From Hyphomicrobiales bacterium (GTDB taxonomy: Bacteria > Pseudomonadota > Alphaproteobacteria > Rhizobiales > Beijerinckiaceae): 64,000 bases of DNA. The stretch lies in assembly GCA_930633525.1 (NCBI GenBank), contig CAKNFP010000002.1, positions 558,001-622,000 of the forward strand, given 5' to 3'. Below are positions 1 to 64,000 of this stretch, piece by piece. Within the stretch, counting starts at the first letter, position 1. Each line of letters starts with the position of its first letter. The notes under the pieces are model-generated. The model saw nothing but the letters and a program-made list of their open reading frames with translations, was not told the DNA's origin and did not search any database. The position numbers and the translations under genes were made by a program.

Positions 1-169
1 TCGAACTTGCTCGCTCTTGACTGACATTAGCAAATTGTGATCCTCTCTTGATTGCGGGCAATGCTGATCCTCCCGTCATGCGCCTCAATGGCGACGAACG
101 GCGGAACGATCGGCCGAACCCCGAAACGCAAAAAGATAGGCTTCCACAATGGGAGCCAGGGAGGTCCCG

Positions 170-1441
170 ATGCCTTGGAAGAACGACGAAGGGCATATCC
201 ATTCTCGCCGCACCATCTTGAAGTTGGCGGCCGCCATGAGCCTTAGCCCACTCGCTGTCGAGAAGGCACTTGCGCTCGACGGGCAACTCCGCGTCTACGC
301 CAACAGCTCATTGCGAGCCGGCGTACAGGCCGTCGCAAAAACGTTTGTGGCCAAGAACTCCGGCGTGAACGTGCGGACCGAGTTCGCCAATACCGACCAG
401 ATCCAGACCACGACGCGCGTGCAACTCGGCGCGGGAACGGCACCGGATGTGATCACTGTGTGGCCCGGCAGCGGCAATCCGCTCTCCGTAGGCCAGATCG
501 CGCCGGCCGGTTATCTCATGGACCTTACGAGCCAGAATTTCGGCGCGGCCGTGCCGGATCTGCTTCAGGAGAGCTTCTTCGTCAACGGCAAGTCCTATTT
601 CCTGCCGACAACGGTCAGCCTGATTGGGACTTATGCCAATCTCAAGGTGGTCAAGGAGCTCGGCCTCGAGCAGCCCAAGACATGGAGTGAATTCCTCGCC
701 TTCTGCCAAAAGGTGAAGGACGCCGGGAAGATCCCGCTCGCGCTCGGAAACGGCTCGCCCTGGGTCACGCAACTCGTCACTTACGCTCTCGTCGCCACGA
801 CGGGCTTTGCGCGCAACCCCGCGCTTGCCGAAGACATGCGCGCTGGCAAGATCAGCTTCGCGAATTCGGACGGCTGGCGAGAAGCGCTCGAGAAATATAT
901 GGAGTTGAACAAGCGCGGCTTCTTCAATCCCAATCCGAACGGCACCTCCTATGACGAGGCACTGCAGATGGTTGGCAGCGGCGAAGCCGCCATGGCGATC
1001 CTGACGTCCCCCAGCACCAAGGGTATCCTGAATTTCGCAGGCCACCGCGACTTCATCATCTGGCCGACGCCCGCGACGGACGATCCGCAGGAGACCCGGG
1101 TGCCGTCGAGCCTCGGCAACAGCCTCGGCATCAATGCCAAGTCGCGCAACCCCGAGGCCGCCCTCGCCTTTCTCAAATTCATGGGCTCGCCCGAAATGCT
1201 GAGCTTGATGGGGAGCGAACTGGACCTGCCCGTTCTTGGCAAGGACGTGAAATACGATCCCATCTTCGCGGACATCATGCAGATGGTGAACAGCGGCAAG
1301 ATCGCGATGTTTATGGACAACAAATGGCCGAACGCGCGTGTGCAGCAAACCCATTTCAGCGGCATCCAGGAACTGTTCGCTGGTTCGGCCACCGTCGCCG
1401 ACGTGCTGAAACGCATGGACCAGGCTTATCAGTCAGGTTGA
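170..1441 (+). CDS. ABC sugar-type substrate-binding protein (family 1)
   Basis: Periplasmic binding component of a carbohydrate-type ABC importer, 423 residues. I chose the ATG at 170 over the ATG at 149 because GGGAGG lies about 6 bases before it and because it leaves a short N-terminus with a Tat-like twin arginine (SRRTILKLAAA) and a hydrophobic stretch ending near ALALDG. The rest has the extracellular solute-binding family 1 layout (FVAKNSGVNV, GTAPDVITVWPGSG, a hinge near YANLKVVKELG, and a C-terminal AALAFLKFMGSPE helix). The two permease genes follow in the same direction. The ligand is not visible; the downstream rhamnosidase suggests a rhamnose-containing glycoside (inference). Confidence 0.9.
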   Translation: MPWKNDEGHIHSRRTILKLAAAMSLSPLAVEKALALDGQLRVYANSSLRAGVQAVAKTFVAKNSGVNVRTEFANTDQIQTTTRVQLGAGTAPDVITVWPGSGNPLSVGQIAPAGYLMDLTSQNFGAAVPDLLQESFFVNGKSYFLPTTVSLIGTYANLKVVKELGLEQPKTWSEFLAFCQKVKDAGKIPLALGNGSPWVTQLVTYALVATTGFARNPALAEDMRAGKISFANSDGWREALEKYMELNKRGFFNPNPNGTSYDEALQMVGSGEAAMAILTSPSTKGILNFAGHRDFIIWPTPATDDPQETRVPSSLGNSLGINAKSRNPEAALAFLKFMGSPEMLSLMGSELDLPVLGKDVKYDPIFADIMQMVNSGKIAMFMDNKWPNARVQQTHFSGIQELFAGSATVADVLKRMDQAYQSG

Positions 1442-1510
1442 GTGCCATGGCCGTTCTCCGCTAAGAGGCGTCGTGATGCCTAACCTGTCTCATGAAAGGC
1501 GGCTATTCCT

Positions 1511-2458
1511 ATGAGCAGCATCGCCGATACCGCTGATTTCCCAACGAAGACGCCAAGCATGCGAAAGACGTGGAATTTCGGCGGTCTGTTCAATGCCGGG
1601 TTGAGCTGGTGGTTCGTTATCCCCGCTCTTCTGCTCTATTGTCTGATAATCGTGTATCCGATGCTGTCCGGCACGGGATATGCGTTTACCAACTGGAATG
1701 GCCTGACGCCGGACTACAGCTATGTCGGTTTCGCCAATTTCCAGCGCATGTTTGGTGACCCGCAGGCGCTGTCCGCCATCAGCACGACGCTGATCATGGC
1801 CTTCGCTCTCGTCACGGGCAAAGTCATCGTAGGGCTTCTTCTTGCTCTTGCGCTCGACAGCGAGCTCAAGAGCAGAAATTTCCTACGCATGATCTTCTTC
1901 ATGCCGGTCGTTCTCACGCCGGTGATCATGTCCTTTTCGTGGAAATACATCTTCTCCACTACGGGTGCGCTCAACCAAATCATCAAGCTGGTCGGGCCGG
2001 CAAGCTGGGCACAACAATGGCTCGGCGAGCCCACGCTCGCCCTGTTCTCTGTTATCTTCGTCACCGGCTGGGGCTCGGTCGGCCTCGCCATGGTCATCTT
2101 CCTTGCTGGCCTGCAAGGTGTACCCAAGGAACTGATCGAGGCGGCAAAGATCGACGGTGCCTCAAGCGCGGCGCGGCTGCGCTATATCATCCTGCCGCTG
2201 CTCGCGCCCGCCATGACGATCAACGTGGTGATCGGCCTCGTCCAGGGGCTGAAATTCTTCGACCAGATCTATGTCTTGACTGGCGGAGGACCGGGCTATG
2301 CGACCGAGACGCTATCCACCATCATTTACAAGACAAGCTTCCAGTTCGGCGAATACGGCTATGGATCGGCGACAGCGCTTGTCTTCGCTCTCCTCGTCGC
2401 CGCCATCGTCTTCGCTGCCACGCATATCCTGAGACGCAGGGAGATTCCCAGTGGATGA
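1511..2458 (+). CDS. ABC sugar permease, MalF/UgpA type
   Basis: Inner-membrane permease subunit, 315 residues, with a cytoplasmic N-terminal tail and about six membrane segments starting with WWFVIPALLLYCLIIVYP. The EAA loop that docks the ATPase is visible as EAAKIDGASSAARLRYIILP near residue 213. The C-terminal GGGPGYATETLSTIIY segment is typical of MalF-type sugar permeases. It lies 69 bases after the binding-protein gene and overlaps the next permease by 8 bases, so the three are one transcription unit. No ATPase gene accompanies them. Confidence 0.92.
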   Translation: MSSIADTADFPTKTPSMRKTWNFGGLFNAGLSWWFVIPALLLYCLIIVYPMLSGTGYAFTNWNGLTPDYSYVGFANFQRMFGDPQALSAISTTLIMAFALVTGKVIVGLLLALALDSELKSRNFLRMIFFMPVVLTPVIMSFSWKYIFSTTGALNQIIKLVGPASWAQQWLGEPTLALFSVIFVTGWGSVGLAMVIFLAGLQGVPKELIEAAKIDGASSAARLRYIILPLLAPAMTINVVIGLVQGLKFFDQIYVLTGGGPGYATETLSTIIYKTSFQFGEYGYGSATALVFALLVAAIVFAATHILRRREIPSG

Positions 2459-3281
2459 CCGCCGCTACACATTCGGGACCTTTGCGCTCGAAGTGGTGAT
2501 GATCGCCCTCGCGGCCGTCTTCGCCTTTCCGATCTATATTCTCGTCGTGCTCGCCTTCAAGTCGCAGGCCGAATGGCGCGAGGCGCCCCTTTCCCCGCCG
2601 AGCGATCCCTATCTCGGGAACTTCCAGACCGCCTGGCACGACGCCTATCTGGCCGACGCGCTCATTTCCAGCATCACGGTCGTCGCAGGCAGCCTCGTCG
2701 TTCTCGTCGCTGTTGGATCGCTCGCCGCGTATTTCCTGGCGCGATGCAAGCCGCGGCTCGGCTATGGGCTCTATCTCTTCTTCCTGACGGGCTTGATCCT
2801 GCCCTTCCAGCTCGCGCTCATTCCGCTCTACCAGCTGATGCGAGACATGGGCCTGCTCGGCTCGCCGCTGTCGCTCATCCTGTTCTATTCCGGCCTGCAG
2901 CTGCCCTTCACCATCTTCCTCTATTCCGGGTTCATCAGGACCATTCCGCGGACCTATGAGGAAGCCGCCCGGATCGACGGCGCGAGCGACCTCGTCGCCT
3001 TCATCCACATCATCCTGCCAATGTTGCGGCCGATCACCGGCACGGTGCTGATCCTCAACGGCGTCTTCATCTGGAACGACTTCATGACACCGCTGCTCTA
3101 TCTCAGCGGTTCCAGCTGGGCGACGGTGCCCGTGGCGATCTACGCCTTCGTTGACCAGTATGTGACGCAGTGGGGCATCGTCTTCGCGGCGCTTCTCATC
3201 GGTATTGCTCCGGTCATGCTGGCCTTCCTCTTCCTGCAAAAGAATATGATCAAGGGCTTCGCCAGCGGTATCAAAGGTTAG
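2451..3281 (+). CDS. ABC sugar permease, MalG/UgpE type
   Basis: Second permease subunit, 276 residues, starting at GTG with GGGAG 6 bases upstream inside the end of the preceding gene. Typical MalG features: an early FPIYILVVLAFKSQAEW segment, the EEAARIDGASDLVAFIHIILPML docking loop near residue 170, and a C-terminal FLFLQKNMIKGFASGIKG tail. It pairs with the upstream MalF-type subunit to form the channel. The cluster has no ATPase and presumably borrows a shared MsmK/UgpC-type one. Confidence 0.92.
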   Translation: MDDRRYTFGTFALEVVMIALAAVFAFPIYILVVLAFKSQAEWREAPLSPPSDPYLGNFQTAWHDAYLADALISSITVVAGSLVVLVAVGSLAAYFLARCKPRLGYGLYLFFLTGLILPFQLALIPLYQLMRDMGLLGSPLSLILFYSGLQLPFTIFLYSGFIRTIPRTYEEAARIDGASDLVAFIHIILPMLRPITGTVLILNGVFIWNDFMTPLLYLSGSSWATVPVAIYAFVDQYVTQWGIVFAALLIGIAPVMLAFLFLQKNMIKGFASGIKG

Positions 3282-3496
3282 GACCAATCGACATTCAGGG
3301 ATGGCCAAGGCAAGCCCGACCATGAGGTTGAAGGCGAAGTCAGTGCGGGACCGCCGGAGATGACATGGGCTGGGAACGGACCTCTTAGCTGAATGTCGGT
3401 TGAACCTGGAGTATCCGACCGCGCGGGAAAGCTGCGCGGATCCTCTCCAATTTTTCACAAGAGTTCGATTGCAACGTCGGAATTCCAGAACGGCAT

Positions 3497-3513
3497 GCGC
3501 TCCGCAGGAGCGC
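3497..3513. other. Short perfect hairpin upstream of the rhamnosidase gene
   Basis: GCGCTCC and GGAGCGC form a 7-bp stem around a GCA loop in the 280-base gap between the ABC permease gene and the rhamnosidase gene. There is no T-run after it, so an intrinsic terminator is doubtful. It could partly separate the two transcripts or protect an mRNA end (inference). Confidence 0.4.
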
Positions 3514-3561
3514 GGCACGATGACGCGCGCCGTCACGGACGATTAGGGGAAGGAAACGGAC

Positions 3562-6500
3562 ATGTCGGAAACCGCTCGCTCAACACGCAGCGAACTCGAA
3601 GCTGGCTTTCTCGTGCCGCCCAATGCTGCCAAGCCCCGCGTCTGGTGGCACTGGATGAACGGCAATATCGCCAAGGTAGGCATCCGGCTCGACCTTGAAT
3701 GGATGAACCGTGTCGGCATCGGCGGCTTCCAGATGTTCGACGCCGGCTGGGACACACCGCAGGTGGTGCCCGAACGCCTGACCTACATGACCGCGCCGTG
3801 GAAGGACGCGCTGAAATATGCGGTCGATCTCGGGCGCGAGTTCGGCTTCGAGATGGCGATCGCCGGCTCGCCGGGCTGGAGTGAGACGGGCGGTCCCTGG
3901 GTCAGCCCCGACCAGGCCATGAAAAAGCTGGTCTGGAGCGAGACCATCGTCAGGGGCGGCAGCGCGGCGCGCGCTTTGCCCCGTCCCCATGACGTGGCCG
4001 GGACCTTCCAGAATTTTCCCAATGCCGGCCATGTCGGCTCCCTCGGGACCCAGGGACCAAAGCCGCTCGACCCGTTCTATCGCGACAGCCGAATCATTGC
4101 CTTTCCCCTCCCCGCCTGCGAGCACGACGCATTGCCCGCCCCGACGGTCACATCGAACGCCGGTGCCGTCGATCCCGCCATTCTCTCCGACAACGACTAT
4201 ATCAGCGCTGTCGATCTGCCGATCGTGCCCGGCGAGCCTCACGCCACTATCCAGTTCGACTTCGGCTCAGCCCAGACCATCCGCTCCCTCAGCGTCGCGG
4301 TGGCGCCGGACAACTGGGCCAAGCCCAAGGTGCGGCGGCAGGCACCGCCTCTCGGCACTCTCGAGGCAAGCGACGACGGAGTCACGTTCCGTCCCATCGC
4401 CGAGGTTCCCGGCTATGAGCTTGGTCGCAGTTCCGCGCCGCAGCACACGCTCTCGATCGCGCCGACGACGGCGCGCTTCTTCCGCGTCACCTTCACCAAT
4501 CCGCCGGAAGCGCTCGATTTCCGCGCCTCGCCTTTCCGTTTCAGCGAGCGGCCCAAGGCCCACCGCGTCAGCCAGCTCGTGTTGCGCGGCGGGGCACGCA
4601 TCAACCGCTTCGAGGAGAAAGCGGGCTTCGGCACCCTGAACGACTTCTATGCTTTTCCCAGCCATCCCGCCTCGCCGGACGCGATCGTCAACGCAGCCGA
4701 CGTCATAGACCTGACGGATCGTTTCACACCTGAGACGGGCACGCTCGACTGGACGGCGCCGGATGGCCAATGGGTTGTGCTGCGCATCGGCTATTCGCTC
4801 GTCGGCACCAAGAACCATCCGGCCTCGCCCGAGGCGACGGGCCTTGAGGTCGACAAGCTCAACCGGACCCATGTGAAGGCCTATCTAGACACGTATCTCG
4901 CGCAATATGCCGATGCCTCCGGCGCGCCTTTGGGCAAGTACGGCATTGCCGCCATGATCACCGACAGCTGGGAGGCTGGCACCCAGAACTGGACGGAGGA
5001 CATGCCGGCGCTCTTCGCGGAGGAGCGCGGTTATCCCCTGCTGCCGTTCATGCCAGCCCTGTTCGGCTATATTGTCGATGGCGTCGCGGAAACAGAAGGC
5101 TTTCTCTGGGATTTCCGACGGGCCATCGGCGACCTCGTGGTCAAGAACCACTATGGCGAGATCGCCGATACTCTCCATGCACATGGCATGCTGCATTATT
5201 GCGAATCCATGGAGCGGGAACGCCCGACCATCGGCGATGGCATGGCCTTCAAGGAACGCTCCGACGTGCCCATGGGCGCCTTCTGGGTGCGGCGCGAACA
5301 TGGCGAGGACATCCCGAACTATGGCGTCGACCTGCAGGAGACGGCCTCGGTCGCGCATCTTTATGGCCAGAACCTCGTCGCGGCCGAGGCGATGACGACC
5401 AACGGTGATCTCAGTGGCTGGAGCGACAGCCCCCGCTCGCTGAAGCCCGTGGCGGACGAAATGATGGCGCTGGGCGTCAACCGCTTCGTCATCCATACAT
5501 CGGTGCACCAGCCACTGGCGGATGCCGCGCCCGGCCTCACGCTCGGGCCCTACGGCCAGCACTTCAACCGCAATGACACCTGGGCGGAGCCCGCGGGGCA
5601 GGCCTGGGTCAGCTATCTCGCGCGTTGCTCACACCTTCTTCAGGCGGGCCGCTTCGTCGCCGACATCGCCTATTTCTATGGGCAGGAGGCGCCTATCACC
5701 GGCCTTTACGCCCATGACAAATTCACGGATATCCCCGATGGCTACGCCTTTGACTTCGTGAACGACAACGCCCTGCTCGATCTCTTCTCCGTCGAGGATG
5801 GCAGGCTCACGACGCCGAGCGGCATGCGCTATCGCGTGCTCTATCTCGGCGGCAACAGCGCGGCCCTCACCCTGCCCGTACTGAGGAAGCTCAAGGCCCT
5901 GATCACGGCCGGCGCCACCGTTATCGGCGAGCGCCCGCGCTTCACACCGAGCCAGGCCGATGACCGCGAGACCTTCGCCGCGCTGGTCAGCGAGCTATGG
6001 GGTGATCACGAAACATGCGGCCTGCGCGGTATCGGCCACGGACGCCTCTATCAGGGCCGCAGACTGCCGCAAGCCCTCGCCGCCCTCGGCCTTCACCCTG
6101 ACTTCGACTATACGCGCGCCAATCCGGCGCACAAGCTCCTGTTCGTGCACCGGCGAACACCGGAACTCGACATCTACTTCGTCAATAGTCGCGTCGCAAC
6201 CGATGCGACTTTCGAGCTCAGCTTTCGGGTCAATCGCAACTCGGCCGAGATCTGGCATCCGGAAACCGGACGCATCACGCCGGTCCACGCCCGCGCGGAA
6301 GGAGACCGCACGGTCGTTCCGCTCACCCTGCGGCCACGGGAAACCGTCTTCGTGGTACTGAGCAATGGCGGCGCACACATTGCTCGGGCTTCCACGCCGG
6401 CGCTGCGAACGTTGTTCGAGCTTGCGGGCGAATGGAGCCTGCGTTTCCAGCCGAAGCGCGGCGCACCCGCCGAGGCGACATTCACGCATCTCGAAGCCTG

Positions 6501-6903
6501 GAACGAAAGCACGGATGCCGGCATCCGACATTTCTCCGGGACCGCCACCTATGCAAAGCGCTTTGCCGTGCCGCAAGGCGCCTGGCACTCGGGCGAGCGG
6601 CTGATCCTCGATCTCGGCAGCGTCCGTGAGATCGCCGCCGTCCGTCTCAACGGCCGGGCCGTCGGCCTGCGCTGGGCCGAGCCCTACGAGGTCGATATTA
6701 CGGACCACGTCCGCGATGGCGACAATGACCTCGAGGTCGATGTCACCAATCTCTGGGTCAACCGGATGATCGGCGACGAGATCTCCAAGGAGACGGGCGA
6801 AACCTACTGCTTCACGGTCTTCCCCGTGTACGACAAGAATGCGCCACTCCTGCCCTCGGGCCTCCTCGGCCCGGTGCGAGTCAAAGCCCTGTCATCTGGC
6901 TGA
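3562..6903 (+). CDS. GH106-type alpha-L-rhamnosidase-like glycoside hydrolase
   Basis: Large glycoside hydrolase, 1113 residues, start supported by AAGGAAACGG upstream. The N-terminus (PRVWWHWMNGNI, LEWMNRVGIGGFQMFDAGW, GSPGWSETGGPW) is the signature region of the GH106 family, whose characterised members release terminal alpha-L-rhamnose. A discoidin-like insert follows around residues 220-330, and the C-terminal 150 residues (GEWSLRFQP...LILDLGSVREIAAVRLNG) form a GH2-type sugar-binding jelly roll. No signal peptide is present, so it should act in the cytoplasm on an imported substrate, which fits the ABC importer genes just upstream. The exact substrate, such as rhamnogalacturonan fragments or plant glycosides, is an inference. 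Confidence 0.85.
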   Translation: MSETARSTRSELEAGFLVPPNAAKPRVWWHWMNGNIAKVGIRLDLEWMNRVGIGGFQMFDAGWDTPQVVPERLTYMTAPWKDALKYAVDLGREFGFEMAIAGSPGWSETGGPWVSPDQAMKKLVWSETIVRGGSAARALPRPHDVAGTFQNFPNAGHVGSLGTQGPKPLDPFYRDSRIIAFPLPACEHDALPAPTVTSNAGAVDPAILSDNDYISAVDLPIVPGEPHATIQFDFGSAQTIRSLSVAVAPDNWAKPKVRRQAPPLGTLEASDDGVTFRPIAEVPGYELGRSSAPQHTLSIAPTTARFFRVTFTNPPEALDFRASPFRFSERPKAHRVSQLVLRGGARINRFEEKAGFGTLNDFYAFPSHPASPDAIVNAADVIDLTDRFTPETGTLDWTAPDGQWVVLRIGYSLVGTKNHPASPEATGLEVDKLNRTHVKAYLDTYLAQYADASGAPLGKYGIAAMITDSWEAGTQNWTEDMPALFAEERGYPLLPFMPALFGYIVDGVAETEGFLWDFRRAIGDLVVKNHYGEIADTLHAHGMLHYCESMERERPTIGDGMAFKERSDVPMGAFWVRREHGEDIPNYGVDLQETASVAHLYGQNLVAAEAMTTNGDLSGWSDSPRSLKPVADEMMALGVNRFVIHTSVHQPLADAAPGLTLGPYGQHFNRNDTWAEPAGQAWVSYLARCSHLLQAGRFVADIAYFYGQEAPITGLYAHDKFTDIPDGYAFDFVNDNALLDLFSVEDGRLTTPSGMRYRVLYLGGNSAALTLPVLRKLKALITAGATVIGERPRFTPSQADDRETFAALVSELWGDHETCGLRGIGHGRLYQGRRLPQALAALGLHPDFDYTRANPAHKLLFVHRRTPELDIYFVNSRVATDATFELSFRVNRNSAEIWHPETGRITPVHARAEGDRTVVPLTLRPRETVFVVLSNGGAHIARASTPALRTLFELAGEWSLRFQPKRGAPAEATFTHLEAWNESTDAGIRHFSGTATYAKRFAVPQGAWHSGERLILDLGSVREIAAVRLNGRAVGLRWAEPYEVDITDHVRDGDNDLEVDVTNLWVNRMIGDEISKETGETYCFTVFPVYDKNAPLLPSGLLGPVRVKALSSG

Positions 6904-6919
6904 CAACCACGCCGTTCGC

Positions 6920-6944
6920 GGCCCGCAGGACATGTCTGCGGGCC
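6920..6944. terminator. Convergent hairpin between rhamnosidase and hyuA genes
   Basis: GGCCCGCAG (6920-6928) and CTGCGGGCC (6936-6944) form a perfect 9-bp stem with a 7-base loop, 17 bases after the rhamnosidase stop and 10 bases after the stop of the opposing hyuA-like gene. Neither strand has a good T-run, so termination efficiency is uncertain. Its position between two converging genes favours a shared terminator. Confidence 0.6.
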
Positions 6945-6953
6945 GGCGGCTGG

Positions 6954-9035
6954 TCATCGCCCGGTGCCTCTTTCCGTAATGATCAGGTTGCCATGGGAAT
7001 CCATGCGGCAGACCTGTCCGGGCAGGAGAAAGGTGGTCGCGTCCATCTGCTCGAGGATCGCCGGGCCGGCGATGACACCGCCGATCGGCAACTGGTTGCG
7101 GTCATAGACGTTGCAGGTCAACCATCCGCCGTCGTGATAGACTTTCTGGTTGCCCGAACGCGCGTCGTCCACACGCGTCCCAGCCTCGATCGGTGCCGCT
7201 TGCGGTTTGGCCAGACGACCGGTCGCGTTGACACGCACCCCTGTGAGTTCGACCGGCGCATCCTTCTGGTCAAACGTATAAAGGCGCCTGTGCAGCGCAT
7301 GGAAAGCCTCGATCGCCTTGGCGAGCGCGGCCTGCGATACGCTCTCCGCTTCCCACGGTACGTCGAGTTCATAGCCCTGGTTTTCGTAGCGGAAACTCAC
7401 GGAGCGGCTGATCTCCTGCCCCTCCACGGCAATGCCCTCCGCGTCAAGCCAGTTGCGTGCGCGCGCCCCCAGTTCGCGGAACAACTGGTCGAGACGCGAG
7501 AGATCATCGTAGGGTGGTCGCAGCAGCAGGGTGCGGCTGAAATCGCTCTTGAGATCGGCGATCAGCAGGCCCTTGCTCGACAGGACGCCGCAGCCAAGCC
7601 CGACGATGGTGGATTTCATGCCGAGCAGGCGCGCGATGAAGCCCCCATGCAGGGGCCCGGCGCCGCCAAACGGCACCAGCGCGAAATCCTTGGGATCGTA
7701 GCCGCGCTCCACAGACACCACGCGGATCGCACCGATCATGTTGTTGTTGGCCACGTCGATGATGCCGCGCGCCGTGTCGTGAAGGCTTGTGCCAAGCGCC
7801 CGCGCAACCTTCTCAACCGCGCGGGAGGCCGCATCAATATCGAGCGACATTGCGCCATGCAGAAGACGCTCCGGCAAATGTCCCAGGACGAGATGGGCAT
7901 CGGTCACCGTTGGCTCGCTGCCGCCGCGCCCATAACAGGCCGGGCCCGGCTGTGCGCCCGCACTGGCGGGACCAACGGCCAGCCCCCCATCCGACACCCG
8001 CGCAATGGAACCGCCGCCAGCGCCGATTGTGTGGATGGCGATCATCGGCAGATGCACCGGCCACTGGCCCACACTGCCCTCGGACGTAATGGCGGGGCGC
8101 TCCCCCTCGATGAGACAGATATCCGCCGATGTGCCGCCGATATCGAGCGTGATCAACCTGCCCTCGCCGGCGAGATTGCCGATATGCTGGGCGCCGATGA
8201 CCCCGGCGGCAGGCCCGGACAGCGCCGTCTGGATCGGCTCGTGCCGGATGGTATCGACCCCGGTGACGCCACCGTTGGACTTCACGAGCAGAAGACGCGC
8301 CGTGTCGATGCCCTCGTCACGCAGCCGCGCCTCCAGACGTCCGACATAGTCCGAAATCAACGGCATCACATAGGCATTGAGCGCCGTCGTCATGCTGCGC
8401 TCGAACTCCCGGAAGGTTGGCAGCACCTCGCTTGAGAGCGAAATCTGCGCGTCCGGGATTTCCTCGATGAGAATATCCCGCGTGCGCTCTTCATGCGCAC
8501 CGCTGGCATAGGCATGCAGGTAGCACACCGCGATGGAGCGGATGCCTTTCGCGCGGATCTTCCGTGCGGCAGCGCGGACCTCGTCCTCGGCGAGCGGCTC
8601 GATCTCCGTGCCGTTGAAATCAATGCGGCCGGCCGCCTCGAAGATGCGCTGCGGCGGGATGGGCCGCGCTGGCTTCACCCAGGAGAACATATTGGCGGAG
8701 CGGGGAATGTCGTGACGGCCGATCTCCAGCACATGCCTGAAGCCACGCGTCGTGATCAGCGCACAATCAGCGCCGCGCATCTCCAGAATGGCATTCGTCG
8801 CGACCGTCGTGCCGTGGAACACATGGCTCACGTCACTTGCCGGCGCGCCGGCAAGGGCGAGCACCTTCCTCACGCCATCGATGAAGCCGCGCGATGGATC
8901 ATCGGGCGTGGATGGCACCTTGGCCTTCCACTCCCTGCCATCGGAGCGATCCACTAGGGAGACATCGGTGAAAGTGCCGCCGGTATCAATGCCGAGCGAG
9001 AGTGTCCTGCGGGTTCGTTCTTGATGGGGGGACAT
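6954..9035 (-). CDS. Hydantoinase/oxoprolinase subunit A family protein
   Basis: HyuA-type protein, 693 residues, normal family length. The N-terminal Hydant_A_N domain begins with the phosphate-binding loop GIDTGGTFTDVSLVD near residue 15. The Hydantoinase_A domain follows with TLDIGGTSADICLIEGE near residue 295 and GAGGGSIARV near 335. Members use ATP to open cyclic amides (5-oxoproline, N-methylhydantoin) or to carboxylate ketones such as acetone and acetophenone, together with a HyuB subunit. The HyuB partner lies two genes upstream in the same operon, but here an alpha/beta hydrolase gene separates the two. The specific substrate cannot be read from sequence. Confidence 0.9.
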   Translation of the reverse strand: MSPHQERTRRTLSLGIDTGGTFTDVSLVDRSDGREWKAKVPSTPDDPSRGFIDGVRKVLALAGAPASDVSHVFHGTTVATNAILEMRGADCALITTRGFRHVLEIGRHDIPRSANMFSWVKPARPIPPQRIFEAAGRIDFNGTEIEPLAEDEVRAAARKIRAKGIRSIAVCYLHAYASGAHEERTRDILIEEIPDAQISLSSEVLPTFREFERSMTTALNAYVMPLISDYVGRLEARLRDEGIDTARLLLVKSNGGVTGVDTIRHEPIQTALSGPAAGVIGAQHIGNLAGEGRLITLDIGGTSADICLIEGERPAITSEGSVGQWPVHLPMIAIHTIGAGGGSIARVSDGGLAVGPASAGAQPGPACYGRGGSEPTVTDAHLVLGHLPERLLHGAMSLDIDAASRAVEKVARALGTSLHDTARGIIDVANNNMIGAIRVVSVERGYDPKDFALVPFGGAGPLHGGFIARLLGMKSTIVGLGCGVLSSKGLLIADLKSDFSRTLLLRPPYDDLSRLDQLFRELGARARNWLDAEGIAVEGQEISRSVSFRYENQGYELDVPWEAESVSQAALAKAIEAFHALHRRLYTFDQKDAPVELTGVRVNATGRLAKPQAAPIEAGTRVDDARSGNQKVYHDGGWLTCNVYDRNQLPIGGVIAGPAILEQMDATTFLLPGQVCRMDSHGNLIITERGTGR

Positions 9036-9164
9036 GGGATGACCTTTGGCAAATCACGATCGTCCTGAGAAGCGGACGGAACCGCTTCCCAGGGCCTGCT
9101 GTCGCAATACGATGGCGTTCCGGCCCGTGGGATCCTGCGTTCCACGGACACAGCCAAAAAGCTA

Positions 9165-9179
9165 GCCGGCTTTTCCGGC
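9165..9179 (-). terminator. Intrinsic terminator-like hairpin after the alpha/beta hydrolase gene
   Basis: On the minus strand, GCCGG and CCGGC form a 5-bp stem around AAAAG, and TTTTT follows four bases later, just past the hydrolase stop codon. The stem is short, so this may be a partial terminator or attenuator that lowers hyuA expression relative to the upstream genes. The 151-base gap between the hydrolase and hyuA holds no gene. Confidence 0.45.
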
Positions 9180-9186
9180 GTAAGCT

Positions 9187-9993
9187 CTAGTCGCCGTGCT
9201 TCTCAAACCAGTCGAGCACGAGCTTAATGTATTCGTCATGGCATTCACCGGTATAACCATGCGCCGCTCCCTCGAATACCTTGAGAACGGAGTTGGGAAT
9301 GGCCGCATGCACCGCGCGCGCATAGCGCGGACCGGAGAACAGGTCCTCGATCCCGCCTGACGTGATGAGCGTCGGACATTTGATCTGGCAGGCCGTATCG
9401 CGCACATCGAAGGCGAGCATCGCATCAACGATACGGTCATAGGCTTGAGGCGCTGGGAAGGTATTCTCGCCGGCACGGCCGCGGAAGGCCTTCTCCGGGA
9501 TCTCGGGCCGCGTGTTGTAAGTATTGGGCGTGTAAGACCAGAGCGTGACTTCCTCCGCCCATAGTTCCGGGTCAAGCGCGCGCATCCGCTTCCAGACCCT
9601 CGCGAGCGAGGCGCTGAAATGATCGGATTTCAACACGGCGGAGCCAAGCTCCAACGCTGTGATGCGATCGGGATGACGGATGGCGAGCGCCATCGCCACA
9701 CGGGCGCCCATGCCGCCACCGCCGATCATGCGCGTACGCTCGATCTTGAGATGATCCAGCAACCCGGCCAAATCATCCGCCATCTGCTCCAGCGTCAGCG
9801 GCCCGTCCGGCGCGTCCGTGCGTCCCATACAGCGGTGATCATGGCGAATGCACATGTATTTCTGCGATAGGATCGGATGACTGCTTCCGAAATTGCGCCC
9901 GGCCAGCGACCATCCGCTGCTCATCAGCAGCGGAGGGCCCTCGCCGGCGATTTCATAGTACATCTCGATATCGGATACTTTGGCCTTCGGCAT
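9187..9993 (-). CDS. Alpha/beta-fold hydrolase
   Basis: Alpha/beta hydrolase, 268 residues, cytoplasmic (no signal peptide). The oxyanion region is PPLLMSSGWSLAGRNF. The nucleophile elbow region reads RMIGGGGMGARVAM near residue 90-103, where the usual GxSxG serine is not visible: the central position appears to be glycine. The family acid and His regions are present (ITSGGIEDLFSGPRYARAVH, FEGAAHGYTGECHDEYIKLVLDWF). It starts within the hyuB stop (TGATG overlap), so it is translationally coupled to HyuB. A role in hydrolysing an intermediate or ester of the hydantoinase substrate is possible. If the serine is truly missing it may be a non-hydrolytic family member. Confidence 0.8.
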   Translation of the reverse strand: MPKAKVSDIEMYYEIAGEGPPLLMSSGWSLAGRNFGSSHPILSQKYMCIRHDHRCMGRTDAPDGPLTLEQMADDLAGLLDHLKIERTRMIGGGGMGARVAMALAIRHPDRITALELGSAVLKSDHFSASLARVWKRMRALDPELWAEEVTLWSYTPNTYNTRPEIPEKAFRGRAGENTFPAPQAYDRIVDAMLAFDVRDTACQIKCPTLITSGGIEDLFSGPRYARAVHAAIPNSVLKVFEGAAHGYTGECHDEYIKLVLDWFEKHGD

Positions 9994-11837
9994 CAGGCGG
10001 TTTCCTTGAGTTTAAAGGAGGCTTCGTACCAGCCGTCCTCGTCGTAATAGCCATTGCGGTGAACCAGCTTCGTCGGCCAGCGTCGTTCGCGACGCAGCGC
10101 CTCAGTGGCGGCGAGATCGACGGTCTCAGCGTCCAGATCGATCACGACCCCATAGTCGTCGCGGGCACTGTCGAGGCTCACGAATTCACCCAGCACATCA
10201 CGCAAAACGAGCTCGACGGGGCGGTCGAAGGGATGGCCGACGCCGCCGCCACCGGGGGTCTCGATGCGCAGGATATCACCGCGTTCCATGGGCACCCCCT
10301 CCGCGAGATAGGGTAGCGACCGTTCGTGCGGCGTGCCGGGGTTCATGGTGAAGCGCCCGGCGCGGCCGGACATGCCGCCGTTGATCCCGAAGGGCGGATG
10401 AATGCAATTCGTCAGGCGGAGCATCAGCGTCGCACTGTCACCGAGGAGTTCCACCTCGCGCACGATGCCACAGCCGCCACGCCACCGCCCCGGCCCGCCG
10501 GAATCCCGATGAATACCATAACGGCGGATGCGCACCGGATAGTTCATCTCGGCGAATTCGACCGGGAAATTGCGCTGCGCGATGTAGTAAACGGCGTCAA
10601 TGCCATCGGCATAGGGCCGTGCGCCTTGCCCGACGCCGAAACCCATCGTCTTCAGATAGCTCTTGCCCGTTTCCTCGCGAATGCCGGAAATCTTGCCGAG
10701 CGAGTAGGCTGAGCTCGAAGCATGCCCCTTTGCGGGCTCGGCAACGCCCACGAGACCGTAGCAGGTGGTGTGCACCCGGCGCGACGTCGTCGCGCGCTGG
10801 CCAAGCGGCGCGGGATATTTCGGCTGCAAAATACTGCCCGGCCGTAGCTTCAATTCATCGATATTGCGCAACAAACCTTCGTTGGGCAATAGATCCGGGC
10901 TCTCCGCCGTCATGAACAGTCCGAAGACCATGCTCGGAATGACGCTGCTCATCAGGAAATTGACCGGCCCACGCGTCTGGTCGTCGCTGGCGGTCGCATC
11001 GAGGACCAGACGCTCGCCATCGGACTCCATCGTCATCCGCACCGCGAGCGGACCCGAACCCATGCCGTCGTCGTCGACCACGTCGGCAAAGCGATAGCGC
11101 CCGGGCGGAAAAGCCGCGTGCATGCGCTGATGCACCGTCCTCTCGGTGCTGGCGATCAAGCTGCCGAACGCCCCATAAGCCCGCTCCACGCCGAAGCGCT
11201 CGAGAATTTCGCGCAGCCGCCGCTCACCGAGCTGAACCGCCGCGATCATCGAGCGGACGTCGCCCCGCACGATCTCCGGAAAGCGTGAATTGCTGACGAA
11301 CATGCGGAAGATGTCGTCATTGATGGCACCATCCTGACAGAGCCGGACGATGGGGACGATCACACCCTCCTGGAAGATGTTTTCCGTATCCGGCGTCGTC
11401 GAGCTGGAGTGAGACCCGCCGATATCGATGAAATGCGCCCAGGCAAAGACGAAGCCTTCGACCACATCATCAATGAAAACCGGCGTCACGAAGACCATGT
11501 CCGGCGAATGCGACACGGCGCCATTCGTGCCGTAGCAATCGTTGTAAAGAAAGATATCTCCCGGCCGCATCGCGGAGATCGGATACTGCTTCAGCACCGG
11601 TGGAACGATACGACCGCCAGACGGCATCTTGGTGCCGATGAGAAGGTTGAGATCACGGTCGACGAGACCCGTAAAGTAATCCTGCTTCTCACGGATGACG
11701 GGCGACATCGCGGTGCGTTCCAGCAGCGAGCCCATCTCGAGCTGCGCGGACCGTAGCGCGCCTCGTACGATTTCCACGGTGATCGGGTCCAGGGCCGGCA
11801 TCTCGGCCAGCGATTGGGCGGTGCCCGGATTATGCAT
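9993..11837 (-). CDS. Hydantoinase/oxoprolinase subunit B family protein
   Basis: HyuB-type subunit, 614 residues, start supported by GAGAGGAC four bases upstream. Family hallmarks are PITVEIVRGALRSAQLEMG at the N-terminus, GDIFLYNDCYGTNGAVSHSPD near residue 93, and the C-terminal SGGPGRWRGGCGIVREVEL plus GGGGVGHPFDRP glycine-rich segments. It works with HyuA-type subunits in ATP-dependent cyclic-amide hydrolysis or ketone carboxylation. The gene lies 9 bases after the dipeptide-type permease gene and ends in a one-base overlap with the hydrolase gene, so the importer and the enzymes are one operon. Import of a small cyclic amide or peptide-like compound is inferred. Confidence 0.9.
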   Translation of the reverse strand: MHNPGTAQSLAEMPALDPITVEIVRGALRSAQLEMGSLLERTAMSPVIREKQDYFTGLVDRDLNLLIGTKMPSGGRIVPPVLKQYPISAMRPGDIFLYNDCYGTNGAVSHSPDMVFVTPVFIDDVVEGFVFAWAHFIDIGGSHSSSTTPDTENIFQEGVIVPIVRLCQDGAINDDIFRMFVSNSRFPEIVRGDVRSMIAAVQLGERRLREILERFGVERAYGAFGSLIASTERTVHQRMHAAFPPGRYRFADVVDDDGMGSGPLAVRMTMESDGERLVLDATASDDQTRGPVNFLMSSVIPSMVFGLFMTAESPDLLPNEGLLRNIDELKLRPGSILQPKYPAPLGQRATTSRRVHTTCYGLVGVAEPAKGHASSSAYSLGKISGIREETGKSYLKTMGFGVGQGARPYADGIDAVYYIAQRNFPVEFAEMNYPVRIRRYGIHRDSGGPGRWRGGCGIVREVELLGDSATLMLRLTNCIHPPFGINGGMSGRAGRFTMNPGTPHERSLPYLAEGVPMERGDILRIETPGGGGVGHPFDRPVELVLRDVLGEFVSLDSARDDYGVVIDLDAETVDLAATEALRRERRWPTKLVHRNGYYDEDGWYEASFKLKETA

Positions 11838-11846
11838 GATGTCCTC

Positions 11847-12752
11847 TCAGTCCCGGCTCAGATCCGGCCCGGCCCATTCCCGCAGCGTCTCGCCGAGGAT
11901 GTTGATGCTGAGCACGGTGAACATGATGGCAAGCCCCGGGAAGGTCGCGCCCCACCAGGCCTGATCCAGCACGCTGCGACCGGCCGAGAGCATCGATCCC
12001 CAGGATATTTGATCCGGCGGCAAGCCGAGCCCCAGAAAGCTCAGCGCAGCCTCATAGATGATCATCTGCGGTACCGCGAAAGCCGCGACGACGATCAGCG
12101 GCGTCAAAGCATTCGGCAAGATATGCCGCAGCAGGATGCGAAATCGCCCGGCACCAATACAGCGCGCGGCCAGCACGAATTCACTCTCGGCATGCCGCAT
12201 CGCCTCCGCCCGGGCGACACGGGCATAGATCGGCCATTTGGCGATGATCAGCACGATCACGACGTTCCAGAGGCCCGGGCCGAGGATGTACATGATCATG
12301 ATCGCGAGCAGGATGAAGGGAAACGCCAGTTGAACATCGACGAGGCGCATGATCACTTCGTCGGTCCACCCGCGCGCATAGCCGGCTATCAAACCGATCA
12401 GGGTGCCGACCACCCCTGCGCCGAACACAGAGGAAATGGCCACAATGAGCGAAACACGGGCCCCATAGATCACGCCGCTGAGGATGTCCCGACCCAGCAC
12501 GTCGGTTCCAAAAACATGGGGCGGCATGCCGTCCTCCCCGGTCAGCGAGGGCGGCATGAGGTTGGCCATGATATCGGCGCGCAGAGGATCATACGGGGCT
12601 ATCAGCGGCGCCGTCAGGGCGCAGAAGGCAACAACGGCAAGGAATAGGGCGCTGAGGATCGCAGCCGGCCTGATGCGGCGGAACAGGCGCGACCGGCGGC
12701 GGGCGGGCGCCGCCTCGATTTTCACGGGCAGGCTGTCGGCCAGCTCAGGCAT
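11847..12752 (-). CDS. ABC dipeptide/oligopeptide permease, DppC type
   Basis: Permease subunit of a peptide/nickel/opine-type importer. I start it at the ATG at 12752 (301 residues), which overlaps the upstream permease stop by 8 bases; the in-frame extension upstream is not needed. Features include the N-terminal cytoplasmic arginine-rich stretch, LRADIMANLMPPSLTGED, VFGTDVLGRDILSGVIYGARVSL, and the C-terminal EAALSFLGLGLPPDQISWGSML typical of DppC/OppC. It pairs with the DppB-type subunit. The cluster lacks the DppD/DppF ATPases. Confidence 0.92.
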   Translation of the reverse strand: MPELADSLPVKIEAAPARRRSRLFRRIRPAAILSALFLAVVAFCALTAPLIAPYDPLRADIMANLMPPSLTGEDGMPPHVFGTDVLGRDILSGVIYGARVSLIVAISSVFGAGVVGTLIGLIAGYARGWTDEVIMRLVDVQLAFPFILLAIMIMYILGPGLWNVVIVLIIAKWPIYARVARAEAMRHAESEFVLAARCIGAGRFRILLRHILPNALTPLIVVAAFAVPQMIIYEAALSFLGLGLPPDQISWGSMLSAGRSVLDQAWWGATFPGLAIMFTVLSINILGETLREWAGPDLSRD

Positions 12753-13662
12753 AGCGCACCTTCGGATTGACCGCCGAGTAGGCGAGGTCCGCCGCAAGGC
12801 TCGTCAGCACCACGACCATGGCGACAACAAAGGCCCCGGCCTGCATGACGGGAAAGTCGCGACGTTCGATCGCCTGGATCATCAGCCGCCCCATGCCCGG
12901 CCAGGCAAAGATCGTCTCCGTGACGACCGCGCCCCCCATCAGCAGGGCGAAGTCGACCGCAAGCACCGTGATCAATGAGATCGCGATATTGCCCAGGCAA
13001 TGACGCAGGAGGATCTGTCCCGTCGGGACGCCCTTGCTGCGCGCGGTGCGGATATAGTCCTGGCCGAGCACGTCGAGCAGTTCCGAACGGATCAGCCTCG
13101 TCAGCCTCGCCAGCGGGAAAAGACCAAGCGCGATCATGGGCAGGACGAGATAGCGGGGCTCGCCGAAGCCGGCCGGCGGCAGCAGCTTCCATTGTGTCGA
13201 GACGACGAGGATCAGCATCAGGGCGAGCCAGAAGTTCGGCATGGATTGGCCGAACAGCGTCAGGCCCATAATGCCGCGATCCAGAACGCTTCCTTTGTAG
13301 ATCGCGCTCAGCGCGCCAAGAATGCCCCCGAGCACGAGCGCGAAACCGAGCGCGCTCGCGGTCAACAGCAGGGTGGCCGGCAGCGCCTCCAGAACGAGAC
13401 CAAGAGCCGGCTGCGATTGCCAGATCGACAGCCCGAAGTCACCCTCCAGTGCTGACACCAGGAACCGCCAGTATTGCGCGATGATGGGATCGTCGAGATG
13501 CCATACCGCCCGCAACTGTGCGACGTCGGCATCGGTCATGCCGGGCTGGATCATGAGCGCCACAGGGTCACCGACGAGGCGGGACAGGATGAAGATCACC
13601 GTCACCACCCCGACGATCACCACGAGCGCGCTGACCATGCGTCGCAGGATGAACCAGGTCAT
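12745..13662 (-). CDS. ABC dipeptide/oligopeptide permease, DppB type
   Basis: Permease subunit, 305 residues from the ATG at 13662, which overlaps the stop of the binding-protein gene by 4 bases (ATGA). Typical DppB features are the leading MTWFILRRMVSALVVIVGV helix, GDPVALMIQPGMTDADVAQLR, and SELLDVLGQDYIRTARSKG followed by the ATPase-docking region. It forms the inner-membrane channel with the DppC-type subunit and is translationally coupled to its neighbours on both sides. Confidence 0.92.
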   Translation of the reverse strand: MTWFILRRMVSALVVIVGVVTVIFILSRLVGDPVALMIQPGMTDADVAQLRAVWHLDDPIIAQYWRFLVSALEGDFGLSIWQSQPALGLVLEALPATLLLTASALGFALVLGGILGALSAIYKGSVLDRGIMGLTLFGQSMPNFWLALMLILVVSTQWKLLPPAGFGEPRYLVLPMIALGLFPLARLTRLIRSELLDVLGQDYIRTARSKGVPTGQILLRHCLGNIAISLITVLAVDFALLMGGAVVTETIFAWPGMGRLMIQAIERRDFPVMQAGAFVVAMVVVLTSLAADLAYSAVNPKVRYA

Positions 13663-15215
13663 TTCGAAGCCGGTTCCATATCTTGAACGATGATCTGGTC
13701 GTCGGAGCGCGCCTTCCAGGCAATCTTGTTGTTCACCGCCCAGATGGACAAGGGCTCGTACAGGAACAGCCATGGAATATCCGCCCGAACCTGCGCGGAT
13801 ATCTTTTGAAACTCCACATCTCGTTTCCCGGGATCGAATTCGCGGCGCGAGGTTTCGTACCAACCGTCGACTTCCGGACTGACGTAATGCGACCAGTTCC
13901 AGTTGCCCTTGGAATGCGTCAGCGAGCGAATGGTGGTCTCCGACCCCGGCCCGCCCTGGTAGAAATAGATGAAGATGTCGCCGACATCCTTCTGGTTCGC
14001 CTTGAAATCATAGAGTTTGGCCGAATACTGCGAGGCCTCGTCGATCTGGATCTTGACCGTGAAACCAACCTTCTGAAGATCCGAGGCAATGACTTGCGTG
14101 AGTTCGGACGAAAGCGGCACCGGCCCCTGCGGGGCATGCAGTATGATTGACTTGTCCTGGAGATTGGCTTCGTCGAGAAGCTTCTTGGCGCGCTCCGGAT
14201 CATAGGGCATCGCCTCGATCTTGCTGTCAAAGCAGCCCATCGACGAGGCGCAGAGCTGCCCCATCGGTTTGCCGAAGCCTCGCAGAAGACGATTGACGAT
14301 CGCCTGCCTGTTGACGGCGAGATTGACCGCCTCCCGCACGCGCTTGTCGCGGAAGATCGGGCGATCATAGACAAGACCACCCCAGATCGGACGATTGCCC
14401 GACTCCGTTGCTTCAATGCGCGCGACGGTCGAGCCCTTGAAGCGGGGTGTTTCCAGTGGAGCGATATTCGCCGCGATCGAGGCCTCGCCATTGAGGGCGG
14501 CAGCGGCACGCGCGGAGGCATCCGGCACCACCCAGAAGGTCAGCTTGTCGGCCTTGGGCGCGCCGCCCCAGTAATCGGCGTTCCCTTCGAGAACAACACG
14601 ATCGCCGCGGCGCCAGCTCACGAATTTATAGGCACCCGTCCCGACCGGCTTCAAAGCGAAGGCTTGCGGGCCTACTTCCTTGTAATACTTGGGCGGTATC
14701 GCGGATACACGATCTGCGATGGTTTCCAGAAGATAGGAGACGGGACCGTCCGTGATGAAATCAACCGTGAAATCATCGACAACCCGAGCTTCCTTGATCA
14801 GGGTGAGCGAACCCCTCGCCTGCGACTCCGGTCGCTTTGCCTGCTCCAGCCAGAAGCGGACAGCGTCAGCGGTGAACGGCTCGCCGTTGTGGAACTTGAC
14901 GTTCTTGCGGAGATGAAAACGCCATGTTTGTTCATCGATCCGTTCCCATTTTTCCGCAAGGGCTGGACCGAGCTCGCCAGACTTCTCGAGCGTAATCAGC
15001 GGATCATAAAGGTTACGAAAGACCCAGCGATGCCAGCCGGTCACGTTCTGCGAGCCGTCCAGCGTCATCAGGTCAAGATGGGTGGCGATTGTCACATCGC
15101 CAAGCGGGGCGGACCAGGCCGGCGCGGCGGCGAAAAAAGAGGCTGCAGCGACGACCGGCGCAACCTGTGCAAGAGCTTTGGCAACAAGACGGGTCTGCGT
15201 GAGAAACGCTCTCAT
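13659..15215 (-). CDS. ABC peptide-type substrate-binding protein (family 5)
   Basis: Periplasmic solute-binding protein family 5, 518 residues. The N-terminus has a signal peptide (VAPVVAAASFFAAAPAWSA, cleavage expected near residue 36). Family motifs follow: EKWERIDEQTWRFHLRKNVKFHNGEPFTADAV is recognisable by its WRFHLRKNVKFHNGEPF core, and GTGAYKFVSWRRGDRVVLEG lies near residue 195. First gene of the minus-strand operon with the permeases and hydantoinase-like genes. A strong GGGGATGGAG ribosome site precedes it, and a sigma70-like promoter overlapped by GTC/GAC half-sites lies 40-70 bases upstream, facing the divergent GntR gene. Confidence 0.92.
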   Translation of the reverse strand: MRAFLTQTRLVAKALAQVAPVVAAASFFAAAPAWSAPLGDVTIATHLDLMTLDGSQNVTGWHRWVFRNLYDPLITLEKSGELGPALAEKWERIDEQTWRFHLRKNVKFHNGEPFTADAVRFWLEQAKRPESQARGSLTLIKEARVVDDFTVDFITDGPVSYLLETIADRVSAIPPKYYKEVGPQAFALKPVGTGAYKFVSWRRGDRVVLEGNADYWGGAPKADKLTFWVVPDASARAAAALNGEASIAANIAPLETPRFKGSTVARIEATESGNRPIWGGLVYDRPIFRDKRVREAVNLAVNRQAIVNRLLRGFGKPMGQLCASSMGCFDSKIEAMPYDPERAKKLLDEANLQDKSIILHAPQGPVPLSSELTQVIASDLQKVGFTVKIQIDEASQYSAKLYDFKANQKDVGDIFIYFYQGGPGSETTIRSLTHSKGNWNWSHYVSPEVDGWYETSRREFDPGKRDVEFQKISAQVRADIPWLFLYEPLSIWAVNNKIAWKARSDDQIIVQDMEPASK

Positions 15216-15256
15216 AGCTCCATCCCCTCAGTTGGATTTTTTTGTTCAGCACCTGG

Positions 15257-15285
15257 ACACTAGTTATGTCATATAGACAAGTCAA
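15257..15285 (-). promoter_or_regulatory. Sigma70-like promoter of the hydantoinase/peptide importer operon
   Basis: On the minus strand, TTGACT (15285-15280) and TAGTGT (15262-15257) are separated by exactly 17 bases, about 40 bases before the binding-protein start codon. It lies between two divergent genes, the importer operon and a GntR regulator. Confidence 0.6.
15268..15278. promoter_or_regulatory. Candidate GntR operator between -10 and -35
   Basis: GTC-ATATA-GAC is a near-perfect dyad lying inside the spacer of the minus-strand promoter. Further GAC/GTC half-sites flank it (GACA at 15256-15259, and GTC/GAC pairs at 15281-15294). AT-centred GT..AC dyads of this kind are usual for HutC-subfamily GntR repressors. 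The adjacent divergent GntR/UTRA protein is the likely ligand (inference). Confidence 0.5.
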
Positions 15286-15407
15286 CAAGTAGACATCTCG
15301 TAGGCTTACGCTTTTTGCCGTGCTATAGAGGTGGGCGGCGTCGGCGTTGGCTGGAGGCCAGGCGCAGCTGCGCGTCATTTGAAACAACGGAAGTAAGGGC
15401 CGCCCTT

Positions 15408-16277
15408 TTGAGAGACCTGTGGATTGATTCACCGGACGCAGCCACGTCCCCGCTTCCCATCTACTGGCGGGTCTACCAGGTGCTGCGCGAGGAGATTTGC
15501 GAGGGCCTCTATCCACACAAGGAGCTGATGCCGAGCGAATCTGCTCTGGCGGAGCGCTTCGCGACATCCCGGATCACGGTCCGCAAGGCGCTGGAGCTTC
15601 TGAAGAGCGAAGGCTACATCAAGACGCGCCAGGGTGTCGGCACGTTCACCAAGGCAAAGCTGCCGCCGGGTAGCCAGCCTCGCAGCTTCACGATGAATCT
15701 ATCCGAGATGTGGCGGGAGACGACGACCACGCTGCTCGACTTCGGCTTCGTCAGCGCCCCGCCGAACGTCGCCAGCCTTCTCGAGATTGAACCCGGCGCC
15801 AATGTGCACAAGGCCATCCGCTTCCGGACCTATAAGCGCCGGCCGGTCGGGCTGCTGACCACCTATATCCATGAGTGTGTGGCGAAGGACTTCACGCGCG
15901 AGAGTTTCCTCAGCGCGCCGCTGATTACCCTGTTTTCACAGGCGGGCTATCCTTCGGCAACGGCGCGTCAGCGCATCAACGCGCGGTCGGCCGATCCATT
16001 TTCCGCCAAGCATCTCGGCGTCGAGATGGGCGCGCCTTTGCTCTGCATGATGCGCGTGTCACGCGATGCTTCTGGCCAGCCTATCTCATACCTCCAGGCC
16101 CTTTTCCGGCCGGATCGCTACGAAATCGAACTCGACCTCGAAATTGACGGACCAGCACAGAAGGCCGTGTGGCGCCTGACCAACGGGTCGGAGCACGAGA
16201 GCATGCCGAAGAAGAGCATTCCCTTCGAAATCGATGTCGCTCCCTCGGGCAAGCCCGAAGGAGCATCCGATTCATGA
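15408..16277 (+). CDS. GntR family regulator with UTRA domain (HutC subfamily)
   Basis: Transcriptional regulator. The N-terminal winged helix is clear (PIYWRVYQVLREEICEGLYP, MPSESALAERFATSRITVRKALELLKSEGYI, TRQGVGTFT). A C-terminal UTRA effector domain spans roughly the last 150 residues, ending in PISYLQALFRPDRYEIELDLE. The start is uncertain: TTG at 15408, with AAGG about 9 bases upstream, gives 289 residues; an in-frame TTG at 15315 would add 31 poorly conserved residues. It is divergent from the peptide importer/hydantoinase operon and most likely represses it, with the imported compound or a product as effector (inference). Confidence 0.88.
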   Translation: MRDLWIDSPDAATSPLPIYWRVYQVLREEICEGLYPHKELMPSESALAERFATSRITVRKALELLKSEGYIKTRQGVGTFTKAKLPPGSQPRSFTMNLSEMWRETTTTLLDFGFVSAPPNVASLLEIEPGANVHKAIRFRTYKRRPVGLLTTYIHECVAKDFTRESFLSAPLITLFSQAGYPSATARQRINARSADPFSAKHLGVEMGAPLLCMMRVSRDASGQPISYLQALFRPDRYEIELDLEIDGPAQKAVWRLTNGSEHESMPKKSIPFEIDVAPSGKPEGASDS

Positions 16278-16298
16278 GGGCGGCGTGGCGTCTTCGGA

Positions 16299-17135
16299 CT
16301 ACGCCTTGACCGCGCCCGCGGTGATCGCGCTGACAAGATGCCGGTTAAGGAAGCCGTAGAGGACCATCACCGGCAGGGCCGCAATGACCGAAGCGGCCAT
16401 CAGCTCGTTCCATTGCACCCGGTATTCGCCGACAAGATTGGCGATGCCCACCGAGACCACGAACATGTTGGCATCCGTCGTCAGTACGAGCGCCCAGACA
16501 TAGGAATTCCAGGCGATGATGAAGGTGAACAGCGCCACGGCGACGAGGCCGGGGCGCGCCAGCGGCAGAATGACCTTGAAGAAGGTCTGCAGCCGCGATG
16601 CACCATCGATAATCGCCGCCTCGTCGATGTCGCGCGGGATGGTGCGGAAGAAGCCTATCAGCATCCATACCGAGAACGGCAAGGCAAACGACGAATAGGC
16701 CAGGATCAGCGCAAGATAGGTATCGACGAGGCCAAGCGACGCCATGATCTGGAAATACGGGATGATCAGCAGCGTCTCCGGCAGCATCTTCGTGAACAGC
16801 AGGAAAAGCACGAAAGCAGCCGCCCCACGCACGAAGAAACGCGTGAAGCCATAAGCCGCGAGCGCCGAGAGCACAACGGACAACGCCGTCGCGCCGATCG
16901 ATACAACCAGACTGTTCAGAAGATATCGGCCTATCGGCCGCGTCTCAAAGACCACGCGATAGGCTTCGAACGACCAGTTCGATGAGAAGAAGGTCGGTGG
17001 CGACTGGAAAACCTCGGGGCCCGGCTTCAGCGAGGTATTCACCATCCAGTAGAATGGGAAGAGCGTCACCGCCAGCGCAGCCAGGATCAGCACCCAGCGC
17101 AGGACATCGGCCGGCGTCAACACAACGCGGTTCAT
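16299..17135 (-). CDS. ABC sugar permease, MalG type
   Basis: Permease subunit, 278 residues, last gene of a minus-strand sugar importer operon. Features: VTLFPFYWMVNTSLKPGPEVFQ at the N-terminus, the docking loop EAAIIDGASRLQTFFKVILPLARPG near residue 172, and a C-terminal GFLNRHLVSAITAGAVKA tail. Its ATG overlaps the upstream permease stop by 4 bases. It converges on the GntR gene with only 21 bases between the two stops. Confidence 0.92.
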   Translation of the reverse strand: MNRVVLTPADVLRWVLILAALAVTLFPFYWMVNTSLKPGPEVFQSPPTFFSSNWSFEAYRVVFETRPIGRYLLNSLVVSIGATALSVVLSALAAYGFTRFFVRGAAAFVLFLLFTKMLPETLLIIPYFQIMASLGLVDTYLALILAYSSFALPFSVWMLIGFFRTIPRDIDEAAIIDGASRLQTFFKVILPLARPGLVAVALFTFIIAWNSYVWALVLTTDANMFVVSVGIANLVGEYRVQWNELMAASVIAALPVMVLYGFLNRHLVSAITAGAVKA

Positions 17136-18082
17136 CGTGACCCCTCCTGCGCGTGGGTGCGTGTCAGCCCGACATAGAGCACCGAGAAGGCCAGCACGAG
17201 AATGAGCAAAAGCACACCGATCGCTGCTGCCTCGCCGAAGTGATTGGCGCGGAAGGCGGTGTTGTAGAGCAACGCCGGCAGGACCTCGGTGGCACCGACA
17301 GGACCGCCGCCCGTCATCACCGCGATGATGTCGAACATGCGGATCGTATTGATGATGTCGAGCGTCGAGGCGACCACAATGAAATACTTCAGATTTGGCA
17401 GGGTTATATAGCGGAATTTTTGCAACGGTGATGCTCCGTCGATACTCGCCGCCTCATATTGCTCCACCGGGATGGTCTGCAAACCGGCCAGGAGGAGGAG
17501 CATGACGAAAGGCACGCCGCGCCAGACATCGACCGCCACGATGGAGCCGAAGGCGAGCGAGGGCTCGCCGAGCCAGGCCTTGTAGCTGTCGATCAGCCCC
17601 ACGGCGGAGAACAGATAATTCACGACACCGAATTGCGGCTCCAGCAGCCAGAGCCAGATCGTCGAGCCGATCGCCGGGGCGACCATCCATGGCGTCAGGA
17701 ACGCAACGCGCAGCACCGCACGCGCATGGACGACGCGATTGAGCAGCATCGCGAGCCCGAGCCCGATCGCCATGTGCATCGCCACGCAGAGGGCCGTGAA
17801 GGACAGGGACACCCGAAGCGAATTCCAGAACGCCTCGCTTTCGAGCACGCGCACATAGTTGTCGAAGCCGACAAACATCGTGTTCAGCCCGCGCGTGCGC
17901 TCCAGGCTGGTCCAGAACGCCTTGACGAGCGGGACGACGATCACCGCGCACAGAAAGAGAAAGGCTGGCGCGATGAAGAGGTACCCGTGCCAACGCTCGC
18001 TTTCGAGGCCGGGCCGGGCCGATTGGCCCCGGCGGCGCTGGGGGAGCGCCGGCCGGGAGAGACTGTCTGATACCGCCGTCAT
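17132..18082 (-). CDS. ABC sugar permease, MalF type
   Basis: Permease subunit, 316 residues, with an arginine-rich cytoplasmic N-terminus and about six membrane segments beginning at YLFIAPAFLFLCAVIVVPLVKAF. The docking loop reads YEAASIDGASPLQKFRYITLPNLK near residue 208, and GGGPVGATEVLPALLYNTAF is the usual MalF C-terminal signature. It overlaps both neighbours by 4 bases, so the three transport genes are translationally coupled. Confidence 0.92.
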   Translation of the reverse strand: MTAVSDSLSRPALPQRRRGQSARPGLESERWHGYLFIAPAFLFLCAVIVVPLVKAFWTSLERTRGLNTMFVGFDNYVRVLESEAFWNSLRVSLSFTALCVAMHMAIGLGLAMLLNRVVHARAVLRVAFLTPWMVAPAIGSTIWLWLLEPQFGVVNYLFSAVGLIDSYKAWLGEPSLAFGSIVAVDVWRGVPFVMLLLLAGLQTIPVEQYEAASIDGASPLQKFRYITLPNLKYFIVVASTLDIINTIRMFDIIAVMTGGGPVGATEVLPALLYNTAFRANHFGEAAAIGVLLLILVLAFSVLYVGLTRTHAQEGSR

Positions 18083-19377
18083 TGGTCTTTCAGCTTACGG
18101 TTGATCTTGGCATCGAGGTCCTTGAAGACCGTCTCGAGCGTGTCCGGTGCGAGCAGGGCCTTCTGGACGGCGTCAACGATGTCGCCGGCCGCGATATCCG
18201 CCCAGATGGGCAGCGGCAGGGGATAGGGCTTCGCATTCTCGCCGATCTTCAGGAAGGTCAGAAGCATCGGATCACTCTTGATCTCCGGCTCATTGGCGAG
18301 ATCGCTGCGAATGGGCATCCAGTTCGCAACCTTGGCGCGCTTGATCGACCATTTCGCGTCGGCTTCGAACTTGATGAACTTCCAGGCGGCCTCCGGGTTC
18401 GCGCAATCGGCCGCGATGCTCGTTGACGTCACCGTCTTAAGGGTCGGCGCATTCGGGATCTGATGCGGCGCGGGCGCGACGATGAGCTTGCCCTTGAGCG
18501 CGGGGTTGTCCTCCTCGGCTTTGGCGATCGCCCAGTTGGCGTTGCGCATCGTGGCGATCTTGTTCTGCGCGAACATGACCGTCTGTTCGAGGTAGTTCGT
18601 CGTGGTCGGTGCCGGCGCGGCCAGACCGTCTCGCGCAAGCCCGAGATAGGCCTTGATCGCCTCGAGGCTCTTCGGGTTCTTGGCGAAGGTCGCCTCGGTC
18701 ATGTCGGCGTTGAAGACTTCGCCACCGTTGGAATAGATCCAGCTCAGGAGCACGCGCGTCGTCGTGTCGGTCTTGCCGCCGAGGATAGCTGTCGCCCATT
18801 GGCCATCCTTGGTCAGGGCCTTCGCCCAGGTCCTATAGTCGGCCCAGCTCACCGGAGGCTTCGCGGGATCGAGGCCGGCCGCCTTGACGAGATTCTCGTT
18901 ATAGATCTCCGCATAGATGCCGCCCCAGATCGGCACGCCATAGAGCTTGCCCTGCCAGCGCGCGGCCTTCATCACCTCGTCGCTCCAAGCCTTGCGCCAG
19001 GCCTCCGGCTCGCCGTCCCAGTATTTGTCGAGCGCCATCAGATAGCCGTTATAGGCCGCGGTGGTCAGATCGACCGAGACGAGGCAAGGCGCGCGACGCG
19101 CCTGCGAGGCGGTCACGAATTTCGTCCAGTGATCCTTGCGCGCAACGAGAACGGGTTCGATCTTGATGCCCGGATTGGCCGCCTCGAAGGCAGCGACCAT
19201 CTCCTTCCAGACCGGCTCGAACTGCTTCTCCGTCAAATTGGCTGTCTGCCATTGCAGAACGATCGGCTTATCCGCCGTCTGCGCGATGGCGCCGGTGGCT
19301 CCAAGGAATGCGAGCCCGCCAAGTGCAAGCCCACCCGCGATCCCGGACAAAAGTTTACGGCGCGTCGATTTCAACAT
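18079..19377 (-). CDS. ABC sugar-type substrate-binding protein (family 1)
   Basis: Periplasmic binding protein, 432 residues, with a signal sequence carrying a twin arginine (STRRKLLSGIAGG) and a cleavage region near ATGAIAQTADKP. GGGAGGACAG about 8 bases upstream supports the start. Family features include FEPVWKEMVAAFEAANPGIKIE, a central YNENLVKAAGLDPAKPPVSW, and ANPEAAWKFIKFEAD near residue 320. It lies 27 bases behind the enolase-superfamily gene, suggesting it captures the sugar or sugar acid that the dehydratase consumes (inference). Confidence 0.92.
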   Translation of the reverse strand: MLKSTRRKLLSGIAGGLALGGLAFLGATGAIAQTADKPIVLQWQTANLTEKQFEPVWKEMVAAFEAANPGIKIEPVLVARKDHWTKFVTASQARRAPCLVSVDLTTAAYNGYLMALDKYWDGEPEAWRKAWSDEVMKAARWQGKLYGVPIWGGIYAEIYNENLVKAAGLDPAKPPVSWADYRTWAKALTKDGQWATAILGGKTDTTTRVLLSWIYSNGGEVFNADMTEATFAKNPKSLEAIKAYLGLARDGLAAPAPTTTNYLEQTVMFAQNKIATMRNANWAIAKAEEDNPALKGKLIVAPAPHQIPNAPTLKTVTSTSIAADCANPEAAWKFIKFEADAKWSIKRAKVANWMPIRSDLANEPEIKSDPMLLTFLKIGENAKPYPLPLPIWADIAAGDIVDAVQKALLAPDTLETVFKDLDAKINRKLKDQ

Positions 19378-19404
19378 TAGCTGTCCTCCCTGAATTCTGG
19401 ATTA

Positions 19405-20538
19405 TTAGCGGAACAACGAACCTGGCCGCTCGCCGAGCGGCTGAGGCCTGAAGACGTGGTCCTTGAGCGCCTCGATGTCCGGCTCAAGGCCGAGCCCTGG
19501 CCCCTCGGGCAGGATGAAATGGCCGTCCTCGAACTGGATTGCCGGGCGGCTGACCGCGTCGCGAATGGCGCGCTGCGGCTCCATCTGCTCAAGAATGTAG
19601 AAGTTTGGAATACTGGCCGCGAGATGCATGGAGGCGACTGTGCAGATCGGCCCACCCGGATTATGCGGCGCGACGGGCACGTAATAGGTATCCGCCATGG
19701 CCGCTATGCGCCGCAACTCGGTGAACCCGCCGCCGTGCATGATGTCCGGCTGGATGATCTTGCAGCCGCCCTCCTCCAGCAACTCCCGGAATTCATAGCG
19801 TGACAGCAGACGCTCGCCCGTCGCGATCGGCGTCCTGATATCGCGCTGAAGACGCGCCATCACCTTGGCGTTCTCGAAAGGGATTGGCTCCTCGAACCAG
19901 CCGGGCCTGTACGGCGAGAGGGCCTCATCGAGCATCACCGCCGTGCGCGGCGACAGGAACTCGCTGCATTCGTGGAAGATGTCGACATCCGGTCCCGCCC
20001 CTTCGCGCGCCGCCGCCATCATCTCACGGGCGAGGCGCAGCTCCCGCGCTTCATTGGCGCGCAAGCCGTCGTAGCTGATCAGGCAGCATTTGAAGCCGGT
20101 GAAGCCGCGGCGCACCGCTTCGCGCGCGCCCTCGAAGGCCGCTTCCGGCGTGCGAACGCCGGACAGCCAATGGCTCGCGTAGACACGCAGGCGCTTGCGA
20201 TGCGCCCCACCGAGAAGGCGATGCACCGGGACGCCGAGCCTCTTGCCCTCAAGGTCCCACAGCGCAATGTCGATCCCGCTCAGAGCGCTCGTCAGCGTGG
20301 CCCCGCCGCGCCAGCGCCAGGCATTGTACAGACGATGCCAATGCTGTTCCGGGCCGGCGGGATCCTGGCCGATGAGATGCGGCGCCATCTCCCGTATGGC
20401 CGTTTCCACGGATTCGATCGGCCCATGCAGGGAAGCCTCTCCCCAGCCCGTCAGCCCCTCGTCGGTCGTGATGCGGACGAACAGCCAATTGCACCAATCA
20501 ACCCAGAATTTGAACGTTTCAACTCCCGTTACTTTCAT
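19405..20538 (-). CDS. Enolase-superfamily sugar-acid dehydratase (MR/MLE family, galactonate dehydratase-like)
   Basis: Mandelate racemase/muconate lactonizing enzyme family member, 377 residues from the ATG at 20538; the longer in-frame extension runs through the promoter and is rejected. The N-terminal capping domain includes DEGLTGWGEASLHG. The barrel carries candidate metal ligands at FHECSEF (E190), WFEEP (E216/E217) and ATGERL (E242), with APHNPGGP (H292) as the likely general acid/base, as in galactonate-type dehydratases. A Glu at the first ligand, where Asp is commoner, marks it as a subgroup worth checking. First gene of an operon with a sugar importer, under a probable LacI-controlled promoter. 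Substrate unknown. Confidence 0.85.
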   Translation of the reverse strand: MKVTGVETFKFWVDWCNWLFVRITTDEGLTGWGEASLHGPIESVETAIREMAPHLIGQDPAGPEQHWHRLYNAWRWRGGATLTSALSGIDIALWDLEGKRLGVPVHRLLGGAHRKRLRVYASHWLSGVRTPEAAFEGAREAVRRGFTGFKCCLISYDGLRANEARELRLAREMMAAAREGAGPDVDIFHECSEFLSPRTAVMLDEALSPYRPGWFEEPIPFENAKVMARLQRDIRTPIATGERLLSRYEFRELLEEGGCKIIQPDIMHGGGFTELRRIAAMADTYYVPVAPHNPGGPICTVASMHLAASIPNFYILEQMEPQRAIRDAVSRPAIQFEDGHFILPEGPGLGLEPDIEALKDHVFRPQPLGERPGSLFR

Positions 20539-20573
20539 TTGGCGATGGTCTTCCCGGTTCGTGCGGCTTGTGA

Positions 20574-20587
20574 TTGGAACGTTCCAA
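20574..20587. promoter_or_regulatory. Perfect 14-bp palindrome, candidate LacI-family operator
   Basis: TTGGAACGTTCCAA is a perfect dyad with a central CG, the usual form of LacI/GalR-family operators. It sits directly next to the -10 box of the minus-strand dehydratase promoter, covering the expected start of transcription, and about 170 bases before the divergent LacI gene. Repression of the dehydratase/importer operon by that regulator is the simplest reading. Confidence 0.7.
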
Positions 20588-20616
20588 AGATAAATTGAAA
20601 TCGGAGTGCTCTTCAA
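20588..20616 (-). promoter_or_regulatory. Sigma70-like promoter of the dehydratase/importer operon
   Basis: On the minus strand, TTGAAG (20616-20611) and TTATCT (20593-20588) are 17 bases apart. The palindrome at 20574-20587 follows immediately, so a bound repressor would block open-complex formation. About 50 bases of leader separate this promoter from the start codon at 20538. Confidence 0.6.
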
Positions 20617-20756
20617 GCGAAAACATCGCCGGAGGTATCGCGCCCTCGAATCTGATGGAGTTACAGTGCAGCCCTTGACACTACCCTCCAATGACGGGAG
20701 CGCCGGACATCGCCCGTCCATGCTCCCCAGCCGATCGGGAGCCATTCTTGAACGTG

Positions 20757-21794
20757 ATGCGTAAACCGACCATGCATGACGTCGCGCGCCGGGCGGGCGT
20801 GTCGACGGGCACCGTATCCAATGTCTTGAATGATCCGCAGGTCGTCAGTGCCGACAAGCGTGAGCGGGTCCTCGAAGCCATAGCGCATCTGGGCTATCTG
20901 CGGAACAGCCTGGCGCAGAGCCTGAAAAGTGAGAGCTCTCGCGTGATCGGGCTGTGTGTGCCGCATGCGGCGAGCGCCTATTTCACGAGCTTGATCGACG
21001 CCCTGGAAGACATCGCCTACACGCGCGGCTACGCGATGGTTCAGATCCTCAGCAGACACGATCCGGACATGGAGTATCGACGGGTCGAAACGCTGCTCGC
21101 CCATCGAATCGCCGGCCTGATCATCGTCCCAAGCCAGTCGCCGCAGCGCACTTTCGACCTGCTCCACCGCGCCCGCGTGCCGGCAGTCATGGTCGACCGC
21201 CTCTGGCCGGACGATCGCTTTGACTATGTGACGATGAACAACAGCGAAGCCATGAGGGCGACCGTCGCGGGCCTCATCGCCCGGGGGCATCGCCACATCC
21301 TCTACACCGCGCGCTATCCGGACCTCGTCACCACCCAGCAGCGGATTGCCGCCTTTGAAGCCGCCGGACAAGCCGCCGTTGAGACGACACGCACGACCGT
21401 CCTCGTCAGTGGGGAAGACGAGATCACCTTCGGACCCCGGCTCGTCGCCGCCCTGCGCGCGCCCGACGCGCCGACGGCCGTCATCGCCAGTAACAGCGTG
21501 ATTACCCTCTGGGTTCTCCGCGCCTTCAGGGAGGCGGGTATAATCTACCCCGACGATGTCTCGCTGGTTGCCTTCGACGAGCCGGTTTGGGCTGATGTCA
21601 CGACCCCGCCGCTGTCCATTATCCGACATCCCAGCATCGCGATCGCGGAAACCACTTGGGAGCTTCTCATGGAACGACTGGAGGACAGCCGCAACGCGCA
21701 AGTCACCCCTAAGCCGCGACGGCATGTCCAGCTTCCCGCGACGCTCGAATTCCGTGGCTCAGTCGGAGCGCCCCACGCGGCACCCCATGATTGA
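20757..21794 (+). CDS. LacI family transcriptional regulator
   Basis: LacI-type repressor, 345 residues from ATG 20757. The DNA-binding head is MHDVARRAGVSTGTVSNVLNDP, followed by the hinge region LRNSLAQSLKSESSRVIGLCVP and a periplasmic-binding-protein-like effector domain with VMVDRLWPDDRFDYVTMNN and VSLVAFDEPVWADVTTPPLS. It is divergent from the sugar-acid dehydratase operon, whose promoter carries a perfect palindrome, and is followed on the same strand by an aldose-epimerase-like gene. The inducer is probably the imported sugar or sugar acid (inference). Confidence 0.92.
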   Translation: MRKPTMHDVARRAGVSTGTVSNVLNDPQVVSADKRERVLEAIAHLGYLRNSLAQSLKSESSRVIGLCVPHAASAYFTSLIDALEDIAYTRGYAMVQILSRHDPDMEYRRVETLLAHRIAGLIIVPSQSPQRTFDLLHRARVPAVMVDRLWPDDRFDYVTMNNSEAMRATVAGLIARGHRHILYTARYPDLVTTQQRIAAFEAAGQAAVETTRTTVLVSGEDEITFGPRLVAALRAPDAPTAVIASNSVITLWVLRAFREAGIIYPDDVSLVAFDEPVWADVTTPPLSIIRHPSIAIAETTWELLMERLEDSRNAQVTPKPRRHVQLPATLEFRGSVGAPHAAPHD

Positions 21795-21901
21795 TGCCCC
21801 ATGCCCCGTGTTATGCCTGCGGCATGCCTCGACGCGCGTCGCTCTTTGCGTATTAGATGGCCGGCCCGGAACAGCCGGGCCGCGACGCACCCGGTGGACC
21901 C

Positions 21902-22798
21902 ATGCCCGCATCGACTGCCCCCCAATCCCCCTCGCTCATTCACATCGCAAGCCACGGCTATAGCGCCAGCGTCAATCCCGCCGGCGCCGAACTGATGAGC
22001 CTCGATCATGATGGCAGGCCGCTCCTCTGGCCGGGCGACGTCAACAGCTGGGCAGAACGTGCGCCAGTCCTGTTTCCGACCATCGGCCTCGTCACCAACG
22101 GCGAAATCCACGTCGGGGGCCGCGCCTATCCCATGCCGCCCCACGGCTTCGCCAAGCGCTCGATCTTTACCGTGACCGCAAGCGAGCCGGACCGTTGCAG
22201 CCTTACGCTCGAAGCGACCTCCGCCACCCGCGAGCACTATCCCTTCGCTTTCGACTTGAAGCTGGATTACGGCCTCGGCGCTGATGGCCTGCGTATTGCC
22301 GCGACGATCACCAATCCCGGTAGCGAAACCCTGCCCGCGAGCTTTGGCTTCCATCCCGGTTTTCGCTGGCCGCTGGAACCTGGGGTCCCGAAGTCGTCCT
22401 ACAGAATCAGCTTCGACGACGATCGTCGCATTACGACCAAACGTCCCGTGCAGGGCTTCTTCACTGAGGAGAGTGCGGCCGTCGATCTGCCGAATGGCCA
22501 TCTCGACCTCGATGATGACCTCTTCGTGGGCGGCGGCCTTTTCCTTGTCGGGCCGAAGAGCTCTCAGGTTCGATTTGGTTCACCTGCCGGCAAACTGGCG
22601 CTGACGGTCGCCCACGAGAATTGCCCCGATGTTATGTTGTGGATGAAGCCGGGTGCGGAATTTCTCTGTATCGAGCCATGGCATGGCCAGCCGGATCCGG
22701 CCGGCTTTGCCGACGAGTTCAGCCGCAAGCCGGGCCTCGCGCGCATTCCTCCGGGACAATCCATTGTCGTCGCAATGTCGGTCGGCGTGGATAGCTAA
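21902..22798 (+). CDS. Aldose 1-epimerase family protein
   Basis: Galactose mutarotase-like protein, 298 residues from the ATG at 21902 (an upstream start at 21857 adds 15 unconvincing residues). Recognisable blocks are LIHIASHGYSASVNPAGAELMSL, PVLFPTIGLVTNGEIHVGGRAYPMPPHGFAK (the HGFA catalytic His region near residue 82), PASFGFHPGFRWPL near 165 and CIEPWHGQPD near 260. These match the LacX/YeaD-like aldose-epimerase subgroup. It lies 107 bases downstream of the LacI gene on the same strand and probably interconverts anomers of the sugar handled by this locus. Confidence 0.85.
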   Translation: MPASTAPQSPSLIHIASHGYSASVNPAGAELMSLDHDGRPLLWPGDVNSWAERAPVLFPTIGLVTNGEIHVGGRAYPMPPHGFAKRSIFTVTASEPDRCSLTLEATSATREHYPFAFDLKLDYGLGADGLRIAATITNPGSETLPASFGFHPGFRWPLEPGVPKSSYRISFDDDRRITTKRPVQGFFTEESAAVDLPNGHLDLDDDLFVGGGLFLVGPKSSQVRFGSPAGKLALTVAHENCPDVMLWMKPGAEFLCIEPWHGQPDPAGFADEFSRKPGLARIPPGQSIVVAMSVGVDS

Positions 22799-23029
22799 AG
22801 CCAACTAAATGGTGCCCGCAGGATCATGAGGGCCTGCAGCGGACCGCGATCGAAGACGGTCTGGGCGCCCGGGCTCGTTTGTGTCCGGCTGCGCGAATGT
22901 CGCTCGCCCGGGTCGTCTTTCTGCTTCACCCTGCCCCGGTGGGGACACGGGCAAACCCGATAGCGCGCGCCCTGGACTGCGTGCATCATGACAAGGCCGT
23001 CCAAGACAACCCAAAGGTCGTCATTGGCA

Positions 23030-23062
23030 ATTGGCAGGAAGCATGATCGCACCTTATCTATG
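23030..23062 (+). promoter_or_regulatory. Candidate heat-shock (sigma32-type) promoter
   Basis: CTTATCTATGG (23053-23063) matches the alphaproteobacterial sigma32 -10 form (CYTATnT...G). ATTG at 23030-23033 is a one-mismatch -35 (CTTG) 19 bases upstream, slightly longer than the usual 17-18. It lies about 35 bases before the small heat-shock gene start. The fit is reasonable but not decisive. Confidence 0.4.
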
Positions 23063-23095
23063 GACGTGGCGAACAAGTGTTGCGGAGACCGAGTA

Positions 23096-23509
23096 ATGAA
23101 GAACCGGGACCTGAAGGCCTGGATGTGGTCCGATGCCGTTGAAATGCTGGCACGGGCCGAGCGCATGCATCGGGATTTGTTTCGCCCCACCGCCACTACG
23201 GGGCGGACGGCAACCCCCCAGTGGGAACCTCCTGTCGATGTCCTTGAGACTGACCATGAGCTGCGCGTGCTAGCTGCTCTGCCGGGCGTCGATCCCGACC
23301 ACATCCAGGTGTCCATCACGGGCGGGGTTCTCATTATCGCGGGAGAGCGCGTCCTGCCGCCGGAACTGAGAACGGCGACCATTCATCGCCTCGAACTGCC
23401 GCAAGGCCGGTTCGAACGGCAACTCCAGCTTCCCACAGGCCGCTATGAGGTCGGCAGACCGTCCGTGATCAACGGTTGCCTCCTCGTCGTGCTGCGTAAG
23501 CTTGTCTGA
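23096..23509 (+). CDS. Small heat-shock protein, Hsp20/alpha-crystallin family
   Basis: Small heat-shock chaperone, 137 residues from the ATG at 23096, with GGAG 8 bases upstream. The alpha-crystallin domain starts at PPVDVLETDHELRVLAALPGVDPDHIQVSI (core VDVLETDHEL near residue 44) and ends in FERQLQLPTGRYEVGRPSVINGCLLVVLRK, with the conserved G-x-L motif (NGCLLVV) near the end. There is a short N-terminal arm and virtually no C-terminal extension; the I-x-I tail motif is missing, which may limit oligomer size. It is followed 13 bases later by a lon gene, forming a heat-shock pair. Confidence 0.88.
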   Translation: MKNRDLKAWMWSDAVEMLARAERMHRDLFRPTATTGRTATPQWEPPVDVLETDHELRVLAALPGVDPDHIQVSITGGVLIIAGERVLPPELRTATIHRLELPQGRFERQLQLPTGRYEVGRPSVINGCLLVVLRKLV

Positions 23510-23522
23510 TCAGGGCCCCGCC

Positions 23523-25946
23523 ATGATGCTCAAGAACCTGCCTCTTTTTGCCGCCGACGCTGGTGGAGCCCCCAGCGCCGACACCGCCGCAACCCAGCGC
23601 CCGAGCGAACTTCCACAGGACGCGCTGCTGATCGTGCCCGTGCGCAATTTTGTTCTGTTCCCTGGCGTCGTCATGCCCATCGTCGGGGGCCGGCCCACGT
23701 CGGTTGCAGCGGCGCAGCAAGCCGTGCGTGAAGGGCGTCAGATCGGCGTGTTGATGCAACGCGATCCCGAAGCCGAGCCCTCCCCGCTCGGCCTTCACCG
23801 GATGGGGGTCATCGCGAATATTCTCCGCTTCGTGACCGCGCCTGATGGCTCGCATCATCTGATCTGCCAAGGTGATGGCCGATTCTACGTCGAGGAGTTC
23901 ATCAAGGAAACGCCCTTCCTGGCAGCCCGCATCCGCCGTATCGAGGAGCCGGAAGGCAACAGCTCCGACATCGAGGCGCGCTTCCTGCATCTGCAGGGGC
24001 AGGCAACAGAGGCCCTGCAACTCCTGCCGCAGGCACCCCAGGAATTGCTGGCGGCGGTGCAGGGAGCCACATCGGCCTCCGCGCTGACGGATCTCATAGC
24101 GGCCTATATCGACATCACTCCCAACGACAAGCAGGATATCCTCGAGACCGTGGACCTCCATGCCCGCATGGACAAGGTCGCGAAGATCCTTGCCAAGCGC
24201 ATCGAAGTGCTGCGCCTCTCCCAGGAGATTGGGCGGCAAACCAAGGCCTCCCTCGACGAGCGCCAACGCGAGGTGCTCCTGCGCGAGCAGATGGCGGCCA
24301 TCCAGCGCGAACTCGGCGAGGGTGACGGCAAGGCGCAGGAGGTGGCAGAACTCACGGAGGCCATCACCAAGGCCAAAATGCCGCCGGACGTCGACCAGGC
24401 TGCCCGCAAGGAATTGCGCAGGCTGGAGCGCATGCCCGATGCCTCCGCCGAATACGGCATGATCCGTACTTATCTCGATTGGCTGATCGAGCTGCCCTGG
24501 GCCCTGCCCGAGGAAAAGCCGATCGACATTGCCCAGGCCCGGCGCATCCTCGACGAGGATCACTTCGGCCTCGACAAGATCAAGACGCGCATCGTCGAGT
24601 ATCTCGCGGTGCGCAAGCTCGCGCCGCAGGGCAAGGCACCGATCCTGTGCTTCGCGGGCCCTCCCGGCGTCGGCAAGACCTCTCTCGGCCAGTCCATCGC
24701 GCGGGCAATGGGGCGCCAGTTCGGACGCGTCAGCCTCGGTGGCGTACATGACGAGGCTGAGATCCGCGGCCACCGCCGCACCTATGTCGGCGCCCTGCCC
24801 GGCAATATCATCCAGGCTATCCGCAAGGCGGGTTCACGCGATTGCGTGCTGATGCTCGACGAAATCGACAAGATGGGAGCCGGCATCCAGGGCGACCCCT
24901 TTGCCGCGATGCTGGAGGTGCTCGACCCCGAGCAGAACAGCACGTTCCGGGACAATTATCTCGGCGTGCCGTTCGATCTGTCGCGTGTGGTGTTCATCGC
25001 CACCGCCAACATGCTCGACACGATCCCCGGGCCATTGCGCGATCGCATGGAGATCATCACGCTCTCCGGCTATACGGACAGCGAAAAGCTGGAGATCGCC
25101 AAGCGCTATCTCGTCCGCCGGCAATTGGAAGCCAACGGCCTCAGGCCCGATCAGGCTGAGATCGACGACGCGGCGCTGATGGCGATCATCCGGAACTACA
25201 CACGTGAATCAGGCGTGCGGAACCTCGAGCGCGAGGTCGGCAGGGCTCTCCGGCATATTGCCGTCGGCATTGCCGAGGGCAAGGCCAGCCACAGACATAT
25301 CGGCCTCGATCAGCTCGACGACCTGCTTGGCCCACCGCGTTTCGAAGACGAGGTCGCGATGCGCGTCAGTGTACCTGGCGTCGCGACGGGCCTCGCCTGG
25401 ACACCCGTCGGCGGTGATATCCTGTTCATAGAGGCCACGCGGACGCCCGGTGGTGGGCGGCTCATCCTCACCGGCCAGCTGGGAGAGGTGATGCGCGAGA
25501 GCGCCCAGGCCGCGCTTAGCCTGGTCAAGAGCAGGGCCCGGGATGTCGGTATCGATCCCGCGTTGTTCGAGCGGAACGACATCCACATCCACGTCCCGGC
25601 GGGCGCAACGCCCAAGGATGGACCGAGCGCCGGCGTCGCCATGTTCACGGCGCTCGTATCCGCCCTGACAGGACGCACCGTGCGCAGCGACACGGCCATG
25701 ACGGGCGAGATCAGTCTGCGCGGTCTCGTCCTCCCCGTCGGCGGCATCAAGGAGAAGGTGGTGGCTGCGGCACGCGCTGGCCTTAAGCGCGTCCTCCTGC
25801 CCGCCCGCAATCGCCGTGATTTCGAGGATATTCCGGAGGATGCGCGCAAGCGCCTTGAGTTCGTCTGGCTGGAGCGCGTGGATGACGCAATAGCTCAAGC
25901 CCTCGAGCCCGCAACGGAAATCAAGGAAACCGCTCCCGCGCAATAG
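23523..25946 (+). CDS. lon: ATP-dependent protease Lon
   Basis: Lon protease, about 807 residues from ATG 23523 (an in-frame TTG at 23502 would overlap the hsp20 stop). Domains in order: N-terminal LAN/substrate-binding domain (LLIVPVRNFVLFPGVVMPI), coiled-coil linker, AAA+ module with Walker A GPPGVGKTS near residue 378, Walker B LMLDEIDKMG, and the serine protease domain with catalytic Ser in DGPSAGVAM (about residue 702) and Lys in GGIKEKVVAA about 43 residues later. All catalytic residues are present. Coupling to hsp20, rather than to clpX as for the usual alphaproteobacterial housekeeping lon, suggests a second, stress-induced copy. Confidence 0.95.
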   Translation: MMLKNLPLFAADAGGAPSADTAATQRPSELPQDALLIVPVRNFVLFPGVVMPIVGGRPTSVAAAQQAVREGRQIGVLMQRDPEAEPSPLGLHRMGVIANILRFVTAPDGSHHLICQGDGRFYVEEFIKETPFLAARIRRIEEPEGNSSDIEARFLHLQGQATEALQLLPQAPQELLAAVQGATSASALTDLIAAYIDITPNDKQDILETVDLHARMDKVAKILAKRIEVLRLSQEIGRQTKASLDERQREVLLREQMAAIQRELGEGDGKAQEVAELTEAITKAKMPPDVDQAARKELRRLERMPDASAEYGMIRTYLDWLIELPWALPEEKPIDIAQARRILDEDHFGLDKIKTRIVEYLAVRKLAPQGKAPILCFAGPPGVGKTSLGQSIARAMGRQFGRVSLGGVHDEAEIRGHRRTYVGALPGNIIQAIRKAGSRDCVLMLDEIDKMGAGIQGDPFAAMLEVLDPEQNSTFRDNYLGVPFDLSRVVFIATANMLDTIPGPLRDRMEIITLSGYTDSEKLEIAKRYLVRRQLEANGLRPDQAEIDDAALMAIIRNYTRESGVRNLEREVGRALRHIAVGIAEGKASHRHIGLDQLDDLLGPPRFEDEVAMRVSVPGVATGLAWTPVGGDILFIEATRTPGGGRLILTGQLGEVMRESAQAALSLVKSRARDVGIDPALFERNDIHIHVPAGATPKDGPSAGVAMFTALVSALTGRTVRSDTAMTGEISLRGLVLPVGGIKEKVVAAARAGLKRVLLPARNRRDFEDIPEDARKRLEFVWLERVDDAIAQALEPATEIKETAPAQ

Positions 25947-25972
25947 TTGCGCTTATTCGACAAGCCGTTTGG

Positions 25973-26003
25973 ACCGATCGCCCGCTTTCGGCGGGCGATC
26001 GGT
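25973..26003 (+). terminator. Strong hairpin terminator after lon
   Basis: ACCGATCGCCCGC (25973-25985) and GCGGGCGATCGGT (25991-26003) form a perfect 13-bp stem around TTTCG, 26 bases after the lon stop. There is no long T-run downstream, but the stem is very stable and lies where the transcription unit should end. Confidence 0.7.
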
Positions 26004-26246
26004 GCGTTCGCGTACAAAAATCCTTGGCAGCCCCTTGCAGGTGCTGTGGCGCACAACGTGACACCAAATCAGCCCATTTTACCAAATTCGACGTAAAATC
26101 TGCCTGTCCGCGGCTGGCGCCGGACAGACTTGGCGAGTACGGTCCGGCTCCGATTTTCCTGAGCTAGAATCAGCGCCATAGGGGTGAGGTTCGTGTCCCG
26201 CCCTGCTCAGGCGAGGTCCTGGCCTTCCCGCTCCAAAGTCTCCACG

Positions 26247-27173
26247 ATGCAGCCCGTCATTTCCATTTCCCACTTGTCCAAGGTCTATGCCTCGGGGTTC
26301 CAGGCCCTCAACGGCATTGATCTCGTCATCAACAAGGGCGAAATCTTCGCCCTGCTCGGTCCCAATGGCGCCGGCAAGACGACCCTGATCAGCATCATCT
26401 GTGGCATCGTCAGCCCGAGTGAGGGCACGATCCTCGCCGACGGCCACGATATCACGGTGGATTTCCGTGCTGCCCGTTCCAAGATAGGCCTCGTTCCGCA
26501 GGAACTGACCACAGATGCCTTCGAGACGGTATGGGCAACCGTGAACTTCAGCCGGGGGCTCTTCGGCAAGCCATCCAATCCGCCCTATATCGAGAAGATC
26601 CTGCGTGACCTGTCGTTATGGGACAAGCGCAACAGCCCCATCCGGACGCTATCCGGCGGCATGAAGCGCCGTGTGATGATCGCCAAGGCGCTGTCGCATG
26701 AACCGCAGATCCTTTTCCTCGACGAACCAACCGCCGGTGTCGATGTCGAACTCCGCCGTGACATGTGGGATGTGGTGCGGACACTGCGGGAGAACGGCGT
26801 CACCATCATCCTTACAACACACTATATCGAGGAAGCCGAGGAGATGGCCGATCGTATCGGCGTCATCGACAAAGGGCGAATCATTCTCGTGGAAGACAAG
26901 AGCGAGTTGATGCGCAAGCTCGGTCAGAAACGGCTGACCATTTTGTTGCAGAAAAAACTTGATCATATTCCGCAAGCGCTTGATGTTTACGGCCTTGAGC
27001 TCGCGGCAGATGGGCACGAGCTTATCTATACCTATGACACGCAAGGCGAGCGCACCGGAATTACGGATCTCCTGGGCGCGCTCAGCCGCGCGGACGTCGC
27101 CTTCAAGGATCTTCAGACGACCCAAAGCTCTCTCGAGGAGATATTCGTCAATCTCGTGAGGAACGGCGCATGA
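26247..27173 (+). CDS. ABC-2 type exporter ATP-binding protein (YadG-like)
   Basis: ATPase of an ABC-2 exporter, 308 residues from ATG 26247, chosen by homology since the Shine-Dalgarno is weak; in-frame GTG codons at 26184 and 26193, after GGTGAGG, are alternatives. Walker [10 protein letters not shown] near residue 38, signature [15 protein letters not shown] near 137, Walker [13 protein letters not shown] near 157 and the H-loop [12 protein letters not shown] are intact. The C-terminal 80 residues form the accessory region common in YadG/CcmA-like exporters. It overlaps the permease gene by 4 bases. The exported substrate is unknown. Confidence 0.9.
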
Positions 27174-27931
27174 ACTACTATGCCATTCGCTCAATCTATA
27201 AGTTCGAAATGGCCCGCGCCTGGCGGACATTGCTGCAGAGCATCATCGCTCCTGTGATTTCGACATCGCTCTACTTCATCGTCTTCGGCGCTGCAATCGG
27301 CAGCCACATGCGGGAAATCGATGGCGTGAGCTACGGCGCTTTCATCGTGCCGGGCCTCATCATGCTGTCGCTGCTCACGCAGAGCGTCTCAAACGCCTCC
27401 TTCGCCATCTATTTCCCAAAGTTCACGGGCACCATCTACGAGCTTCTGTCCGCGCCCGTCTCGCCGCTGGAAATCGTTGTCAGCTATGTCGGCGCGGCCG
27501 CTACCAAATCCGTCATTCTCGGATTGATCATCCTTGCGACAGCCTATCTCTTCGTGCCGCTCAGGGTGGAGCATCCGGTCTGGATGGTGCTGTTCCTCAT
27601 TCTCACCGCCATCACCTTCAGCCTGCTCGGCTTCATCATCGGCATATGGGCCGACGGTTTCGAGAAGCTGCAGCTGGTGCCGCTTCTCGTCGTCACACCG
27701 CTCACCTTCCTAGGCGGCAGCTTCTATTCCATCAACATGCTGCCGCCCTTCTGGCAGACGGTGGCGCTGTTCAACCCCGTCGTCTATCTCGTCAGCGGCT
27801 TCCGCTGGAGCTTCTTCGGGGTGTCGGATGTCGGCGTGGGGATCAGCCTCGGCATGATCGTCGTCTTTCTCCTGCTCTGCCTCGGCGTCGTCACCTGGAT
27901 CTTCAAGACCGGCTACCGGCTGAAAAGCTGA
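27170..27931 (+). CDS. ABC-2 type exporter permease (YadH-like)
   Basis: Membrane subunit of the ABC-2 exporter, 253 residues, with six predicted membrane segments. The YadH/NodJ-like signature [21 protein letters not shown] lies near residue 62, [27 protein letters not shown] near 83, and [36 protein letters not shown] in the last third. It starts within the ATPase gene (ATGA overlap). Related pairs export lipids, polysaccharide parts or drugs; nothing nearby narrows this down. Confidence 0.9.
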
Positions 27932-28027
27932 CCCAAGCGCGCCGCGGCCCCAAGGCCGGGCCGCCACTCCGGTGAGAACAGGGCCATCGACCGCGGACTG
28001 GCTCCGACAAAACAGACGAGCGAATTT

Positions 28028-28084
28028 ATCGACTTGGATTGAAATCGACTTGGATGGAAACAGCGGATTCCATCCAAGTCGATT
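28028..28084. repeat. Tandem 16-mer joined to a perfect 17-bp inverted repeat
   Basis: Two adjacent copies of ATCGACTTGGATtGAA/ATCGACTTGGATgGAA (28028-28043 and 28044-28059, one mismatch) are followed by an 8-base loop and a perfect inverted copy TTCCATCCAAGTCGATT (28068-28084) pairing with 28043-28059. It lies between two converging genes, 3 bases before the GGDEF gene stop. The sequence resembles a dispersed REP-like element more than a simple terminator, although it could serve as one. Confidence 0.75.
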
Positions 28085-28087
28085 GCT

Positions 28088-29590
28088 TTAACGCCCCATG
28101 TTCGAGCGGCCGCGACGGCGGTCGTTCTGCGCATTGGCATAGTAAGCGCGCTTGGCTTTGAGCATCAGCATGTCCGCTCGGCTGACGACGGCCTCAAGCC
28201 TCTCATCCGCCTGGCTGGTGGCGAAGCCGATTGAGAGGGTCAGGGGCAAGCCGGAATAGAACTGGTTGTTGAGATCGACCAGATTCTCAAGCTCCAGCAT
28301 CACGGACTCGCCTTCCTCCTCTTCGACGCCCGGCATGAGCACGGCAAACTCATCGCCGCCGATGCGGGCCACATGGTGCGGCTTTTCAACAAGCTTGCCG
28401 AGCACCTCGCCTGCACGGCGCAATAACCCGTCCCCAGCCGCATGGCCGAGCTGGTCGTTCACCCGCTTCAGACCATTGAGATCGGCCATGATGATTGTCA
28501 CCGGCCGCGGGCCGCGCCGCTCAAGCCTGTTCAACTCTTCCACGAAGAAGGATCGGTTGTAGAGCTTGGTCAGCACATCATGCTTGCCCAGATATTCGAG
28601 ATAAGCCTCCGCCTTCTTGCGGGCGCTGATATCGGTGAGGGCGATTTGAACGAGCGACCAGTCTTTCTCGAAGCCCGGCAAGACGGAGAATTGCATGAGC
28701 AGGGTCAGTTCCCTGCCATCCAGGTCGTAATTCACAACTTCGCGCTGCTGGAAAAGCTGGTCGTTCCAAAGGTCGATCAGTTGCTCCTTGAAATGATGCT
28801 CCATCCCGTCGCGAAAAACATCGGCCAACCGGTGCAGCAGCGTCGCCTTGTCCGGCGCGCGGAACAGCTCAAGCGTATGCTGGTTGACGTCCAGCACACG
28901 GATTTCACTCATGCAGCGCGAAATGAATTCCGGATGGACATCGATGAAGACACGAAAATCGATGATCCCGCGGTCCCGGACCTCATCGATCAGATGCTTG
29001 ATGCTCGAAAAATCCTCGACCCATAACGAGACGGGCGAATGCTCGAACAGGCCACGGGCATATTCCTCTGCAACCAGAATGCGACGCCGCGCCTGCTCAC
29101 GTTCCGAGACATCCTCGATGGAAACGAGGACACGCTCCCAACTTTCCTCGTGGCCTGGAAGGATGACACCATTGAGCTGGATATCCAGGCGCTTGCCGGA
29201 CAGGGTGTAGTTCACCGTGTTGCTCGAAAAGCGGGTGTTCCCCTCCCACATCGTGACCAGTTCATCGATATGGATCGTCAACATGTCATCGCGGAAGACC
29301 AGGCCCAGGTTATCGACGAGATGCCCTACATCGCGCGCCTCGAACAGCGACAACGTCTTGCGATTGACCTTGACGATCCGAATAGAGCCGGAGCACTGCC
29401 TGACCCGGTCGAGATCCGCCAGCAGATAGGTGCGGAGATCGGTGACGCCCGCCCCTCGCCATGTATCAAAAATACGCCGGAGCCCGCTATAGTCTTCGAG
29501 CCACAGCGAGACGGGCGCAAGCTCGAACATCTGGCTGTCATCATTTCCCGCGCCTGGAGCGCTGGAACACAGGGCCTCAGGTTGGTGCAT
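28088..29590 (-). CDS. Diguanylate cyclase with tandem PAS domains (PAS-PAS-GGDEF)
   Basis: Cytoplasmic signalling protein, 500 residues. Two homologous sensory units occur, beginning with APVSLWLEDYSGLRRIFD (about residue 26) and SPVSLWVEDFSSIKHLID (about 187), each ending in a PAC-like segment (SIEDVSEREQARRRI, ALTDISARKKAEAYLEYL). The GGDEF domain starts near residue 350 (HDVLTKLYNRSFF) and has an intact GGDEF motif at 411-415, so c-di-GMP synthesis is expected. The RxxD inhibitory site expected five residues before it reads KPHH, so product feedback is probably absent. Monocistronic and divergent from the oxidoreductase gene. Signal unknown. Confidence 0.9.
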   Translation of the reverse strand: MHQPEALCSSAPGAGNDDSQMFELAPVSLWLEDYSGLRRIFDTWRGAGVTDLRTYLLADLDRVRQCSGSIRIVKVNRKTLSLFEARDVGHLVDNLGLVFRDDMLTIHIDELVTMWEGNTRFSSNTVNYTLSGKRLDIQLNGVILPGHEESWERVLVSIEDVSEREQARRRILVAEEYARGLFEHSPVSLWVEDFSSIKHLIDEVRDRGIIDFRVFIDVHPEFISRCMSEIRVLDVNQHTLELFRAPDKATLLHRLADVFRDGMEHHFKEQLIDLWNDQLFQQREVVNYDLDGRELTLLMQFSVLPGFEKDWSLVQIALTDISARKKAEAYLEYLGKHDVLTKLYNRSFFVEELNRLERRGPRPVTIIMADLNGLKRVNDQLGHAAGDGLLRRAGEVLGKLVEKPHHVARIGGDEFAVLMPGVEEEEGESVMLELENLVDLNNQFYSGLPLTLSIGFATSQADERLEAVVSRADMLMLKAKRAYYANAQNDRRRGRSNMGR

Positions 29591-29918
29591 CGGATACCAT
29601 ACCCTGGTAAAGGCGGCCTCCTACAAGGCGGCCCACGCAAAGACTGATAAGATCGGTCCCTTTTGCCAGCAAGCTCCATCCTTCGGCAAGCCTTCGTTAA
29701 CCATAATTTTCTCGCCCAGGGACCCCTCCGGATCATATCGCTCGCCGAGATTGGAAGCGAACGCACTGATCTTTGTCAAAAAACTCTCAAAGTTTGAAGG
29801 CGGGGCGTGCGATAGCGAGGGATGGAGCGTTAAACTGCAACGCACCGTCGAGACTGTTTATGCCACTAGAAATCTGTGCAGAGTCGCGCCGCGACCCGAT
29901 AAGCAGGAAGGCTAACAC
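29591..29918. other. Divergent intergenic region, 328 bases
   Basis: Separates the GGDEF gene (minus) from the LhgO-like gene (plus) and must carry both promoters. I see no open frame with coding character, no strong dyad and no clear -10/-35 pair. An AGGAAGG ribosome site precedes the GTG at 29919. Confidence 0.5.
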
Positions 29919-31028
29919 GTGGAAGAGGTTGATGTCGTCGTCATTGGCGCCGGTGTGGTCGGGCTTGCCATCGCGCGCCGGCTGGCCCTCGCGGGGAGAG
30001 ACGTTCTTGTTCTGGAGGCAGCGGGGTCCATCGGCACGGAGACATCCGCCCGCAACAGCGAGGTTATCCACGCCGGCATCTACTATCCCCATGGCAGCCT
30101 GATGGCGCGACTGTGCGTGGAGGGACGTCGAGCACTCTACACCTATTGCACGGAGCGCGGCCTTCCGCACAGAGCCTGCGCCAAGCTGATCGTCGCGACC
30201 GACCCTGCAGAGCGCGAGCGGCTTGCCGGCATCGCTGCCCACGCGGAGGGCAACGGCGTGGAAGGCCTGCGCTTCCTTTCAGCCGCCGAGGCCCGCGCGC
30301 TGGAACCGGCGCTTCACTGCACGGCAGCGCTTCTCTCGCCGGCGACAGGCATCATCGACAGCCACGCCTATATGCTGTCGCTGCAGGGCGACGCGGAAAA
30401 CGCCGGTGCGAGCTTTGCCTTTCATTGCCGCGTCCTGAATGGACGCGTGGCCGAGGGCGGCATCATCCTAACGGCCCAGGACGGGAGCGCCACATCGCTT
30501 CGTGCCCGGACCGTGATCAACGCAGCCGGGCTCCATGCCCCCGCCGTCGCCCACGCCATCGCCGGCATACCCCGGGAAAGGGTGCCGCAAGCCTATTTCG
30601 CCAAGGGCAATTATTTCGGCCTGAGCACGCGCGCGCCCTTCTCACATCTCATCTACCCCGTGCCGGTGTCGGGCGGCCTCGGCACGCACCTCACGTTGGA
30701 TCTCGCGGGTCGAGCCCGTTTCGGGCCGGACGTGGAATGGATCGACCAGGTGGACTACGCCGTGGATCCCGCGCGAGCAGCCTCGTTCTATGGTGCGATC
30801 CGGCGCTATTGGCCAGACCTCCCGGATGGCGTGCTCCAGCCCGATTATTCCGGCATCCGCCCCAAGATCGCGCCGGCAAGCGCTGGCACCCAGGACTTTC
30901 GCATCGAGGGGCCAAAGACCCACGGGGTCGCCGGCCTCGTGAACCTGTTCGGCATCGAGTCGCCGGGCCTCACCTCCTCCCTCGCCATTGCCGAGCTTGT
31001 CGCGGGTCTTGCGGGGAGCCCCAGCTGA
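29919..31028 (+). CDS. FAD-dependent oxidoreductase, L-2-hydroxyglutarate dehydrogenase (LhgO)-like
   Basis: DAO-type flavoprotein, 369 residues, starting at GTG with AGGAAGG upstream. The dinucleotide-binding fold [18 protein letters not shown] opens the protein. [26 protein letters not shown], the region that sits near the flavin in LhgO/YgaF proteins, lies near residue 46, and the C-terminal [26 protein letters not shown] completes the FAD site. Members oxidise L-2-hydroxyglutarate to 2-oxoglutarate and pass electrons to the quinone pool; the substrate could also be another 2-hydroxy acid. It converges on the peptide-importer operon with 6 bases between stops. Confidence 0.85.
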
Positions 31029-31034
31029 AAGCGT

Positions 31035-31865
31035 CTATGGCGCCTTGTCGCTGGGATCGAGCATGTCGCGGAGGCCGTCGCCAAACAGGCTGAACCCGAG
31101 GACAGCGGTCGCGATGGCGAGCCCAGGAGCAAGGGCGAGCCATGGTGCAACCTCCAGATAAGTCTGGGCCTCGGCCAGCATGCGTCCCCAGGTGGGCGCC
31201 GGGGGGGCAAGACCGAGACCAAGGAAACTGAGGCCCGCCTCGGTCAAGATGGCGAGCCCGAGTTGAATCATGACCTGCACCACGATCTGTCCAGCGGTGT
31301 TGGGCAGCACATGTGCGACCATGATCCCGCCCTCGCCACGGCCAATGCTCCGTGCCGCCAGCACATAATCGCGCGACTGGACCTGCATGGCGACACCGCG
31401 CGTCAGCCGCGCGAAGACCGGAACCATAAAGACCGCAATGGCAATGATGGCGCTCGTTGCGCCGGCGCCCATGAGCACTCCGAGCACCATCGCGGACAGC
31501 ACCGGCGGAAAGGCGAAGATGACATCGCAGGCCCGCATCAGGATGGCTTCGGCAAAGCCGCGCTGGCGAGCCGCCACCAACCCTGTGAGGACGCCGGCGC
31601 TAGCACCGAATGCGACAGCCAATATGGCAATCGACAGCGAATTCCAGGCGCCCGCCATCAGGAGGGAGGCGACATCTCGCCCGAAGTGATCCGTGCCGAG
31701 CCAACCGGCTGTGAGCGGCGGCTTGAGCTTAGACAGAATATTCATGCGCGCGGGGGGCTCAGGTGTCCACACCAGGGACAGAACAGCCACCAAGGCGAAA
31801 AGCGTTATGATCGCCGTGCCAACGGCGAATTTCACGTGTCGCAACCGCACCCGGAGCTTGCTCAT
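31035..31865 (-). CDS. ABC dipeptide/oligopeptide permease, DppC type
   Basis: Permease subunit, 276 residues from the ATG at 31865, which overlaps the upstream permease stop by 4 bases. A DppC layout is visible: a leading TM helix (FAVGTAIITLFALVAVLSL), NILSKLKPPLTAGWLGTDHFGRDVASLLMAGAWNSL with its GTDHFGRD core, and the C-terminal EAGLSFLGLGLAPPAPTWGRML. No ATPase genes are in the cluster. It shares layout, not close sequence, with the DppC subunit at 11847-12752. Confidence 0.92.
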   Translation of the reverse strand: MSKLRVRLRHVKFAVGTAIITLFALVAVLSLVWTPEPPARMNILSKLKPPLTAGWLGTDHFGRDVASLLMAGAWNSLSIAILAVAFGASAGVLTGLVAARQRGFAEAILMRACDVIFAFPPVLSAMVLGVLMGAGATSAIIAIAVFMVPVFARLTRGVAMQVQSRDYVLAARSIGRGEGGIMVAHVLPNTAGQIVVQVMIQLGLAILTEAGLSFLGLGLAPPAPTWGRMLAEAQTYLEVAPWLALAPGLAIATAVLGFSLFGDGLRDMLDPSDKAP

Positions 31866-32812
31866 CGGCGCGCATCCCGGAGGCGTGGATCGAGCAGGAG
31901 GTAACAGAGGTCGACGAGGAAATTCACCACGATGACGAGAGCGGCGAACAGGAGAATGACGGATTGCAGGACGACGAGGTCGCGCTGCGCCACCGCCTGG
32001 AAAGCCAGCCGGCCGAGGCCGGGCAGGCTGAAGACGTTCTCCACCAGCACCGCACCGGCGATCAGAAAGGTGAATTGAAGACCGAGGATGGTAACAATGG
32101 GCACAAGCGCGTTGGGCACGATGTGCCGCCAAAGGATCACGCCCTGCGACAGTCCCTTGGCCCGGGCCGCGCGGACAAAGTCATTCCCCGCGAGTTCCAC
32201 GATCGCGGTGCGAGCAACCCGGGTGAGGATGCCCGCCTGCGGCAGGGCCAGCGCGAAGGCGGGAAGCAGCAGCGCCTTGAGCGCAGACAGGATGCCTACG
32301 CTCCAGCCCGGAAAGCCGCCCGCGGGGAACCAGCCGAGCCATGTGGAGAAGACCAGGATCAGGATCAGGCCGATCCAGAAATTCGGCAGTGTCATCGCCG
32401 CCTGCGCGAAGGCCATGGCGCCATAGTCGAGCGGCTTGTCGCGGCGGGCGCCTGCCACGATGCCAAGCGGCAGGGCCAGTATCATCGCGATGGCGATGGA
32501 CAGAACGGCGAGCGGCAGCGTGACGGCCAAACGCTCCGCGATCAGGCCTGCGACCGGGACGCCATAAGTGATTGATGTGCCGAAGCTGCCGCTCAGCACT
32601 CCTCCGATCCAGGCGAGGTAGCGGGCCGCCGCCGGCTGGTCGAGACCAAGCTCCAGGCGAAGTGCCGCCAGAGTATCCGGTCGGGCGGATGTGCCGAGCA
32701 TGATGGCCGCCGGATCTCCGGGGAGCACATCCGTCACCACGAAAACCAAGATCGAGACAAGCGCCAGCGTCAGCACCAGACCCGCTGCACGTCGGGCGAT
32801 GAGAGAGATCAT
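31862..32812 (-). CDS. ABC dipeptide/oligopeptide permease, DppB type
   Basis: Permease subunit, 316 residues from the ATG at 32812 (MISLIARRAAGLVLTLALV). DppB hallmarks are the first TM helix, VLPGDPAAIMLGTSARPDTLAALR, and VELAGNDFVRAARAKGLSQGVILWRHIVPNALVP near residue 195, recognisable by its FVRAARAKGLS core. It begins 10 bases after the binding-protein gene and overlaps the DppC gene by 4 bases. Confidence 0.92.
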   Translation of the reverse strand: MISLIARRAAGLVLTLALVSILVFVVTDVLPGDPAAIMLGTSARPDTLAALRLELGLDQPAAARYLAWIGGVLSGSFGTSITYGVPVAGLIAERLAVTLPLAVLSIAIAMILALPLGIVAGARRDKPLDYGAMAFAQAAMTLPNFWIGLILILVFSTWLGWFPAGGFPGWSVGILSALKALLLPAFALALPQAGILTRVARTAIVELAGNDFVRAARAKGLSQGVILWRHIVPNALVPIVTILGLQFTFLIAGAVLVENVFSLPGLGRLAFQAVAQRDLVVLQSVILLFAALVIVVNFLVDLCYLLLDPRLRDARR

Positions 32813-32822
32813 CGCGCCACCA

Positions 32823-34337
32823 TCAATCCTCCCAGACAACCTCGGTCAGGTCATTCGACGGGATCGGCTCGTTGGCCCAAAGACCCTTCAACTTCTTGTC
32901 CCAGATACCGAGCTTGGGCATGACAAAGAGAAAAAGGGCGGGCACATCCTCGGCGAGCATGGCCTGCGCCTCACCGTAGAGCTTGAGGCGGCCTTCCTCA
33001 TCGGTCGTCTGCTCGGCGCGCTTGATGGTGTCGTTGAAAGCCGGGTTGCGATAGCCGAAATAGTAGTCCGGCCGCGCGTAGATGCCAATGTCCATCGGCT
33101 CGGCATGCGCCACGATGGTCATATCGAAGTCATGCCCGGTCATGACCTCGCTGACCCATTTGGCCGGAAATTCAGTCGGCACGATGGTCATGGTCACGCC
33201 AATTTCCGCCAACATCGCCTGGATCACCTCGGCCGAGCGTGTCGCGTAGCTCATCTGCGGCACCTTGATGGTGAAGGTGAAGCCATTGGGGTAGCCGGCT
33301 TCGCTCAAGAGGCTGCGCGCCTTGGCCTTGTTGGCTGCATAGACGCCGGTGAGGTCGATGAACCCGGGGTCGTTGGGCGTGTAATGGCTGCCGATCGCCT
33401 GTCCGAGGCCCGACCACGCCCCCTCGATCAGCAAAGGACGATCCACGGCGAGCATCAGGGCCTGCCGCACCCTCTTGTCATCGAATGGCTTGCGCTGGTT
33501 GTTCATGCCGGCGACCACCTTGAGCTCGGTGTTGCCGACGAGGGCGGTGAAGCGTTGGTCCTTCTGGAAGGTGCCGTAGAGCTCGGGGGCGCCGAACTCG
33601 GGAAAGGCATCGACATCGCCGGCCCGCAGCGCGGCGGCCTGGGCCTGGGGATCACCGATGAACCGGAACGTGACGCGCTGGGTCCGTGCCGGCTGGGCCG
33701 CGTTCCAATAATTCGGATTTCGTTCCAGCACGATCCTGTCGCCCTTGGCCCAGCGCACAAACTTGAAGGGGCCGGTTCCGACGGGTTCGGTTTTATTGAC
33801 CTGTGCGGACTTCGGCTCGACCATCACGGATGCCGGCCAGCCCAACCAATAGAGCAGATTGCCCGCCGGCTCCTTGAGCGTGACGACAAGGGTCGCCGGA
33901 TCTTGAGCTGTGACGGTGTCGATCACGCTGAAAAACTGCTTCTGCGGATTGGTGGAATTGGCCCCCCGCGCGCGATCGAGCGCAAATTTCGCCGTCGAGG
34001 CATCAAAAGTCTCGCCGTTATGGAACTTGACGCCCTGGCGCAGCGTGAAGGTGTAGGTCCGGCCATCCTCCGAGACGGTCCAGCGCTCGGCCAGTTGGGG
34101 CTGGATCTTGCCGTCACGGTCGATCCGCACGAGCCCCTGGTAGATATTCTGCCAGGTCACCTGGCCGATAGCCACAGGCGCTGCAGCCGTGGGGTCAAGA
34201 CCCTGGGGCTCAATCGCCATGCCCACCACCACGTCGCTGCGAGCCGCGAATGCCGCGGGGCTCTGGACGGCGCACCAACCGAGCACCAACGCAGCCAGCA
34301 ACACCGGACGCGCGCGATCAAACAGCGGCCCGCTCAT
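32823..34337 (-). CDS. ABC peptide-type substrate-binding protein (family 5)
   Basis: Periplasmic family 5 binding protein, 504 residues from the ATG at 34337, which gives a good signal peptide (VLLAALVLGWCAVQSPAAFAA). Longer in-frame starts up to 34670 add residues with no family match. Family motifs include LAERWTVSEDGRTYTFTLRQGVKFHNGE (core VKFHNGETFDAS) and GTGPFKFVRWAKGDRIVLERN near residue 165, with LYGEAQAMLAEDVPALFLFV near the end. First gene of a three-gene importer operon; ligand unknown. Confidence 0.92.
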   Translation of the reverse strand: MSGPLFDRARPVLLAALVLGWCAVQSPAAFAARSDVVVGMAIEPQGLDPTAAAPVAIGQVTWQNIYQGLVRIDRDGKIQPQLAERWTVSEDGRTYTFTLRQGVKFHNGETFDASTAKFALDRARGANSTNPQKQFFSVIDTVTAQDPATLVVTLKEPAGNLLYWLGWPASVMVEPKSAQVNKTEPVGTGPFKFVRWAKGDRIVLERNPNYWNAAQPARTQRVTFRFIGDPQAQAAALRAGDVDAFPEFGAPELYGTFQKDQRFTALVGNTELKVVAGMNNQRKPFDDKRVRQALMLAVDRPLLIEGAWSGLGQAIGSHYTPNDPGFIDLTGVYAANKAKARSLLSEAGYPNGFTFTIKVPQMSYATRSAEVIQAMLAEIGVTMTIVPTEFPAKWVSEVMTGHDFDMTIVAHAEPMDIGIYARPDYYFGYRNPAFNDTIKRAEQTTDEEGRLKLYGEAQAMLAEDVPALFLFVMPKLGIWDKKLKGLWANEPIPSNDLTEVVWED

Positions 34338-35081
34338 CGCCGGTTCTGTCAAAAGGCCAAGCGCGCGGAGGCCCACGGCGCGGACGCTCCTGGAGACCCA
34401 CGCCGGCCCGCGATCCGTCACGGCTCCCCCACCCCTCGCAAACCCCATGCCTATCTCCACTATCCGTGCCAAAAAAACAGCATCCAGGCTGCGTGACGAC
34501 ATATGCGACCGCGGTTGCTGCAATCGCGAACAGTCGCGGCACGATAGTGAATGGCACAGGCAACGCGCGACAACAATGATCTTGCGGCCCGATCCTTCGA
34601 CGACGGAGAGGGCCATCGATCGCATCCACCTGATGCCGTCGGAAGAGGCAGTTGCACGGAAGATGCGCATCGAAAGGCTATCCCATTAGGTAATGGCCTT
34701 TTCCAAGGGGCTGCTGGCGAAGGAAGCCATTGAGAATTATAGTGTGAATAGCGCTAAACGATTCGCATTTGGCGTCCGCTAAAAATGCGGATGTTGACGC
34801 TAAAGCCCGCACTGGGTGCTACACGCTGACGCGCCCAGGCAACATTCGCTTGTCATCGCTTGTAGTTTGGCATCGAAAACACCAATTCTATAAGCGGAAG
34901 TTTCCGATACGATGTGTGCGCATGCAGCATTGTGATCGAATACAGGCTGGCACATCGGCGCATTGTAGGCGATCCTGCTGTTAAGTGAGCGTCCGTAATA
35001 GCGTTTATTAAGTCGAGCACGTAAACTCTCTGCAACGGCACGCTTTAGGGTTATAATGCTTCGTTAGGGCAAAGGTACACA
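34338..35081. other. Gene-free region, 744 bases, upstream of prkA
   Basis: No convincing gene. The first 350 bases are GC-rich with short frames on both strands and no recognisable protein. From about 34740 to 35070 the base composition shifts to clearly higher AT than anywhere nearby, as expected for a regulatory region. A TATAAT at 35052-35057 lies 25 bases before the prkA ATG, but the hexamer 17 bases upstream (TCTGCA) is a poor -35. I found no GGAAC...CGTT general-stress promoter and no full sigma54 site. Confidence 0.5.
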
Positions 35082-37025
35082 ATGCTCCCGAGCGACGACC
35101 TCTTCACAAGCTACACGAGGGCCTTCGAGGCCCGGCGGCAGACTGAAATGTCCTTGGCGGACTATCTCAAGGGATGTCGCAGCGATCCGATGCTTTATGC
35201 AAGCGCGCCCGAGCGTTTGCTGGCGGCTATCGGAGAGCCCGAAATCGTGGACACCTCGAAGGATCCACGTCCGGGCCGCATCTTCATGAACCGCACGATC
35301 CGGACCTATAAGAGCTTCGCGGAATTCTACGGCATGGAGGAGACGATCGAGCGGATCGTTTCCTTCTTCCGGCACGCCGCGCAGGGCCTCGAGGAGCGCA
35401 AGCAAATTCTCTATCTGCTCGGCCCGGTCGGCGGCGGAAAGTCGTCACTGGCGGAGCGGCTAAAGGCGCTGATGGAGGTGCATCCGATCTACGTCCTCAA
35501 GGCAGGCGAAGAGATCAGCCCTGTTTTCGAGAGCCCGCTCGGGCTGTTCGGCGCCGACATGGGCCCGGTGCTCGAGGATGAGTACGGCATCCCTCGCCGT
35601 CGCCTGACGGGCCTCGTTAGCCCCTGGTGTCGCAAACGGCTGGACGAATTCGGCGGTGATATCTCACGCTTCCGCGTGGTGCGGATCATGCCTTCACGCC
35701 TGAGGCAGGAAGGCATCGCCAAGACCGAACCCGGCGACGAGAACAATCAGGACATTTCCTCGCTGGTCGGCAAGGTCGACATTCGCAAGCTGGAGACCCT
35801 GTCGCAGAACGACCCGGATGCCTATAGCTATTCCGGCGGCCTCAATCGCGCCAATCAGGGACTTCTCGAATTCGTCGAGATGTTCAAGGCGCCGATCAAG
35901 ATGCTGCATCCTCTGCTGACAGCGACCCAGGAGAGTAATTACGTCGGCACCGAGAATATCGGCGCAATCCCCTTCACTGGGGTGATTATGGCGCATTCCA
36001 ACGAGTCGGAATGGCAGAATTTCAAGAACAACAAAAACAACGAGGCCTTTATCGACCGTATTTACGTGATCAAGGTTCCTTATTGTCTCCGCGTCACCGA
36101 GGAACGGCAGATCTATGAAAAGCTGGTCCGCGGCTCCGAGTTGACGGATGCTGCCTGCGCGCCGGGCACGCTTGAGCTTCTGGCGCGGTTTTCGGTCTTG
36201 TCACGCCTGCGGGAACATGAGAACTCCAATCTCTTCTCCAAGATGCGCGTCTATGACGGGGAGAGCCTGCGCGAAGTCGATCCCCGCGCCCGCAGCCTCC
36301 AGGAGTACAAGGATGCGGCCGGCGTGGACGAAGGCATGGACGGCGTCTCGACCCGTTTCGCCTTCAAGGCGCTGGCAGCGGCTTTCAACCACGATACAAC
36401 GGAGATCTCTGCTGATCCCGTCCATCTGATGTATGTTCTCGAACAGATGGTGCGGCAGGAGCAGCTTCCCGGCGAGGTCGAGAAGCGATATCTCGAATTC
36501 TTGAAAGCCGAGCTGGCGCCACGTTACGCCGAATTCATTGGTCATGAGATTCAGAAGGCTTATCTTGAATCTTACCATGACTACGGTCAGAATTTGTTCG
36601 ATCGCTACGTGGCCTATGCGGATGCCTGGATCGAAGACCAGGATTTCAAGGATCCCGATACGGGGCAGTTGCTTAATCGCGAGCTTGTCAATCAGGAACT
36701 GACGAAGATTGAGAAGCCGGCGGGCATCGCCAATCCGAAGGACTTCCGTAACGAGGTCGTCAAGTTTGCCTTGCGGATGCGGGCAAGCCACGGAGGGCAT
36801 AACCCATCCTGGACGAGCTACGAGAAAATTCGCGAGGTTATCGAGCGGCGCATGTTCAGCCAGGTCGAGGATCTTTTGCCGGTGATCAGCTTCGGCACCA
36901 AAAAGGACAGCGAGGCGGAGAAAAAGCACGGCGAATTCGTCGAACGCATGAAGTCACGGGGCTACACCGAGCGACAGGTCCGGCGGTTGGTGGAGTGGTA
37001 TATGAGAGTTAAGCAGGCGGGCTGA
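35082..37025 (+). CDS. prkA: PrkA family serine protein kinase (YeaG)
   Basis: AAA-type serine kinase, 647 residues, essentially the same length as E. coli YeaG (644). The AAA_PrkA domain carries the Walker A loop GPVGGGKS at residues 114-121. The C-terminal PrkA domain includes DFRNEVVKFALRMRASHGGHNPSWTSYEKIREVIERRMF, recognisable by its HGGHNPSW core. YeaG acts in adaptation to sustained nitrogen starvation and stationary phase in E. coli. It opens the conserved prkA-yeaH-spoVR operon, here followed by partner-switching genes. Regulation is probably through the AT-rich region upstream. Confidence 0.95.
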   Translation: MLPSDDLFTSYTRAFEARRQTEMSLADYLKGCRSDPMLYASAPERLLAAIGEPEIVDTSKDPRPGRIFMNRTIRTYKSFAEFYGMEETIERIVSFFRHAAQGLEERKQILYLLGPVGGGKSSLAERLKALMEVHPIYVLKAGEEISPVFESPLGLFGADMGPVLEDEYGIPRRRLTGLVSPWCRKRLDEFGGDISRFRVVRIMPSRLRQEGIAKTEPGDENNQDISSLVGKVDIRKLETLSQNDPDAYSYSGGLNRANQGLLEFVEMFKAPIKMLHPLLTATQESNYVGTENIGAIPFTGVIMAHSNESEWQNFKNNKNNEAFIDRIYVIKVPYCLRVTEERQIYEKLVRGSELTDAACAPGTLELLARFSVLSRLREHENSNLFSKMRVYDGESLREVDPRARSLQEYKDAAGVDEGMDGVSTRFAFKALAAAFNHDTTEISADPVHLMYVLEQMVRQEQLPGEVEKRYLEFLKAELAPRYAEFIGHEIQKAYLESYHDYGQNLFDRYVAYADAWIEDQDFKDPDTGQLLNRELVNQELTKIEKPAGIANPKDFRNEVVKFALRMRASHGGHNPSWTSYEKIREVIERRMFSQVEDLLPVISFGTKKDSEAEKKHGEFVERMKSRGYTERQVRRLVEWYMRVKQAG

Positions 37026-37045
37026 CCAGTTCGGATGACTCATCT

Positions 37046-38356
37046 GTGTACATCATTGATCGACGCCTCAATCCCGGTGGCAAGAGCTTTGCCAATCGCC
37101 AGCGCTTTTTGCGACGCGCGAAAGCGCTGGTGCAGCGTGCCGTGCGCGATAATTTCAAAAGCCGCAGTATCAAGGACCTGGATCAGGGCGGCGAGATAGG
37201 AATTGCGCGGCAGGGTGTGCATGAGCCCACCCTGAGGCGCGCCGCGAGCGGCGGCCAGAGGGACCATGTCCTCCCTGGAAACAAGGAATATATCGAGGGC
37301 GATACCATCCCGCGTCCGAGCGGCGGAGGCGGTGGATCGGGTTCCCAGCCCGGTCAGGGAGGGGATGGGGAGGACGAGTTCCGTTTCGTCCTGACGAAAG
37401 AGGAATACCTCGATCTCTTTCTCGACGATCTCGAATTGCCTGATCTCGCCAAGCGGCGTCTCATGGACACCGAGGCCAAGGAGATCCAGCGAGCGGGCTA
37501 CTCGACGACCGGTTCCCCTGCAAGTCTTGCCATAGCGCGAACCATGCGATTGTCGCTGGCGCGCCGGCTGGCGCTGCGCCGGCCGAGCGCCGACGATATA
37601 CTCAAGCTTGACAGTGAGATTGAGCGCCTTGAACGTGAGGGCGCCCCTGAAAGCGAACTTGTCGCCCTGAGGGAGGAGCGGGAACGCCTTATGCGGCGCA
37701 ATCGCCGGATTTCCTATATCGACCCCATCGATCTGCGTTACCGTCGGTACGAGGCCAATCCGAAACCTGTCGCCCAAGCCGTCATGTTCTGTCTGATGGA
37801 TGTCTCCGGGTCCATGAGCGAACATATGAAGGATCTGGCAAAGCGCTTCTTCGCGCTGCTGCATCTCTTCCTCACGCGCTGCTACAATCACGTCGACATC
37901 GTCTTCATCCGTCATACCGATCGGGCGGAAGAGGTGGACGAGCAGACCTTCTTCTATTCGACCGAGACCGGCGGCACGATCGTCTCGACGGCCCTGGAAG
38001 AGATGCTGATCATCATGCGTCAGCGCTACAACCCCACTGACTGGAACATCTATGTCGCTCAGGCCTCGGATGGCGACAACATGGGCAGCGACAGCGCCAA
38101 GGCCGCCGGCCTGCTGCACGACCAGATCCTTCCGGCCTGCCAGTATTTCGCCTATCTTGAGGTTGGCCGCGAGGAGGACCCGATGCCAACCGGCACGGCT
38201 CCGCGCCCGAGTGATCTCTGGCGGACCTATGAGACAATCGCGATACCGGAGGGGCATTTCGTGATGCGCAAGGTCTGGCATCGACGGGAGATCTACCCCG
38301 TGTTTCGTGAGTTGTTCCGGCGAAGGGGAACCAATGTCCGCGGCGGTGCAGCATGA
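37046..38356 (+). CDS. YeaH/YhbH (DUF444) family protein
   Basis: DUF444 protein, 436 residues, starting at GTG 37046, 20 bases after prkA. The N-terminus (DRRLNPGGKSFANRQRFLRRAK) and a glycine-rich linker (GGGGGSGSQPGQGGDG, about residues 93-108) precede a von Willebrand-A-like domain with a MIDAS motif DVSGSMS at residues 252-258. C-terminal AQASDGDNMGSDS is also typical. Its partner PrkA and SpoVR genes flank it, and the SpoVR start overlaps its stop (ATGA). The biochemical role is unknown; it is functionally linked to YeaG in enterobacteria. Confidence 0.93.
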   Translation: MYIIDRRLNPGGKSFANRQRFLRRAKALVQRAVRDNFKSRSIKDLDQGGEIGIARQGVHEPTLRRAASGGQRDHVLPGNKEYIEGDTIPRPSGGGGGSGSQPGQGGDGEDEFRFVLTKEEYLDLFLDDLELPDLAKRRLMDTEAKEIQRAGYSTTGSPASLAIARTMRLSLARRLALRRPSADDILKLDSEIERLEREGAPESELVALREERERLMRRNRRISYIDPIDLRYRRYEANPKPVAQAVMFCLMDVSGSMSEHMKDLAKRFFALLHLFLTRCYNHVDIVFIRHTDRAEEVDEQTFFYSTETGGTIVSTALEEMLIIMRQRYNPTDWNIYVAQASDGDNMGSDSAKAAGLLHDQILPACQYFAYLEVGREEDPMPTGTAPRPSDLWRTYETIAIPEGHFVMRKVWHRREIYPVFRELFRRRGTNVRGGAA

Positions 38357-39906
38357 AGGCTGACCGGCCCGGCCACACGCATCCGCTCCTGTTTTCCGGC
38401 TCGGATTGGGATTTCGACACGATCCGCCGCATCTATGACGCGGTGGAGGAGGCGGCACGGGACGAACTCGGGCTCGATACCTATCCCAATCAGATCGAGG
38501 TCATCACGACGGAGCAGATGCTGGACGCCTATTCGTCCACAGGCATGCCGCAGCTCTACAAGCACTGGTCGTTCGGCAAGCAGTTCGCCCATCACGAACT
38601 CGTCTATCGCAAGGGTATGCGGGGGCTCGCCTATGAGCTCGTCATCAACTCCAATCCCTGCATCAGCTATGTGATGGAGGAGAACACGGCGATGATGCAG
38701 ACCCTCGTCATCGCCCATGCCGCCTTTGGTCATAACCATTTTTTCAAGAACAACTATCTGTTCAGGCAATGGACGGACGCCGAGGGCATTCGTGACTATC
38801 TCGAGTTTGCCAAAGGCTACGTCGCGGCTTGCGAGGAGCGCTACGGCCAGGCCGCGGTCGAACAGCTCATCGATGCCGCACATTCCCTGATGAACCAGGG
38901 GGTCCATCGCTATCCCCGGCGGCAGCGGCTGGATCTCAAGGCTGAGGAGCAGCGGGAGGCGGAGCGCCATGCCTATCAGGAGCGCTTCTACAACGATCTG
39001 TGGCGCACCGTGCCGACAGGGACGCAACAAGCCTCGCGCCAGAGTGAGGACAAGCGTCGCGCGCTCCTGGAGCTACCGGAAGAGAACATTCTTTATTTCC
39101 TGGAGAAAACGGCCCCCAAGCTCGCGCCATGGCAGCGTGAGATCCTGCGCATCGTCAGACATGTTGCCCAGTATTTCTATCCGCAGTCCCAGACGAAGGT
39201 AATGAACGAGGGCTGCGCAACCTATTGTCACTACCGCATCATGACTCGCCTGCATAAGCAAGGTTCCATCAACGACGGGGCTTTCCTCGAGTTCCTGCAG
39301 TCGCACACCAATGTGGTGGCGCAGCCGGCATTCGACACGCCTTATTACAATGGCATCAATCCCTATGCGCTCGGCTTTGCGATGATGCAGGATATCACGC
39401 GTATCTGTAACGATCCGAGCGATGAGGATCGGGAGTGGTTTCCGGATATCGCGGGCAAAGGCGATGCCGACAATGTCCTCAAGCACATCTGGGCGAATTA
39501 TCGCGACGAGAGCTTCATTGCGCAGTTTCTGAGCCCACGGCTGATTCGCGAATGGCGTATTTTCCATGTGACGGACGACGCCAGCAAGAATGCCCTCGAG
39601 ATTGCAGCCATCCATGACGAGCGTGGATACCGACGCATTCGCCGGGCGCTGGCGCGCCAGTACGACATCGCATGGCAGCAGGCCGATATCCAGGTCGTGG
39701 ACGTGGATCTCGCCGGCGACCGCCACCTCATTCTGCAGCATGAGGTGATCAACGGCATCCTCCTTGCCGAGGGTGATACCACGCAGGTGCTACAGAACCT
39801 TGCCAGCCTGTGGGGGTACAATGTTATCCTGCGAGAGGTCGATCCAGTGACCGGGAAGGTGCTAAAGGAGCACGTCGCGAGGGCAACGCCTGCCATCGCG
39901 GCATAG
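38353..39906 (+). CDS. SpoVR family protein (YcgB)
   Basis: SpoVR-like protein, 517 residues, translationally coupled to the yeaH-like gene. Family landmarks: LFSGSDWDFDTIRRIYD at the N-terminus, VIAHAAFGHNHFFKNNYLF near residue 120 and MNEGCATYCHYRIM near residue 284, both His-rich and probably metal-binding, and PYALGFAMMQDI near residue 337. In Bacillus SpoVR acts in spore cortex formation; in Proteobacteria it is part of a conserved stress operon. It is followed 22 bases later by the cyclase-kinase fusion gene on the same strand. Confidence 0.94.
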   Translation: MKADRPGHTHPLLFSGSDWDFDTIRRIYDAVEEAARDELGLDTYPNQIEVITTEQMLDAYSSTGMPQLYKHWSFGKQFAHHELVYRKGMRGLAYELVINSNPCISYVMEENTAMMQTLVIAHAAFGHNHFFKNNYLFRQWTDAEGIRDYLEFAKGYVAACEERYGQAAVEQLIDAAHSLMNQGVHRYPRRQRLDLKAEEQREAERHAYQERFYNDLWRTVPTGTQQASRQSEDKRRALLELPEENILYFLEKTAPKLAPWQREILRIVRHVAQYFYPQSQTKVMNEGCATYCHYRIMTRLHKQGSINDGAFLEFLQSHTNVVAQPAFDTPYYNGINPYALGFAMMQDITRICNDPSDEDREWFPDIAGKGDADNVLKHIWANYRDESFIAQFLSPRLIREWRIFHVTDDASKNALEIAAIHDERGYRRIRRALARQYDIAWQQADIQVVDVDLAGDRHLILQHEVINGILLAEGDTTQVLQNLASLWGYNVILREVDPVTGKVLKEHVARATPAIAA

Positions 39907-39928
39907 AGGCGTTCGGGATTTCGCGACG

Positions 39929-41626
39929 ATGACTGCTGCCCCTGCCAATATCGTCATCTGCGCCGGGCAGCCAGTCGACACGGGCGGGCTTCGTGGCGCC
40001 TTTCCCGAGGAACTCGTTCCCGCCGTCCGCACTGCGTTGCGCGACTGGTTATCAGCCTTTTCCAGCTTCATCGGCTACAGCTCGGCCACCGCAGGTGCTG
40101 ACATCCTGTTCGGCGAGGAGGTTCTGGCGCTCGGCGGCCAGCTTAACATCGTCCTTCCCTGTGAGATCGGTGATTTCGTAGAACAGTATGTCGCGCCTGC
40201 CGGCGAGGCATGGGTCGCGCGCTTCCATGCCTTGCGCGCACGTGCATCACGCGTCGAGATCAGCTGCGAGGAGCGTCTCCTCGGGGATGAAACCCTGGTG
40301 CGCTTCAACAACCAGATCCTGCAGGGGCTGGCGCGGCTGGAGGCGGACCGCGTCAAGGCCGAGACCCATCTCGTCATCGTGTGCAACCTCGGCATTCCGG
40401 CCGAGCCGGGAAGTCCCACGGATTTCATGGTCAACTGGCCGGATGACGAGCGCCTCACCGTCATCGATCTGGACGCTCTTGCCAGCGCGTCCGGCGTGGC
40501 GACCCGTCTCGAGGCCGGGATCGCCGCCGACATCGACGCGGATATGATCTTTGGCACAAGTCCGCGCTCCATTCGCGCCATCATGTTCGCCGATATCGCC
40601 ACCTTCACGAAGACATTCCAGGATGACCAGCTGCCGCTTCTCTGGGACTTTCTCGCCGAGGCCCAACAGACGATTGAGAGTAGCGCCAAGCCGCCGATCC
40701 TTATCAATGCCTGGGGCGACGGTGTGCACGCTGCCGCCGAAACGGCCCATGATCTGGCCGACTACGCCGCCGCGCTCGCCGCAAGCGTGCTCGAGATCGA
40801 CCCAGGCGCCTACGGCCTGTCGGCCCGGCCGCGCTTCCGCATCGCCTTGCACGCCGGACCCGTCTTCGTCGGCCTTCATCCCCTGACCGGCCATGGCATG
40901 ATCTATGGCCACCATGTCAACCGCGCGGCGCGTATAGAGCCGGTTGCGCTCCCCGGCCAGATGTATGCGTCGCGTTATTTCGTGGCGCTGCTGCGCGCCG
41001 AGATGGATGCGCGCGCCTACGCGGCGCGGGAGGCAGGGGAGGCATACACACCACGCTACCGGGCCGACTACATCGGCCAGATCGACCTGCCCAAGCATTT
41101 CGGCAGAGAAGCCGTCTACCGTCTCGTTGATCTCAACGCAGCCGCTGTCGCGTCGGATGAGCCCCAATCCACCATGAAGCGCCCGCCCGCCCCTCGCCTC
41201 GATCTCACTGTCAAAAACGATCTCAGCGAAATCAGCCGATTGGCGGAGGAGATCGATGCCTTCTGCAACGAGGCCGGTCTCGGCGAGGAGACAGCCTATG
41301 CAGTCAATCTCGCGCTGGACGAGCTCTTGACCAATACGATCAGCTACGGGTTCAAGGATCAGACCGCACACACCATAGATGTCACGCTCTCGTTCGAGAG
41401 TAACGTTCTCGTCGTCACGATCGTGGACGACGGCGTGGCATTCGACCCCTCGGTTCCTTCGAACCCCGATATCGACGCGGCGCTTGAGGATCGCGATATC
41501 GGCGGGCTCGGGATGCATTTTGTCCATACCGTGATGGACGCTGTCGACTATCGCCGACACGATGGGCATAACGAACTCACGTTGAAAAAGAATGTCGCCG
41601 CTCCCGCACGCGATACAGCAAGGTAG
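39929..41626 (+). CDS. SLOG-like + class III nucleotide cyclase + RsbW-like kinase fusion
   Basis: Three-part signalling protein, 565 residues, no membrane segment. Residues 1-150 resemble a SLOG/Rossmann-type domain (ICAGQPVDTGGLRGAFP, GYSSATAGADILFGEEVL, VIVCNLG). Residues 212-405 form a class III nucleotide cyclase with metal-binding Asp in FADIATF (D222) and WGDG (D264) and the transition-state pair in HVNRAAR (N331, R335), so activity is plausible. Residues 425-555 are a HATPase of the SpoIIAB/RsbW anti-sigma kinase class: N-box LALDELLTN (E465, N469), G1 DDGVAFDP, G2 DIGGLGMHF. A STAS antagonist gene follows after 10 bases. Whether cyclase and kinase regulate each other is unknown. The first-domain assignment is the least certain. 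Confidence 0.85.
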   Translation: MTAAPANIVICAGQPVDTGGLRGAFPEELVPAVRTALRDWLSAFSSFIGYSSATAGADILFGEEVLALGGQLNIVLPCEIGDFVEQYVAPAGEAWVARFHALRARASRVEISCEERLLGDETLVRFNNQILQGLARLEADRVKAETHLVIVCNLGIPAEPGSPTDFMVNWPDDERLTVIDLDALASASGVATRLEAGIAADIDADMIFGTSPRSIRAIMFADIATFTKTFQDDQLPLLWDFLAEAQQTIESSAKPPILINAWGDGVHAAAETAHDLADYAAALAASVLEIDPGAYGLSARPRFRIALHAGPVFVGLHPLTGHGMIYGHHVNRAARIEPVALPGQMYASRYFVALLRAEMDARAYAAREAGEAYTPRYRADYIGQIDLPKHFGREAVYRLVDLNAAAVASDEPQSTMKRPPAPRLDLTVKNDLSEISRLAEEIDAFCNEAGLGEETAYAVNLALDELLTNTISYGFKDQTAHTIDVTLSFESNVLVVTIVDDGVAFDPSVPSNPDIDAALEDRDIGGLGMHFVHTVMDAVDYRRHDGHNELTLKKNVAAPARDTAR

Positions 41627-41636
41627 GAGAGACTCG

Positions 41637-41975
41637 TTGGATATTGAACGGCTTGAAATCGACGGCGTGAGTGTGGCGGCTCCAATCGGGCGCGTCGATA
41701 GCAACACGGCCCGCGAGCTTGAGACGGTGCTCGTGCCGCTCTTCGACGAGGCGAAGGCGATTGCCGTGGATTTCGAACGCCTCACCTACATATCGAGCGC
41801 CGGCCTGCGCGTGGTTCTTATCGCCGCCAAGTTATCCAAGGCCAAGAATGTGCCGCTCGCCCTCTCCGGTCTGTCGCAACCCGTGCGGGAGGTGTTTCAG
41901 ATTTCCGGCTTCGCCAAGCTTTTTGCGATCCACGACAACCGCGCGCAGGCGGTAGCGGCATTGGCGAAGGGATAG
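41637..41975 (+). CDS. STAS-domain anti-sigma factor antagonist (RsbV/SpoIIAA-like)
   Basis: Small STAS protein, 112 residues, starting at TTG with AGGAGAG 5 bases upstream; the longer ATG frame at 41592 overlaps the kinase gene and has no such site. The pattern is that of anti-sigma antagonists: VAAPIGRVDSNTARELE, then LTYISSAGLRVVL, where S54 aligns with the phosphorylated Ser58 of SpoIIAA, and VREVFQISGFAKLFAIHDN. It should be phosphorylated by the RsbW-like domain of the upstream fusion and dephosphorylated by a SpoIIE-type phosphatase, one of which is encoded at 52017-54155. Confidence 0.9.
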   Translation: MDIERLEIDGVSVAAPIGRVDSNTARELETVLVPLFDEAKAIAVDFERLTYISSAGLRVVLIAAKLSKAKNVPLALSGLSQPVREVFQISGFAKLFAIHDNRAQAVAALAKG

Positions 41976-42071
41976 GGCGCCGCAAGCTTACATGGAAACC
42001 GGCGCACCGCGCCATCGCTTTGAATGAGCATCGAATGTGCCCGAAAACGGCATGCACGACTCGCCTCGATG

Positions 42072-42107
42072 CTCTGGCATCTCCCCCGGACAGGAGAGAC
42101 GCCAGAG
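42072..42107. terminator. Hairpin between converging STAS and thiolase genes
   Basis: CTCTGGC/GCCAGAG (7 bp) encloses a second stem TCTCC/GGAGA with an 8-base loop. It lies about 96 bases after the STAS stop and 40 bases after the thiolase stop. There is no clear T-run; a bidirectional terminator is the likely role. Confidence 0.5.
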
Positions 42108-42146
42108 GATTATCAGCGCAGGGGCTGAGCGACTGCCACGGTTGAT

Positions 42147-43337
42147 CTATCCAGCCTCTGGATTTTCCACGATCACCGCGATCCCCTGCCCGCCCCCGAT
42201 GCACATCGTCGCCAGACCATAGCGGCCTTTGATGCGGCGCAGCTCATAGATCAGCTTGATCAGGATGATGGCGCCTGACGCGCCTATGGGATGCCCGAGA
42301 GCGACGGCTCCGCCGTTCGGATTGGTTGTCCCGGGATCGAAGCCAAGCTCCTGCGCGACTGCGCAAGCTTGGGCTGCAAAAGCTTCATTCGATTCGATAA
42401 CCGCGAGATCAGCGACCGTCAGCTCCGCGCGTGCCAGTGCCTGTTTCACGGCCGGAATGGGGCCGAGGCCCATAACCTCCGGCGCAACACCGCCGAGACC
42501 ATAAGCAACGAAGCGAGCCAGTGGTTTCAGACCCTTCGCCATCGCTGTCTCGGCCTCAACCAGAACGAGCGCGGCCGCACCGTCATTGACACCGCTGGCA
42601 TTACCCGCCGTGACGCTGCCGTCCTTGCGAAAAGCGGCCCGAAGCCGCGTCATGTCCTCCAATGTCGCGTTCGCCCGAACATGCTCATCGGTATCGAAAA
42701 CCGCCTCGCTACGCCCCTTCTTCACGGTCAGCGGCAAGATCTGCTCTTTGAAACGCCCCTCGGCAATAGCCCGCGCTGCGCGGCGATGCGACTCCACCGC
42801 AAAGGCATCCTGCGTTGCGCGATCAATCTTGTACTGCTCGGCGACATTCTCGGCTGTGATCCCCATATGGCCGCTTCCAAAGGGGTCCGTCAGCGCGCCG
42901 ACCATCATGTCGATGGCGCGGACATCGCCCATTTTCCGGCCGCTACGGGCCTCCGTCAGCAGATGACCTGCGCGGCTCATGCTTTCGGTGCCGCCGGCCA
43001 GGGCAACTTGCGCGTTACCAAGTAGAATCTGCTCCGCCGCCGACACAACGGCCTGCAAGCCCGATCCACAAAGCCGGTTGAGGGTCAGAGCCGGGGATGT
43101 TTTCGGGACACCGGCGTTCAGGGCCACAACACGGCTGACATACATGTCTTCCGGTGCGGTGTGGATGACCTGGCCGAAGATCGTCTGTTCGATGTCCGAT
43201 GCATCAAGTCCAGCCCGCGCGATCGCCTCCTTCGCCACCGCGGTACCCAGCACCGTCGGCGGCACATCGGCCAGCGCGCCGCCCATATCGCCGATCGCCG
43301 TCCGAACTCCAGCCGCGATCACCACAGTCCTTGTCAT
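42147..43337 (-). CDS. Acetyl-CoA acetyltransferase / beta-ketothiolase (BktB-like)
   Basis: Thiolase, 396 residues from the ATG at 43337; ATG 43346 is also possible, as the ribosome site is weak for both. The nucleophile Cys lies in LTLNRLCGSGLQAV (C90), the His in GGAVALGHPIGASGA and the second Cys in TMCIGGGQG near the C-terminus. Overall sequence (SGVRTAIG-like N-terminus, VIHTAPEDMYVSRVVALNAGV, MGITAENVAEQY) is closest to the BktB type, which condenses or cleaves 3-ketoacyl-CoA of four or five carbons. It stands alone on the minus strand between the STAS and alanine racemase genes. Confidence 0.92.
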   Translation of the reverse strand: MTRTVVIAAGVRTAIGDMGGALADVPPTVLGTAVAKEAIARAGLDASDIEQTIFGQVIHTAPEDMYVSRVVALNAGVPKTSPALTLNRLCGSGLQAVVSAAEQILLGNAQVALAGGTESMSRAGHLLTEARSGRKMGDVRAIDMMVGALTDPFGSGHMGITAENVAEQYKIDRATQDAFAVESHRRAARAIAEGRFKEQILPLTVKKGRSEAVFDTDEHVRANATLEDMTRLRAAFRKDGSVTAGNASGVNDGAAALVLVEAETAMAKGLKPLARFVAYGLGGVAPEVMGLGPIPAVKQALARAELTVADLAVIESNEAFAAQACAVAQELGFDPGTTNPNGGAVALGHPIGASGAIILIKLIYELRRIKGRYGLATMCIGGGQGIAVIVENPEAG

Positions 43338-43568
43338 GGCTTCCATCCCAATTCGTTCAGTGCATCTGGCTCGCGGCTCGCTCAACCGACCGTCGACATC
43401 AAATTAACTCTTCGGCATTCACAGGGACAACAAAATCACACAGAATCCGTAAACCGTTGCAATGTTGCGCATCTTCGTCTGTCGATTATCGAGTCCATTT
43501 TAACTTGGAAAAATCTACAAACGAACCCCGGTAATAATAAAGGCCGAGACACCGGCCAAACCACCAGG

Positions 43569-44735
43569 TTACTCTCTATAGATCTTACGCGTACCGGCGC
43601 CGATGGCGGTGAGCAGCGCGTTTGGAGCACAATTGCAGGCTCTTGCCAAAGGCTCGAGCGGCAGCCCGCCGTCGAGGAAAACGACCTCGGAACACGCAGC
43701 GAGATCCTGGGGCTTGATGTCAGTGACATCGACCATCGTCAGATTCATGGCGATTCCGCCGACCGTGTCCACAAGAACATCCCCGACACGGGCCTGGAGA
43801 CCCTGTCCGAAGCGCTGTGGCAAACCATTGGCGTAGCCAATTGGGACCGTTGCGATACGTGACGCGCGCTTGAGTTCGGTGCCGGCATAGCCAACCCGAC
43901 TGCCTGCGGCGTAGTCGGCGACACGCAGGATATGCCCGGACAGGCGGTAACAGGGCTGCAGACCGTCCTGCCAGATGCGGGAAGTCTGCACGCCGTAGAG
44001 CGCGCTGCCGACACGCGCGATATCGAAATGCCATGACGATGGCCAGTAGACCCCCGACGACGAAGCGAGACTGACGGGAGCTTGCGGGAGTTCGGCCAGC
44101 CAACGAAGCAACCGACTGTACTGGTCGTCGTTGCTGGCATCGTCCGGGCGGTCGAAGGCCGCGAGATGCGAGACCCACGCCCTGACATCGAGATGGCGCC
44201 ACAAGGCGCCGAGCATCGCCCTGTCGAGCACCTCCTCGCCTGTCAGACCAAGACGCCCCAGCCCGGTGTCGATCTGAACCGCGACCGGCATGGGCACGCC
44301 GGAGGTGGCCGCAAAAGCCGCAACCGCACGCACCTCGGCGACGCTCACGAGAACCGGGATAACACCGGCCTTCACGAATGCGAGGGGCTCGCGTCCGGCC
44401 AGACCGAGCAGCGTATATACGGTTGCGGATGGCGCCATGGCCCGTACGCGCAGCGCTTCCTCGATATCATCGACCCAGAAAGTGTCGCAGCCGGCGGCGG
44501 AGAGGCTGGCGACCACTGGCTCGAGCCCAAGGCCATAGGCATTGGATTTGACGACCGCCGTGACCGCGCGCCCGGTGAAACGGCGCTGCATCTGTGCGAA
44601 ATTGGCACGGATGGCCGCAAGATCAACTTGCAGGCACGCCTCGGCAATTCCCGAAACTTTCGGGGTAGAATGAAAGGCACTATCGATCAGCGTATCGTGC
44701 GCAAGGGCGACCACCTGACTGCTCCGCGGCGTCAT
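43569..44735 (-). CDS. alr: Alanine racemase
   Basis: PLP-dependent fold type III racemase, 388 residues. The PLP lysine lies in AVVKSNAYGLG (K63) and the second catalytic tyrosine in GSRVGYAGTELKR; the C-terminal domain has GYANGLPQRFGQG and VGGIAMNLTMVDVTD. It interconverts L- and D-alanine for peptidoglycan or for D-alanine catabolism. The 30-residue N-terminal extension before LQVDLAAIRANF is a little long, but the ATG at 44735 overlaps the GNAT stop by 4 bases, so coupling supports it. Last gene of the sensor/MFS/binding-protein operon, an unexpected partner set. Confidence 0.92.
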   Translation of the reverse strand: MTPRSSQVVALAHDTLIDSAFHSTPKVSGIAEACLQVDLAAIRANFAQMQRRFTGRAVTAVVKSNAYGLGLEPVVASLSAAGCDTFWVDDIEEALRVRAMAPSATVYTLLGLAGREPLAFVKAGVIPVLVSVAEVRAVAAFAATSGVPMPVAVQIDTGLGRLGLTGEEVLDRAMLGALWRHLDVRAWVSHLAAFDRPDDASNDDQYSRLLRWLAELPQAPVSLASSSGVYWPSSWHFDIARVGSALYGVQTSRIWQDGLQPCYRLSGHILRVADYAAGSRVGYAGTELKRASRIATVPIGYANGLPQRFGQGLQARVGDVLVDTVGGIAMNLTMVDVTDIKPQDLAACSEVVFLDGGLPLEPLARACNCAPNALLTAIGAGTRKIYRE

Positions 44736-45472
44736 GCCTGCCTCGTAAAGAGGATGTCGTAACCGCCATCATCGCGCCTGCGCCAAGCCACGCCCGCGTG
44801 ACCTTCCGCGAGCAGCATCTGGACTTTTCCGGTGTCTGTGGCAGCGCTCCAGATGCCAGCCTCAGCCGTGGACGGAGGAGACATCTTCTCGACGGCCCGG
44901 AACACCAGATACCGCCAATGACCGCCGTATTTGCGCTTCAGCGCGCGAATGTGGAAACCTGCATCGAGAAGATTGGTCCAACTGCGCGCGTTACCGGGAG
45001 CCGCCGTGGCATAGACCTGCGCAACATCGGCACCCCGCGCGGCCTCCAGCCGCTGGTCGATGAGCGCGCCGTGGAGCCGCCTTCCCCAATCAGAAGGGCG
45101 CACCGAAGCGCCGGCGAATTTGGCAAGCTTGATCGAAGGCCCGAGGCCGATCACGGGCCGGGCGTCCTCCGATGGCGGAAGGTCGAGCTGCAACACGCCA
45201 TAGGCAGCCAGTCCCTTGTCATCGAAGGCACCGACGATTCGACCGCCACCCGCCAGAATGCCCGCGAAAAAAGCGCGCGTCTCCGGCTTGACCAATGCAG
45301 AGTCGCCCATGGCGTCAATCGCCTGAACATGCAGCGCATAGATGGCATCGAGATCATCGGCGGCAAGCGGCCGCCAGGACAGGAGCCTCGCCGCGGGGAC
45401 CGCCTCCGGCGGGCCATCGGTCCCGCGGTGATCCATGAAATCACTGACGATCGCCCCCATCGTTCCCATCAC
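44732..45472 (-). CDS. GNAT family acetyltransferase-like protein
   Basis: GCN5-related N-acetyltransferase-like protein, 246 residues, starting at GTG 45472 within the stop of the binding-protein gene (GTGA). The GNAT fold is suggested by LSWRPLAADDLDAIYALHVQAID, then a GRRLHGALIDQRLEAARGADVAQVYATAAPGNARSWTNLLDAGF block (core GRRLHGALID, the acetyl-CoA loop region, and N..LLDAGF). The last 60 residues (GIWSAATDTGKVQMLLAEG onwards) form an extra small domain I do not recognise. Coupled to alanine racemase on one side and the binding protein on the other; an amino-acid or cell-wall-related acceptor is possible. Confidence 0.75.
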   Translation of the reverse strand: MMGTMGAIVSDFMDHRGTDGPPEAVPAARLLSWRPLAADDLDAIYALHVQAIDAMGDSALVKPETRAFFAGILAGGGRIVGAFDDKGLAAYGVLQLDLPPSEDARPVIGLGPSIKLAKFAGASVRPSDWGRRLHGALIDQRLEAARGADVAQVYATAAPGNARSWTNLLDAGFHIRALKRKYGGHWRYLVFRAVEKMSPPSTAEAGIWSAATDTGKVQMLLAEGHAGVAWRRRDDGGYDILFTRQA

Positions 45473-46482
45473 CCCGTCAGCACTTCCGCGTAGTTCAACA
45501 TCTCGATCGGCGGATAGAGATCGAGCTCTTTAGCCACCGGCATATTGATGATTAACGAAAATCGTTTGAGACTTTCGATGGGTATTTGCGCAGGCGACAG
45601 GCCTTGGCGCAGGATCTTTACGGCTTTCGAGGCCGCGAGCTGCCCGACGGAATAATAGCGTGTCACGAGCCCCACCAGCGCCCCACCCTCGCGGATGGCG
45701 AGTTCGGCAGCGCCAAATGTGGGAAGCTTCTCCTTGAGGGCCGCCGGCACCACGCGCTTGTACTGGGTGCCGAGGAATGTATCCGGCAAAAGATAGAGCC
45801 AGTTCGCACCGGCCTCCTTGATCTCCGCTATCAATTCCTCAATGCCGTCAGCGATCGGTCGGCCGGCTGAATCGACGCGGAACTGGCGCGGGATGAGCTC
45901 GAACTTCATCGACTGCTGGAGAGCTTTCACTTCCTCGACGATCGCGACCGAGTTCTGCTCGGTCTCCGTATAGAGTACGCCGAGCTTCACGATCGGGCGG
46001 TAGGAACCCATCGCCCTGAGCTGGATCGCCGTTGGCACCACATGCACCGCGCCTGTCACATTGCGGCCGGGCTCGGCGAGGCTCGGTACGATGCCGGCGT
46101 TGACGGGGGCCGCGACGAGGGTGAAGACGATCGGCGTGTCGGTGATGAAAGCGGCCTTGTCAGCCGCGTCGTAGCGCCCCGCCACGCCCAAGGTCACCGG
46201 CGTGCCCCAGGTGTAAACGAGATCCGGCTTTAGCTGCCGTATTTCCTCGACGAAATCGCCGAGCTTGGCCCGACCACGATCGGCGTCTCGCTCGATGAAG
46301 GTTGCTTCAACGCGGTTGGCTGCGAGATAATCGTCAAAGCCATCCTCCACCTCGGTGCGGCCACGGTAGGTGATGCGATAGATCTTGAAAGGCCCGTTGC
46401 GCGCCTGGGCAAAGGCGTGGCCAGCCGCGAGAGCGGCCGTACCGCCAGCAGCAAACTGGAGAAACGAACGACGACGCATCAC
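45469..46482 (-). CDS. ABC-type substrate-binding protein (PF04392-like), no transporter
   Basis: Periplasmic binding protein of the ABC_sub_bind (PF04392) kind, 337 residues. The start is GTG 46482 or the next codon, ATG 46479. A Tat-like leader (MRRRSFLQFAAGGTAALAAGHAFA) is visible. Family features: VEEIRQLKPDLVYTWGTPVTLGVAG, TPIVFTLVAAPVNAGIVPSLAEPGRNVTG (core EPGRNVTG), KLGVLYTETEQNS and ASKAVKILRQGLSPAQIPIE. No permease or ATPase gene is near; instead it lies 17 bases after a sensor-MFS fusion and is coupled to a GNAT gene. Presenting a ligand to the neighbouring periplasmic sensors is an attractive alternative to transport (inference). Confidence 0.85.
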   Translation of the reverse strand: MMRRRSFLQFAAGGTAALAAGHAFAQARNGPFKIYRITYRGRTEVEDGFDDYLAANRVEATFIERDADRGRAKLGDFVEEIRQLKPDLVYTWGTPVTLGVAGRYDAADKAAFITDTPIVFTLVAAPVNAGIVPSLAEPGRNVTGAVHVVPTAIQLRAMGSYRPIVKLGVLYTETEQNSVAIVEEVKALQQSMKFELIPRQFRVDSAGRPIADGIEELIAEIKEAGANWLYLLPDTFLGTQYKRVVPAALKEKLPTFGAAELAIREGGALVGLVTRYYSVGQLAASKAVKILRQGLSPAQIPIESLKRFSLIINMPVAKELDLYPPIEMLNYAEVLTG

Positions 46483-46499
46483 ACCCCTCCACTCGCCTC

Positions 46500-48518
46500 T
46501 TATTCGGCCTGCACGACCGTCGCATGACGCGACGATCGCCAGTAGGCAAATACGGCGACAAACACAGCCGAAGCGAAGGCCATGCCAAGCCCGATGGTCA
46601 CCACGGCCGAGGTAAATCCATACCGCCCCAAAAGAAAGCCCGCAAATGCGGGCCCAAGCGCATTGCCCGTGCGTTCGACGAGACGAAAGATACCATAAAG
46701 TGAGCTCTCACTGATATCGCCCGAGAGCTCACGGCCGAACTCGCCGACGAGTGCCGACTGCGGTGCTATGCTGATGGCCTGCCCGATCCCGAACAGCCCG
46801 AGCATCAACGCGAGAACGAGCGGTTCCTCCGCGCTGATGAGCACGCTGAGGCCAGAGAGCCCGGCCACGATGCCGCCAAGCGCCACGAAGGGTGCGCGCT
46901 GGTTGAGACGGCTCGCCAGCGCGGCGAAAGCCGGCACCAGGATGACCATGGCGATGGGGTAGACCATCAGGAGCCGTCCTGTTGCCGCCTGCCCTGCGCC
47001 GAGTGCCTGCATCTGCAGAGGCACGAGGAAGAAGCAGTAGGCGACGAGGATGATCTTGGCGGGAAGCGCGCATAGAAAGAACAGGCAGGCCAGCGGCGGC
47101 GAGGCAAGGATAGGGCCAAAGTCGCGCCAGCGTATGGTCGGTCCCTTGGGCACAGACCGGCGGTCGTCATTGCGCCCACCCGGCATGGCGATGAGCGCGA
47201 GAACGAGGCTGGCTCCCGCCACCAGGCCGGCGATAACGAAGGTCGCGCGTATGCCGAGACGATCAGCCAGCATGCCGCCGATTGGCGGGCCGCACAGGCC
47301 CGCGACGAGGATCGCGCCGATGAACATGGCCATGCCGCTGGCGCGCTGGCGCAGATTCGTGTGGTCGATGACGAAGCCCTGCGCGCTGACGAATACGGCG
47401 GCGAAGCCAAGCCCTGATACCATGCGGGCGAGGGTCAGCGTGATGAGACCGGTTGCCATCGCCGACCCGACGTAGCCGGCAAGGCCAAGTGCCGCGCCGA
47501 TGATGAGGCTCGTGCGCCGACCGAGCTGATCCGTCACACCACCGAGGATAGGCTGGGAGAGCGCAACGACGGCAAGAAACGCCACCATCGGCAGGCTGGT
47601 GACCATGTCCGGTGAAAGCCCGGGGATCGGCGTTGCGAGATCTTTGATGTAGATCGGCAGGAAAGGCCGCGTCAGCTCTTCCGCCAACATGAAGATAAAG
47701 AGTGGCGCGCGAACCGCGATGACCGAAACCGGCGCTTCGCTGGAGCCCTCGCCAAGCTTGAACTCCTTGCGCAGGCCTTCGACGACGGCTTGGCGCAGCG
47801 CTTCACCCTGCGCGGCGAGGCGGGCGACCAGGACGGCATAGCGACCGTGCAAGTCCACGAGCCTCCGATCGATCCGTGCTGCAAGACGACCGAATTCACT
47901 GCCGCCATCGACAGCGGCATGCAGGCGCAAATCATCGTGGGCGATCGTGTCGAGCCGCGTCTCGACACCCTCGATGGCGCCATAAAGCCCGGCGCCGAAG
48001 GCGATATGCATCAACTCGAGCGCAACCAGCGCCGTCACGATCATGATGATGGCGAGATCGATCCAGAGTTCAGATACCACCTTGCGGCCGAAGGCCGGAT
48101 CAAGTCCAACCGTCAACACGGCCTGGCTGGTCGAGCCGCTTCGGACTGCTACGGACAACGCCGATTGCGCGCGATTAAGCCCCAGGCCCGCAGCGGGCAC
48201 CTCGGCGGGGATCTCTCCCGCGGCGTGCAGCACCTTTCCTCCCGGGCCGCGCAACAGCACATAGGCGATATCGGGATTGTTTGCGACAGTCCGCTCCAGA
48301 TAGGGTCCGACACCTTCAAGGCTGTCGAGCGGAATGCCGAGTTCAAGCGCGCGGCCCATCAGGCTCGCGACCGAATCGGCCACCGTCGCGGCCTTTGCCT
48401 GAAGTTCCGGCAGCAACACCTTCTCCGCACGGCCCGCCGTACGCCAGCTGAAGGCAGCAAGGCCAAGGACCAGCACGAGGACCAACACGGCTGATAGCTG
48501 TATCCGGACGCTCTTCAC
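46500..48518 (-). CDS. MFS protein fused to an N-terminal periplasmic sensor/HAMP-like module
   Basis: Membrane protein, 672 residues, well beyond a normal MFS carrier (about 400). Residues 6-26 are a TM helix, about 30-150 a periplasmic sensor (LGIPLDSLEGVGPYLERTV, NPDIAYVLL), 153-180 a second TM helix, and 180-265 a cytoplasmic HAMP-like/helical linker. An MFS domain of about 12 helices follows, with motif A-like loops GGVTDQLGRRTSLIIG and GGMLADRLGIRAT. GTG start overlapping the upstream sensor gene by 4 bases. The sensor half is paralogous to those at 48515-49174, 49371-50171 and 50158-52017. Whether the MFS half transports or only senses is unknown. Confidence 0.85.
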   Translation of the reverse strand: MKSVRIQLSAVLVLVLVLGLAAFSWRTAGRAEKVLLPELQAKAATVADSVASLMGRALELGIPLDSLEGVGPYLERTVANNPDIAYVLLRGPGGKVLHAAGEIPAEVPAAGLGLNRAQSALSVAVRSGSTSQAVLTVGLDPAFGRKVVSELWIDLAIIMIVTALVALELMHIAFGAGLYGAIEGVETRLDTIAHDDLRLHAAVDGGSEFGRLAARIDRRLVDLHGRYAVLVARLAAQGEALRQAVVEGLRKEFKLGEGSSEAPVSVIAVRAPLFIFMLAEELTRPFLPIYIKDLATPIPGLSPDMVTSLPMVAFLAVVALSQPILGGVTDQLGRRTSLIIGAALGLAGYVGSAMATGLITLTLARMVSGLGFAAVFVSAQGFVIDHTNLRQRASGMAMFIGAILVAGLCGPPIGGMLADRLGIRATFVIAGLVAGASLVLALIAMPGGRNDDRRSVPKGPTIRWRDFGPILASPPLACLFFLCALPAKIILVAYCFFLVPLQMQALGAGQAATGRLLMVYPIAMVILVPAFAALASRLNQRAPFVALGGIVAGLSGLSVLISAEEPLVLALMLGLFGIGQAISIAPQSALVGEFGRELSGDISESSLYGIFRLVERTGNALGPAFAGFLLGRYGFTSAVVTIGLGMAFASAVFVAVFAYWRSSRHATVVQAE

Positions 48519-49174
48519 CGGAGATGGTCCATTGCAGTGTCACCCTGATGGAGTTGGTCGAGAACAGCGTTGGCCCTGGCAAAGGGATTGGCTTCACTGC
48601 GGGTCTCGACGACGGCACGCGCCCGGGCAAGGAGATGCCGCAGCACGAGAAAACAGCCGAAGCTGCCAGCGAGAACAGCCGCGAGGCCGATGGGCAGCGC
48701 GTCCTGCACCGCCGCGGCGCGAATCGTTGCCAGGCCGCGCGCGACGGCGGCACCATCGAAGCGGATGGCGACATTGCCGACGGGCGCCCCAAAATCGTTG
48801 ATCAAGGGCTGGTCGAATCGGAACGCCTGCTTGTCGTCGGCCCTCCCGTCCGGATGTCCGGCGCGGGTGGGGCTGCTGCTGAACAGCACCACCCCATCGA
48901 CATCGCTGACATCAATGGACATGGTCAGTGGGTCAGCCGTAGCCTGGCGGGAGAGCAGCGCCGGCAGGGTCATCTGTTCGGGCAGCCGCAAGCCCAATGC
49001 GAGCGCGCTGTTGATATCATTCGCGATATCCTGCGCCACCATCGCCATCCGCGAGCGGATAAGGTCGCGATAGGCCGTGCTGACTCCCGAAATTGTCATG
49101 AAAGCCGCCAGCGCCATGGCGAGGCCGATGATGATCGCAAACAGCGGCAACGTCCGAAGTGACAGCCTGATCAT
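48515..49174 (-). CDS. Small two-TM membrane sensor with periplasmic Cache-like domain
   Basis: Membrane protein, 219 residues from ATG 49174, preceded by a G-run ribosome site. Layout: TM1 (LPLFAIIIGLAMALAAFMTI), periplasmic domain of about 120 residues with ALGLRLPEQMTLPALLSRQ and IDVSDVDGVVLFSSS, TM2 (ALPIGLAAVLAGSFGCFLVL), then only about 50 cytoplasmic residues and no output domain. It is therefore a stand-alone sensor half of the kind fused to MFS domains next door. First gene of the minus-strand operon and divergent from a similar small sensor gene; the 196 bases between them hold both promoters, in which I see no clear dyad. Confidence 0.75.
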   Translation of the reverse strand: MIRLSLRTLPLFAIIIGLAMALAAFMTISGVSTAYRDLIRSRMAMVAQDIANDINSALALGLRLPEQMTLPALLSRQATADPLTMSIDVSDVDGVVLFSSSPTRAGHPDGRADDKQAFRFDQPLINDFGAPVGNVAIRFDGAAVARGLATIRAAAVQDALPIGLAAVLAGSFGCFLVLRHLLARARAVVETRSEANPFARANAVLDQLHQGDTAMDHLR

Positions 49175-49370
49175 CTCGTGCCCCCCGGCACCGTTTATCC
49201 ACGCCAAGCCGGCGTGGGCGCGCCAGCGTCGAACCGCTCTCCTGAAAGAGATAGCATAACCGCAAGAAATCAACGGCAAATATAGCGCATGCGGTGACAG
49301 TGGCGAACAGTTCCGATACCTTCTGCTTCATCTGCACCTCGCCTGATCCGCCAATTGTGTCGCCCTGCGC

Positions 49371-50171
49371 ATGTCCCCCGCTGTCCGAACGATTCTGGCC
49401 CTCCTCGGCCTCACCGGCGCTGGAATTCTTCTGGCTAGCGCCCTTATATTCGGTGGCCTGGACCGGCTCCGGCTCAGGGTCGTCGAAGCCAACATCGATT
49501 TCGTTCTGACTCAGCTTCGCGATTCCGTCGAAGCCAATGTCAGCTTGGGTATTCCGCTCCAGGATCTGCGTGTCGTGCAGGATCTCCTCGAGCGGTCGCG
49601 CGTCGGAAATCCGAGCCTTCTTGCAGTCGAGGTTTTTTCCCCTGTCGGGATTTCCCTGTTCAATACCGATCGCGGGAGTATCGGCGAGGAAATCACATCG
49701 ACCTGGCGAGAAGGCGTGCGCCACGCCGGTAACGCCGATCGGTGGCGCGTCGAAGAATTCGGAAATCTGATCGTCGGCCAGGCCATCCGCAACGATTTCG
49801 GCGAACCGGTAGGGTATGTGGCGGTCACGATTGCCGGCCCGATGGAGCAGTCTCCGGTCGCCTCCATCATCCTCGCCAGCGGCTGGCGTCTTGCCGTTGT
49901 CCTGCCACTGTGCCTCATCGGGGTCAGCCTCGTCGTCTGGTTCATGCTGCGATGGCGCTCCCGGGAGATCATGGACGTGACCGCCCGCCTGATGATGCAG
50001 GCGCCAATGCCTTTATCAGAGCCATCTGCGAACAAGGATCTCGTGAGCCTCGCGGATCAAGTCGGCGTCGCTGTCGATACCGCGGTGAACCAACTCGATC
50101 AGACGACGACGGCCGTGTTGAAACTCGACGACGACGGCATGAAGGATAGCTTGCGCAATGCTGCGGCTTGA
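49371..50171 (+). CDS. Small two-TM membrane sensor with periplasmic Cache-like domain
   Basis: Membrane protein, 266 residues. TM1 spans about residues 7-28, and a periplasmic domain (SLGIPLQDLRVVQDLLERSRV, NPSLLAVEVFSPVGISLFNTD) is followed by TM2 at about 165-192 (LAVVLPLCLIGVSLVVWFML) and a helical cytoplasmic tail of 70 residues. No enzymatic output is seen. The LGIPL...NP...V...G..LF pattern is shared with the sensor parts of the two MFS fusions. It overlaps the next gene by 14 bases, so it is part of the sensor-MFS-SpoIIE operon. The ribosome site before ATG 49371 is weak. Confidence 0.75.
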   Translation: MSPAVRTILALLGLTGAGILLASALIFGGLDRLRLRVVEANIDFVLTQLRDSVEANVSLGIPLQDLRVVQDLLERSRVGNPSLLAVEVFSPVGISLFNTDRGSIGEEITSTWREGVRHAGNADRWRVEEFGNLIVGQAIRNDFGEPVGYVAVTIAGPMEQSPVASIILASGWRLAVVLPLCLIGVSLVVWFMLRWRSREIMDVTARLMMQAPMPLSEPSANKDLVSLADQVGVAVDTAVNQLDQTTTAVLKLDDDGMKDSLRNAAA

Positions 50172-52017
50172 GGCGCGAGCCCTGCGCGACCGGCTGGCGG
50201 CGATCATTATTGCGCTCGCCGTTGTCGCGGCCATTGCGACTGGCGGCTGGCGCGTGCTTGATGCGGCCTGGGCGGAAAGCGCCCCGGTGCTCGACGAAGC
50301 GACGCGGCTGGGGGCCGAAGCCGTCGGGCGGGCGCTGAGCGGCCAGATCGAGCACGCGCTCTCCCTTGGCATCCCGCTCGACAAGCTGGTCCGCGTCGAA
50401 GACTACCTGAAGACGGTGGTCGCTTCGGCCCCGCAGGTCGACGCGGTCGCGCTCCTCGACGATACCGGCCGGGCCGTCTTCACGACACGGGAGGGCGTGG
50501 CGGGCCTCACCTTCCCCGTCAACGGCGGCGGGCAGCGCGCGACGCTCGTTCTCTCCATGGAATCGCCCTTTCTCAGCGCAGCCACGGTTCGATTGGAAAT
50601 ACTTCTTGGCGCCGCCGCCATACTCGGCGGCATAATCGCTTACCTTATCGCCAGCCTCTTTCTCGAGATGCATCTCGCGCCGGCGAGAGCCAGGCTTCAG
50701 TTAGCTCTTGCCCGAGCGGCGCGGGGGGATTTCGCGATCACGATCCCGACCACCGGACGCGGACGGACAAGCACCGCTTTTCGCGCGCTCGCCCAACGAA
50801 TCGAGCCCGTACATGCCGCTGCACGGCGCCTCGCGGACAGTGTGGCCACCGTGCGGGCCATCGACTTCGATGGGAGCCTCAGCAAACGGCTCGAGCCGCT
50901 GCTCGCATCGGTCGCCGACACCCGCGGCCTTGCCGATATCGACCCCGGCGACACGACGCGCTCGACCGCGCCCAGTCTGGCCGCCGTGTGCAGCCGGGCG
51001 CTCCTTCTCATCTCTCTTTACGCAGGAGCGTGGCCGCTGGTCGCCAATTTCGCGATCGATCGTGGCTCGAACGTGATCCCAACGCCCTGGTGGCCCATCA
51101 CGCCCCTCGTCGCCGAGGCTCTCGCAGTGCTGTTCGCCGCAACAATCTCCCGTCACGTCGCGCAGCCGGTTACCCGCGTGGTCGCGGCAGTGGGCATTGC
51201 GCTCGCGGGACTCGCCTGCGCCGGGGTCTTCTGGTGCCGATCCTATGAACTTTTTGTCGCGTTGAGGATCTGTGCGGGCCTCGGTCTCGGTCTCGCTCTC
51301 ACTCCCTTGCTGCGCGACCCGCGCCTCAGCGCCCATCCACGCGCTCTGGTCGCGCTCATCGGCGTTGCATGCCTCGTGATAGGCCCACTCTTCGGTGGAT
51401 TGGTTGCGGAGGCCATCGGCCGAAGGGGAGCCTTCTTGCTGCTCGGCCTCGCGTTATTGGCCAATGTGCCGATTACGGCAGCAATGCCCGCGAACGCGGC
51501 ATCGGATTCCGCGCCGCGGTTGAATGGCTCCGCCGTGGCCACGTGGCTTCTGGTTCCCCTCATGCTGGTGCCGCTCAGCGCGCTGGCCCTCGTGATCATT
51601 CCCGCGGGACCGGGTTTCGACAATTATGCCGAAAGCGGAGGGCTGATCGTCGCCGCCGGCCTTGCCGTGGTCCTGGCGCCACCGATGCCGCTCACGCTCA
51701 GCGGCTTGCTGGTCGCGATGGCGGGCGCGCTGTGGTTGCTGCCCCTGTCGGGCATCGAACGCCCCGACGCCTGGCTGTGGCCGGTCAGCAGTGTGCTGGT
51801 CGGACTGGGTTCAGGCAGCCTCTTGAAAGCGCATGCCTCTGCCCTGCTGAAACATGTGCCGTCTGCCGGTGCGGGGCTCGTCCTCGGCATACTGGCCGCT
51901 CCTCTCGCAGTGATCATGGGTTTCGCCGCGATGAACCTCATGCTGCCCATCGGTCTGCTCGTCGTGGCCGTCGCATTGGTCTTGCGCGACGCAGGCTCCG
52001 CGATGAGGTGGCGCTGA
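50158..52017 (+). CDS. Second sensor-MFS-like fusion membrane protein
   Basis: Membrane protein, 619 residues. N-terminal TM (LAAIIIALAVVAAIATGGW), periplasmic sensor with SLGIPLDKLVRVEDYLKTVV and AVALLDDTGRAVFTT, a second TM (ILLGAAAILGGIIAYLIASL), a HAMP-like linker, then about 10-12 TM helices in the last 340 residues. Only a weak MFS motif is visible (GGLVAEAIGRRGAFLLLG), and the first-half motif A is lost, so it may be a degenerate carrier retained as a signalling module (inference). Same design as the protein at 46500-48518. The stop overlaps the phosphatase start by one base (TGATG), tying it to the SpoIIE phosphatase. Confidence 0.8.
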   Translation: MLRLEARALRDRLAAIIIALAVVAAIATGGWRVLDAAWAESAPVLDEATRLGAEAVGRALSGQIEHALSLGIPLDKLVRVEDYLKTVVASAPQVDAVALLDDTGRAVFTTREGVAGLTFPVNGGGQRATLVLSMESPFLSAATVRLEILLGAAAILGGIIAYLIASLFLEMHLAPARARLQLALARAARGDFAITIPTTGRGRTSTAFRALAQRIEPVHAAARRLADSVATVRAIDFDGSLSKRLEPLLASVADTRGLADIDPGDTTRSTAPSLAAVCSRALLLISLYAGAWPLVANFAIDRGSNVIPTPWWPITPLVAEALAVLFAATISRHVAQPVTRVVAAVGIALAGLACAGVFWCRSYELFVALRICAGLGLGLALTPLLRDPRLSAHPRALVALIGVACLVIGPLFGGLVAEAIGRRGAFLLLGLALLANVPITAAMPANAASDSAPRLNGSAVATWLLVPLMLVPLSALALVIIPAGPGFDNYAESGGLIVAAGLAVVLAPPMPLTLSGLLVAMAGALWLLPLSGIERPDAWLWPVSSVLVGLGSGSLLKAHASALLKHVPSAGAGLVLGILAAPLAVIMGFAAMNLMLPIGLLVVAVALVLRDAGSAMRWR

Positions 52018-54155
52018 TGTTTCTGAGAACCCGGGTCGCGCTTCTTGTCTCGATCGTGCTCGTCATCGCGGTCGGCGCGGTGGTCGTGCTCGGTCTGCAG
52101 CGCGAGAATTTGGCAGCCCGGCCCTATACGACGATTGCAATCACTGGACAGGACGCTTTGTGGCGCGAAATTCTCGCGTCGCAGACGGTCGATCTCACGG
52201 GGACGGTGAGCGCGATCGCCGGTGACGAGCGCCTCCAGACCGCTTTGCTCGGCGGCGACCTACCGCGCGTGCGCTCGCTCCTCTTCAACTTCGCGAGCCT
52301 CGATCCGACTGCTGGCGATCAGACCGAGTTGCAAATCATCGACCGCCAGGGCCGCGTGGTTGCGACGAGCTCCCTCGTGCCCGAGCCCCCGCGGCTCCTC
52401 GACATCAGCACAGTCGAGGCTGTGCTCGATGGACAGCGGCCGGCGGGTATTCGCCAGGTGGGCGCGGACCAGTTTCGTGTTCTCGCCGCGTCTGTCCTGA
52501 CCGTGCCCTCGGGCGATCGCTGGGTCATCATCGCGGCGGCTCCGACCACGCGCCCACTCATACGTTTCTCGACGGCGATGGATGGCGAGGCCTTCATGCT
52601 GTCGACGCGCGGACGGCTGATCGATGGCACGAATATCGATCTCTGGCACCGCCTCGCCCTCGAGTTGCCGCAGCGTACGGCGACCGTCACCCAAGCAGAA
52701 CTCAACGATCGGCTGTTCGCGGTCACCGCTGTGCCGCTCACGGACCTCTCAGCCGGCTTCGCCGGGCTGCTCGTGGTCGTCCAGGACGCAACGGCCAGCC
52801 TTAGCGCCGTGCGCATGCTGACACGCCTTGGCCTTGTCATGGCCGCTTGCGTGCTCCTGTTCACCCTGGCGGGGTTCTATCTCTATCTGCGCCGCAGCTT
52901 CGCCCCGCTGGAACAGGCTGTCGACGTGCTTGACGCGCTCGGCCGCGGCGACACCTCGGTCCGGCTGAGCGGAGGCGGAAACGACGAGATCGGACGCATC
53001 GCCCGGGCGGTGGCCGAACTGCGCCGCAGCCTCGTCACGCTCGACCAGACACGTCGGCAGCGCGAGCTTCAGCGCCGCAGGCAGGAGCGCTTCGTCCGCC
53101 GGCAGATGGAAGAACTGGCGGGCACGCTGGAACCTGGCGCGCGCGAGGAGGTTCTTGGCGATCTCGGCCGAATTGTCGCTGCGACGTCCACCACGGGCAA
53201 CAACGCCGGCCAATCAACCGACCCCATCGCGCAGCTCATTCGCCATGATGACCAGCTAGGGCCGCTTGCAGCCGTGCTGCAGCAGATGTCGGGTCGCGTC
53301 GTCGAACAGCATCGGCGTCTCTCCGAGCTCGTCGCCCGTCTCCGCGAAGCTCTGGTGCGCGAGACCCAGCTCGCGACCCTGCAGCAGGAGCTTGCGATCG
53401 CCCATGATCTGCAACAGTCGGTCATTCCCGACGATTTCCCCGACCGACCGCATTTTTCAATTTCAGGTTTCATGGAATCGGCCCGCGAGGTCGGTGGTGA
53501 CTTTTACGACTTCTTCGAGCGCGCCGATGGCAAACTCGTCTTCGTTATCGCTGACGTATCGGGCAAGGGGATCCCCGCCGCCTTCTTCATGGCGATCTCA
53601 CGGACCTTGCTGAAAGCGATCGCGCTGTTCGAAAATGATCCCGGCGTCTGCGTCCGACAGCTCAACGAACTCCTCGCTGCCGACAATGACCAGATGATGT
53701 TCGTCACCTTGTTCTTCGGAGTCCTCGACCCGGAGACGGGCCATCTGGACTATGTCAATGCCGGGCACGGCCCTCCGGTGCGGGTCGGCGCGAACGGCGC
53801 AATCTCTATGTTACCGATCACCGACGACATGGCCGTCGCCATCATGGAGTCCGTTCCGTTCACGACACGCTCGGTCGACCTCGCGCCGGGAGATACACTT
53901 GTTCTCTATACGGATGGTGTGACGGAAGCCTTCAATGTAGCCGGCGAGCAATATGGCGAACACCGTCTTCTGGATATCCTCGCCCAAGTGCCTACCGAAT
54001 CCGAGGCTGGCGCTCTCTCGTCTGCGGTCGCTGAGGATGTGGCGACGTTTGAAGCCGGCTGCGACCGCTCTGACGACATCACACTCGTCGTACTGCGTTA
54101 CAAGGGCGAGCCCGCGCCGGCGGGCTTGCCTCAGCGAACAGCCCACGCCCTGTAG
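52017..54155 (+). CDS. Cache-HAMP-SpoIIE serine phosphatase (RsbU-like)
   Basis: Membrane-bound PP2C-type phosphatase, 712 residues from the ATG at 52017 inside the previous stop; the frame stays open further upstream but only as a shadow of the MFS-like gene. TM1 (about 8-26), periplasmic Cache-like domain (about 30-265), TM2 (270-290), HAMP (about 291-345), a helical linker with a 450-468 signalling helix, then the SpoIIE domain. Metal-binding Asp are present: GGDFYD (D495), IADVSGKG (D513), YTDGV (D633) and SDDIT (D686/D687). It should dephosphorylate a STAS antagonist such as the one at 41637-41975 in response to periplasmic signals (inference). Confidence 0.93.
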   Translation: MFLRTRVALLVSIVLVIAVGAVVVLGLQRENLAARPYTTIAITGQDALWREILASQTVDLTGTVSAIAGDERLQTALLGGDLPRVRSLLFNFASLDPTAGDQTELQIIDRQGRVVATSSLVPEPPRLLDISTVEAVLDGQRPAGIRQVGADQFRVLAASVLTVPSGDRWVIIAAAPTTRPLIRFSTAMDGEAFMLSTRGRLIDGTNIDLWHRLALELPQRTATVTQAELNDRLFAVTAVPLTDLSAGFAGLLVVVQDATASLSAVRMLTRLGLVMAACVLLFTLAGFYLYLRRSFAPLEQAVDVLDALGRGDTSVRLSGGGNDEIGRIARAVAELRRSLVTLDQTRRQRELQRRRQERFVRRQMEELAGTLEPGAREEVLGDLGRIVAATSTTGNNAGQSTDPIAQLIRHDDQLGPLAAVLQQMSGRVVEQHRRLSELVARLREALVRETQLATLQQELAIAHDLQQSVIPDDFPDRPHFSISGFMESAREVGGDFYDFFERADGKLVFVIADVSGKGIPAAFFMAISRTLLKAIALFENDPGVCVRQLNELLAADNDQMMFVTLFFGVLDPETGHLDYVNAGHGPPVRVGANGAISMLPITDDMAVAIMESVPFTTRSVDLAPGDTLVLYTDGVTEAFNVAGEQYGEHRLLDILAQVPTESEAGALSSAVAEDVATFEAGCDRSDDITLVVLRYKGEPAPAGLPQRTAHAL

Positions 54156-55249
54156 CGACCTCGGCCTGTCACTTCCTTCAAGGTCGGGCTCAACGCGCCG
54201 ATCAGATCAAGCGCGCCTCTTGCGGTAACCTTGAGTTCCTTGGCCACGAGCTGCGGTGTAACCAGGGGCTTCGCGAGCACCAGATCGACAAGACCGGGCA
54301 GGCGCGAATGGGAGCGCCGGTTGGTCAGAAACCGCTCAAGCTGCGTGCGCGCGAGCATCAGCCTGTCGTGTTCTTGCAGGCCGGCTTCCGCGGCTGCCTT
54401 GATCGCGTTGAGCATGGCGACCTTCGGCGGTGCCATCGCATAGCCGTGCAATGTGGACCCGCCTTTGGCGCGACGCGATTCGCGCAGGCCCAGACTGACG
54501 CAGGCAAGATGGGACCGGGTCTTCCCCCCCGCCCGCAGGACGGCCGCGACGAGAAGAGGCCCAAGCCACGGCATGGTCTGCAGGGGAGCGAGATCAACCC
54601 AGGCTTCCCAGGCATCGAGCGCAGCAAGAACAGGGGGGCGCTCCAGATCGATGCGCTCCCGCCAACGCGCCAGCAGCTCGTCGTCGTCGCGCTCGGAATC
54701 ACAGAAGCCCAGATCCGCCAAGCCTGAAAACCGTCCCGGCGAGGGTAGGCGCGCGTTGGTTATCGCCGTCTTGGACCGTTCCAAAAGCGCGTCAATATCG
54801 GCGAAAGCGCGCTCAGCCTCTCCTTCCGCGTCAGCGCCGACAAGTTCCTCCACCCTTTGCAAGGGCTGGCCGGCTTCGTCATCGAGCCATGACGCGTTGC
54901 GGCCGCTCAAGGCATTGAGGCCCGCAGCGCTCAAGGCCCAGTCTGGCGCATGGCCCGCAATGCTGCGATGGGCCCGCAACACCGCAGAAGCGCGGGTCAA
55001 CTCATGGGTCGGCGTGCGGATGTCCATCGCCGCATCGTTCAGCACGAGATCCTCGAGATGGACCAGATCCCCGGCGATCCAACGCGCCGCACAGGCTTCA
55101 TGGAAGTGACTGCGACTGATCCAGGCTTCGCGGACGGGGCTCGCCCGTAAGCGCTCGTCGAGACGCGCCACCGCATCCTCCGCAAGGAGAAGCGGACCAA
55201 CAAGGCTCTCAGACAGAGCCGCTACACTACGCTTGCGAATCATACTCAT
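54131..55249 (-). CDS. DUF1612/HTH domain protein (RHE_PE00001-like)
   Basis: Putative DNA-binding protein, 372 residues, start ATG 55249. The central part (DLERPPVLAALDAWEAWVDLAPLQTMPWLGPLLVAAVLR, core PLQTMPWLGPLLVA, then LACVSLGLRESRR) resembles DUF1612, and the C-terminal 60 residues (SRLPGLVDLVLAKPLVTPQLVAKEL, TARGALDLIGAL) form a winged-helix HTH. Such proteins are frequent on plasmids and accessory regions of Rhizobiales; function unknown. Its 3' end overlaps the 3' end of the phosphatase gene by 25 bases in converging orientation. It seems unrelated to either neighbour operon. Confidence 0.75.
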   Translation of the reverse strand: MSMIRKRSVAALSESLVGPLLLAEDAVARLDERLRASPVREAWISRSHFHEACAARWIAGDLVHLEDLVLNDAAMDIRTPTHELTRASAVLRAHRSIAGHAPDWALSAAGLNALSGRNASWLDDEAGQPLQRVEELVGADAEGEAERAFADIDALLERSKTAITNARLPSPGRFSGLADLGFCDSERDDDELLARWRERIDLERPPVLAALDAWEAWVDLAPLQTMPWLGPLLVAAVLRAGGKTRSHLACVSLGLRESRRAKGGSTLHGYAMAPPKVAMLNAIKAAAEAGLQEHDRLMLARTQLERFLTNRRSHSRLPGLVDLVLAKPLVTPQLVAKELKVTARGALDLIGALSPTLKEVTGRGRYRAWAVR

Positions 55250-55582
55250 TTCTCAACATCTTGCACGATTGGCGCCATGACGTCAGCATGGTGACGGTGA
55301 TTAGCGCGCAAGTATTGGAAACGGCCCCCGAGCGAATCAGCTTTCAGCGGCGCCGGGAGACTTTTGATCGAGAGAAATCGGGCCGGAATATGTCTGTTTT
55401 CCCGATTCGCGACGGCGCATAACGGCCTTGATTTTACGTATTCCCTGGAGCACCGCGGTTTCACACTTTGCCGGACTGTTCAAAAGAGAAAGCCCGGGGT
55501 GAATACGCGGCGCAGCTATATTTTGAAGAGGCATCGATCCCTCGCCGACGCCTCTGTGCACGGACCTGACTGGTTGCGCCGA
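55250..55582. other. Intergenic region, 333 bases, nothing recognised
   Basis: Lies between the DUF1612-type gene start and the end of the polyamine-type permease gene, both on the minus strand. It must hold the promoter of the DUF1612-type gene and the end of the importer operon. Short frames on both strands have no recognisable product, and I see no strong hairpin. Confidence 0.5.
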
Positions 55583-56392
55583 TCAGCGCTGCATGACCCG
55601 GCGCAATCCCGCCATACGGTCGATCACGACCATGGCCACCCCCGAGATGAGGATGAGCGAGCTGGCAAGTGCCGCGCCAACCGCATCGTACTGAAACTTG
55701 ATATAGGAAAAGAGCTCCACCGGAAGCGGCGTCCAGCCTGGCGGGGCCAGGAAGACCGAAATGGGGAAGTCGTTCCACGATAGCACGAAGCACAGCACGA
55801 AGCTGGAGATGAGGCCGGTCTTGATGACGGGCAGCGTAATCGACATCATCGTGCGCAACGGCCCGGCGCCGACATTGCGCGCCGCTTCCTCGAGCGACGT
55901 GTCGAAGTTCTGCATGCTCGCCGTCAGGATGCGGACCGCGAAAGGCAACACATGGATGGAATGTCCTATGACGAGCGCCGGAATGCCTGCACCGAAGCCG
56001 AGCCGCGCGAAGAACACGTAAAGCGCCAGGCTGAAGATTGTCGTCGGGATCAACAACGGCGACATGATGAGAAGGTTGATGAACGCCTTGCCCTTGAAAT
56101 CGTAGCGCACCATCGCGAGAACGGCCAGAAAGGCCAGTGTATTGGCGATGATGGAGGCGGCAAGACCCAGTGACAGACTAACCCCCATGGCCCGCACGAA
56201 GGTATCGGACGTCCAGGCTGCCCGAAACCATTCCAACGTGAAGCCCGAAGGCGGCAGAATGAACTCTCGAGGATTCACCGAAACGAGCAGAGTAATCAGG
56301 ATAGGGAAGAACAGGAACGCCATCGCGATATAAGTGAAGACGCGAAGGGCGAGTGTCCCCATGTCTGGCATGCGCGTCGACGAGGCCCTCAT
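55583..56392 (-). CDS. ABC polyamine-type permease, PotC type
   Basis: Permease subunit of a spermidine/putrescine-type importer, 269 residues, with six TM helices (first: LRVFTYIAMAFLFFPILITLLVSV). The docking loop is LEEAARNVGAGPLRTMMSITLPVIKTG near residue 167, and FVLCFVLSWNDFPISVFL is typical of PotC/YdcV-like subunits. It overlaps the PotB-type gene by 4 bases and ends the operon. Confidence 0.92.
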   Translation of the reverse strand: MRASSTRMPDMGTLALRVFTYIAMAFLFFPILITLLVSVNPREFILPPSGFTLEWFRAAWTSDTFVRAMGVSLSLGLAASIIANTLAFLAVLAMVRYDFKGKAFINLLIMSPLLIPTTIFSLALYVFFARLGFGAGIPALVIGHSIHVLPFAVRILTASMQNFDTSLEEAARNVGAGPLRTMMSITLPVIKTGLISSFVLCFVLSWNDFPISVFLAPPGWTPLPVELFSYIKFQYDAVGAALASSLILISGVAMVVIDRMAGLRRVMQR

Positions 56393-57252
56393 CGTTTGAC
56401 CTCCAACCGGTTAAGAATGAGCTTGCCGAATACGAAGGCCATGCCCGTGAGAATGCACGCATTGGCGGCGATCATGATCACCGAGAGGCTCGACGCAAAG
56501 GGCAAGTCGTTATTGAGCAGGGCCTCGCGATAGATCACCAGGCCGATCATCTGCGTATCGTTGGCGCCGACCATCAGCGGCACCGCGAAAGCGGAGAAAT
56601 TCAAGGTGAAGACAATAACGAGGCCAGCATAGAGGCCCGGCAGCGTCAGAGGAAACGTGATGCTCCAGAATGCTTTCCAGCGGTTGGCTCCGACATTGCG
56701 TGCCGCCTCGACGAATGAAGGATTGAGACGTTCGATGGAATCGAGCAGCGACAGCACGATATAGGGCATCCCGATATAGACAAGCAGGATGATGACGCCC
56801 TTCAGATCCCACATATAGCGTACGGGCTCGTCATAGACCCGCAGCGCGATCATCAATGAATTCAGGAGGCCGCCGCCGCGAAAGATCACGATCCAGCCAT
56901 AGACGAGCGTGACGAGGCCTATCAGCAGCGGCGAAAGCACCATCGTCACAAGAAGGCTGCGCTGGAGCCCCCGCGTCTGGGCGATATAGAGCGCGACGGG
57001 ATAGCCGAGCAGCACGGAGATCAATGTTGTGATCACGGCAATGCGGATCGAGAACCACAAGGTATTGATCAGATACCAACTCGAACCGAGAAAGCGTGTA
57101 TAGTTCTCGAATGTGAACGCCGACACCATATAGGCGCCGTCGATCGTCTCGTTGAAGCTGGTGCGGACGACCCATAGCAGCGGGAGCACCACGAAGATGG
57201 TGAGCGCGATGACCGCGGGAGCAAGAAGAGTGACGGCGCCGCGCGATTTCAT
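56389..57252 (-). CDS. ABC polyamine-type permease, PotB type
   Basis: Permease subunit, 287 residues. It begins with LAPAVIALTIFVVLPLLWVVRTSF, has the docking loop FVEAARNVGANRWKAFWSITFPLTLPG near residue 182, and ends in a sixth TM (ILTGMAFVFGKLILNRLEV). Together with the PotC-type subunit it forms the channel. It overlaps both neighbours by 4 bases, so potA-, potB- and potC-like genes are translationally coupled. Confidence 0.92.
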   Translation of the reverse strand: MKSRGAVTLLAPAVIALTIFVVLPLLWVVRTSFNETIDGAYMVSAFTFENYTRFLGSSWYLINTLWFSIRIAVITTLISVLLGYPVALYIAQTRGLQRSLLVTMVLSPLLIGLVTLVYGWIVIFRGGGLLNSLMIALRVYDEPVRYMWDLKGVIILLVYIGMPYIVLSLLDSIERLNPSFVEAARNVGANRWKAFWSITFPLTLPGLYAGLVIVFTLNFSAFAVPLMVGANDTQMIGLVIYREALLNNDLPFASSLSVIMIAANACILTGMAFVFGKLILNRLEVKR

Positions 57253-58349
57253 GACAGCTGCCGAGCCTGTCCGTCAATCAGACGGAAATGATGCGGCTCG
57301 ATAGTCAGCCACACATTTTCCCCGATTTCAGCGGCGCGATTGACGTTGTGCGTTTCGATATACAAGCTCTCACCGCTTTCGAGCTGAGCGGTGTAACGGA
57401 TCGTCGGGCCGAAATACTCCACGAAATCGATCCGCGCTTTCAATACGTTGGCTCCCTCCTGCGGCGCTGCTAGGATGCGAACCCGCTCCGGGCGCAACAG
57501 CACGCGCACGTCAGCGCCTTTCGCCACCTGAATGTGACGACCGACATGCAGCACCAGAGAAGGCCCGACGCGGACAGTGGCGATCCCGTCAACGATCTCC
57601 GCGACCCTTCCGTTGAAGAAGTTCGTGGTGCCGACGAAGTCGGCGACAAACTCAGATTGGGGGTCCTCGTAAACCTCGAACGGACGCGCGATCCGGGCGA
57701 TCTCGCCACCGCTCATGATGACGACGCGGTCCGACATGGACAGCGCCTCCTCCTGGTCATGGGTCACATAGAGGGTCGTCATGTTCAGGCGTTTCTGGAG
57801 TTGCTTGAGCTCACGCCGCATGGCGACACGCAGAGCTCTGTCAAGGTTGCTCAACGGCTCGTCCATCAACAGCAACTGTGGTTCCAGCGCCAGCGCTCGT
57901 GCCAACGCCACCCGTTGCTGCTGGCCGCCCGAGAGCTGGCGCGGCAGGCGGGCCTCGTAGCCGGACAGGCCAGTCACAGCCAGGGACTCTTCGATCTTGC
58001 GCTTGATAAATGCCTTGTCATGTTTGCGCAGCTTCAGACCAAAAGCGACATTCTCGGCGACTGTCATATGCGGCCAGAGCGCGTAATTCTGAAAGACGAA
58101 GCCGACCTCGCGTTTCTCCGGCGGCAAATGCGTGACATCCCGCCCGTTGACGCGGATTGACCCATCGGATGCCATGATGAAACCAGCGATCATACGCAAC
58201 GTCGTGGTCTTGCCGCAGCCACTCGGCCCCAACAGCGAGACAAACTCGCCGTGATGAACGTCAAAAGACACGTTGTTCACGGCCGCGACCTGGCCATAGC
58301 GCTTGTAGACGCTCTCAACCTGAATGGCTTTGTCGGCGACACTCTTCAT
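57249..58349 (-). CDS. ABC polyamine-type importer ATPase, PotA type
   Basis: ATPase subunit, 366 residues from the ATG at 58349, with GGAGAG 9 bases upstream; the longer frame to 58442 lacks support. Walker [12 protein letters not shown] near residue 40, signature [16 protein letters not shown], Walker [13 protein letters not shown] and the H-loop [16 protein letters not shown] are intact. The C-terminal 110 residues form the TOBE_2 regulatory domain ([13 protein letters not shown]). This is the only import ATPase in the window, as the four other importers lack one. Confidence 0.95.
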
Positions 58350-58402
58350 TTCGAAACGCTCTCCAGGGTACATCTGGCATAGATCATGCGCCGAGATCAC
58401 AG

Positions 58403-58487
58403 ACGGCGGCCCGGCCGCCGTGCTGCGCGGATTGCTCAGCATAGGGATAAAGCGGCGCAGCCGGGAAGACCCGTTCGGCCCCCGGCT
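58403..58487 (-). promoter_or_regulatory. Two intercistronic hairpins between binding-protein and potA-like genes
   Basis: AGCCGGG/CCCGGCT (58459-58465 with 58481-58487) lies 16-44 bases after the binding-protein stop, and ACGGCGGC/GCCGCCGT (58403-58410 with 58414-58421) follows. Stable hairpins in this position commonly protect or terminate the upstream message so that the binding protein is made in excess over the membrane subunits; that role is inferred here. They fill most of the 153-base gap. Confidence 0.55.
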
Positions 58488-58502
58488 GTCCGCGTCAGGA
58501 TC

Positions 58503-59528
58503 TCACTTGCTCGTCATCTTGTTGAGTTCGTTCTGCCACTTCGCCTTATTGGCCGTGATCTTCTCCTGGTCAGGGAGGAAGAGACGCTTGAACTGCTCGT
58601 TCTGCACAAGCAGATCCTTGTAGACGAAGTCGGCAGGGATCGTGACATTCTGGACTGTCGGCGCATACAGGTTACGCGTCGCGAAGGCGAGCTGCACTTC
58701 GGGGCTCAGGATGTAGTTGACGAAGGCTTGCGCCTTCTCCGGGTTCTTCGCCGCCTTGGTGATATTCACGCTCGTGATCAGCGGGAACGTTCCCTCTTCC
58801 GGTCGAGAAAACTTGACGTTCTTGGCACCCTTTTCGAGAAGTTCCTTCATACGCCCCGTCGCCAGCATGCCGAGCCACGCGTCTTCCGTCTGGAACAGCG
58901 AGACCATCTGACTTTCCACATCGAGCGAGCCGATGAGATTACCGCTCTTCACGAGCGCGGCCATCTTCTCGAGCCCAGGCTGAACGTTGTCGATGCTGCC
59001 ACCGTTCTTCTGGGCCTGCAACACCGTCAGGCTGAGTGTCGGGATGTGCTCGAAGCCATAGATCACGACATGATTCTTGTATTCGGGCTTCCAAATTTCA
59101 TCCCAGGACGTCGGCGCGGCCTTCACCTTGTCCGTGTTGTAGGCGAGCACGTAGTCGCCGACATTCGCGAAAACCGTATAGGGCGAATATATCGCGTTGC
59201 TGTACAGATTGGCCATATTCGGGATCTTGCTCTTGTCGAGCTCCATCCACAGGCCTTCCTTCTCACCGGCAATGGAGTTCAACAGCGTGTTTGTCGCCAC
59301 GTCGACCTGGCCGAGGCGCGACTTGACGAGATGGTCGGGGCTTGCACCCACTACCCATTCGATCTTGCACTTCTCTGCGTCCTCGAAGGCCTTCGCAACG
59401 GACTCGTAGGTCTTCTGATAACTGCCGCCCCAGGTCGTGACGCGCAATGTGCAGTCCTGCGCAAAGGCCGGCGATGCGAATACACCAAGGGCTCCCGCAA
59501 GGAGCAACGCTGACATTGATTTCTTCAT
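58503..59528 (-). CDS. ABC polyamine-type substrate-binding protein, PotD-like
   Basis: Periplasmic binding protein, 341 residues from the ATG at 59528 with GGGGA upstream. The signal peptide is MKKSMSALLLAGALGVFASPAFA, cut after AFA. Family features are LRVTTWGGSYQKTYESVAKAFE, DVATNTLLNSIAGEKEGLWMELD, VFANVGDYVLAYNTDKVKAAPTSWDEIW and NPEKAQAFVNYILSPEVQLAFA. It belongs to the PotD/iron-like group that also includes binders of organic acids and phosphonates, so polyamine is not assured. The neighbouring decarboxylase-like and dehydrogenase genes argue for an organic-acid ligand (inference). Confidence 0.92.
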   Translation of the reverse strand: MKKSMSALLLAGALGVFASPAFAQDCTLRVTTWGGSYQKTYESVAKAFEDAEKCKIEWVVGASPDHLVKSRLGQVDVATNTLLNSIAGEKEGLWMELDKSKIPNMANLYSNAIYSPYTVFANVGDYVLAYNTDKVKAAPTSWDEIWKPEYKNHVVIYGFEHIPTLSLTVLQAQKNGGSIDNVQPGLEKMAALVKSGNLIGSLDVESQMVSLFQTEDAWLGMLATGRMKELLEKGAKNVKFSRPEEGTFPLITSVNITKAAKNPEKAQAFVNYILSPEVQLAFATRNLYAPTVQNVTIPADFVYKDLLVQNEQFKRLFLPDQEKITANKAKWQNELNKMTSK

Positions 59529-59658
59529 GTCCAAATCCCCTTTGGATTGCGATGGGCCGTTTCGGTCCCTGTTACCTATGCCTCTCTTCTGGTGGAGAGG
59601 TTGAATAACCAACGGGTAATCTGCCGAGGGACACCGTTCACGTGTCGCGACGGTGCGA

Positions 59659-61353
59659 TCAGTGTTTCGCCTTTCGGCGATTCCTGAGATCGGTCAGGGA
59701 ATAGCGTGAGTGGATCGCCTCCTGGTCGACACACATTTCGATCAGGGCCGGCTTGCCAGCGTCCAGGCAACGCTCGAACGCCGGCGCGAAATCATCAGTC
59801 ACCGTCACGCGTTCCGCGTGCGCACCATAGGCTTTCGCGAGCGCGTAGAAATCCGGATTGACGAGCTGCGTACCGTTGACCCGCCCTTCGAGGCGGTTTT
59901 CCTCGTGAATACGGATAGTGCCGTACATGTTATTATTGAACAGAACGACGATGACATTGGCGCCATACTGCACAGCGGTTGCCAGCTCTTCCGAACTCAT
60001 CTGGTAACAGCCGTCGCCGACAAAATCGACGACAACGCGCCCGGGATATAGGAGCTTGGCCGAGATCGCCGCGGGCAGACTGTAGCCCATGGAGCCGCTG
60101 ATTGGGCCGAGTTGGGTATGGAGCCGGTAATGGGCGAAATAGCGCTGGCTCCAGGTCGCATAGGCGCCCACGCCATTGGTGACGATGGCGTCTTCTGGCA
60201 GTCGCTGGCGCAGCCACTTCATGATCTGCGGCAGGTCGATGGCGCCGGGACACGGTCCCGGCCGCGTTTCGATTTCAAAGGTCTCGCGGAGCGCGGCCGT
60301 CCATCCCGCCCAGACTTCATGGGCTACAGGGGCATGCGCGGCGAGCGCAGCCGTGAAGCCGTCGTTGTCGGCGAGCAGCGCAAGATCGACCTGGAACACG
60401 CGGTTCAGCTCCGCGAAGCTGCTCGTCACATGCACGACTTTCTGCTTCGGAACCGGAATATTGAAGAGCGTAAATCCCTCCATATAACCGGCACCAATCG
60501 TGTTCACGTCACTCAGCGAGTCGTTGCACATGATCACGAAATCGGCGTTCTTGATATGCGCCAGCAAAGCCGGATTGGAGCCGATGCCGATTTCGCCGAC
60601 GTAGCACGGCAGACGGTGGTCGATGATATCGCGGCGGCGGAATGTCGTGACGACCGGCACATTGTTCGTGGTCGCGAAGGCCTGCACGTTGTCCCGCGCC
60701 GCCTCGGTCCAGCCCGAGCCGCCGACAATGAGCAAGGGCCGCTCTGCCTCAGCCAGCATGCCGAAAATGCTCGCGAGCTGTTCCGGTGAGGGGTTCCCGG
60801 CGGAGGCTGGCACGCTGGCCTTGCCGGGCGGTACGGATGCCTCATCCTCCAGGACGTCCTCGGGAATGACAAGCACCACCGGCCCCATGCGACCCGTCAT
60901 CGCGGTCTGGTAGGCGCGCTGAATGAACTCGGGGATGCGCGCGGCATCGTCGATCTGGGCAACCCATTTGGTCATGGGCGCAAACATCGTGCGGAAATCG
61001 TAGGCCATGAACGCCTCGCGCTCCATCAGCCCGCGTTTGACCTGCCCGACGAAGAGGATCATCGGGGAGGAATCCTGATAAGCCGTGTGGACGGCATTCA
61101 CCGCATTGGTGGCGCCGGGACTGCGCGTGACGAAGGCGATCCCGGGCCGGCCAGTCAGCTTCCCATAGGCTTCTGCCATCTGCGCCGCGCCGTTTTCATG
61201 ACGACAGCTGATGGCACGGATATCGGGGTGACGGACGCCGATTGCATCGAGCGCGCAGAGGAAACTCTCGCCCGGTACGTGATAGACGAGATCCGTCCCG
61301 TTCAACTTGAGCTCATCGGCGAGGATTTCACTGCCTTTGCGCTTCTCGACCAT
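59659..61353 (-). CDS. ThDP-dependent enzyme, acetolactate synthase/benzoylformate decarboxylase-like
   Basis: Thiamine-diphosphate enzyme, 564 residues from the ATG at 61353 (adjacent GTG codons are possible). The N-terminal PYR domain has the activating Glu in SCRHENGAAQMAEAYG. The central domain includes RPLLIVGGSGWTEAA. The C-terminal PP domain carries the ThDP/Mg motif VDFVGDGCYQMSSEE, closing with LFNNNMYGT. The substrate could be a 2-oxo acid that is decarboxylated to an aldehyde, which the aldehyde dehydrogenase encoded just upstream would oxidise (inference). True IlvB is less likely because there is no small-subunit gene and the setting is catabolic. Confidence 0.85.
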   Translation of the reverse strand: MVEKRKGSEILADELKLNGTDLVYHVPGESFLCALDAIGVRHPDIRAISCRHENGAAQMAEAYGKLTGRPGIAFVTRSPGATNAVNAVHTAYQDSSPMILFVGQVKRGLMEREAFMAYDFRTMFAPMTKWVAQIDDAARIPEFIQRAYQTAMTGRMGPVVLVIPEDVLEDEASVPPGKASVPASAGNPSPEQLASIFGMLAEAERPLLIVGGSGWTEAARDNVQAFATTNNVPVVTTFRRRDIIDHRLPCYVGEIGIGSNPALLAHIKNADFVIMCNDSLSDVNTIGAGYMEGFTLFNIPVPKQKVVHVTSSFAELNRVFQVDLALLADNDGFTAALAAHAPVAHEVWAGWTAALRETFEIETRPGPCPGAIDLPQIMKWLRQRLPEDAIVTNGVGAYATWSQRYFAHYRLHTQLGPISGSMGYSLPAAISAKLLYPGRVVVDFVGDGCYQMSSEELATAVQYGANVIVVLFNNNMYGTIRIHEENRLEGRVNGTQLVNPDFYALAKAYGAHAERVTVTDDFAPAFERCLDAGKPALIEMCVDQEAIHSRYSLTDLRNRRKAKH

Positions 61354-61422
61354 CACTACGCGTCCCTGCACCTGACTTCTCGGGAAAGAGGTGAGCGCCA
61401 GAGCGCTCACCGGGTTATTTCA

Positions 61423-62919
61423 TCAGCCGATGACAAAGGGGTTCTCAATCTCCTCGGCGGTTGATAGCCAAACCGCCTTGGTTTGCAGATATTCCTTGAT
61501 GCCTTCGATGCCGTTCTCTCGGCCGATGCCGCTCTTCTTATAGCCACCGAAGGGGGTGGTGTAGGAGATGTCGCGATAGGTGTTCACCCACACGCTTCCC
61601 GCTTCGAGCATTTCGGACATGCGTAGAGCCTGGCGCATGTTCGCCGTCCAGACGCCTGCAGCGAGGCCGAACTCGCTGTCATTGGCAATGTCGACGGCCT
61701 CTTCCATCTCATCGAAAATGATTGTGGAGAGAACCGGGCCGAAAACCTCCTCGCGGGCGATACGCATCTGGTTGTTGACGCCGGTGAAGATGGTCGGTTC
61801 GATGAAGAAGCCTTCCGCACATTCGGCAACGTCCGGACGCTTGCCGCCCAGCACCAGCTCCGCGCCTTCCTGGCGGGCTATGTCGATATAGCCGAGCACC
61901 TTGTCATACTGCATGCGATTGGCGATCGGCCCGATCTGCGTGGTGATATCGCGCGGATTGCCGATGCGAGCGGACTTCGAGAATGCGGCGAGCTTTTCCA
62001 CGAACTGGTCGTGAATGGCGCGCTGGATGAGGAGCCTGGAGCCCGCGATGCAGGTCTGACCGACAGCGCCGAAAATGCCGCCGACCACGCCGCGCACGGC
62101 GTTGTCGATGTCAGCGTCGTTGAAAACGATGTTGGGCGATTTGCCGCCGAGCTCGAGGCTTGCGCGCTTCACATCCTTCGCCGCCAGCGAATAGAGATAG
62201 GCCCCCGTCGCCGTCGATCCTGTGAAGCCCAGATGCCGGGTGAGCGGATGCGTCACCAGCGGCTCGCCCGCTTCCTTGCCATAGCCTGTCACCACATTGA
62301 TGACACCCGGCGGAAAGCCAGCCAACTCGACAAGTTCCATCAGCTTGAGAGCTGTGGCCGAGGTGTATTCGGCGGGCTTCATCACGATGGTGTTGCCCGC
62401 CGCCAAAGCCGGTGCGGCCTTGAGCGAGAGCAGAAGCAGCGGCGCGTTCCAGGGGACGATGCCGACGCAGACGCCTAGCGGCTCGGGGCGAGAAAAGCTT
62501 AGCGCCGGCTTGTCGCAGGGATGGACCACGCCTTCGATTTTATCGGCAAGGCCGGCGTAGTAGTAGAACCACTTCGGAAGATATCGGATCTGGTGCTGCA
62601 TCTCGGCGAGCAGGCGACCGTTGTCGCGCACCTCGACTTCCGCGAGCGCATCCGCGTGCTCCTCGATGAGTTGGCCGAGACGATAGATCAGCTTTCCGCG
62701 CTCGGATGGGTGCATCCGGCCCCAGGGCCCTGTCTTGAACGCCTTATGGGCAGCCTGGATGGCCCGGTCAGCATCGGCCGCGCCGCCACGCGCGACCATT
62801 GCCCATGGGCGCGCCGTGAAGGGATCGATGGTCTCGAAATACTCTCCCGACGCCGGCTCCACCCACTCGCCGCCGATATACATCTTCAACTTCGGCAGCT
62901 CACCGGTCTGCGATGTCAT
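61423..62919 (-). CDS. NAD(P)-dependent aldehyde dehydrogenase
   Basis: Aldehyde dehydrogenase, 498 residues from the ATG at 62919, chosen because GGGAGAG lies 6 bases upstream; ATG 62934 has its G-run too close. Landmarks: IVPWNAPLLLLSLKAAPALAAGN (oxyanion Asn), LGFTGSTATG, catalytic Glu in ASLELGGKSPNIVF and catalytic Cys in GAVGQTCIAGSRLLIQ, then EVFGPVLSTIIFD. First gene of the minus-strand operon; a 69-base gap separates it from the ThDP enzyme. Acts on the aldehyde produced from the imported acid (inference). Confidence 0.94.
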   Translation of the reverse strand: MTSQTGELPKLKMYIGGEWVEPASGEYFETIDPFTARPWAMVARGGAADADRAIQAAHKAFKTGPWGRMHPSERGKLIYRLGQLIEEHADALAEVEVRDNGRLLAEMQHQIRYLPKWFYYYAGLADKIEGVVHPCDKPALSFSRPEPLGVCVGIVPWNAPLLLLSLKAAPALAAGNTIVMKPAEYTSATALKLMELVELAGFPPGVINVVTGYGKEAGEPLVTHPLTRHLGFTGSTATGAYLYSLAAKDVKRASLELGGKSPNIVFNDADIDNAVRGVVGGIFGAVGQTCIAGSRLLIQRAIHDQFVEKLAAFSKSARIGNPRDITTQIGPIANRMQYDKVLGYIDIARQEGAELVLGGKRPDVAECAEGFFIEPTIFTGVNNQMRIAREEVFGPVLSTIIFDEMEEAVDIANDSEFGLAAGVWTANMRQALRMSEMLEAGSVWVNTYRDISYTTPFGGYKKSGIGRENGIEGIKEYLQTKAVWLSTAEEIENPFVIG

Positions 62920-63020
62920 CCTGAACTCTCCCATTACCCTCTACAGCCAGCGGCATAGCGGCCCTCGATCGCTTACCAGCTACCGCAGGCGGGCTGATAT
63001 TCGACTTTCCGCGATCGTTT

Positions 63021-63067
63021 TGATATCTATTTCGAGAATAGTGATATCATTGCAATCACGCTGTCAA
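63021..63067. promoter_or_regulatory. Divergent promoter/operator region of the aldehyde dehydrogenase and GntR genes
   Basis: A perfect TTGACA on the minus strand (63067-63062) points toward the aldehyde dehydrogenase; its -10 is unclear. Directly downstream lies an imperfect dyad whose arms are TGATATC-TATT (63021-63031) and TATT-AC-TGATATCA read from the other strand (63036-63050). A third TGATAT occurs at 63140-63145, 25 bases before the GntR start. TGATATC repeats are candidate binding sites for the adjacent GntR protein. Confidence 0.5.
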
Positions 63068-63170
63068 CCCGCATTTCGTGTAAATCAAGCCCGTCCAAGG
63101 GTGGACATTCGGCATTTCGGCGGTTTATCGTGTGAATAATGATATACATTTCGATCGCGCTGGAGGGCGC

Positions 63171-63959
63171 ATGAGCGAACAGCCTCCCGTTACGCAGCCT
63201 CTTTACGGCCAGATCAAAACCGCGATCGCCAAGCGCATCCGCGCGGCTGAATGGCCCGCGGATTTTCAGGTTCCGCGTGAGGAGGATCTTGCCGAAGAGT
63301 TTGGTGCGTCGCGGCTGACCGTGCGACGGGCTTTGCGTGAGCTGCAGATGGAGGGATTACTGGTGCGCGTGCAGGGCCGCGGCACCTTCGTCATCGGACC
63401 GCATATGCAATGCGCGATCTTCGAACTCCCCGACGTCTCGGAAGAGATCGAGGATGGCGGCGGGATCCATCAAAGCGAAGTGATATCATTATGCGCTCTT
63501 CCACCTGACAGCGCGCTCGCCAATCTCCTCGCCCTGCCACACGACGGCGTCGTCTTCCATTCCCGCATCCTGCACAAGGAGGACGGAACGCCGATCCAGT
63601 TGGAGGATCGCTTCGTCAACGCGGAGGAAGCCCCCGGATATCTCGACCAGGATTTCACGCGCATCACGCCGCACGCCTATCTTCTGCGCGAGACCGAGGT
63701 CACCTATGTGGACAATACGATCCGCGCCATCCGTCCGGATGAGGAAAGCCGCATTGCCCTCCATATCGAGGGCAGCCAGCCGTGCCTGCTTCTCGATCGC
63801 CGCACCTGGCGCGGCGATATCCCTGTCACACGCAGCCGGTTTCTCTATCCCGGAGACCGCTACCGCTTGCGCAGCGCCCACGAGGCGACCTCCAGCAGCG
63901 CGCGGCCCCAAGCCACATCGTCTACAACATCAAATCTATCGCCCCGGAGAATTCGATGA
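63171..63959 (+). CDS. GntR family regulator, HutC subfamily (UTRA domain)
   Basis: Transcriptional regulator, 262 residues from ATG 63171, with GGAGG just upstream. The winged helix is PLYGQIKTAIAKRIRAAEWP, VPREEDLAEEFGASRLTVRRALRELQMEGLLVRVQGRGTFV (core EFGASRLTVRRAL). The UTRA domain has HSRILHKEDGTPIQLEDRFVN near residue 140 and ends in PVTRSRFLYPGDRYRLRS. The last 25 residues, rich in Ser, Arg and Thr, have no family match and may simply run into the overlapping next gene. It is divergent from the aldehyde dehydrogenase operon and precedes a UbiD-type gene, so it probably controls both. Confidence 0.9.
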   Translation: MSEQPPVTQPLYGQIKTAIAKRIRAAEWPADFQVPREEDLAEEFGASRLTVRRALRELQMEGLLVRVQGRGTFVIGPHMQCAIFELPDVSEEIEDGGGIHQSEVISLCALPPDSALANLLALPHDGVVFHSRILHKEDGTPIQLEDRFVNAEEAPGYLDQDFTRITPHAYLLRETEVTYVDNTIRAIRPDEESRIALHIEGSQPCLLLDRRTWRGDIPVTRSRFLYPGDRYRLRSAHEATSSSARPQATSSTTSNLSPRRIR

Positions 63960-64000
63960 GGGATTATATTGCGCGTTTGCGCGAGCGCGGCGAATTGCTT
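63956..64000 (+). CDS. UbiD family decarboxylase, N-terminal fragment (cut by window end)
   Basis: Only 15 codons are present: MRDYIARLRERGELL. This matches the opening of UbiD-type (de)carboxylases (pattern xRDyIarLxxxGELx). GGAGA lies 6 bases before the ATG, and the start overlaps the GntR stop (ATGA), so a real coupled gene starts here. UbiD enzymes use prenylated FMN and usually need a UbiX partner. Identity rests on a short match. Confidence 0.55.
   Translation, partial: MRDYIARLRERGELL

What the first reader, a model, noticed from the sequence alone, without database searches (positions are those of the whole stretch)
46500..54155. Head-to-head operons of paralogous periplasmic sensors, two fused to MFS carriers, feeding a SpoIIE phosphatase
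Seen in sequence: four proteins (48515-49174, 46500-48518, 49371-50171, 50158-52017) share a TM-periplasmic domain-TM module; two carry an MFS-type domain after it, one of them lacking the first-half MFS motif. The last gene of the plus operon is a Cache-HAMP-SpoIIE phosphatase coupled by TGATG. Coupled overlaps hold both arms together. SpoIIE phosphatases are known outputs of partner switching, but I know of no described system in which sensor-MFS fusions sit upstream. Inference: the MFS halves may be transceptors that report a solute to the phosphatase.
Basis: partly seen in the sequence, partly recalled or inferred. Interest (0 to 1): 0.85.

Follow-up and report, generated by a model that had tools for sequence, protein, structure and literature searches.

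The report
Sensor-carrier receptor module driving partner switching
A conserved but apparently undescribed bacterial gene cluster couples a periplasmic binding protein and sensor-plus-carrier membrane proteins to a phosphatase, kinase and cyclase switch, so these cells may sense a solute with what looks like a transporter.

Summary
Four proteins share one divergent Cache-like TM-periplasmic-TM module. In two it is followed by an MFS domain: intact and DHA1/VMAT-like in 46500-48518, degenerate in 50158-52017.

The neighbourhood is conserved. The head-to-head plan recurs in 15 of 15 other order-level loci. In 78 usable named loci across alpha-, beta- and gammaproteobacteria, a second sensor module lies directly upstream of the sensor-MFS gene in 78 (fused in frame in 6) and a PF04392 binding-protein gene lies nearby in 75.

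Missed partners: that binding protein, a cyclase-RsbW-like kinase fusion (39929-41626) and a STAS protein (41592-41975). The genome holds one SpoIIE and no other stand-alone STAS. Ten of ten distant order-level loci carry a separate PAS-class III cyclase gene facing SpoIIE.

Best reading: binding protein, sensor and sensor-MFS form a receptor that sets SpoIIE activity, hence STAS phosphorylation, kinase and cyclase. Other lineages place the module beside different signalling genes. Anatomy and conservation are shown; ligand, direction and transport are inferred. No description was found in the papers searched.

The parts
48515..49174 (-). s1: bitopic Cache-like sensor module (219 aa)
   Evidence: Profile match to s3 99.8%, to the sMFS2 N-module 98.5% and the sMFS4 N-module 97.8%; at E <= 0.1, 5 of 18 family members hit dCache_1, best E 4e-5, the window protein itself none; two TM segments. 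A module of this family lies directly upstream of sMFS2 in 78 of 78 named loci.
46500..48518 (-). sMFS2: Cache-like sensor module plus HAMP-like helices plus intact DHA1-type MFS domain (672 aa)
45469..46482 (-). Periplasmic substrate-binding protein of the ABC_sub_bind / TrpX-like family (337 aa), starting 17 nt behind sMFS2; no ABC permease in the two arms
   Evidence: PF04392 E 8.4e-28; NCBIfam TrpX E 1.7e-27 but far below its cut-off (96.3 of 390 bits); PDB relatives 3lkv, 3lft, 6hni; in 75 of 78 named loci, directly behind sMFS2 in 70; one of two such proteins in the genome. The nearest ABC genes, 55583-58442, are of another type.
44732..45472 (-). GNAT-family acetyltransferase (246 aa)
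   Evidence: Window protein weak on its own (Acetyltransf_3 E 0.038; none at E <= 0.01); 7 of 13 aligned family members hit Acetyltransf_1, best E 1.4e-7; found in 47 of 78 named loci.
43569..44735 (-). PLP alanine racemase (388 aa), accessory
   Evidence: Ala_racemase_N E 3.8e-46, _C E 1.2e-20; 21 of 78 named loci; one of three Ala_racemase_C matches in the genome.
49371..50171 (+). s3: second bitopic Cache-like sensor module (266 aa), opens the plus operon
   Evidence: Profile match to s1 99.8% and to sMFS2 95.2%; divergent to s1 in 15 of 15 other order-level loci.
50158..52017 (+). sMFS4: Cache-like sensor module plus degenerate MFS-like domain (619 aa)
   Evidence: Profile match to sMFS2 99.9%, E 8.3e-35; no Pfam MFS hit; in Xanthobacter-type loci this ORF is about 270-360 aa, and in most of them a free MFS ORF of about 400-500 aa follows SpoIIE.
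52017..54155 (+). HAMP-SpoIIE (PPM/RsbU-type) phosphatase with a periplasmic domain (712 aa), TGATG-coupled to sMFS4
   Evidence: SpoIIE E 6.8e-51, HAMP E 2.8e-9; both domains in 16 of 16 aligned sequences; metal-site aspartates in 52 of 52 or 53 of 53 aligned homologues; the only SpoIIE in the genome.
39929..41626 (+). Class III nucleotide-cyclase domain fused to an RsbW-like HATPase_c_2 kinase (565 aa)
   Evidence: HATPase_c_2 E 7e-25, Guanylate_cyc E 5.2e-7; best of 18 HATPase_c_2 matches in the genome, E 2.9e-25 against 2.1e-10 for the next; N-box and G-box residues in 44 of 44 aligned homologues, cyclase metal Asp in 12 of 12; fusion family P0136-P0170; RsbW 6m36 in PDB, E 0.00025.
41592..41975 (+). 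STAS-only anti-anti-sigma-type protein (127 aa from this start; a later start is possible), overlapping the end of the kinase-cyclase gene
   Evidence: STAS E 2.7e-14, STAS_2 E 2.7e-11; Ser69 of YISSAGLR in 47 of 47 homologues; the only stand-alone STAS in the genome, the three other hits being in open frames of 574-613 aa.
49175..49370 (.). Divergent promoter region between the two arms (inferred)
   Evidence: Intergenic gap between the s1 and s3 starts used here; no promoter scan was run; no Rfam match at 34900-55300.

Best explanation
The locus encodes a transmembrane receptor module wired to a complete partner switch. A periplasmic binding protein (PF04392) catches a small solute and docks on a pair of homologous Cache-like sensor modules, s1 and the N-terminal module of sMFS2. 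The MFS domain of sMFS2 acts as a sensor-carrier that reports solute flux or occupancy. s3 and sMFS4 are a duplicated, partly degenerate copy of the same pair and place this input next to the HAMP-SpoIIE phosphatase. Active phosphatase removes phosphate from Ser69 of the STAS protein. Dephosphorylated STAS binds the RsbW-like kinase, which in this genus and its relatives is fused to a class III nucleotide cyclase, and so changes cyclic-nucleotide output. Where the kinase stands alone, a separate PAS-cyclase gene in the same locus, when present, is the likely target. Shown: the genes, homologies, conserved catalytic residues, conserved neighbourhood, natural fusion of the two sensor modules, recurrent cyclase genes, and exchange of the neighbouring signalling genes in other lineages. 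Inferred: the ligand, the docking, the sign of the signal, whether the MFS transports, and the cyclase product.
For: Neighbourhood: s1-sMFS2 against s3-sMFS4-SpoIIE in 15 of 15 other order-level loci, STAS and/or kinase behind the minus arm in 12 of 15. In 78 named loci: upstream sensor module 78, binding protein 75, SpoIIE 53; of those 53, 43 also hold STAS or kinase and 35 hold both. The two sensor modules and the MFS are one reading frame in 6 of 78 loci and in 13 of 13 longer relatives tested; the P0111 model shows both modules with a like topology. The own genome holds one SpoIIE, one stand-alone STAS and, by a wide margin, its best RsbW-like kinase, all here. Catalytic residues of switch and cyclase are conserved. 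Cyclase: fused to the kinase in P0136-P0170, adjacent to it in L080 and L082, and a PAS-class III cyclase gene facing SpoIIE in 10 of 10 order-level loci L032-L041 (Pfam over cut-off in all ten). Other neighbours elsewhere: Pkinase-dCache-HAMP and a cyclase (L099), dCache-HAMP-cyclase (L134), hybrid kinase and RR-GGDEF-EAL (L120). In the same genome the other PF04392 protein lies next to a dCache-HAMP-class III cyclase. Partner switches that control a nucleotide cyclase are known: SiaABCD (PMC7647112, abstract and passages).
Against: No interaction, ligand or activity was measured. In 25 of 78 named loci no SpoIIE was found within the held flank (some contigs are short), so the module is not tied to partner switching; 10 of the 53 SpoIIE loci show neither STAS nor kinase within reach. 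A cyclase was found in only 14 of the 53 named SpoIIE loci; 39, among them the Xanthobacter type, show none within the flank, so a cyclase output cannot be claimed for all. The genome has 18 HATPase_c_2 matches at E <= 0.01, five over the cut-off, so other kinases exist. The window cyclase and most of its group have Asn and Met where L099 and L121 have Lys and Asp (alignments; that these positions select the base is recalled), so its product or even its activity is uncertain. The module is rare and patchy: 16 of 297 order genomes, own included, and 10 of 398 phylum genomes, own included, four of them aligned over the MFS part only; these searches scored at most 3 or 4 candidates a genome.
Confidence: 0.62

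Rival explanations
1. The sensor-MFS proteins are ordinary efflux or uptake carriers whose own Cache-like module gates transport; the switch regulates the transport genes, so information flows from the switch to the carriers and not the reverse.
For: sMFS2 keeps a full DHA1-type fold and conserved charges; free MFS ORFs follow SpoIIE in most Xanthobacter-type loci.
Against: A degenerate MFS in sMFS4 and a short sMFS4 without MFS in Xanthobacter-type loci suggest that the sensor part is what is kept there. The sensor/sensor-MFS/binding-protein set is kept while the neighbouring signalling genes change, which is how input modules behave.
Confidence: 0.2
2. The switch output is a sigma factor or other protein elsewhere, as in Bacillus SigB; the cyclase genes are a side branch, and the kinase alone is the conserved output.
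For: 39 of 53 named SpoIIE loci show no cyclase within the flank; RbaVWY in Rhodobacter is a partner switch in an alphaproteobacterium without a known sigma target (PMC3999984, abstract).
Against: The cyclase is fused to the kinase or lies beside the kinase or STAS gene in Chelatococcus, Rhodoligotrophos, Tepidamorphus, Jiella, Mesorhizobium and Albimonas loci or proteins, a PAS-cyclase faces SpoIIE in L032-L041, 10 of 10, and a TPR-S cyclase sits in L132: three arrangements in one kind of locus.
Confidence: 0.25
3. The two arms are independent: the minus arm (binding protein, sMFS2, GNAT, racemase) is a metabolic or uptake operon and only the plus arm senses.
For: GNAT and racemase are enzymes; racemase occurs in only 21 of 78 loci.
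Against: Twelve SpoIIE loci (L117, L122, L132, L139, L141, L143, L147, L149, L152, L154, L155, L158) have three or fewer sensor-module matches, that is one sensor/sensor-MFS pair, with binding protein and SpoIIE in one stretch, so a single pair can serve SpoIIE.
Confidence: 0.12

Closest known systems
SiaABCD of Pseudomonas aeruginosa
   Same: A PP2C-like phosphatase, a kinase and a phosphorylated switch protein control a nucleotide cyclase (PMC7647112, abstract and passages; SiaA profile E 9.1e-14 to the window SpoIIE).
   Different: SiaA equivalog cut-off not reached (50.9 of 700 bits); the cyclase here is class III and fused to the kinase; extra sensor, sensor-MFS and binding-protein genes, none of which the SiaABC text seems to deal with (the terms transport and periplasmic occur 0 times).
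RsbU/RsbV/RsbW and RbaY/RbaV/RbaW partner switches
   Same: SpoIIE phosphatase, STAS protein and HATPase_c_2 kinase with the conserved residues; an alphaproteobacterial precedent (PMC3999984, abstract).
   Different: Here the switch lies beside a conserved transporter-like receptor module, and the kinase can be fused to a cyclase. A STAS review has no occurrence of the word cyclase (PMC8256260, term search and passages).
UhpC-type MFS sensors (transceptors)
   Same: An MFS protein proposed to act as receptor (recalled; UhpC only seen in a search listing).
   Different: Cache-like periplasmic module fused in front; an orphan binding protein; SpoIIE instead of a UhpB kinase (UhpB recalled).
TRAP and TTT transporters (SBP-dependent secondary transporters)
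   Same: A periplasmic binding protein works with a secondary carrier (PMC5812351, passages).
   Different: The membrane partner is an MFS and the binding protein is of the PF04392 family. The review passages seen name only TRAP and TTT as SBP-dependent secondary transporters and mention MFS only as a contrast.
Binding-protein-coupled receptors (LuxPQ, ChvE-VirA, NspS-MbaA)
   Same: A periplasmic binding protein serves as ligand sensor for a membrane signalling protein (recalled, not looked up).
   Different: No MFS in those receptors (recalled).

Membership tests
Partner-switching system | PPM/SpoIIE phosphatase with metal-binding aspartates | tested here: met
   SpoIIE E 6.8e-51; Asp15, 18, 33, 153, 206, 207 of the domain in 52 of 52 or 53 of 53 aligned homologues.
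Partner-switching system | STAS protein with a phosphorylatable Ser/Thr at the conserved site | tested here: met
   STAS E 2.7e-14; Ser69 in 47 of 47; phosphorylation itself not tested.
Partner-switching system | GHKL (HATPase_c_2) Ser/Thr kinase with N- and G-boxes | tested here: met
   E 7e-25; E50, N54, D85, G110, G111, G113 in 44 of 44 aligned (45 homologues).
Partner-switching system | Phosphorylation-dependent partner exchange | not testable with these tools
   Needs biochemistry.
Partner-switching system | Sigma factor (or other) target of the kinase | not tested
   No search for a sigma factor target was made; the kinase is fused to a cyclase in the window.
MFS, DHA1-like (sMFS2) | 12-helix MFS fold, Pfam MFS_1 over cut-off | tested here: met
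MFS, DHA1-like (sMFS2) | Proton-coupled transport | not testable with these tools
   Charged residues conserved, activity unknown.
MFS (sMFS4) | Pfam MFS model over cut-off | tested here: not met
   No MFS hit, although homology to sMFS2 is clear.
Cache-type periplasmic sensors (s1, s3, N-modules) | Cache profile over cut-off and Cache fold | tested here: inconclusive
   0 families at E <= 0.1 for window s1; 5 of 18 s1-family members hit dCache_1, best E 4e-5; helix-helix-4 strands-helix in the models. The module was not folded and searched alone; fold lists were filled by MFS chains.
SiaABCD | SiaA equivalog phosphatase | tested here: not met
   50.9 bits against cut-off 700.
SiaABCD | GGDEF diguanylate cyclase as output | tested here: not met
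   The window's kinase is fused to a class III cyclase domain, PF00211.
TRAP/TTT SBP-dependent secondary transporter | DctQM or TctAB membrane subunits | tested here: not met
   The membrane partner is MFS_1; Pfam shows no other carrier among the ten neighbouring proteins scanned.
TrpX tryptophan-binding protein | NCBIfam equivalog cut-off | tested here: not met
   96.3 bits against cut-off 390.
Class III nucleotide cyclase (39929-41626) | Two metal-binding Asp and the transition-state Asn/Arg | tested here: met
   Asp32 and Asp74 in 12 of 12, Asn141 in 11 of 12, Arg145 in 12 of 12 homologues; roles of the residues recalled.
Class III nucleotide cyclase (39929-41626) | Canonical adenylate/guanylate base-selecting residues | tested here: not met
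   Asn and Met at the positions that are Lys and Asp in L099 and L121 (alignments); L085 has Glu and Thr; which positions select the base is recalled.

The most novel reading that the evidence does not exclude
Cache-like sensor, Cache-MFS and PF04392 binding protein form a general receptor class: an MFS-based, binding-protein-dependent transceptor, that is a third kind of SBP-dependent secondary carrier beside TRAP and TTT, turned into an exchangeable input for partner switches, Ser/Thr kinases, hybrid histidine kinases and nucleotide cyclases. In this genus it drives a switch that regulates a nucleotide cyclase with atypical base-selecting residues.
Probability: 0.3. Interest if true: 0.88.

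Novelty: new variant of a known kind. Interest (0 to 1): 0.75.

Why it matters
Inputs to partner switches are poorly known, and this locus gives a conserved, testable input with named parts. It would join three things usually treated apart: binding proteins, secondary carriers and Cache-type sensors. It also offers a set of genes annotated as 'MFS transporter' a signalling role. The kinase-cyclase fusion makes the switch's output directly measurable in a test tube.

Tried and rejected
Chance or artefact: rejected, the gene sets recur across classes. A defence-system reading: PADLOC gave no hit at E 0.001 for the sensors, sensor-MFS, SpoIIE, STAS or kinase-cyclase. A general link of the PrkA-YeaH-SpoVR genes to the module: not supported; at E 1e-10 they were found only in L079 besides the window, both Chelatococcus, though many loci end within a few kb of the kinase. 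The thiolase at 42147-43385 as a part: not found in any of the loci searched at E 1e-10. RNA element: no Rfam match at gathering score. Profile search of the sensor families against PDB gave only chance-level hits. The rows shown by the structure searches are transporter chains (50 rows each), so the fold of the sensor module was not identified; no Cache chain is among those rows, which says nothing against it. Complexes could not be predicted. Literature: ten searches were made, of which some aimed at such a cluster; only listings were seen for them apart from the papers cited, and none of the listed titles or abstract starts describes it. The library lacks most subscription journals.

Rows dropped and limits: L090 and L151 (module cut by contig ends) were left out of the 80 loci. 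The 80 loci were chosen by an sMFS2 match, are the best 80 of 136, and are redundant (many Xanthobacter, Aquabacter and Azorhizobium); several of L027-L041 are the same genomes as named loci, so the two sets were not added together. The neighbour profiles (Pkinase, GGDEF, HK, His_Phos, hydrolase, cNMP, second cyclase profile) were each seeded from a single locus. L096 is counted as lacking SpoIIE, though one search shows a short SpoIIE piece at the locus edge. ORF-level counts were replaced by the domain-level counts because spurious overlapping ORFs hid some genes.

Changed on checking: I had held that loci with a stand-alone kinase lack a cyclase; some searches showed a PAS-cyclase facing SpoIIE in L032-L041, so the cyclase reading was strengthened (best explanation 0.60 to 0.62, sigma-factor rival 0.30 to 0.25). 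I had also named His as the second base-selecting residue; by the alignment it is Met.

Full report
What is there. The window lies in a 7.16 Mb genome; the closest relatives of its sensor-MFS protein are from Chelatococcus (P0001, 95% identity). The four reported proteins, the overlaps and the HAMP-SpoIIE phosphatase are present as described. Of the five, Pfam recognises over cut-off only the MFS of 46500-48518 (sMFS2 here) and SpoIIE/HAMP; the two short sensors (s1, s3) and the second fusion (sMFS4) have no such hit. Profile-profile comparison makes the four N-terminal modules one family: s1-s3 99.8%, s3-sMFS2 95.2%, s1-sMFS2 98.5%, s1-sMFS4 97.8%, sMFS2-sMFS4 99.9%, against 0.1% for three sensor-versus-MFS controls. 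A Cache origin is likely but weak: 5 of 18 s1-family members hit dCache_1 at E <= 0.1. The C-terminal part of sMFS4 is a diverged MFS that has lost the first-half motif.

What was missed. The minus arm continues, 17 nt behind sMFS2, with a PF04392 substrate-binding protein; a GNAT acetyltransferase and an alanine racemase follow, each overlapping its predecessor by 4 nt. Further out, at 39929-41975, lie a class III cyclase fused to an RsbW-like kinase and a STAS protein. Whole-genome searches show one SpoIIE, one stand-alone STAS gene, which is this one, and this kinase as the best of 18 HATPase_c_2 matches, E 2.9e-25 against 2.1e-10 for the next. So the genome's only SpoIIE gene begins 10 kb from the end of its only stand-alone STAS gene. 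The binding protein is one of two of its family in the genome; the other lies next to a dCache-HAMP-class III cyclase.

Conservation. Searching 297 genomes of the order with sMFS4 gave matches at E <= 1e-5 in 16, the own genome included. All 15 other loci show the head-to-head plan s1-sMFS2 against s3-sMFS4-SpoIIE (L030 on a 6.3 kb contig); 14 hold the binding protein and GNAT, 6 the racemase, and 12 hold STAS and/or kinase right behind the minus arm. A scan of named genomes returned 80 loci, the best of 136, from alpha-, beta- and gammaproteobacteria. Of 78 usable, 78 have a second sensor module directly upstream of the sensor-MFS gene, 75 the binding protein (70 directly downstream), 53 SpoIIE, 41 STAS, 43 kinase, 47 GNAT, 21 racemase and 20 a cyclase domain. 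In 6 the two sensor modules and the MFS are one reading frame. The same three-part fusion was found in 13 of 13 longer relatives tested (P0064, P0073, P0100, P0104, P0108, P0110, P0111, P0115-P0120). The model of P0111 (pLDDT 77.1) gives the two modules a like topology, apart from a short low-confidence helix in the second. This is the strongest sequence evidence that s1 and sMFS2 work as one unit. The set is selected for sMFS2 and is taxonomically redundant.

The cyclase. In the nearer loci the kinase is fused to the cyclase (L028, L029, L031, and L027 with its continuation L065), as in 35 listed relatives P0136-P0170, or kinase and cyclase are adjacent genes (L080, L082). In the ten distant order-level loci L032-L041 the kinase, where found (8 of 10), matches only the kinase profile, and a separate PAS-class III cyclase gene faces SpoIIE at its 3' end in 10 of 10 (profiles; Pfam Guanylate_cyc and PAS over cut-off in all ten). 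L132 has a third arrangement, a TPR-S cyclase. Against this, only 14 of 53 named SpoIIE loci show a cyclase within the flank, and 39 do not.

Exchangeable neighbours. In 25 of 78 loci no SpoIIE was found; 3 of these hold STAS and kinase (L087, L096, L106). Others hold a Ser/Thr kinase placed divergently (L099, L102, L105), a sensor-HAMP-type cyclase with cNMP-binding proteins (L134, L136), or hybrid kinases and GGDEF-EAL proteins with a histidine phosphatase and hydrolase (for example L115, L120, L125); L129, L133 and L137 show none of these. Pfam was run on neighbours from six loci, with and without SpoIIE (L099, L107, L117, L120, L134, L147): it confirmed a signalling protein in L099 (Pkinase-dCache-HAMP, and a cyclase), L120 (hybrid kinase; RR-GGDEF-EAL) and L134 (dCache-HAMP-cyclase); L107's was a hydrolase, L117's a ketopantoate transferase, and L147's had no hit. 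The others depend on profiles seeded from one locus each. Common families such as GGDEF or histidine kinases can fall in a 20 kb stretch by chance. Twelve SpoIIE loci have only one sensor pair, so s3-sMFS4 looks like a duplicate of s1-sMFS2 placed next to SpoIIE; this order of events is inference.

How it most likely works. Binding protein and solute act on the s1/sMFS2 pair; the duplicated s3/sMFS4 pair couples this to SpoIIE; SpoIIE dephosphorylates STAS; STAS re-partners with the kinase and alters the cyclase, fused or separate. SiaABCD is a precedent for a partner switch that controls a nucleotide cyclase (PMC7647112, abstract and passages) and RbaVWY for an alphaproteobacterial switch (PMC3999984, abstract). 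What works like those systems is the switch; what has no match among the papers seen is the receptor side. The TRAP/TTT review passages name only those two families as binding-protein-dependent secondary transporters (PMC5812351), and a survey of Cache domains has no occurrence of MFS or transporter (PMC4822843, term search and passages).

Verdict. The finding is real, larger than reported and conserved well beyond Hyphomicrobiales. The module is uncommon (10 of 398 phylum genomes at E <= 1e-20, own included, four aligned over the MFS part only).

Noticed in passing
window 35082-39906 (+): PrkA, YeaH (DUF444) and SpoVR genes lie directly upstream of the cyclase-kinase and STAS genes, as also in Chelatococcus asaccharovorans (L079) but in no other locus searched. 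It may tie the switch to the PrkA system in this genus.
   Followed up: partly
L173:2538-5550 (own genome, contig C2 near 1563.5-1566.5 kb): The genome's second PF04392 binding protein lies beside a dCache-HAMP-class III cyclase, so binding proteins of this family may often serve cyclase signalling.
   Followed up: no
window 40600-41000 (cyclase domain of 39929-41626): The usual base-selecting positions of the cyclase are Asn and Met in the window and most of its group (mapping recalled); the nucleotide used is open.
   Followed up: partly
L032-L041, 3' side of SpoIIE: A PAS-class III cyclase gene faces SpoIIE in ten of ten of these loci; in the sequences aligned the Lys position is kept.
   Followed up: partly
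L099, L102, L105, L107, L115, L120, L121, L124, L125, L135, L148: A histidine phosphatase and an alpha/beta hydrolase occur together in 11 of 78 loci, all without SpoIIE (Pfam for L099 and L107).
   Followed up: partly
window 42147-43385 (-): A thiolase gene sits between the racemase and the STAS gene in this genome; it was not found in the C. asaccharovorans locus L079.
   Followed up: partly
window 54131-55249 (-): DUF1612/HTH_13 gene convergent with SpoIIE, also in L079; a weak partial match to a SoFic model (E 0.00022).
   Followed up: no
L147:13082-15172, L149, L152: Rhizobium and Ciceribacter loci carry a ~690 aa protein with a weak sensor-module match between binding protein and SpoIIE; the one from L147 has no Pfam hit.
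   Followed up: no
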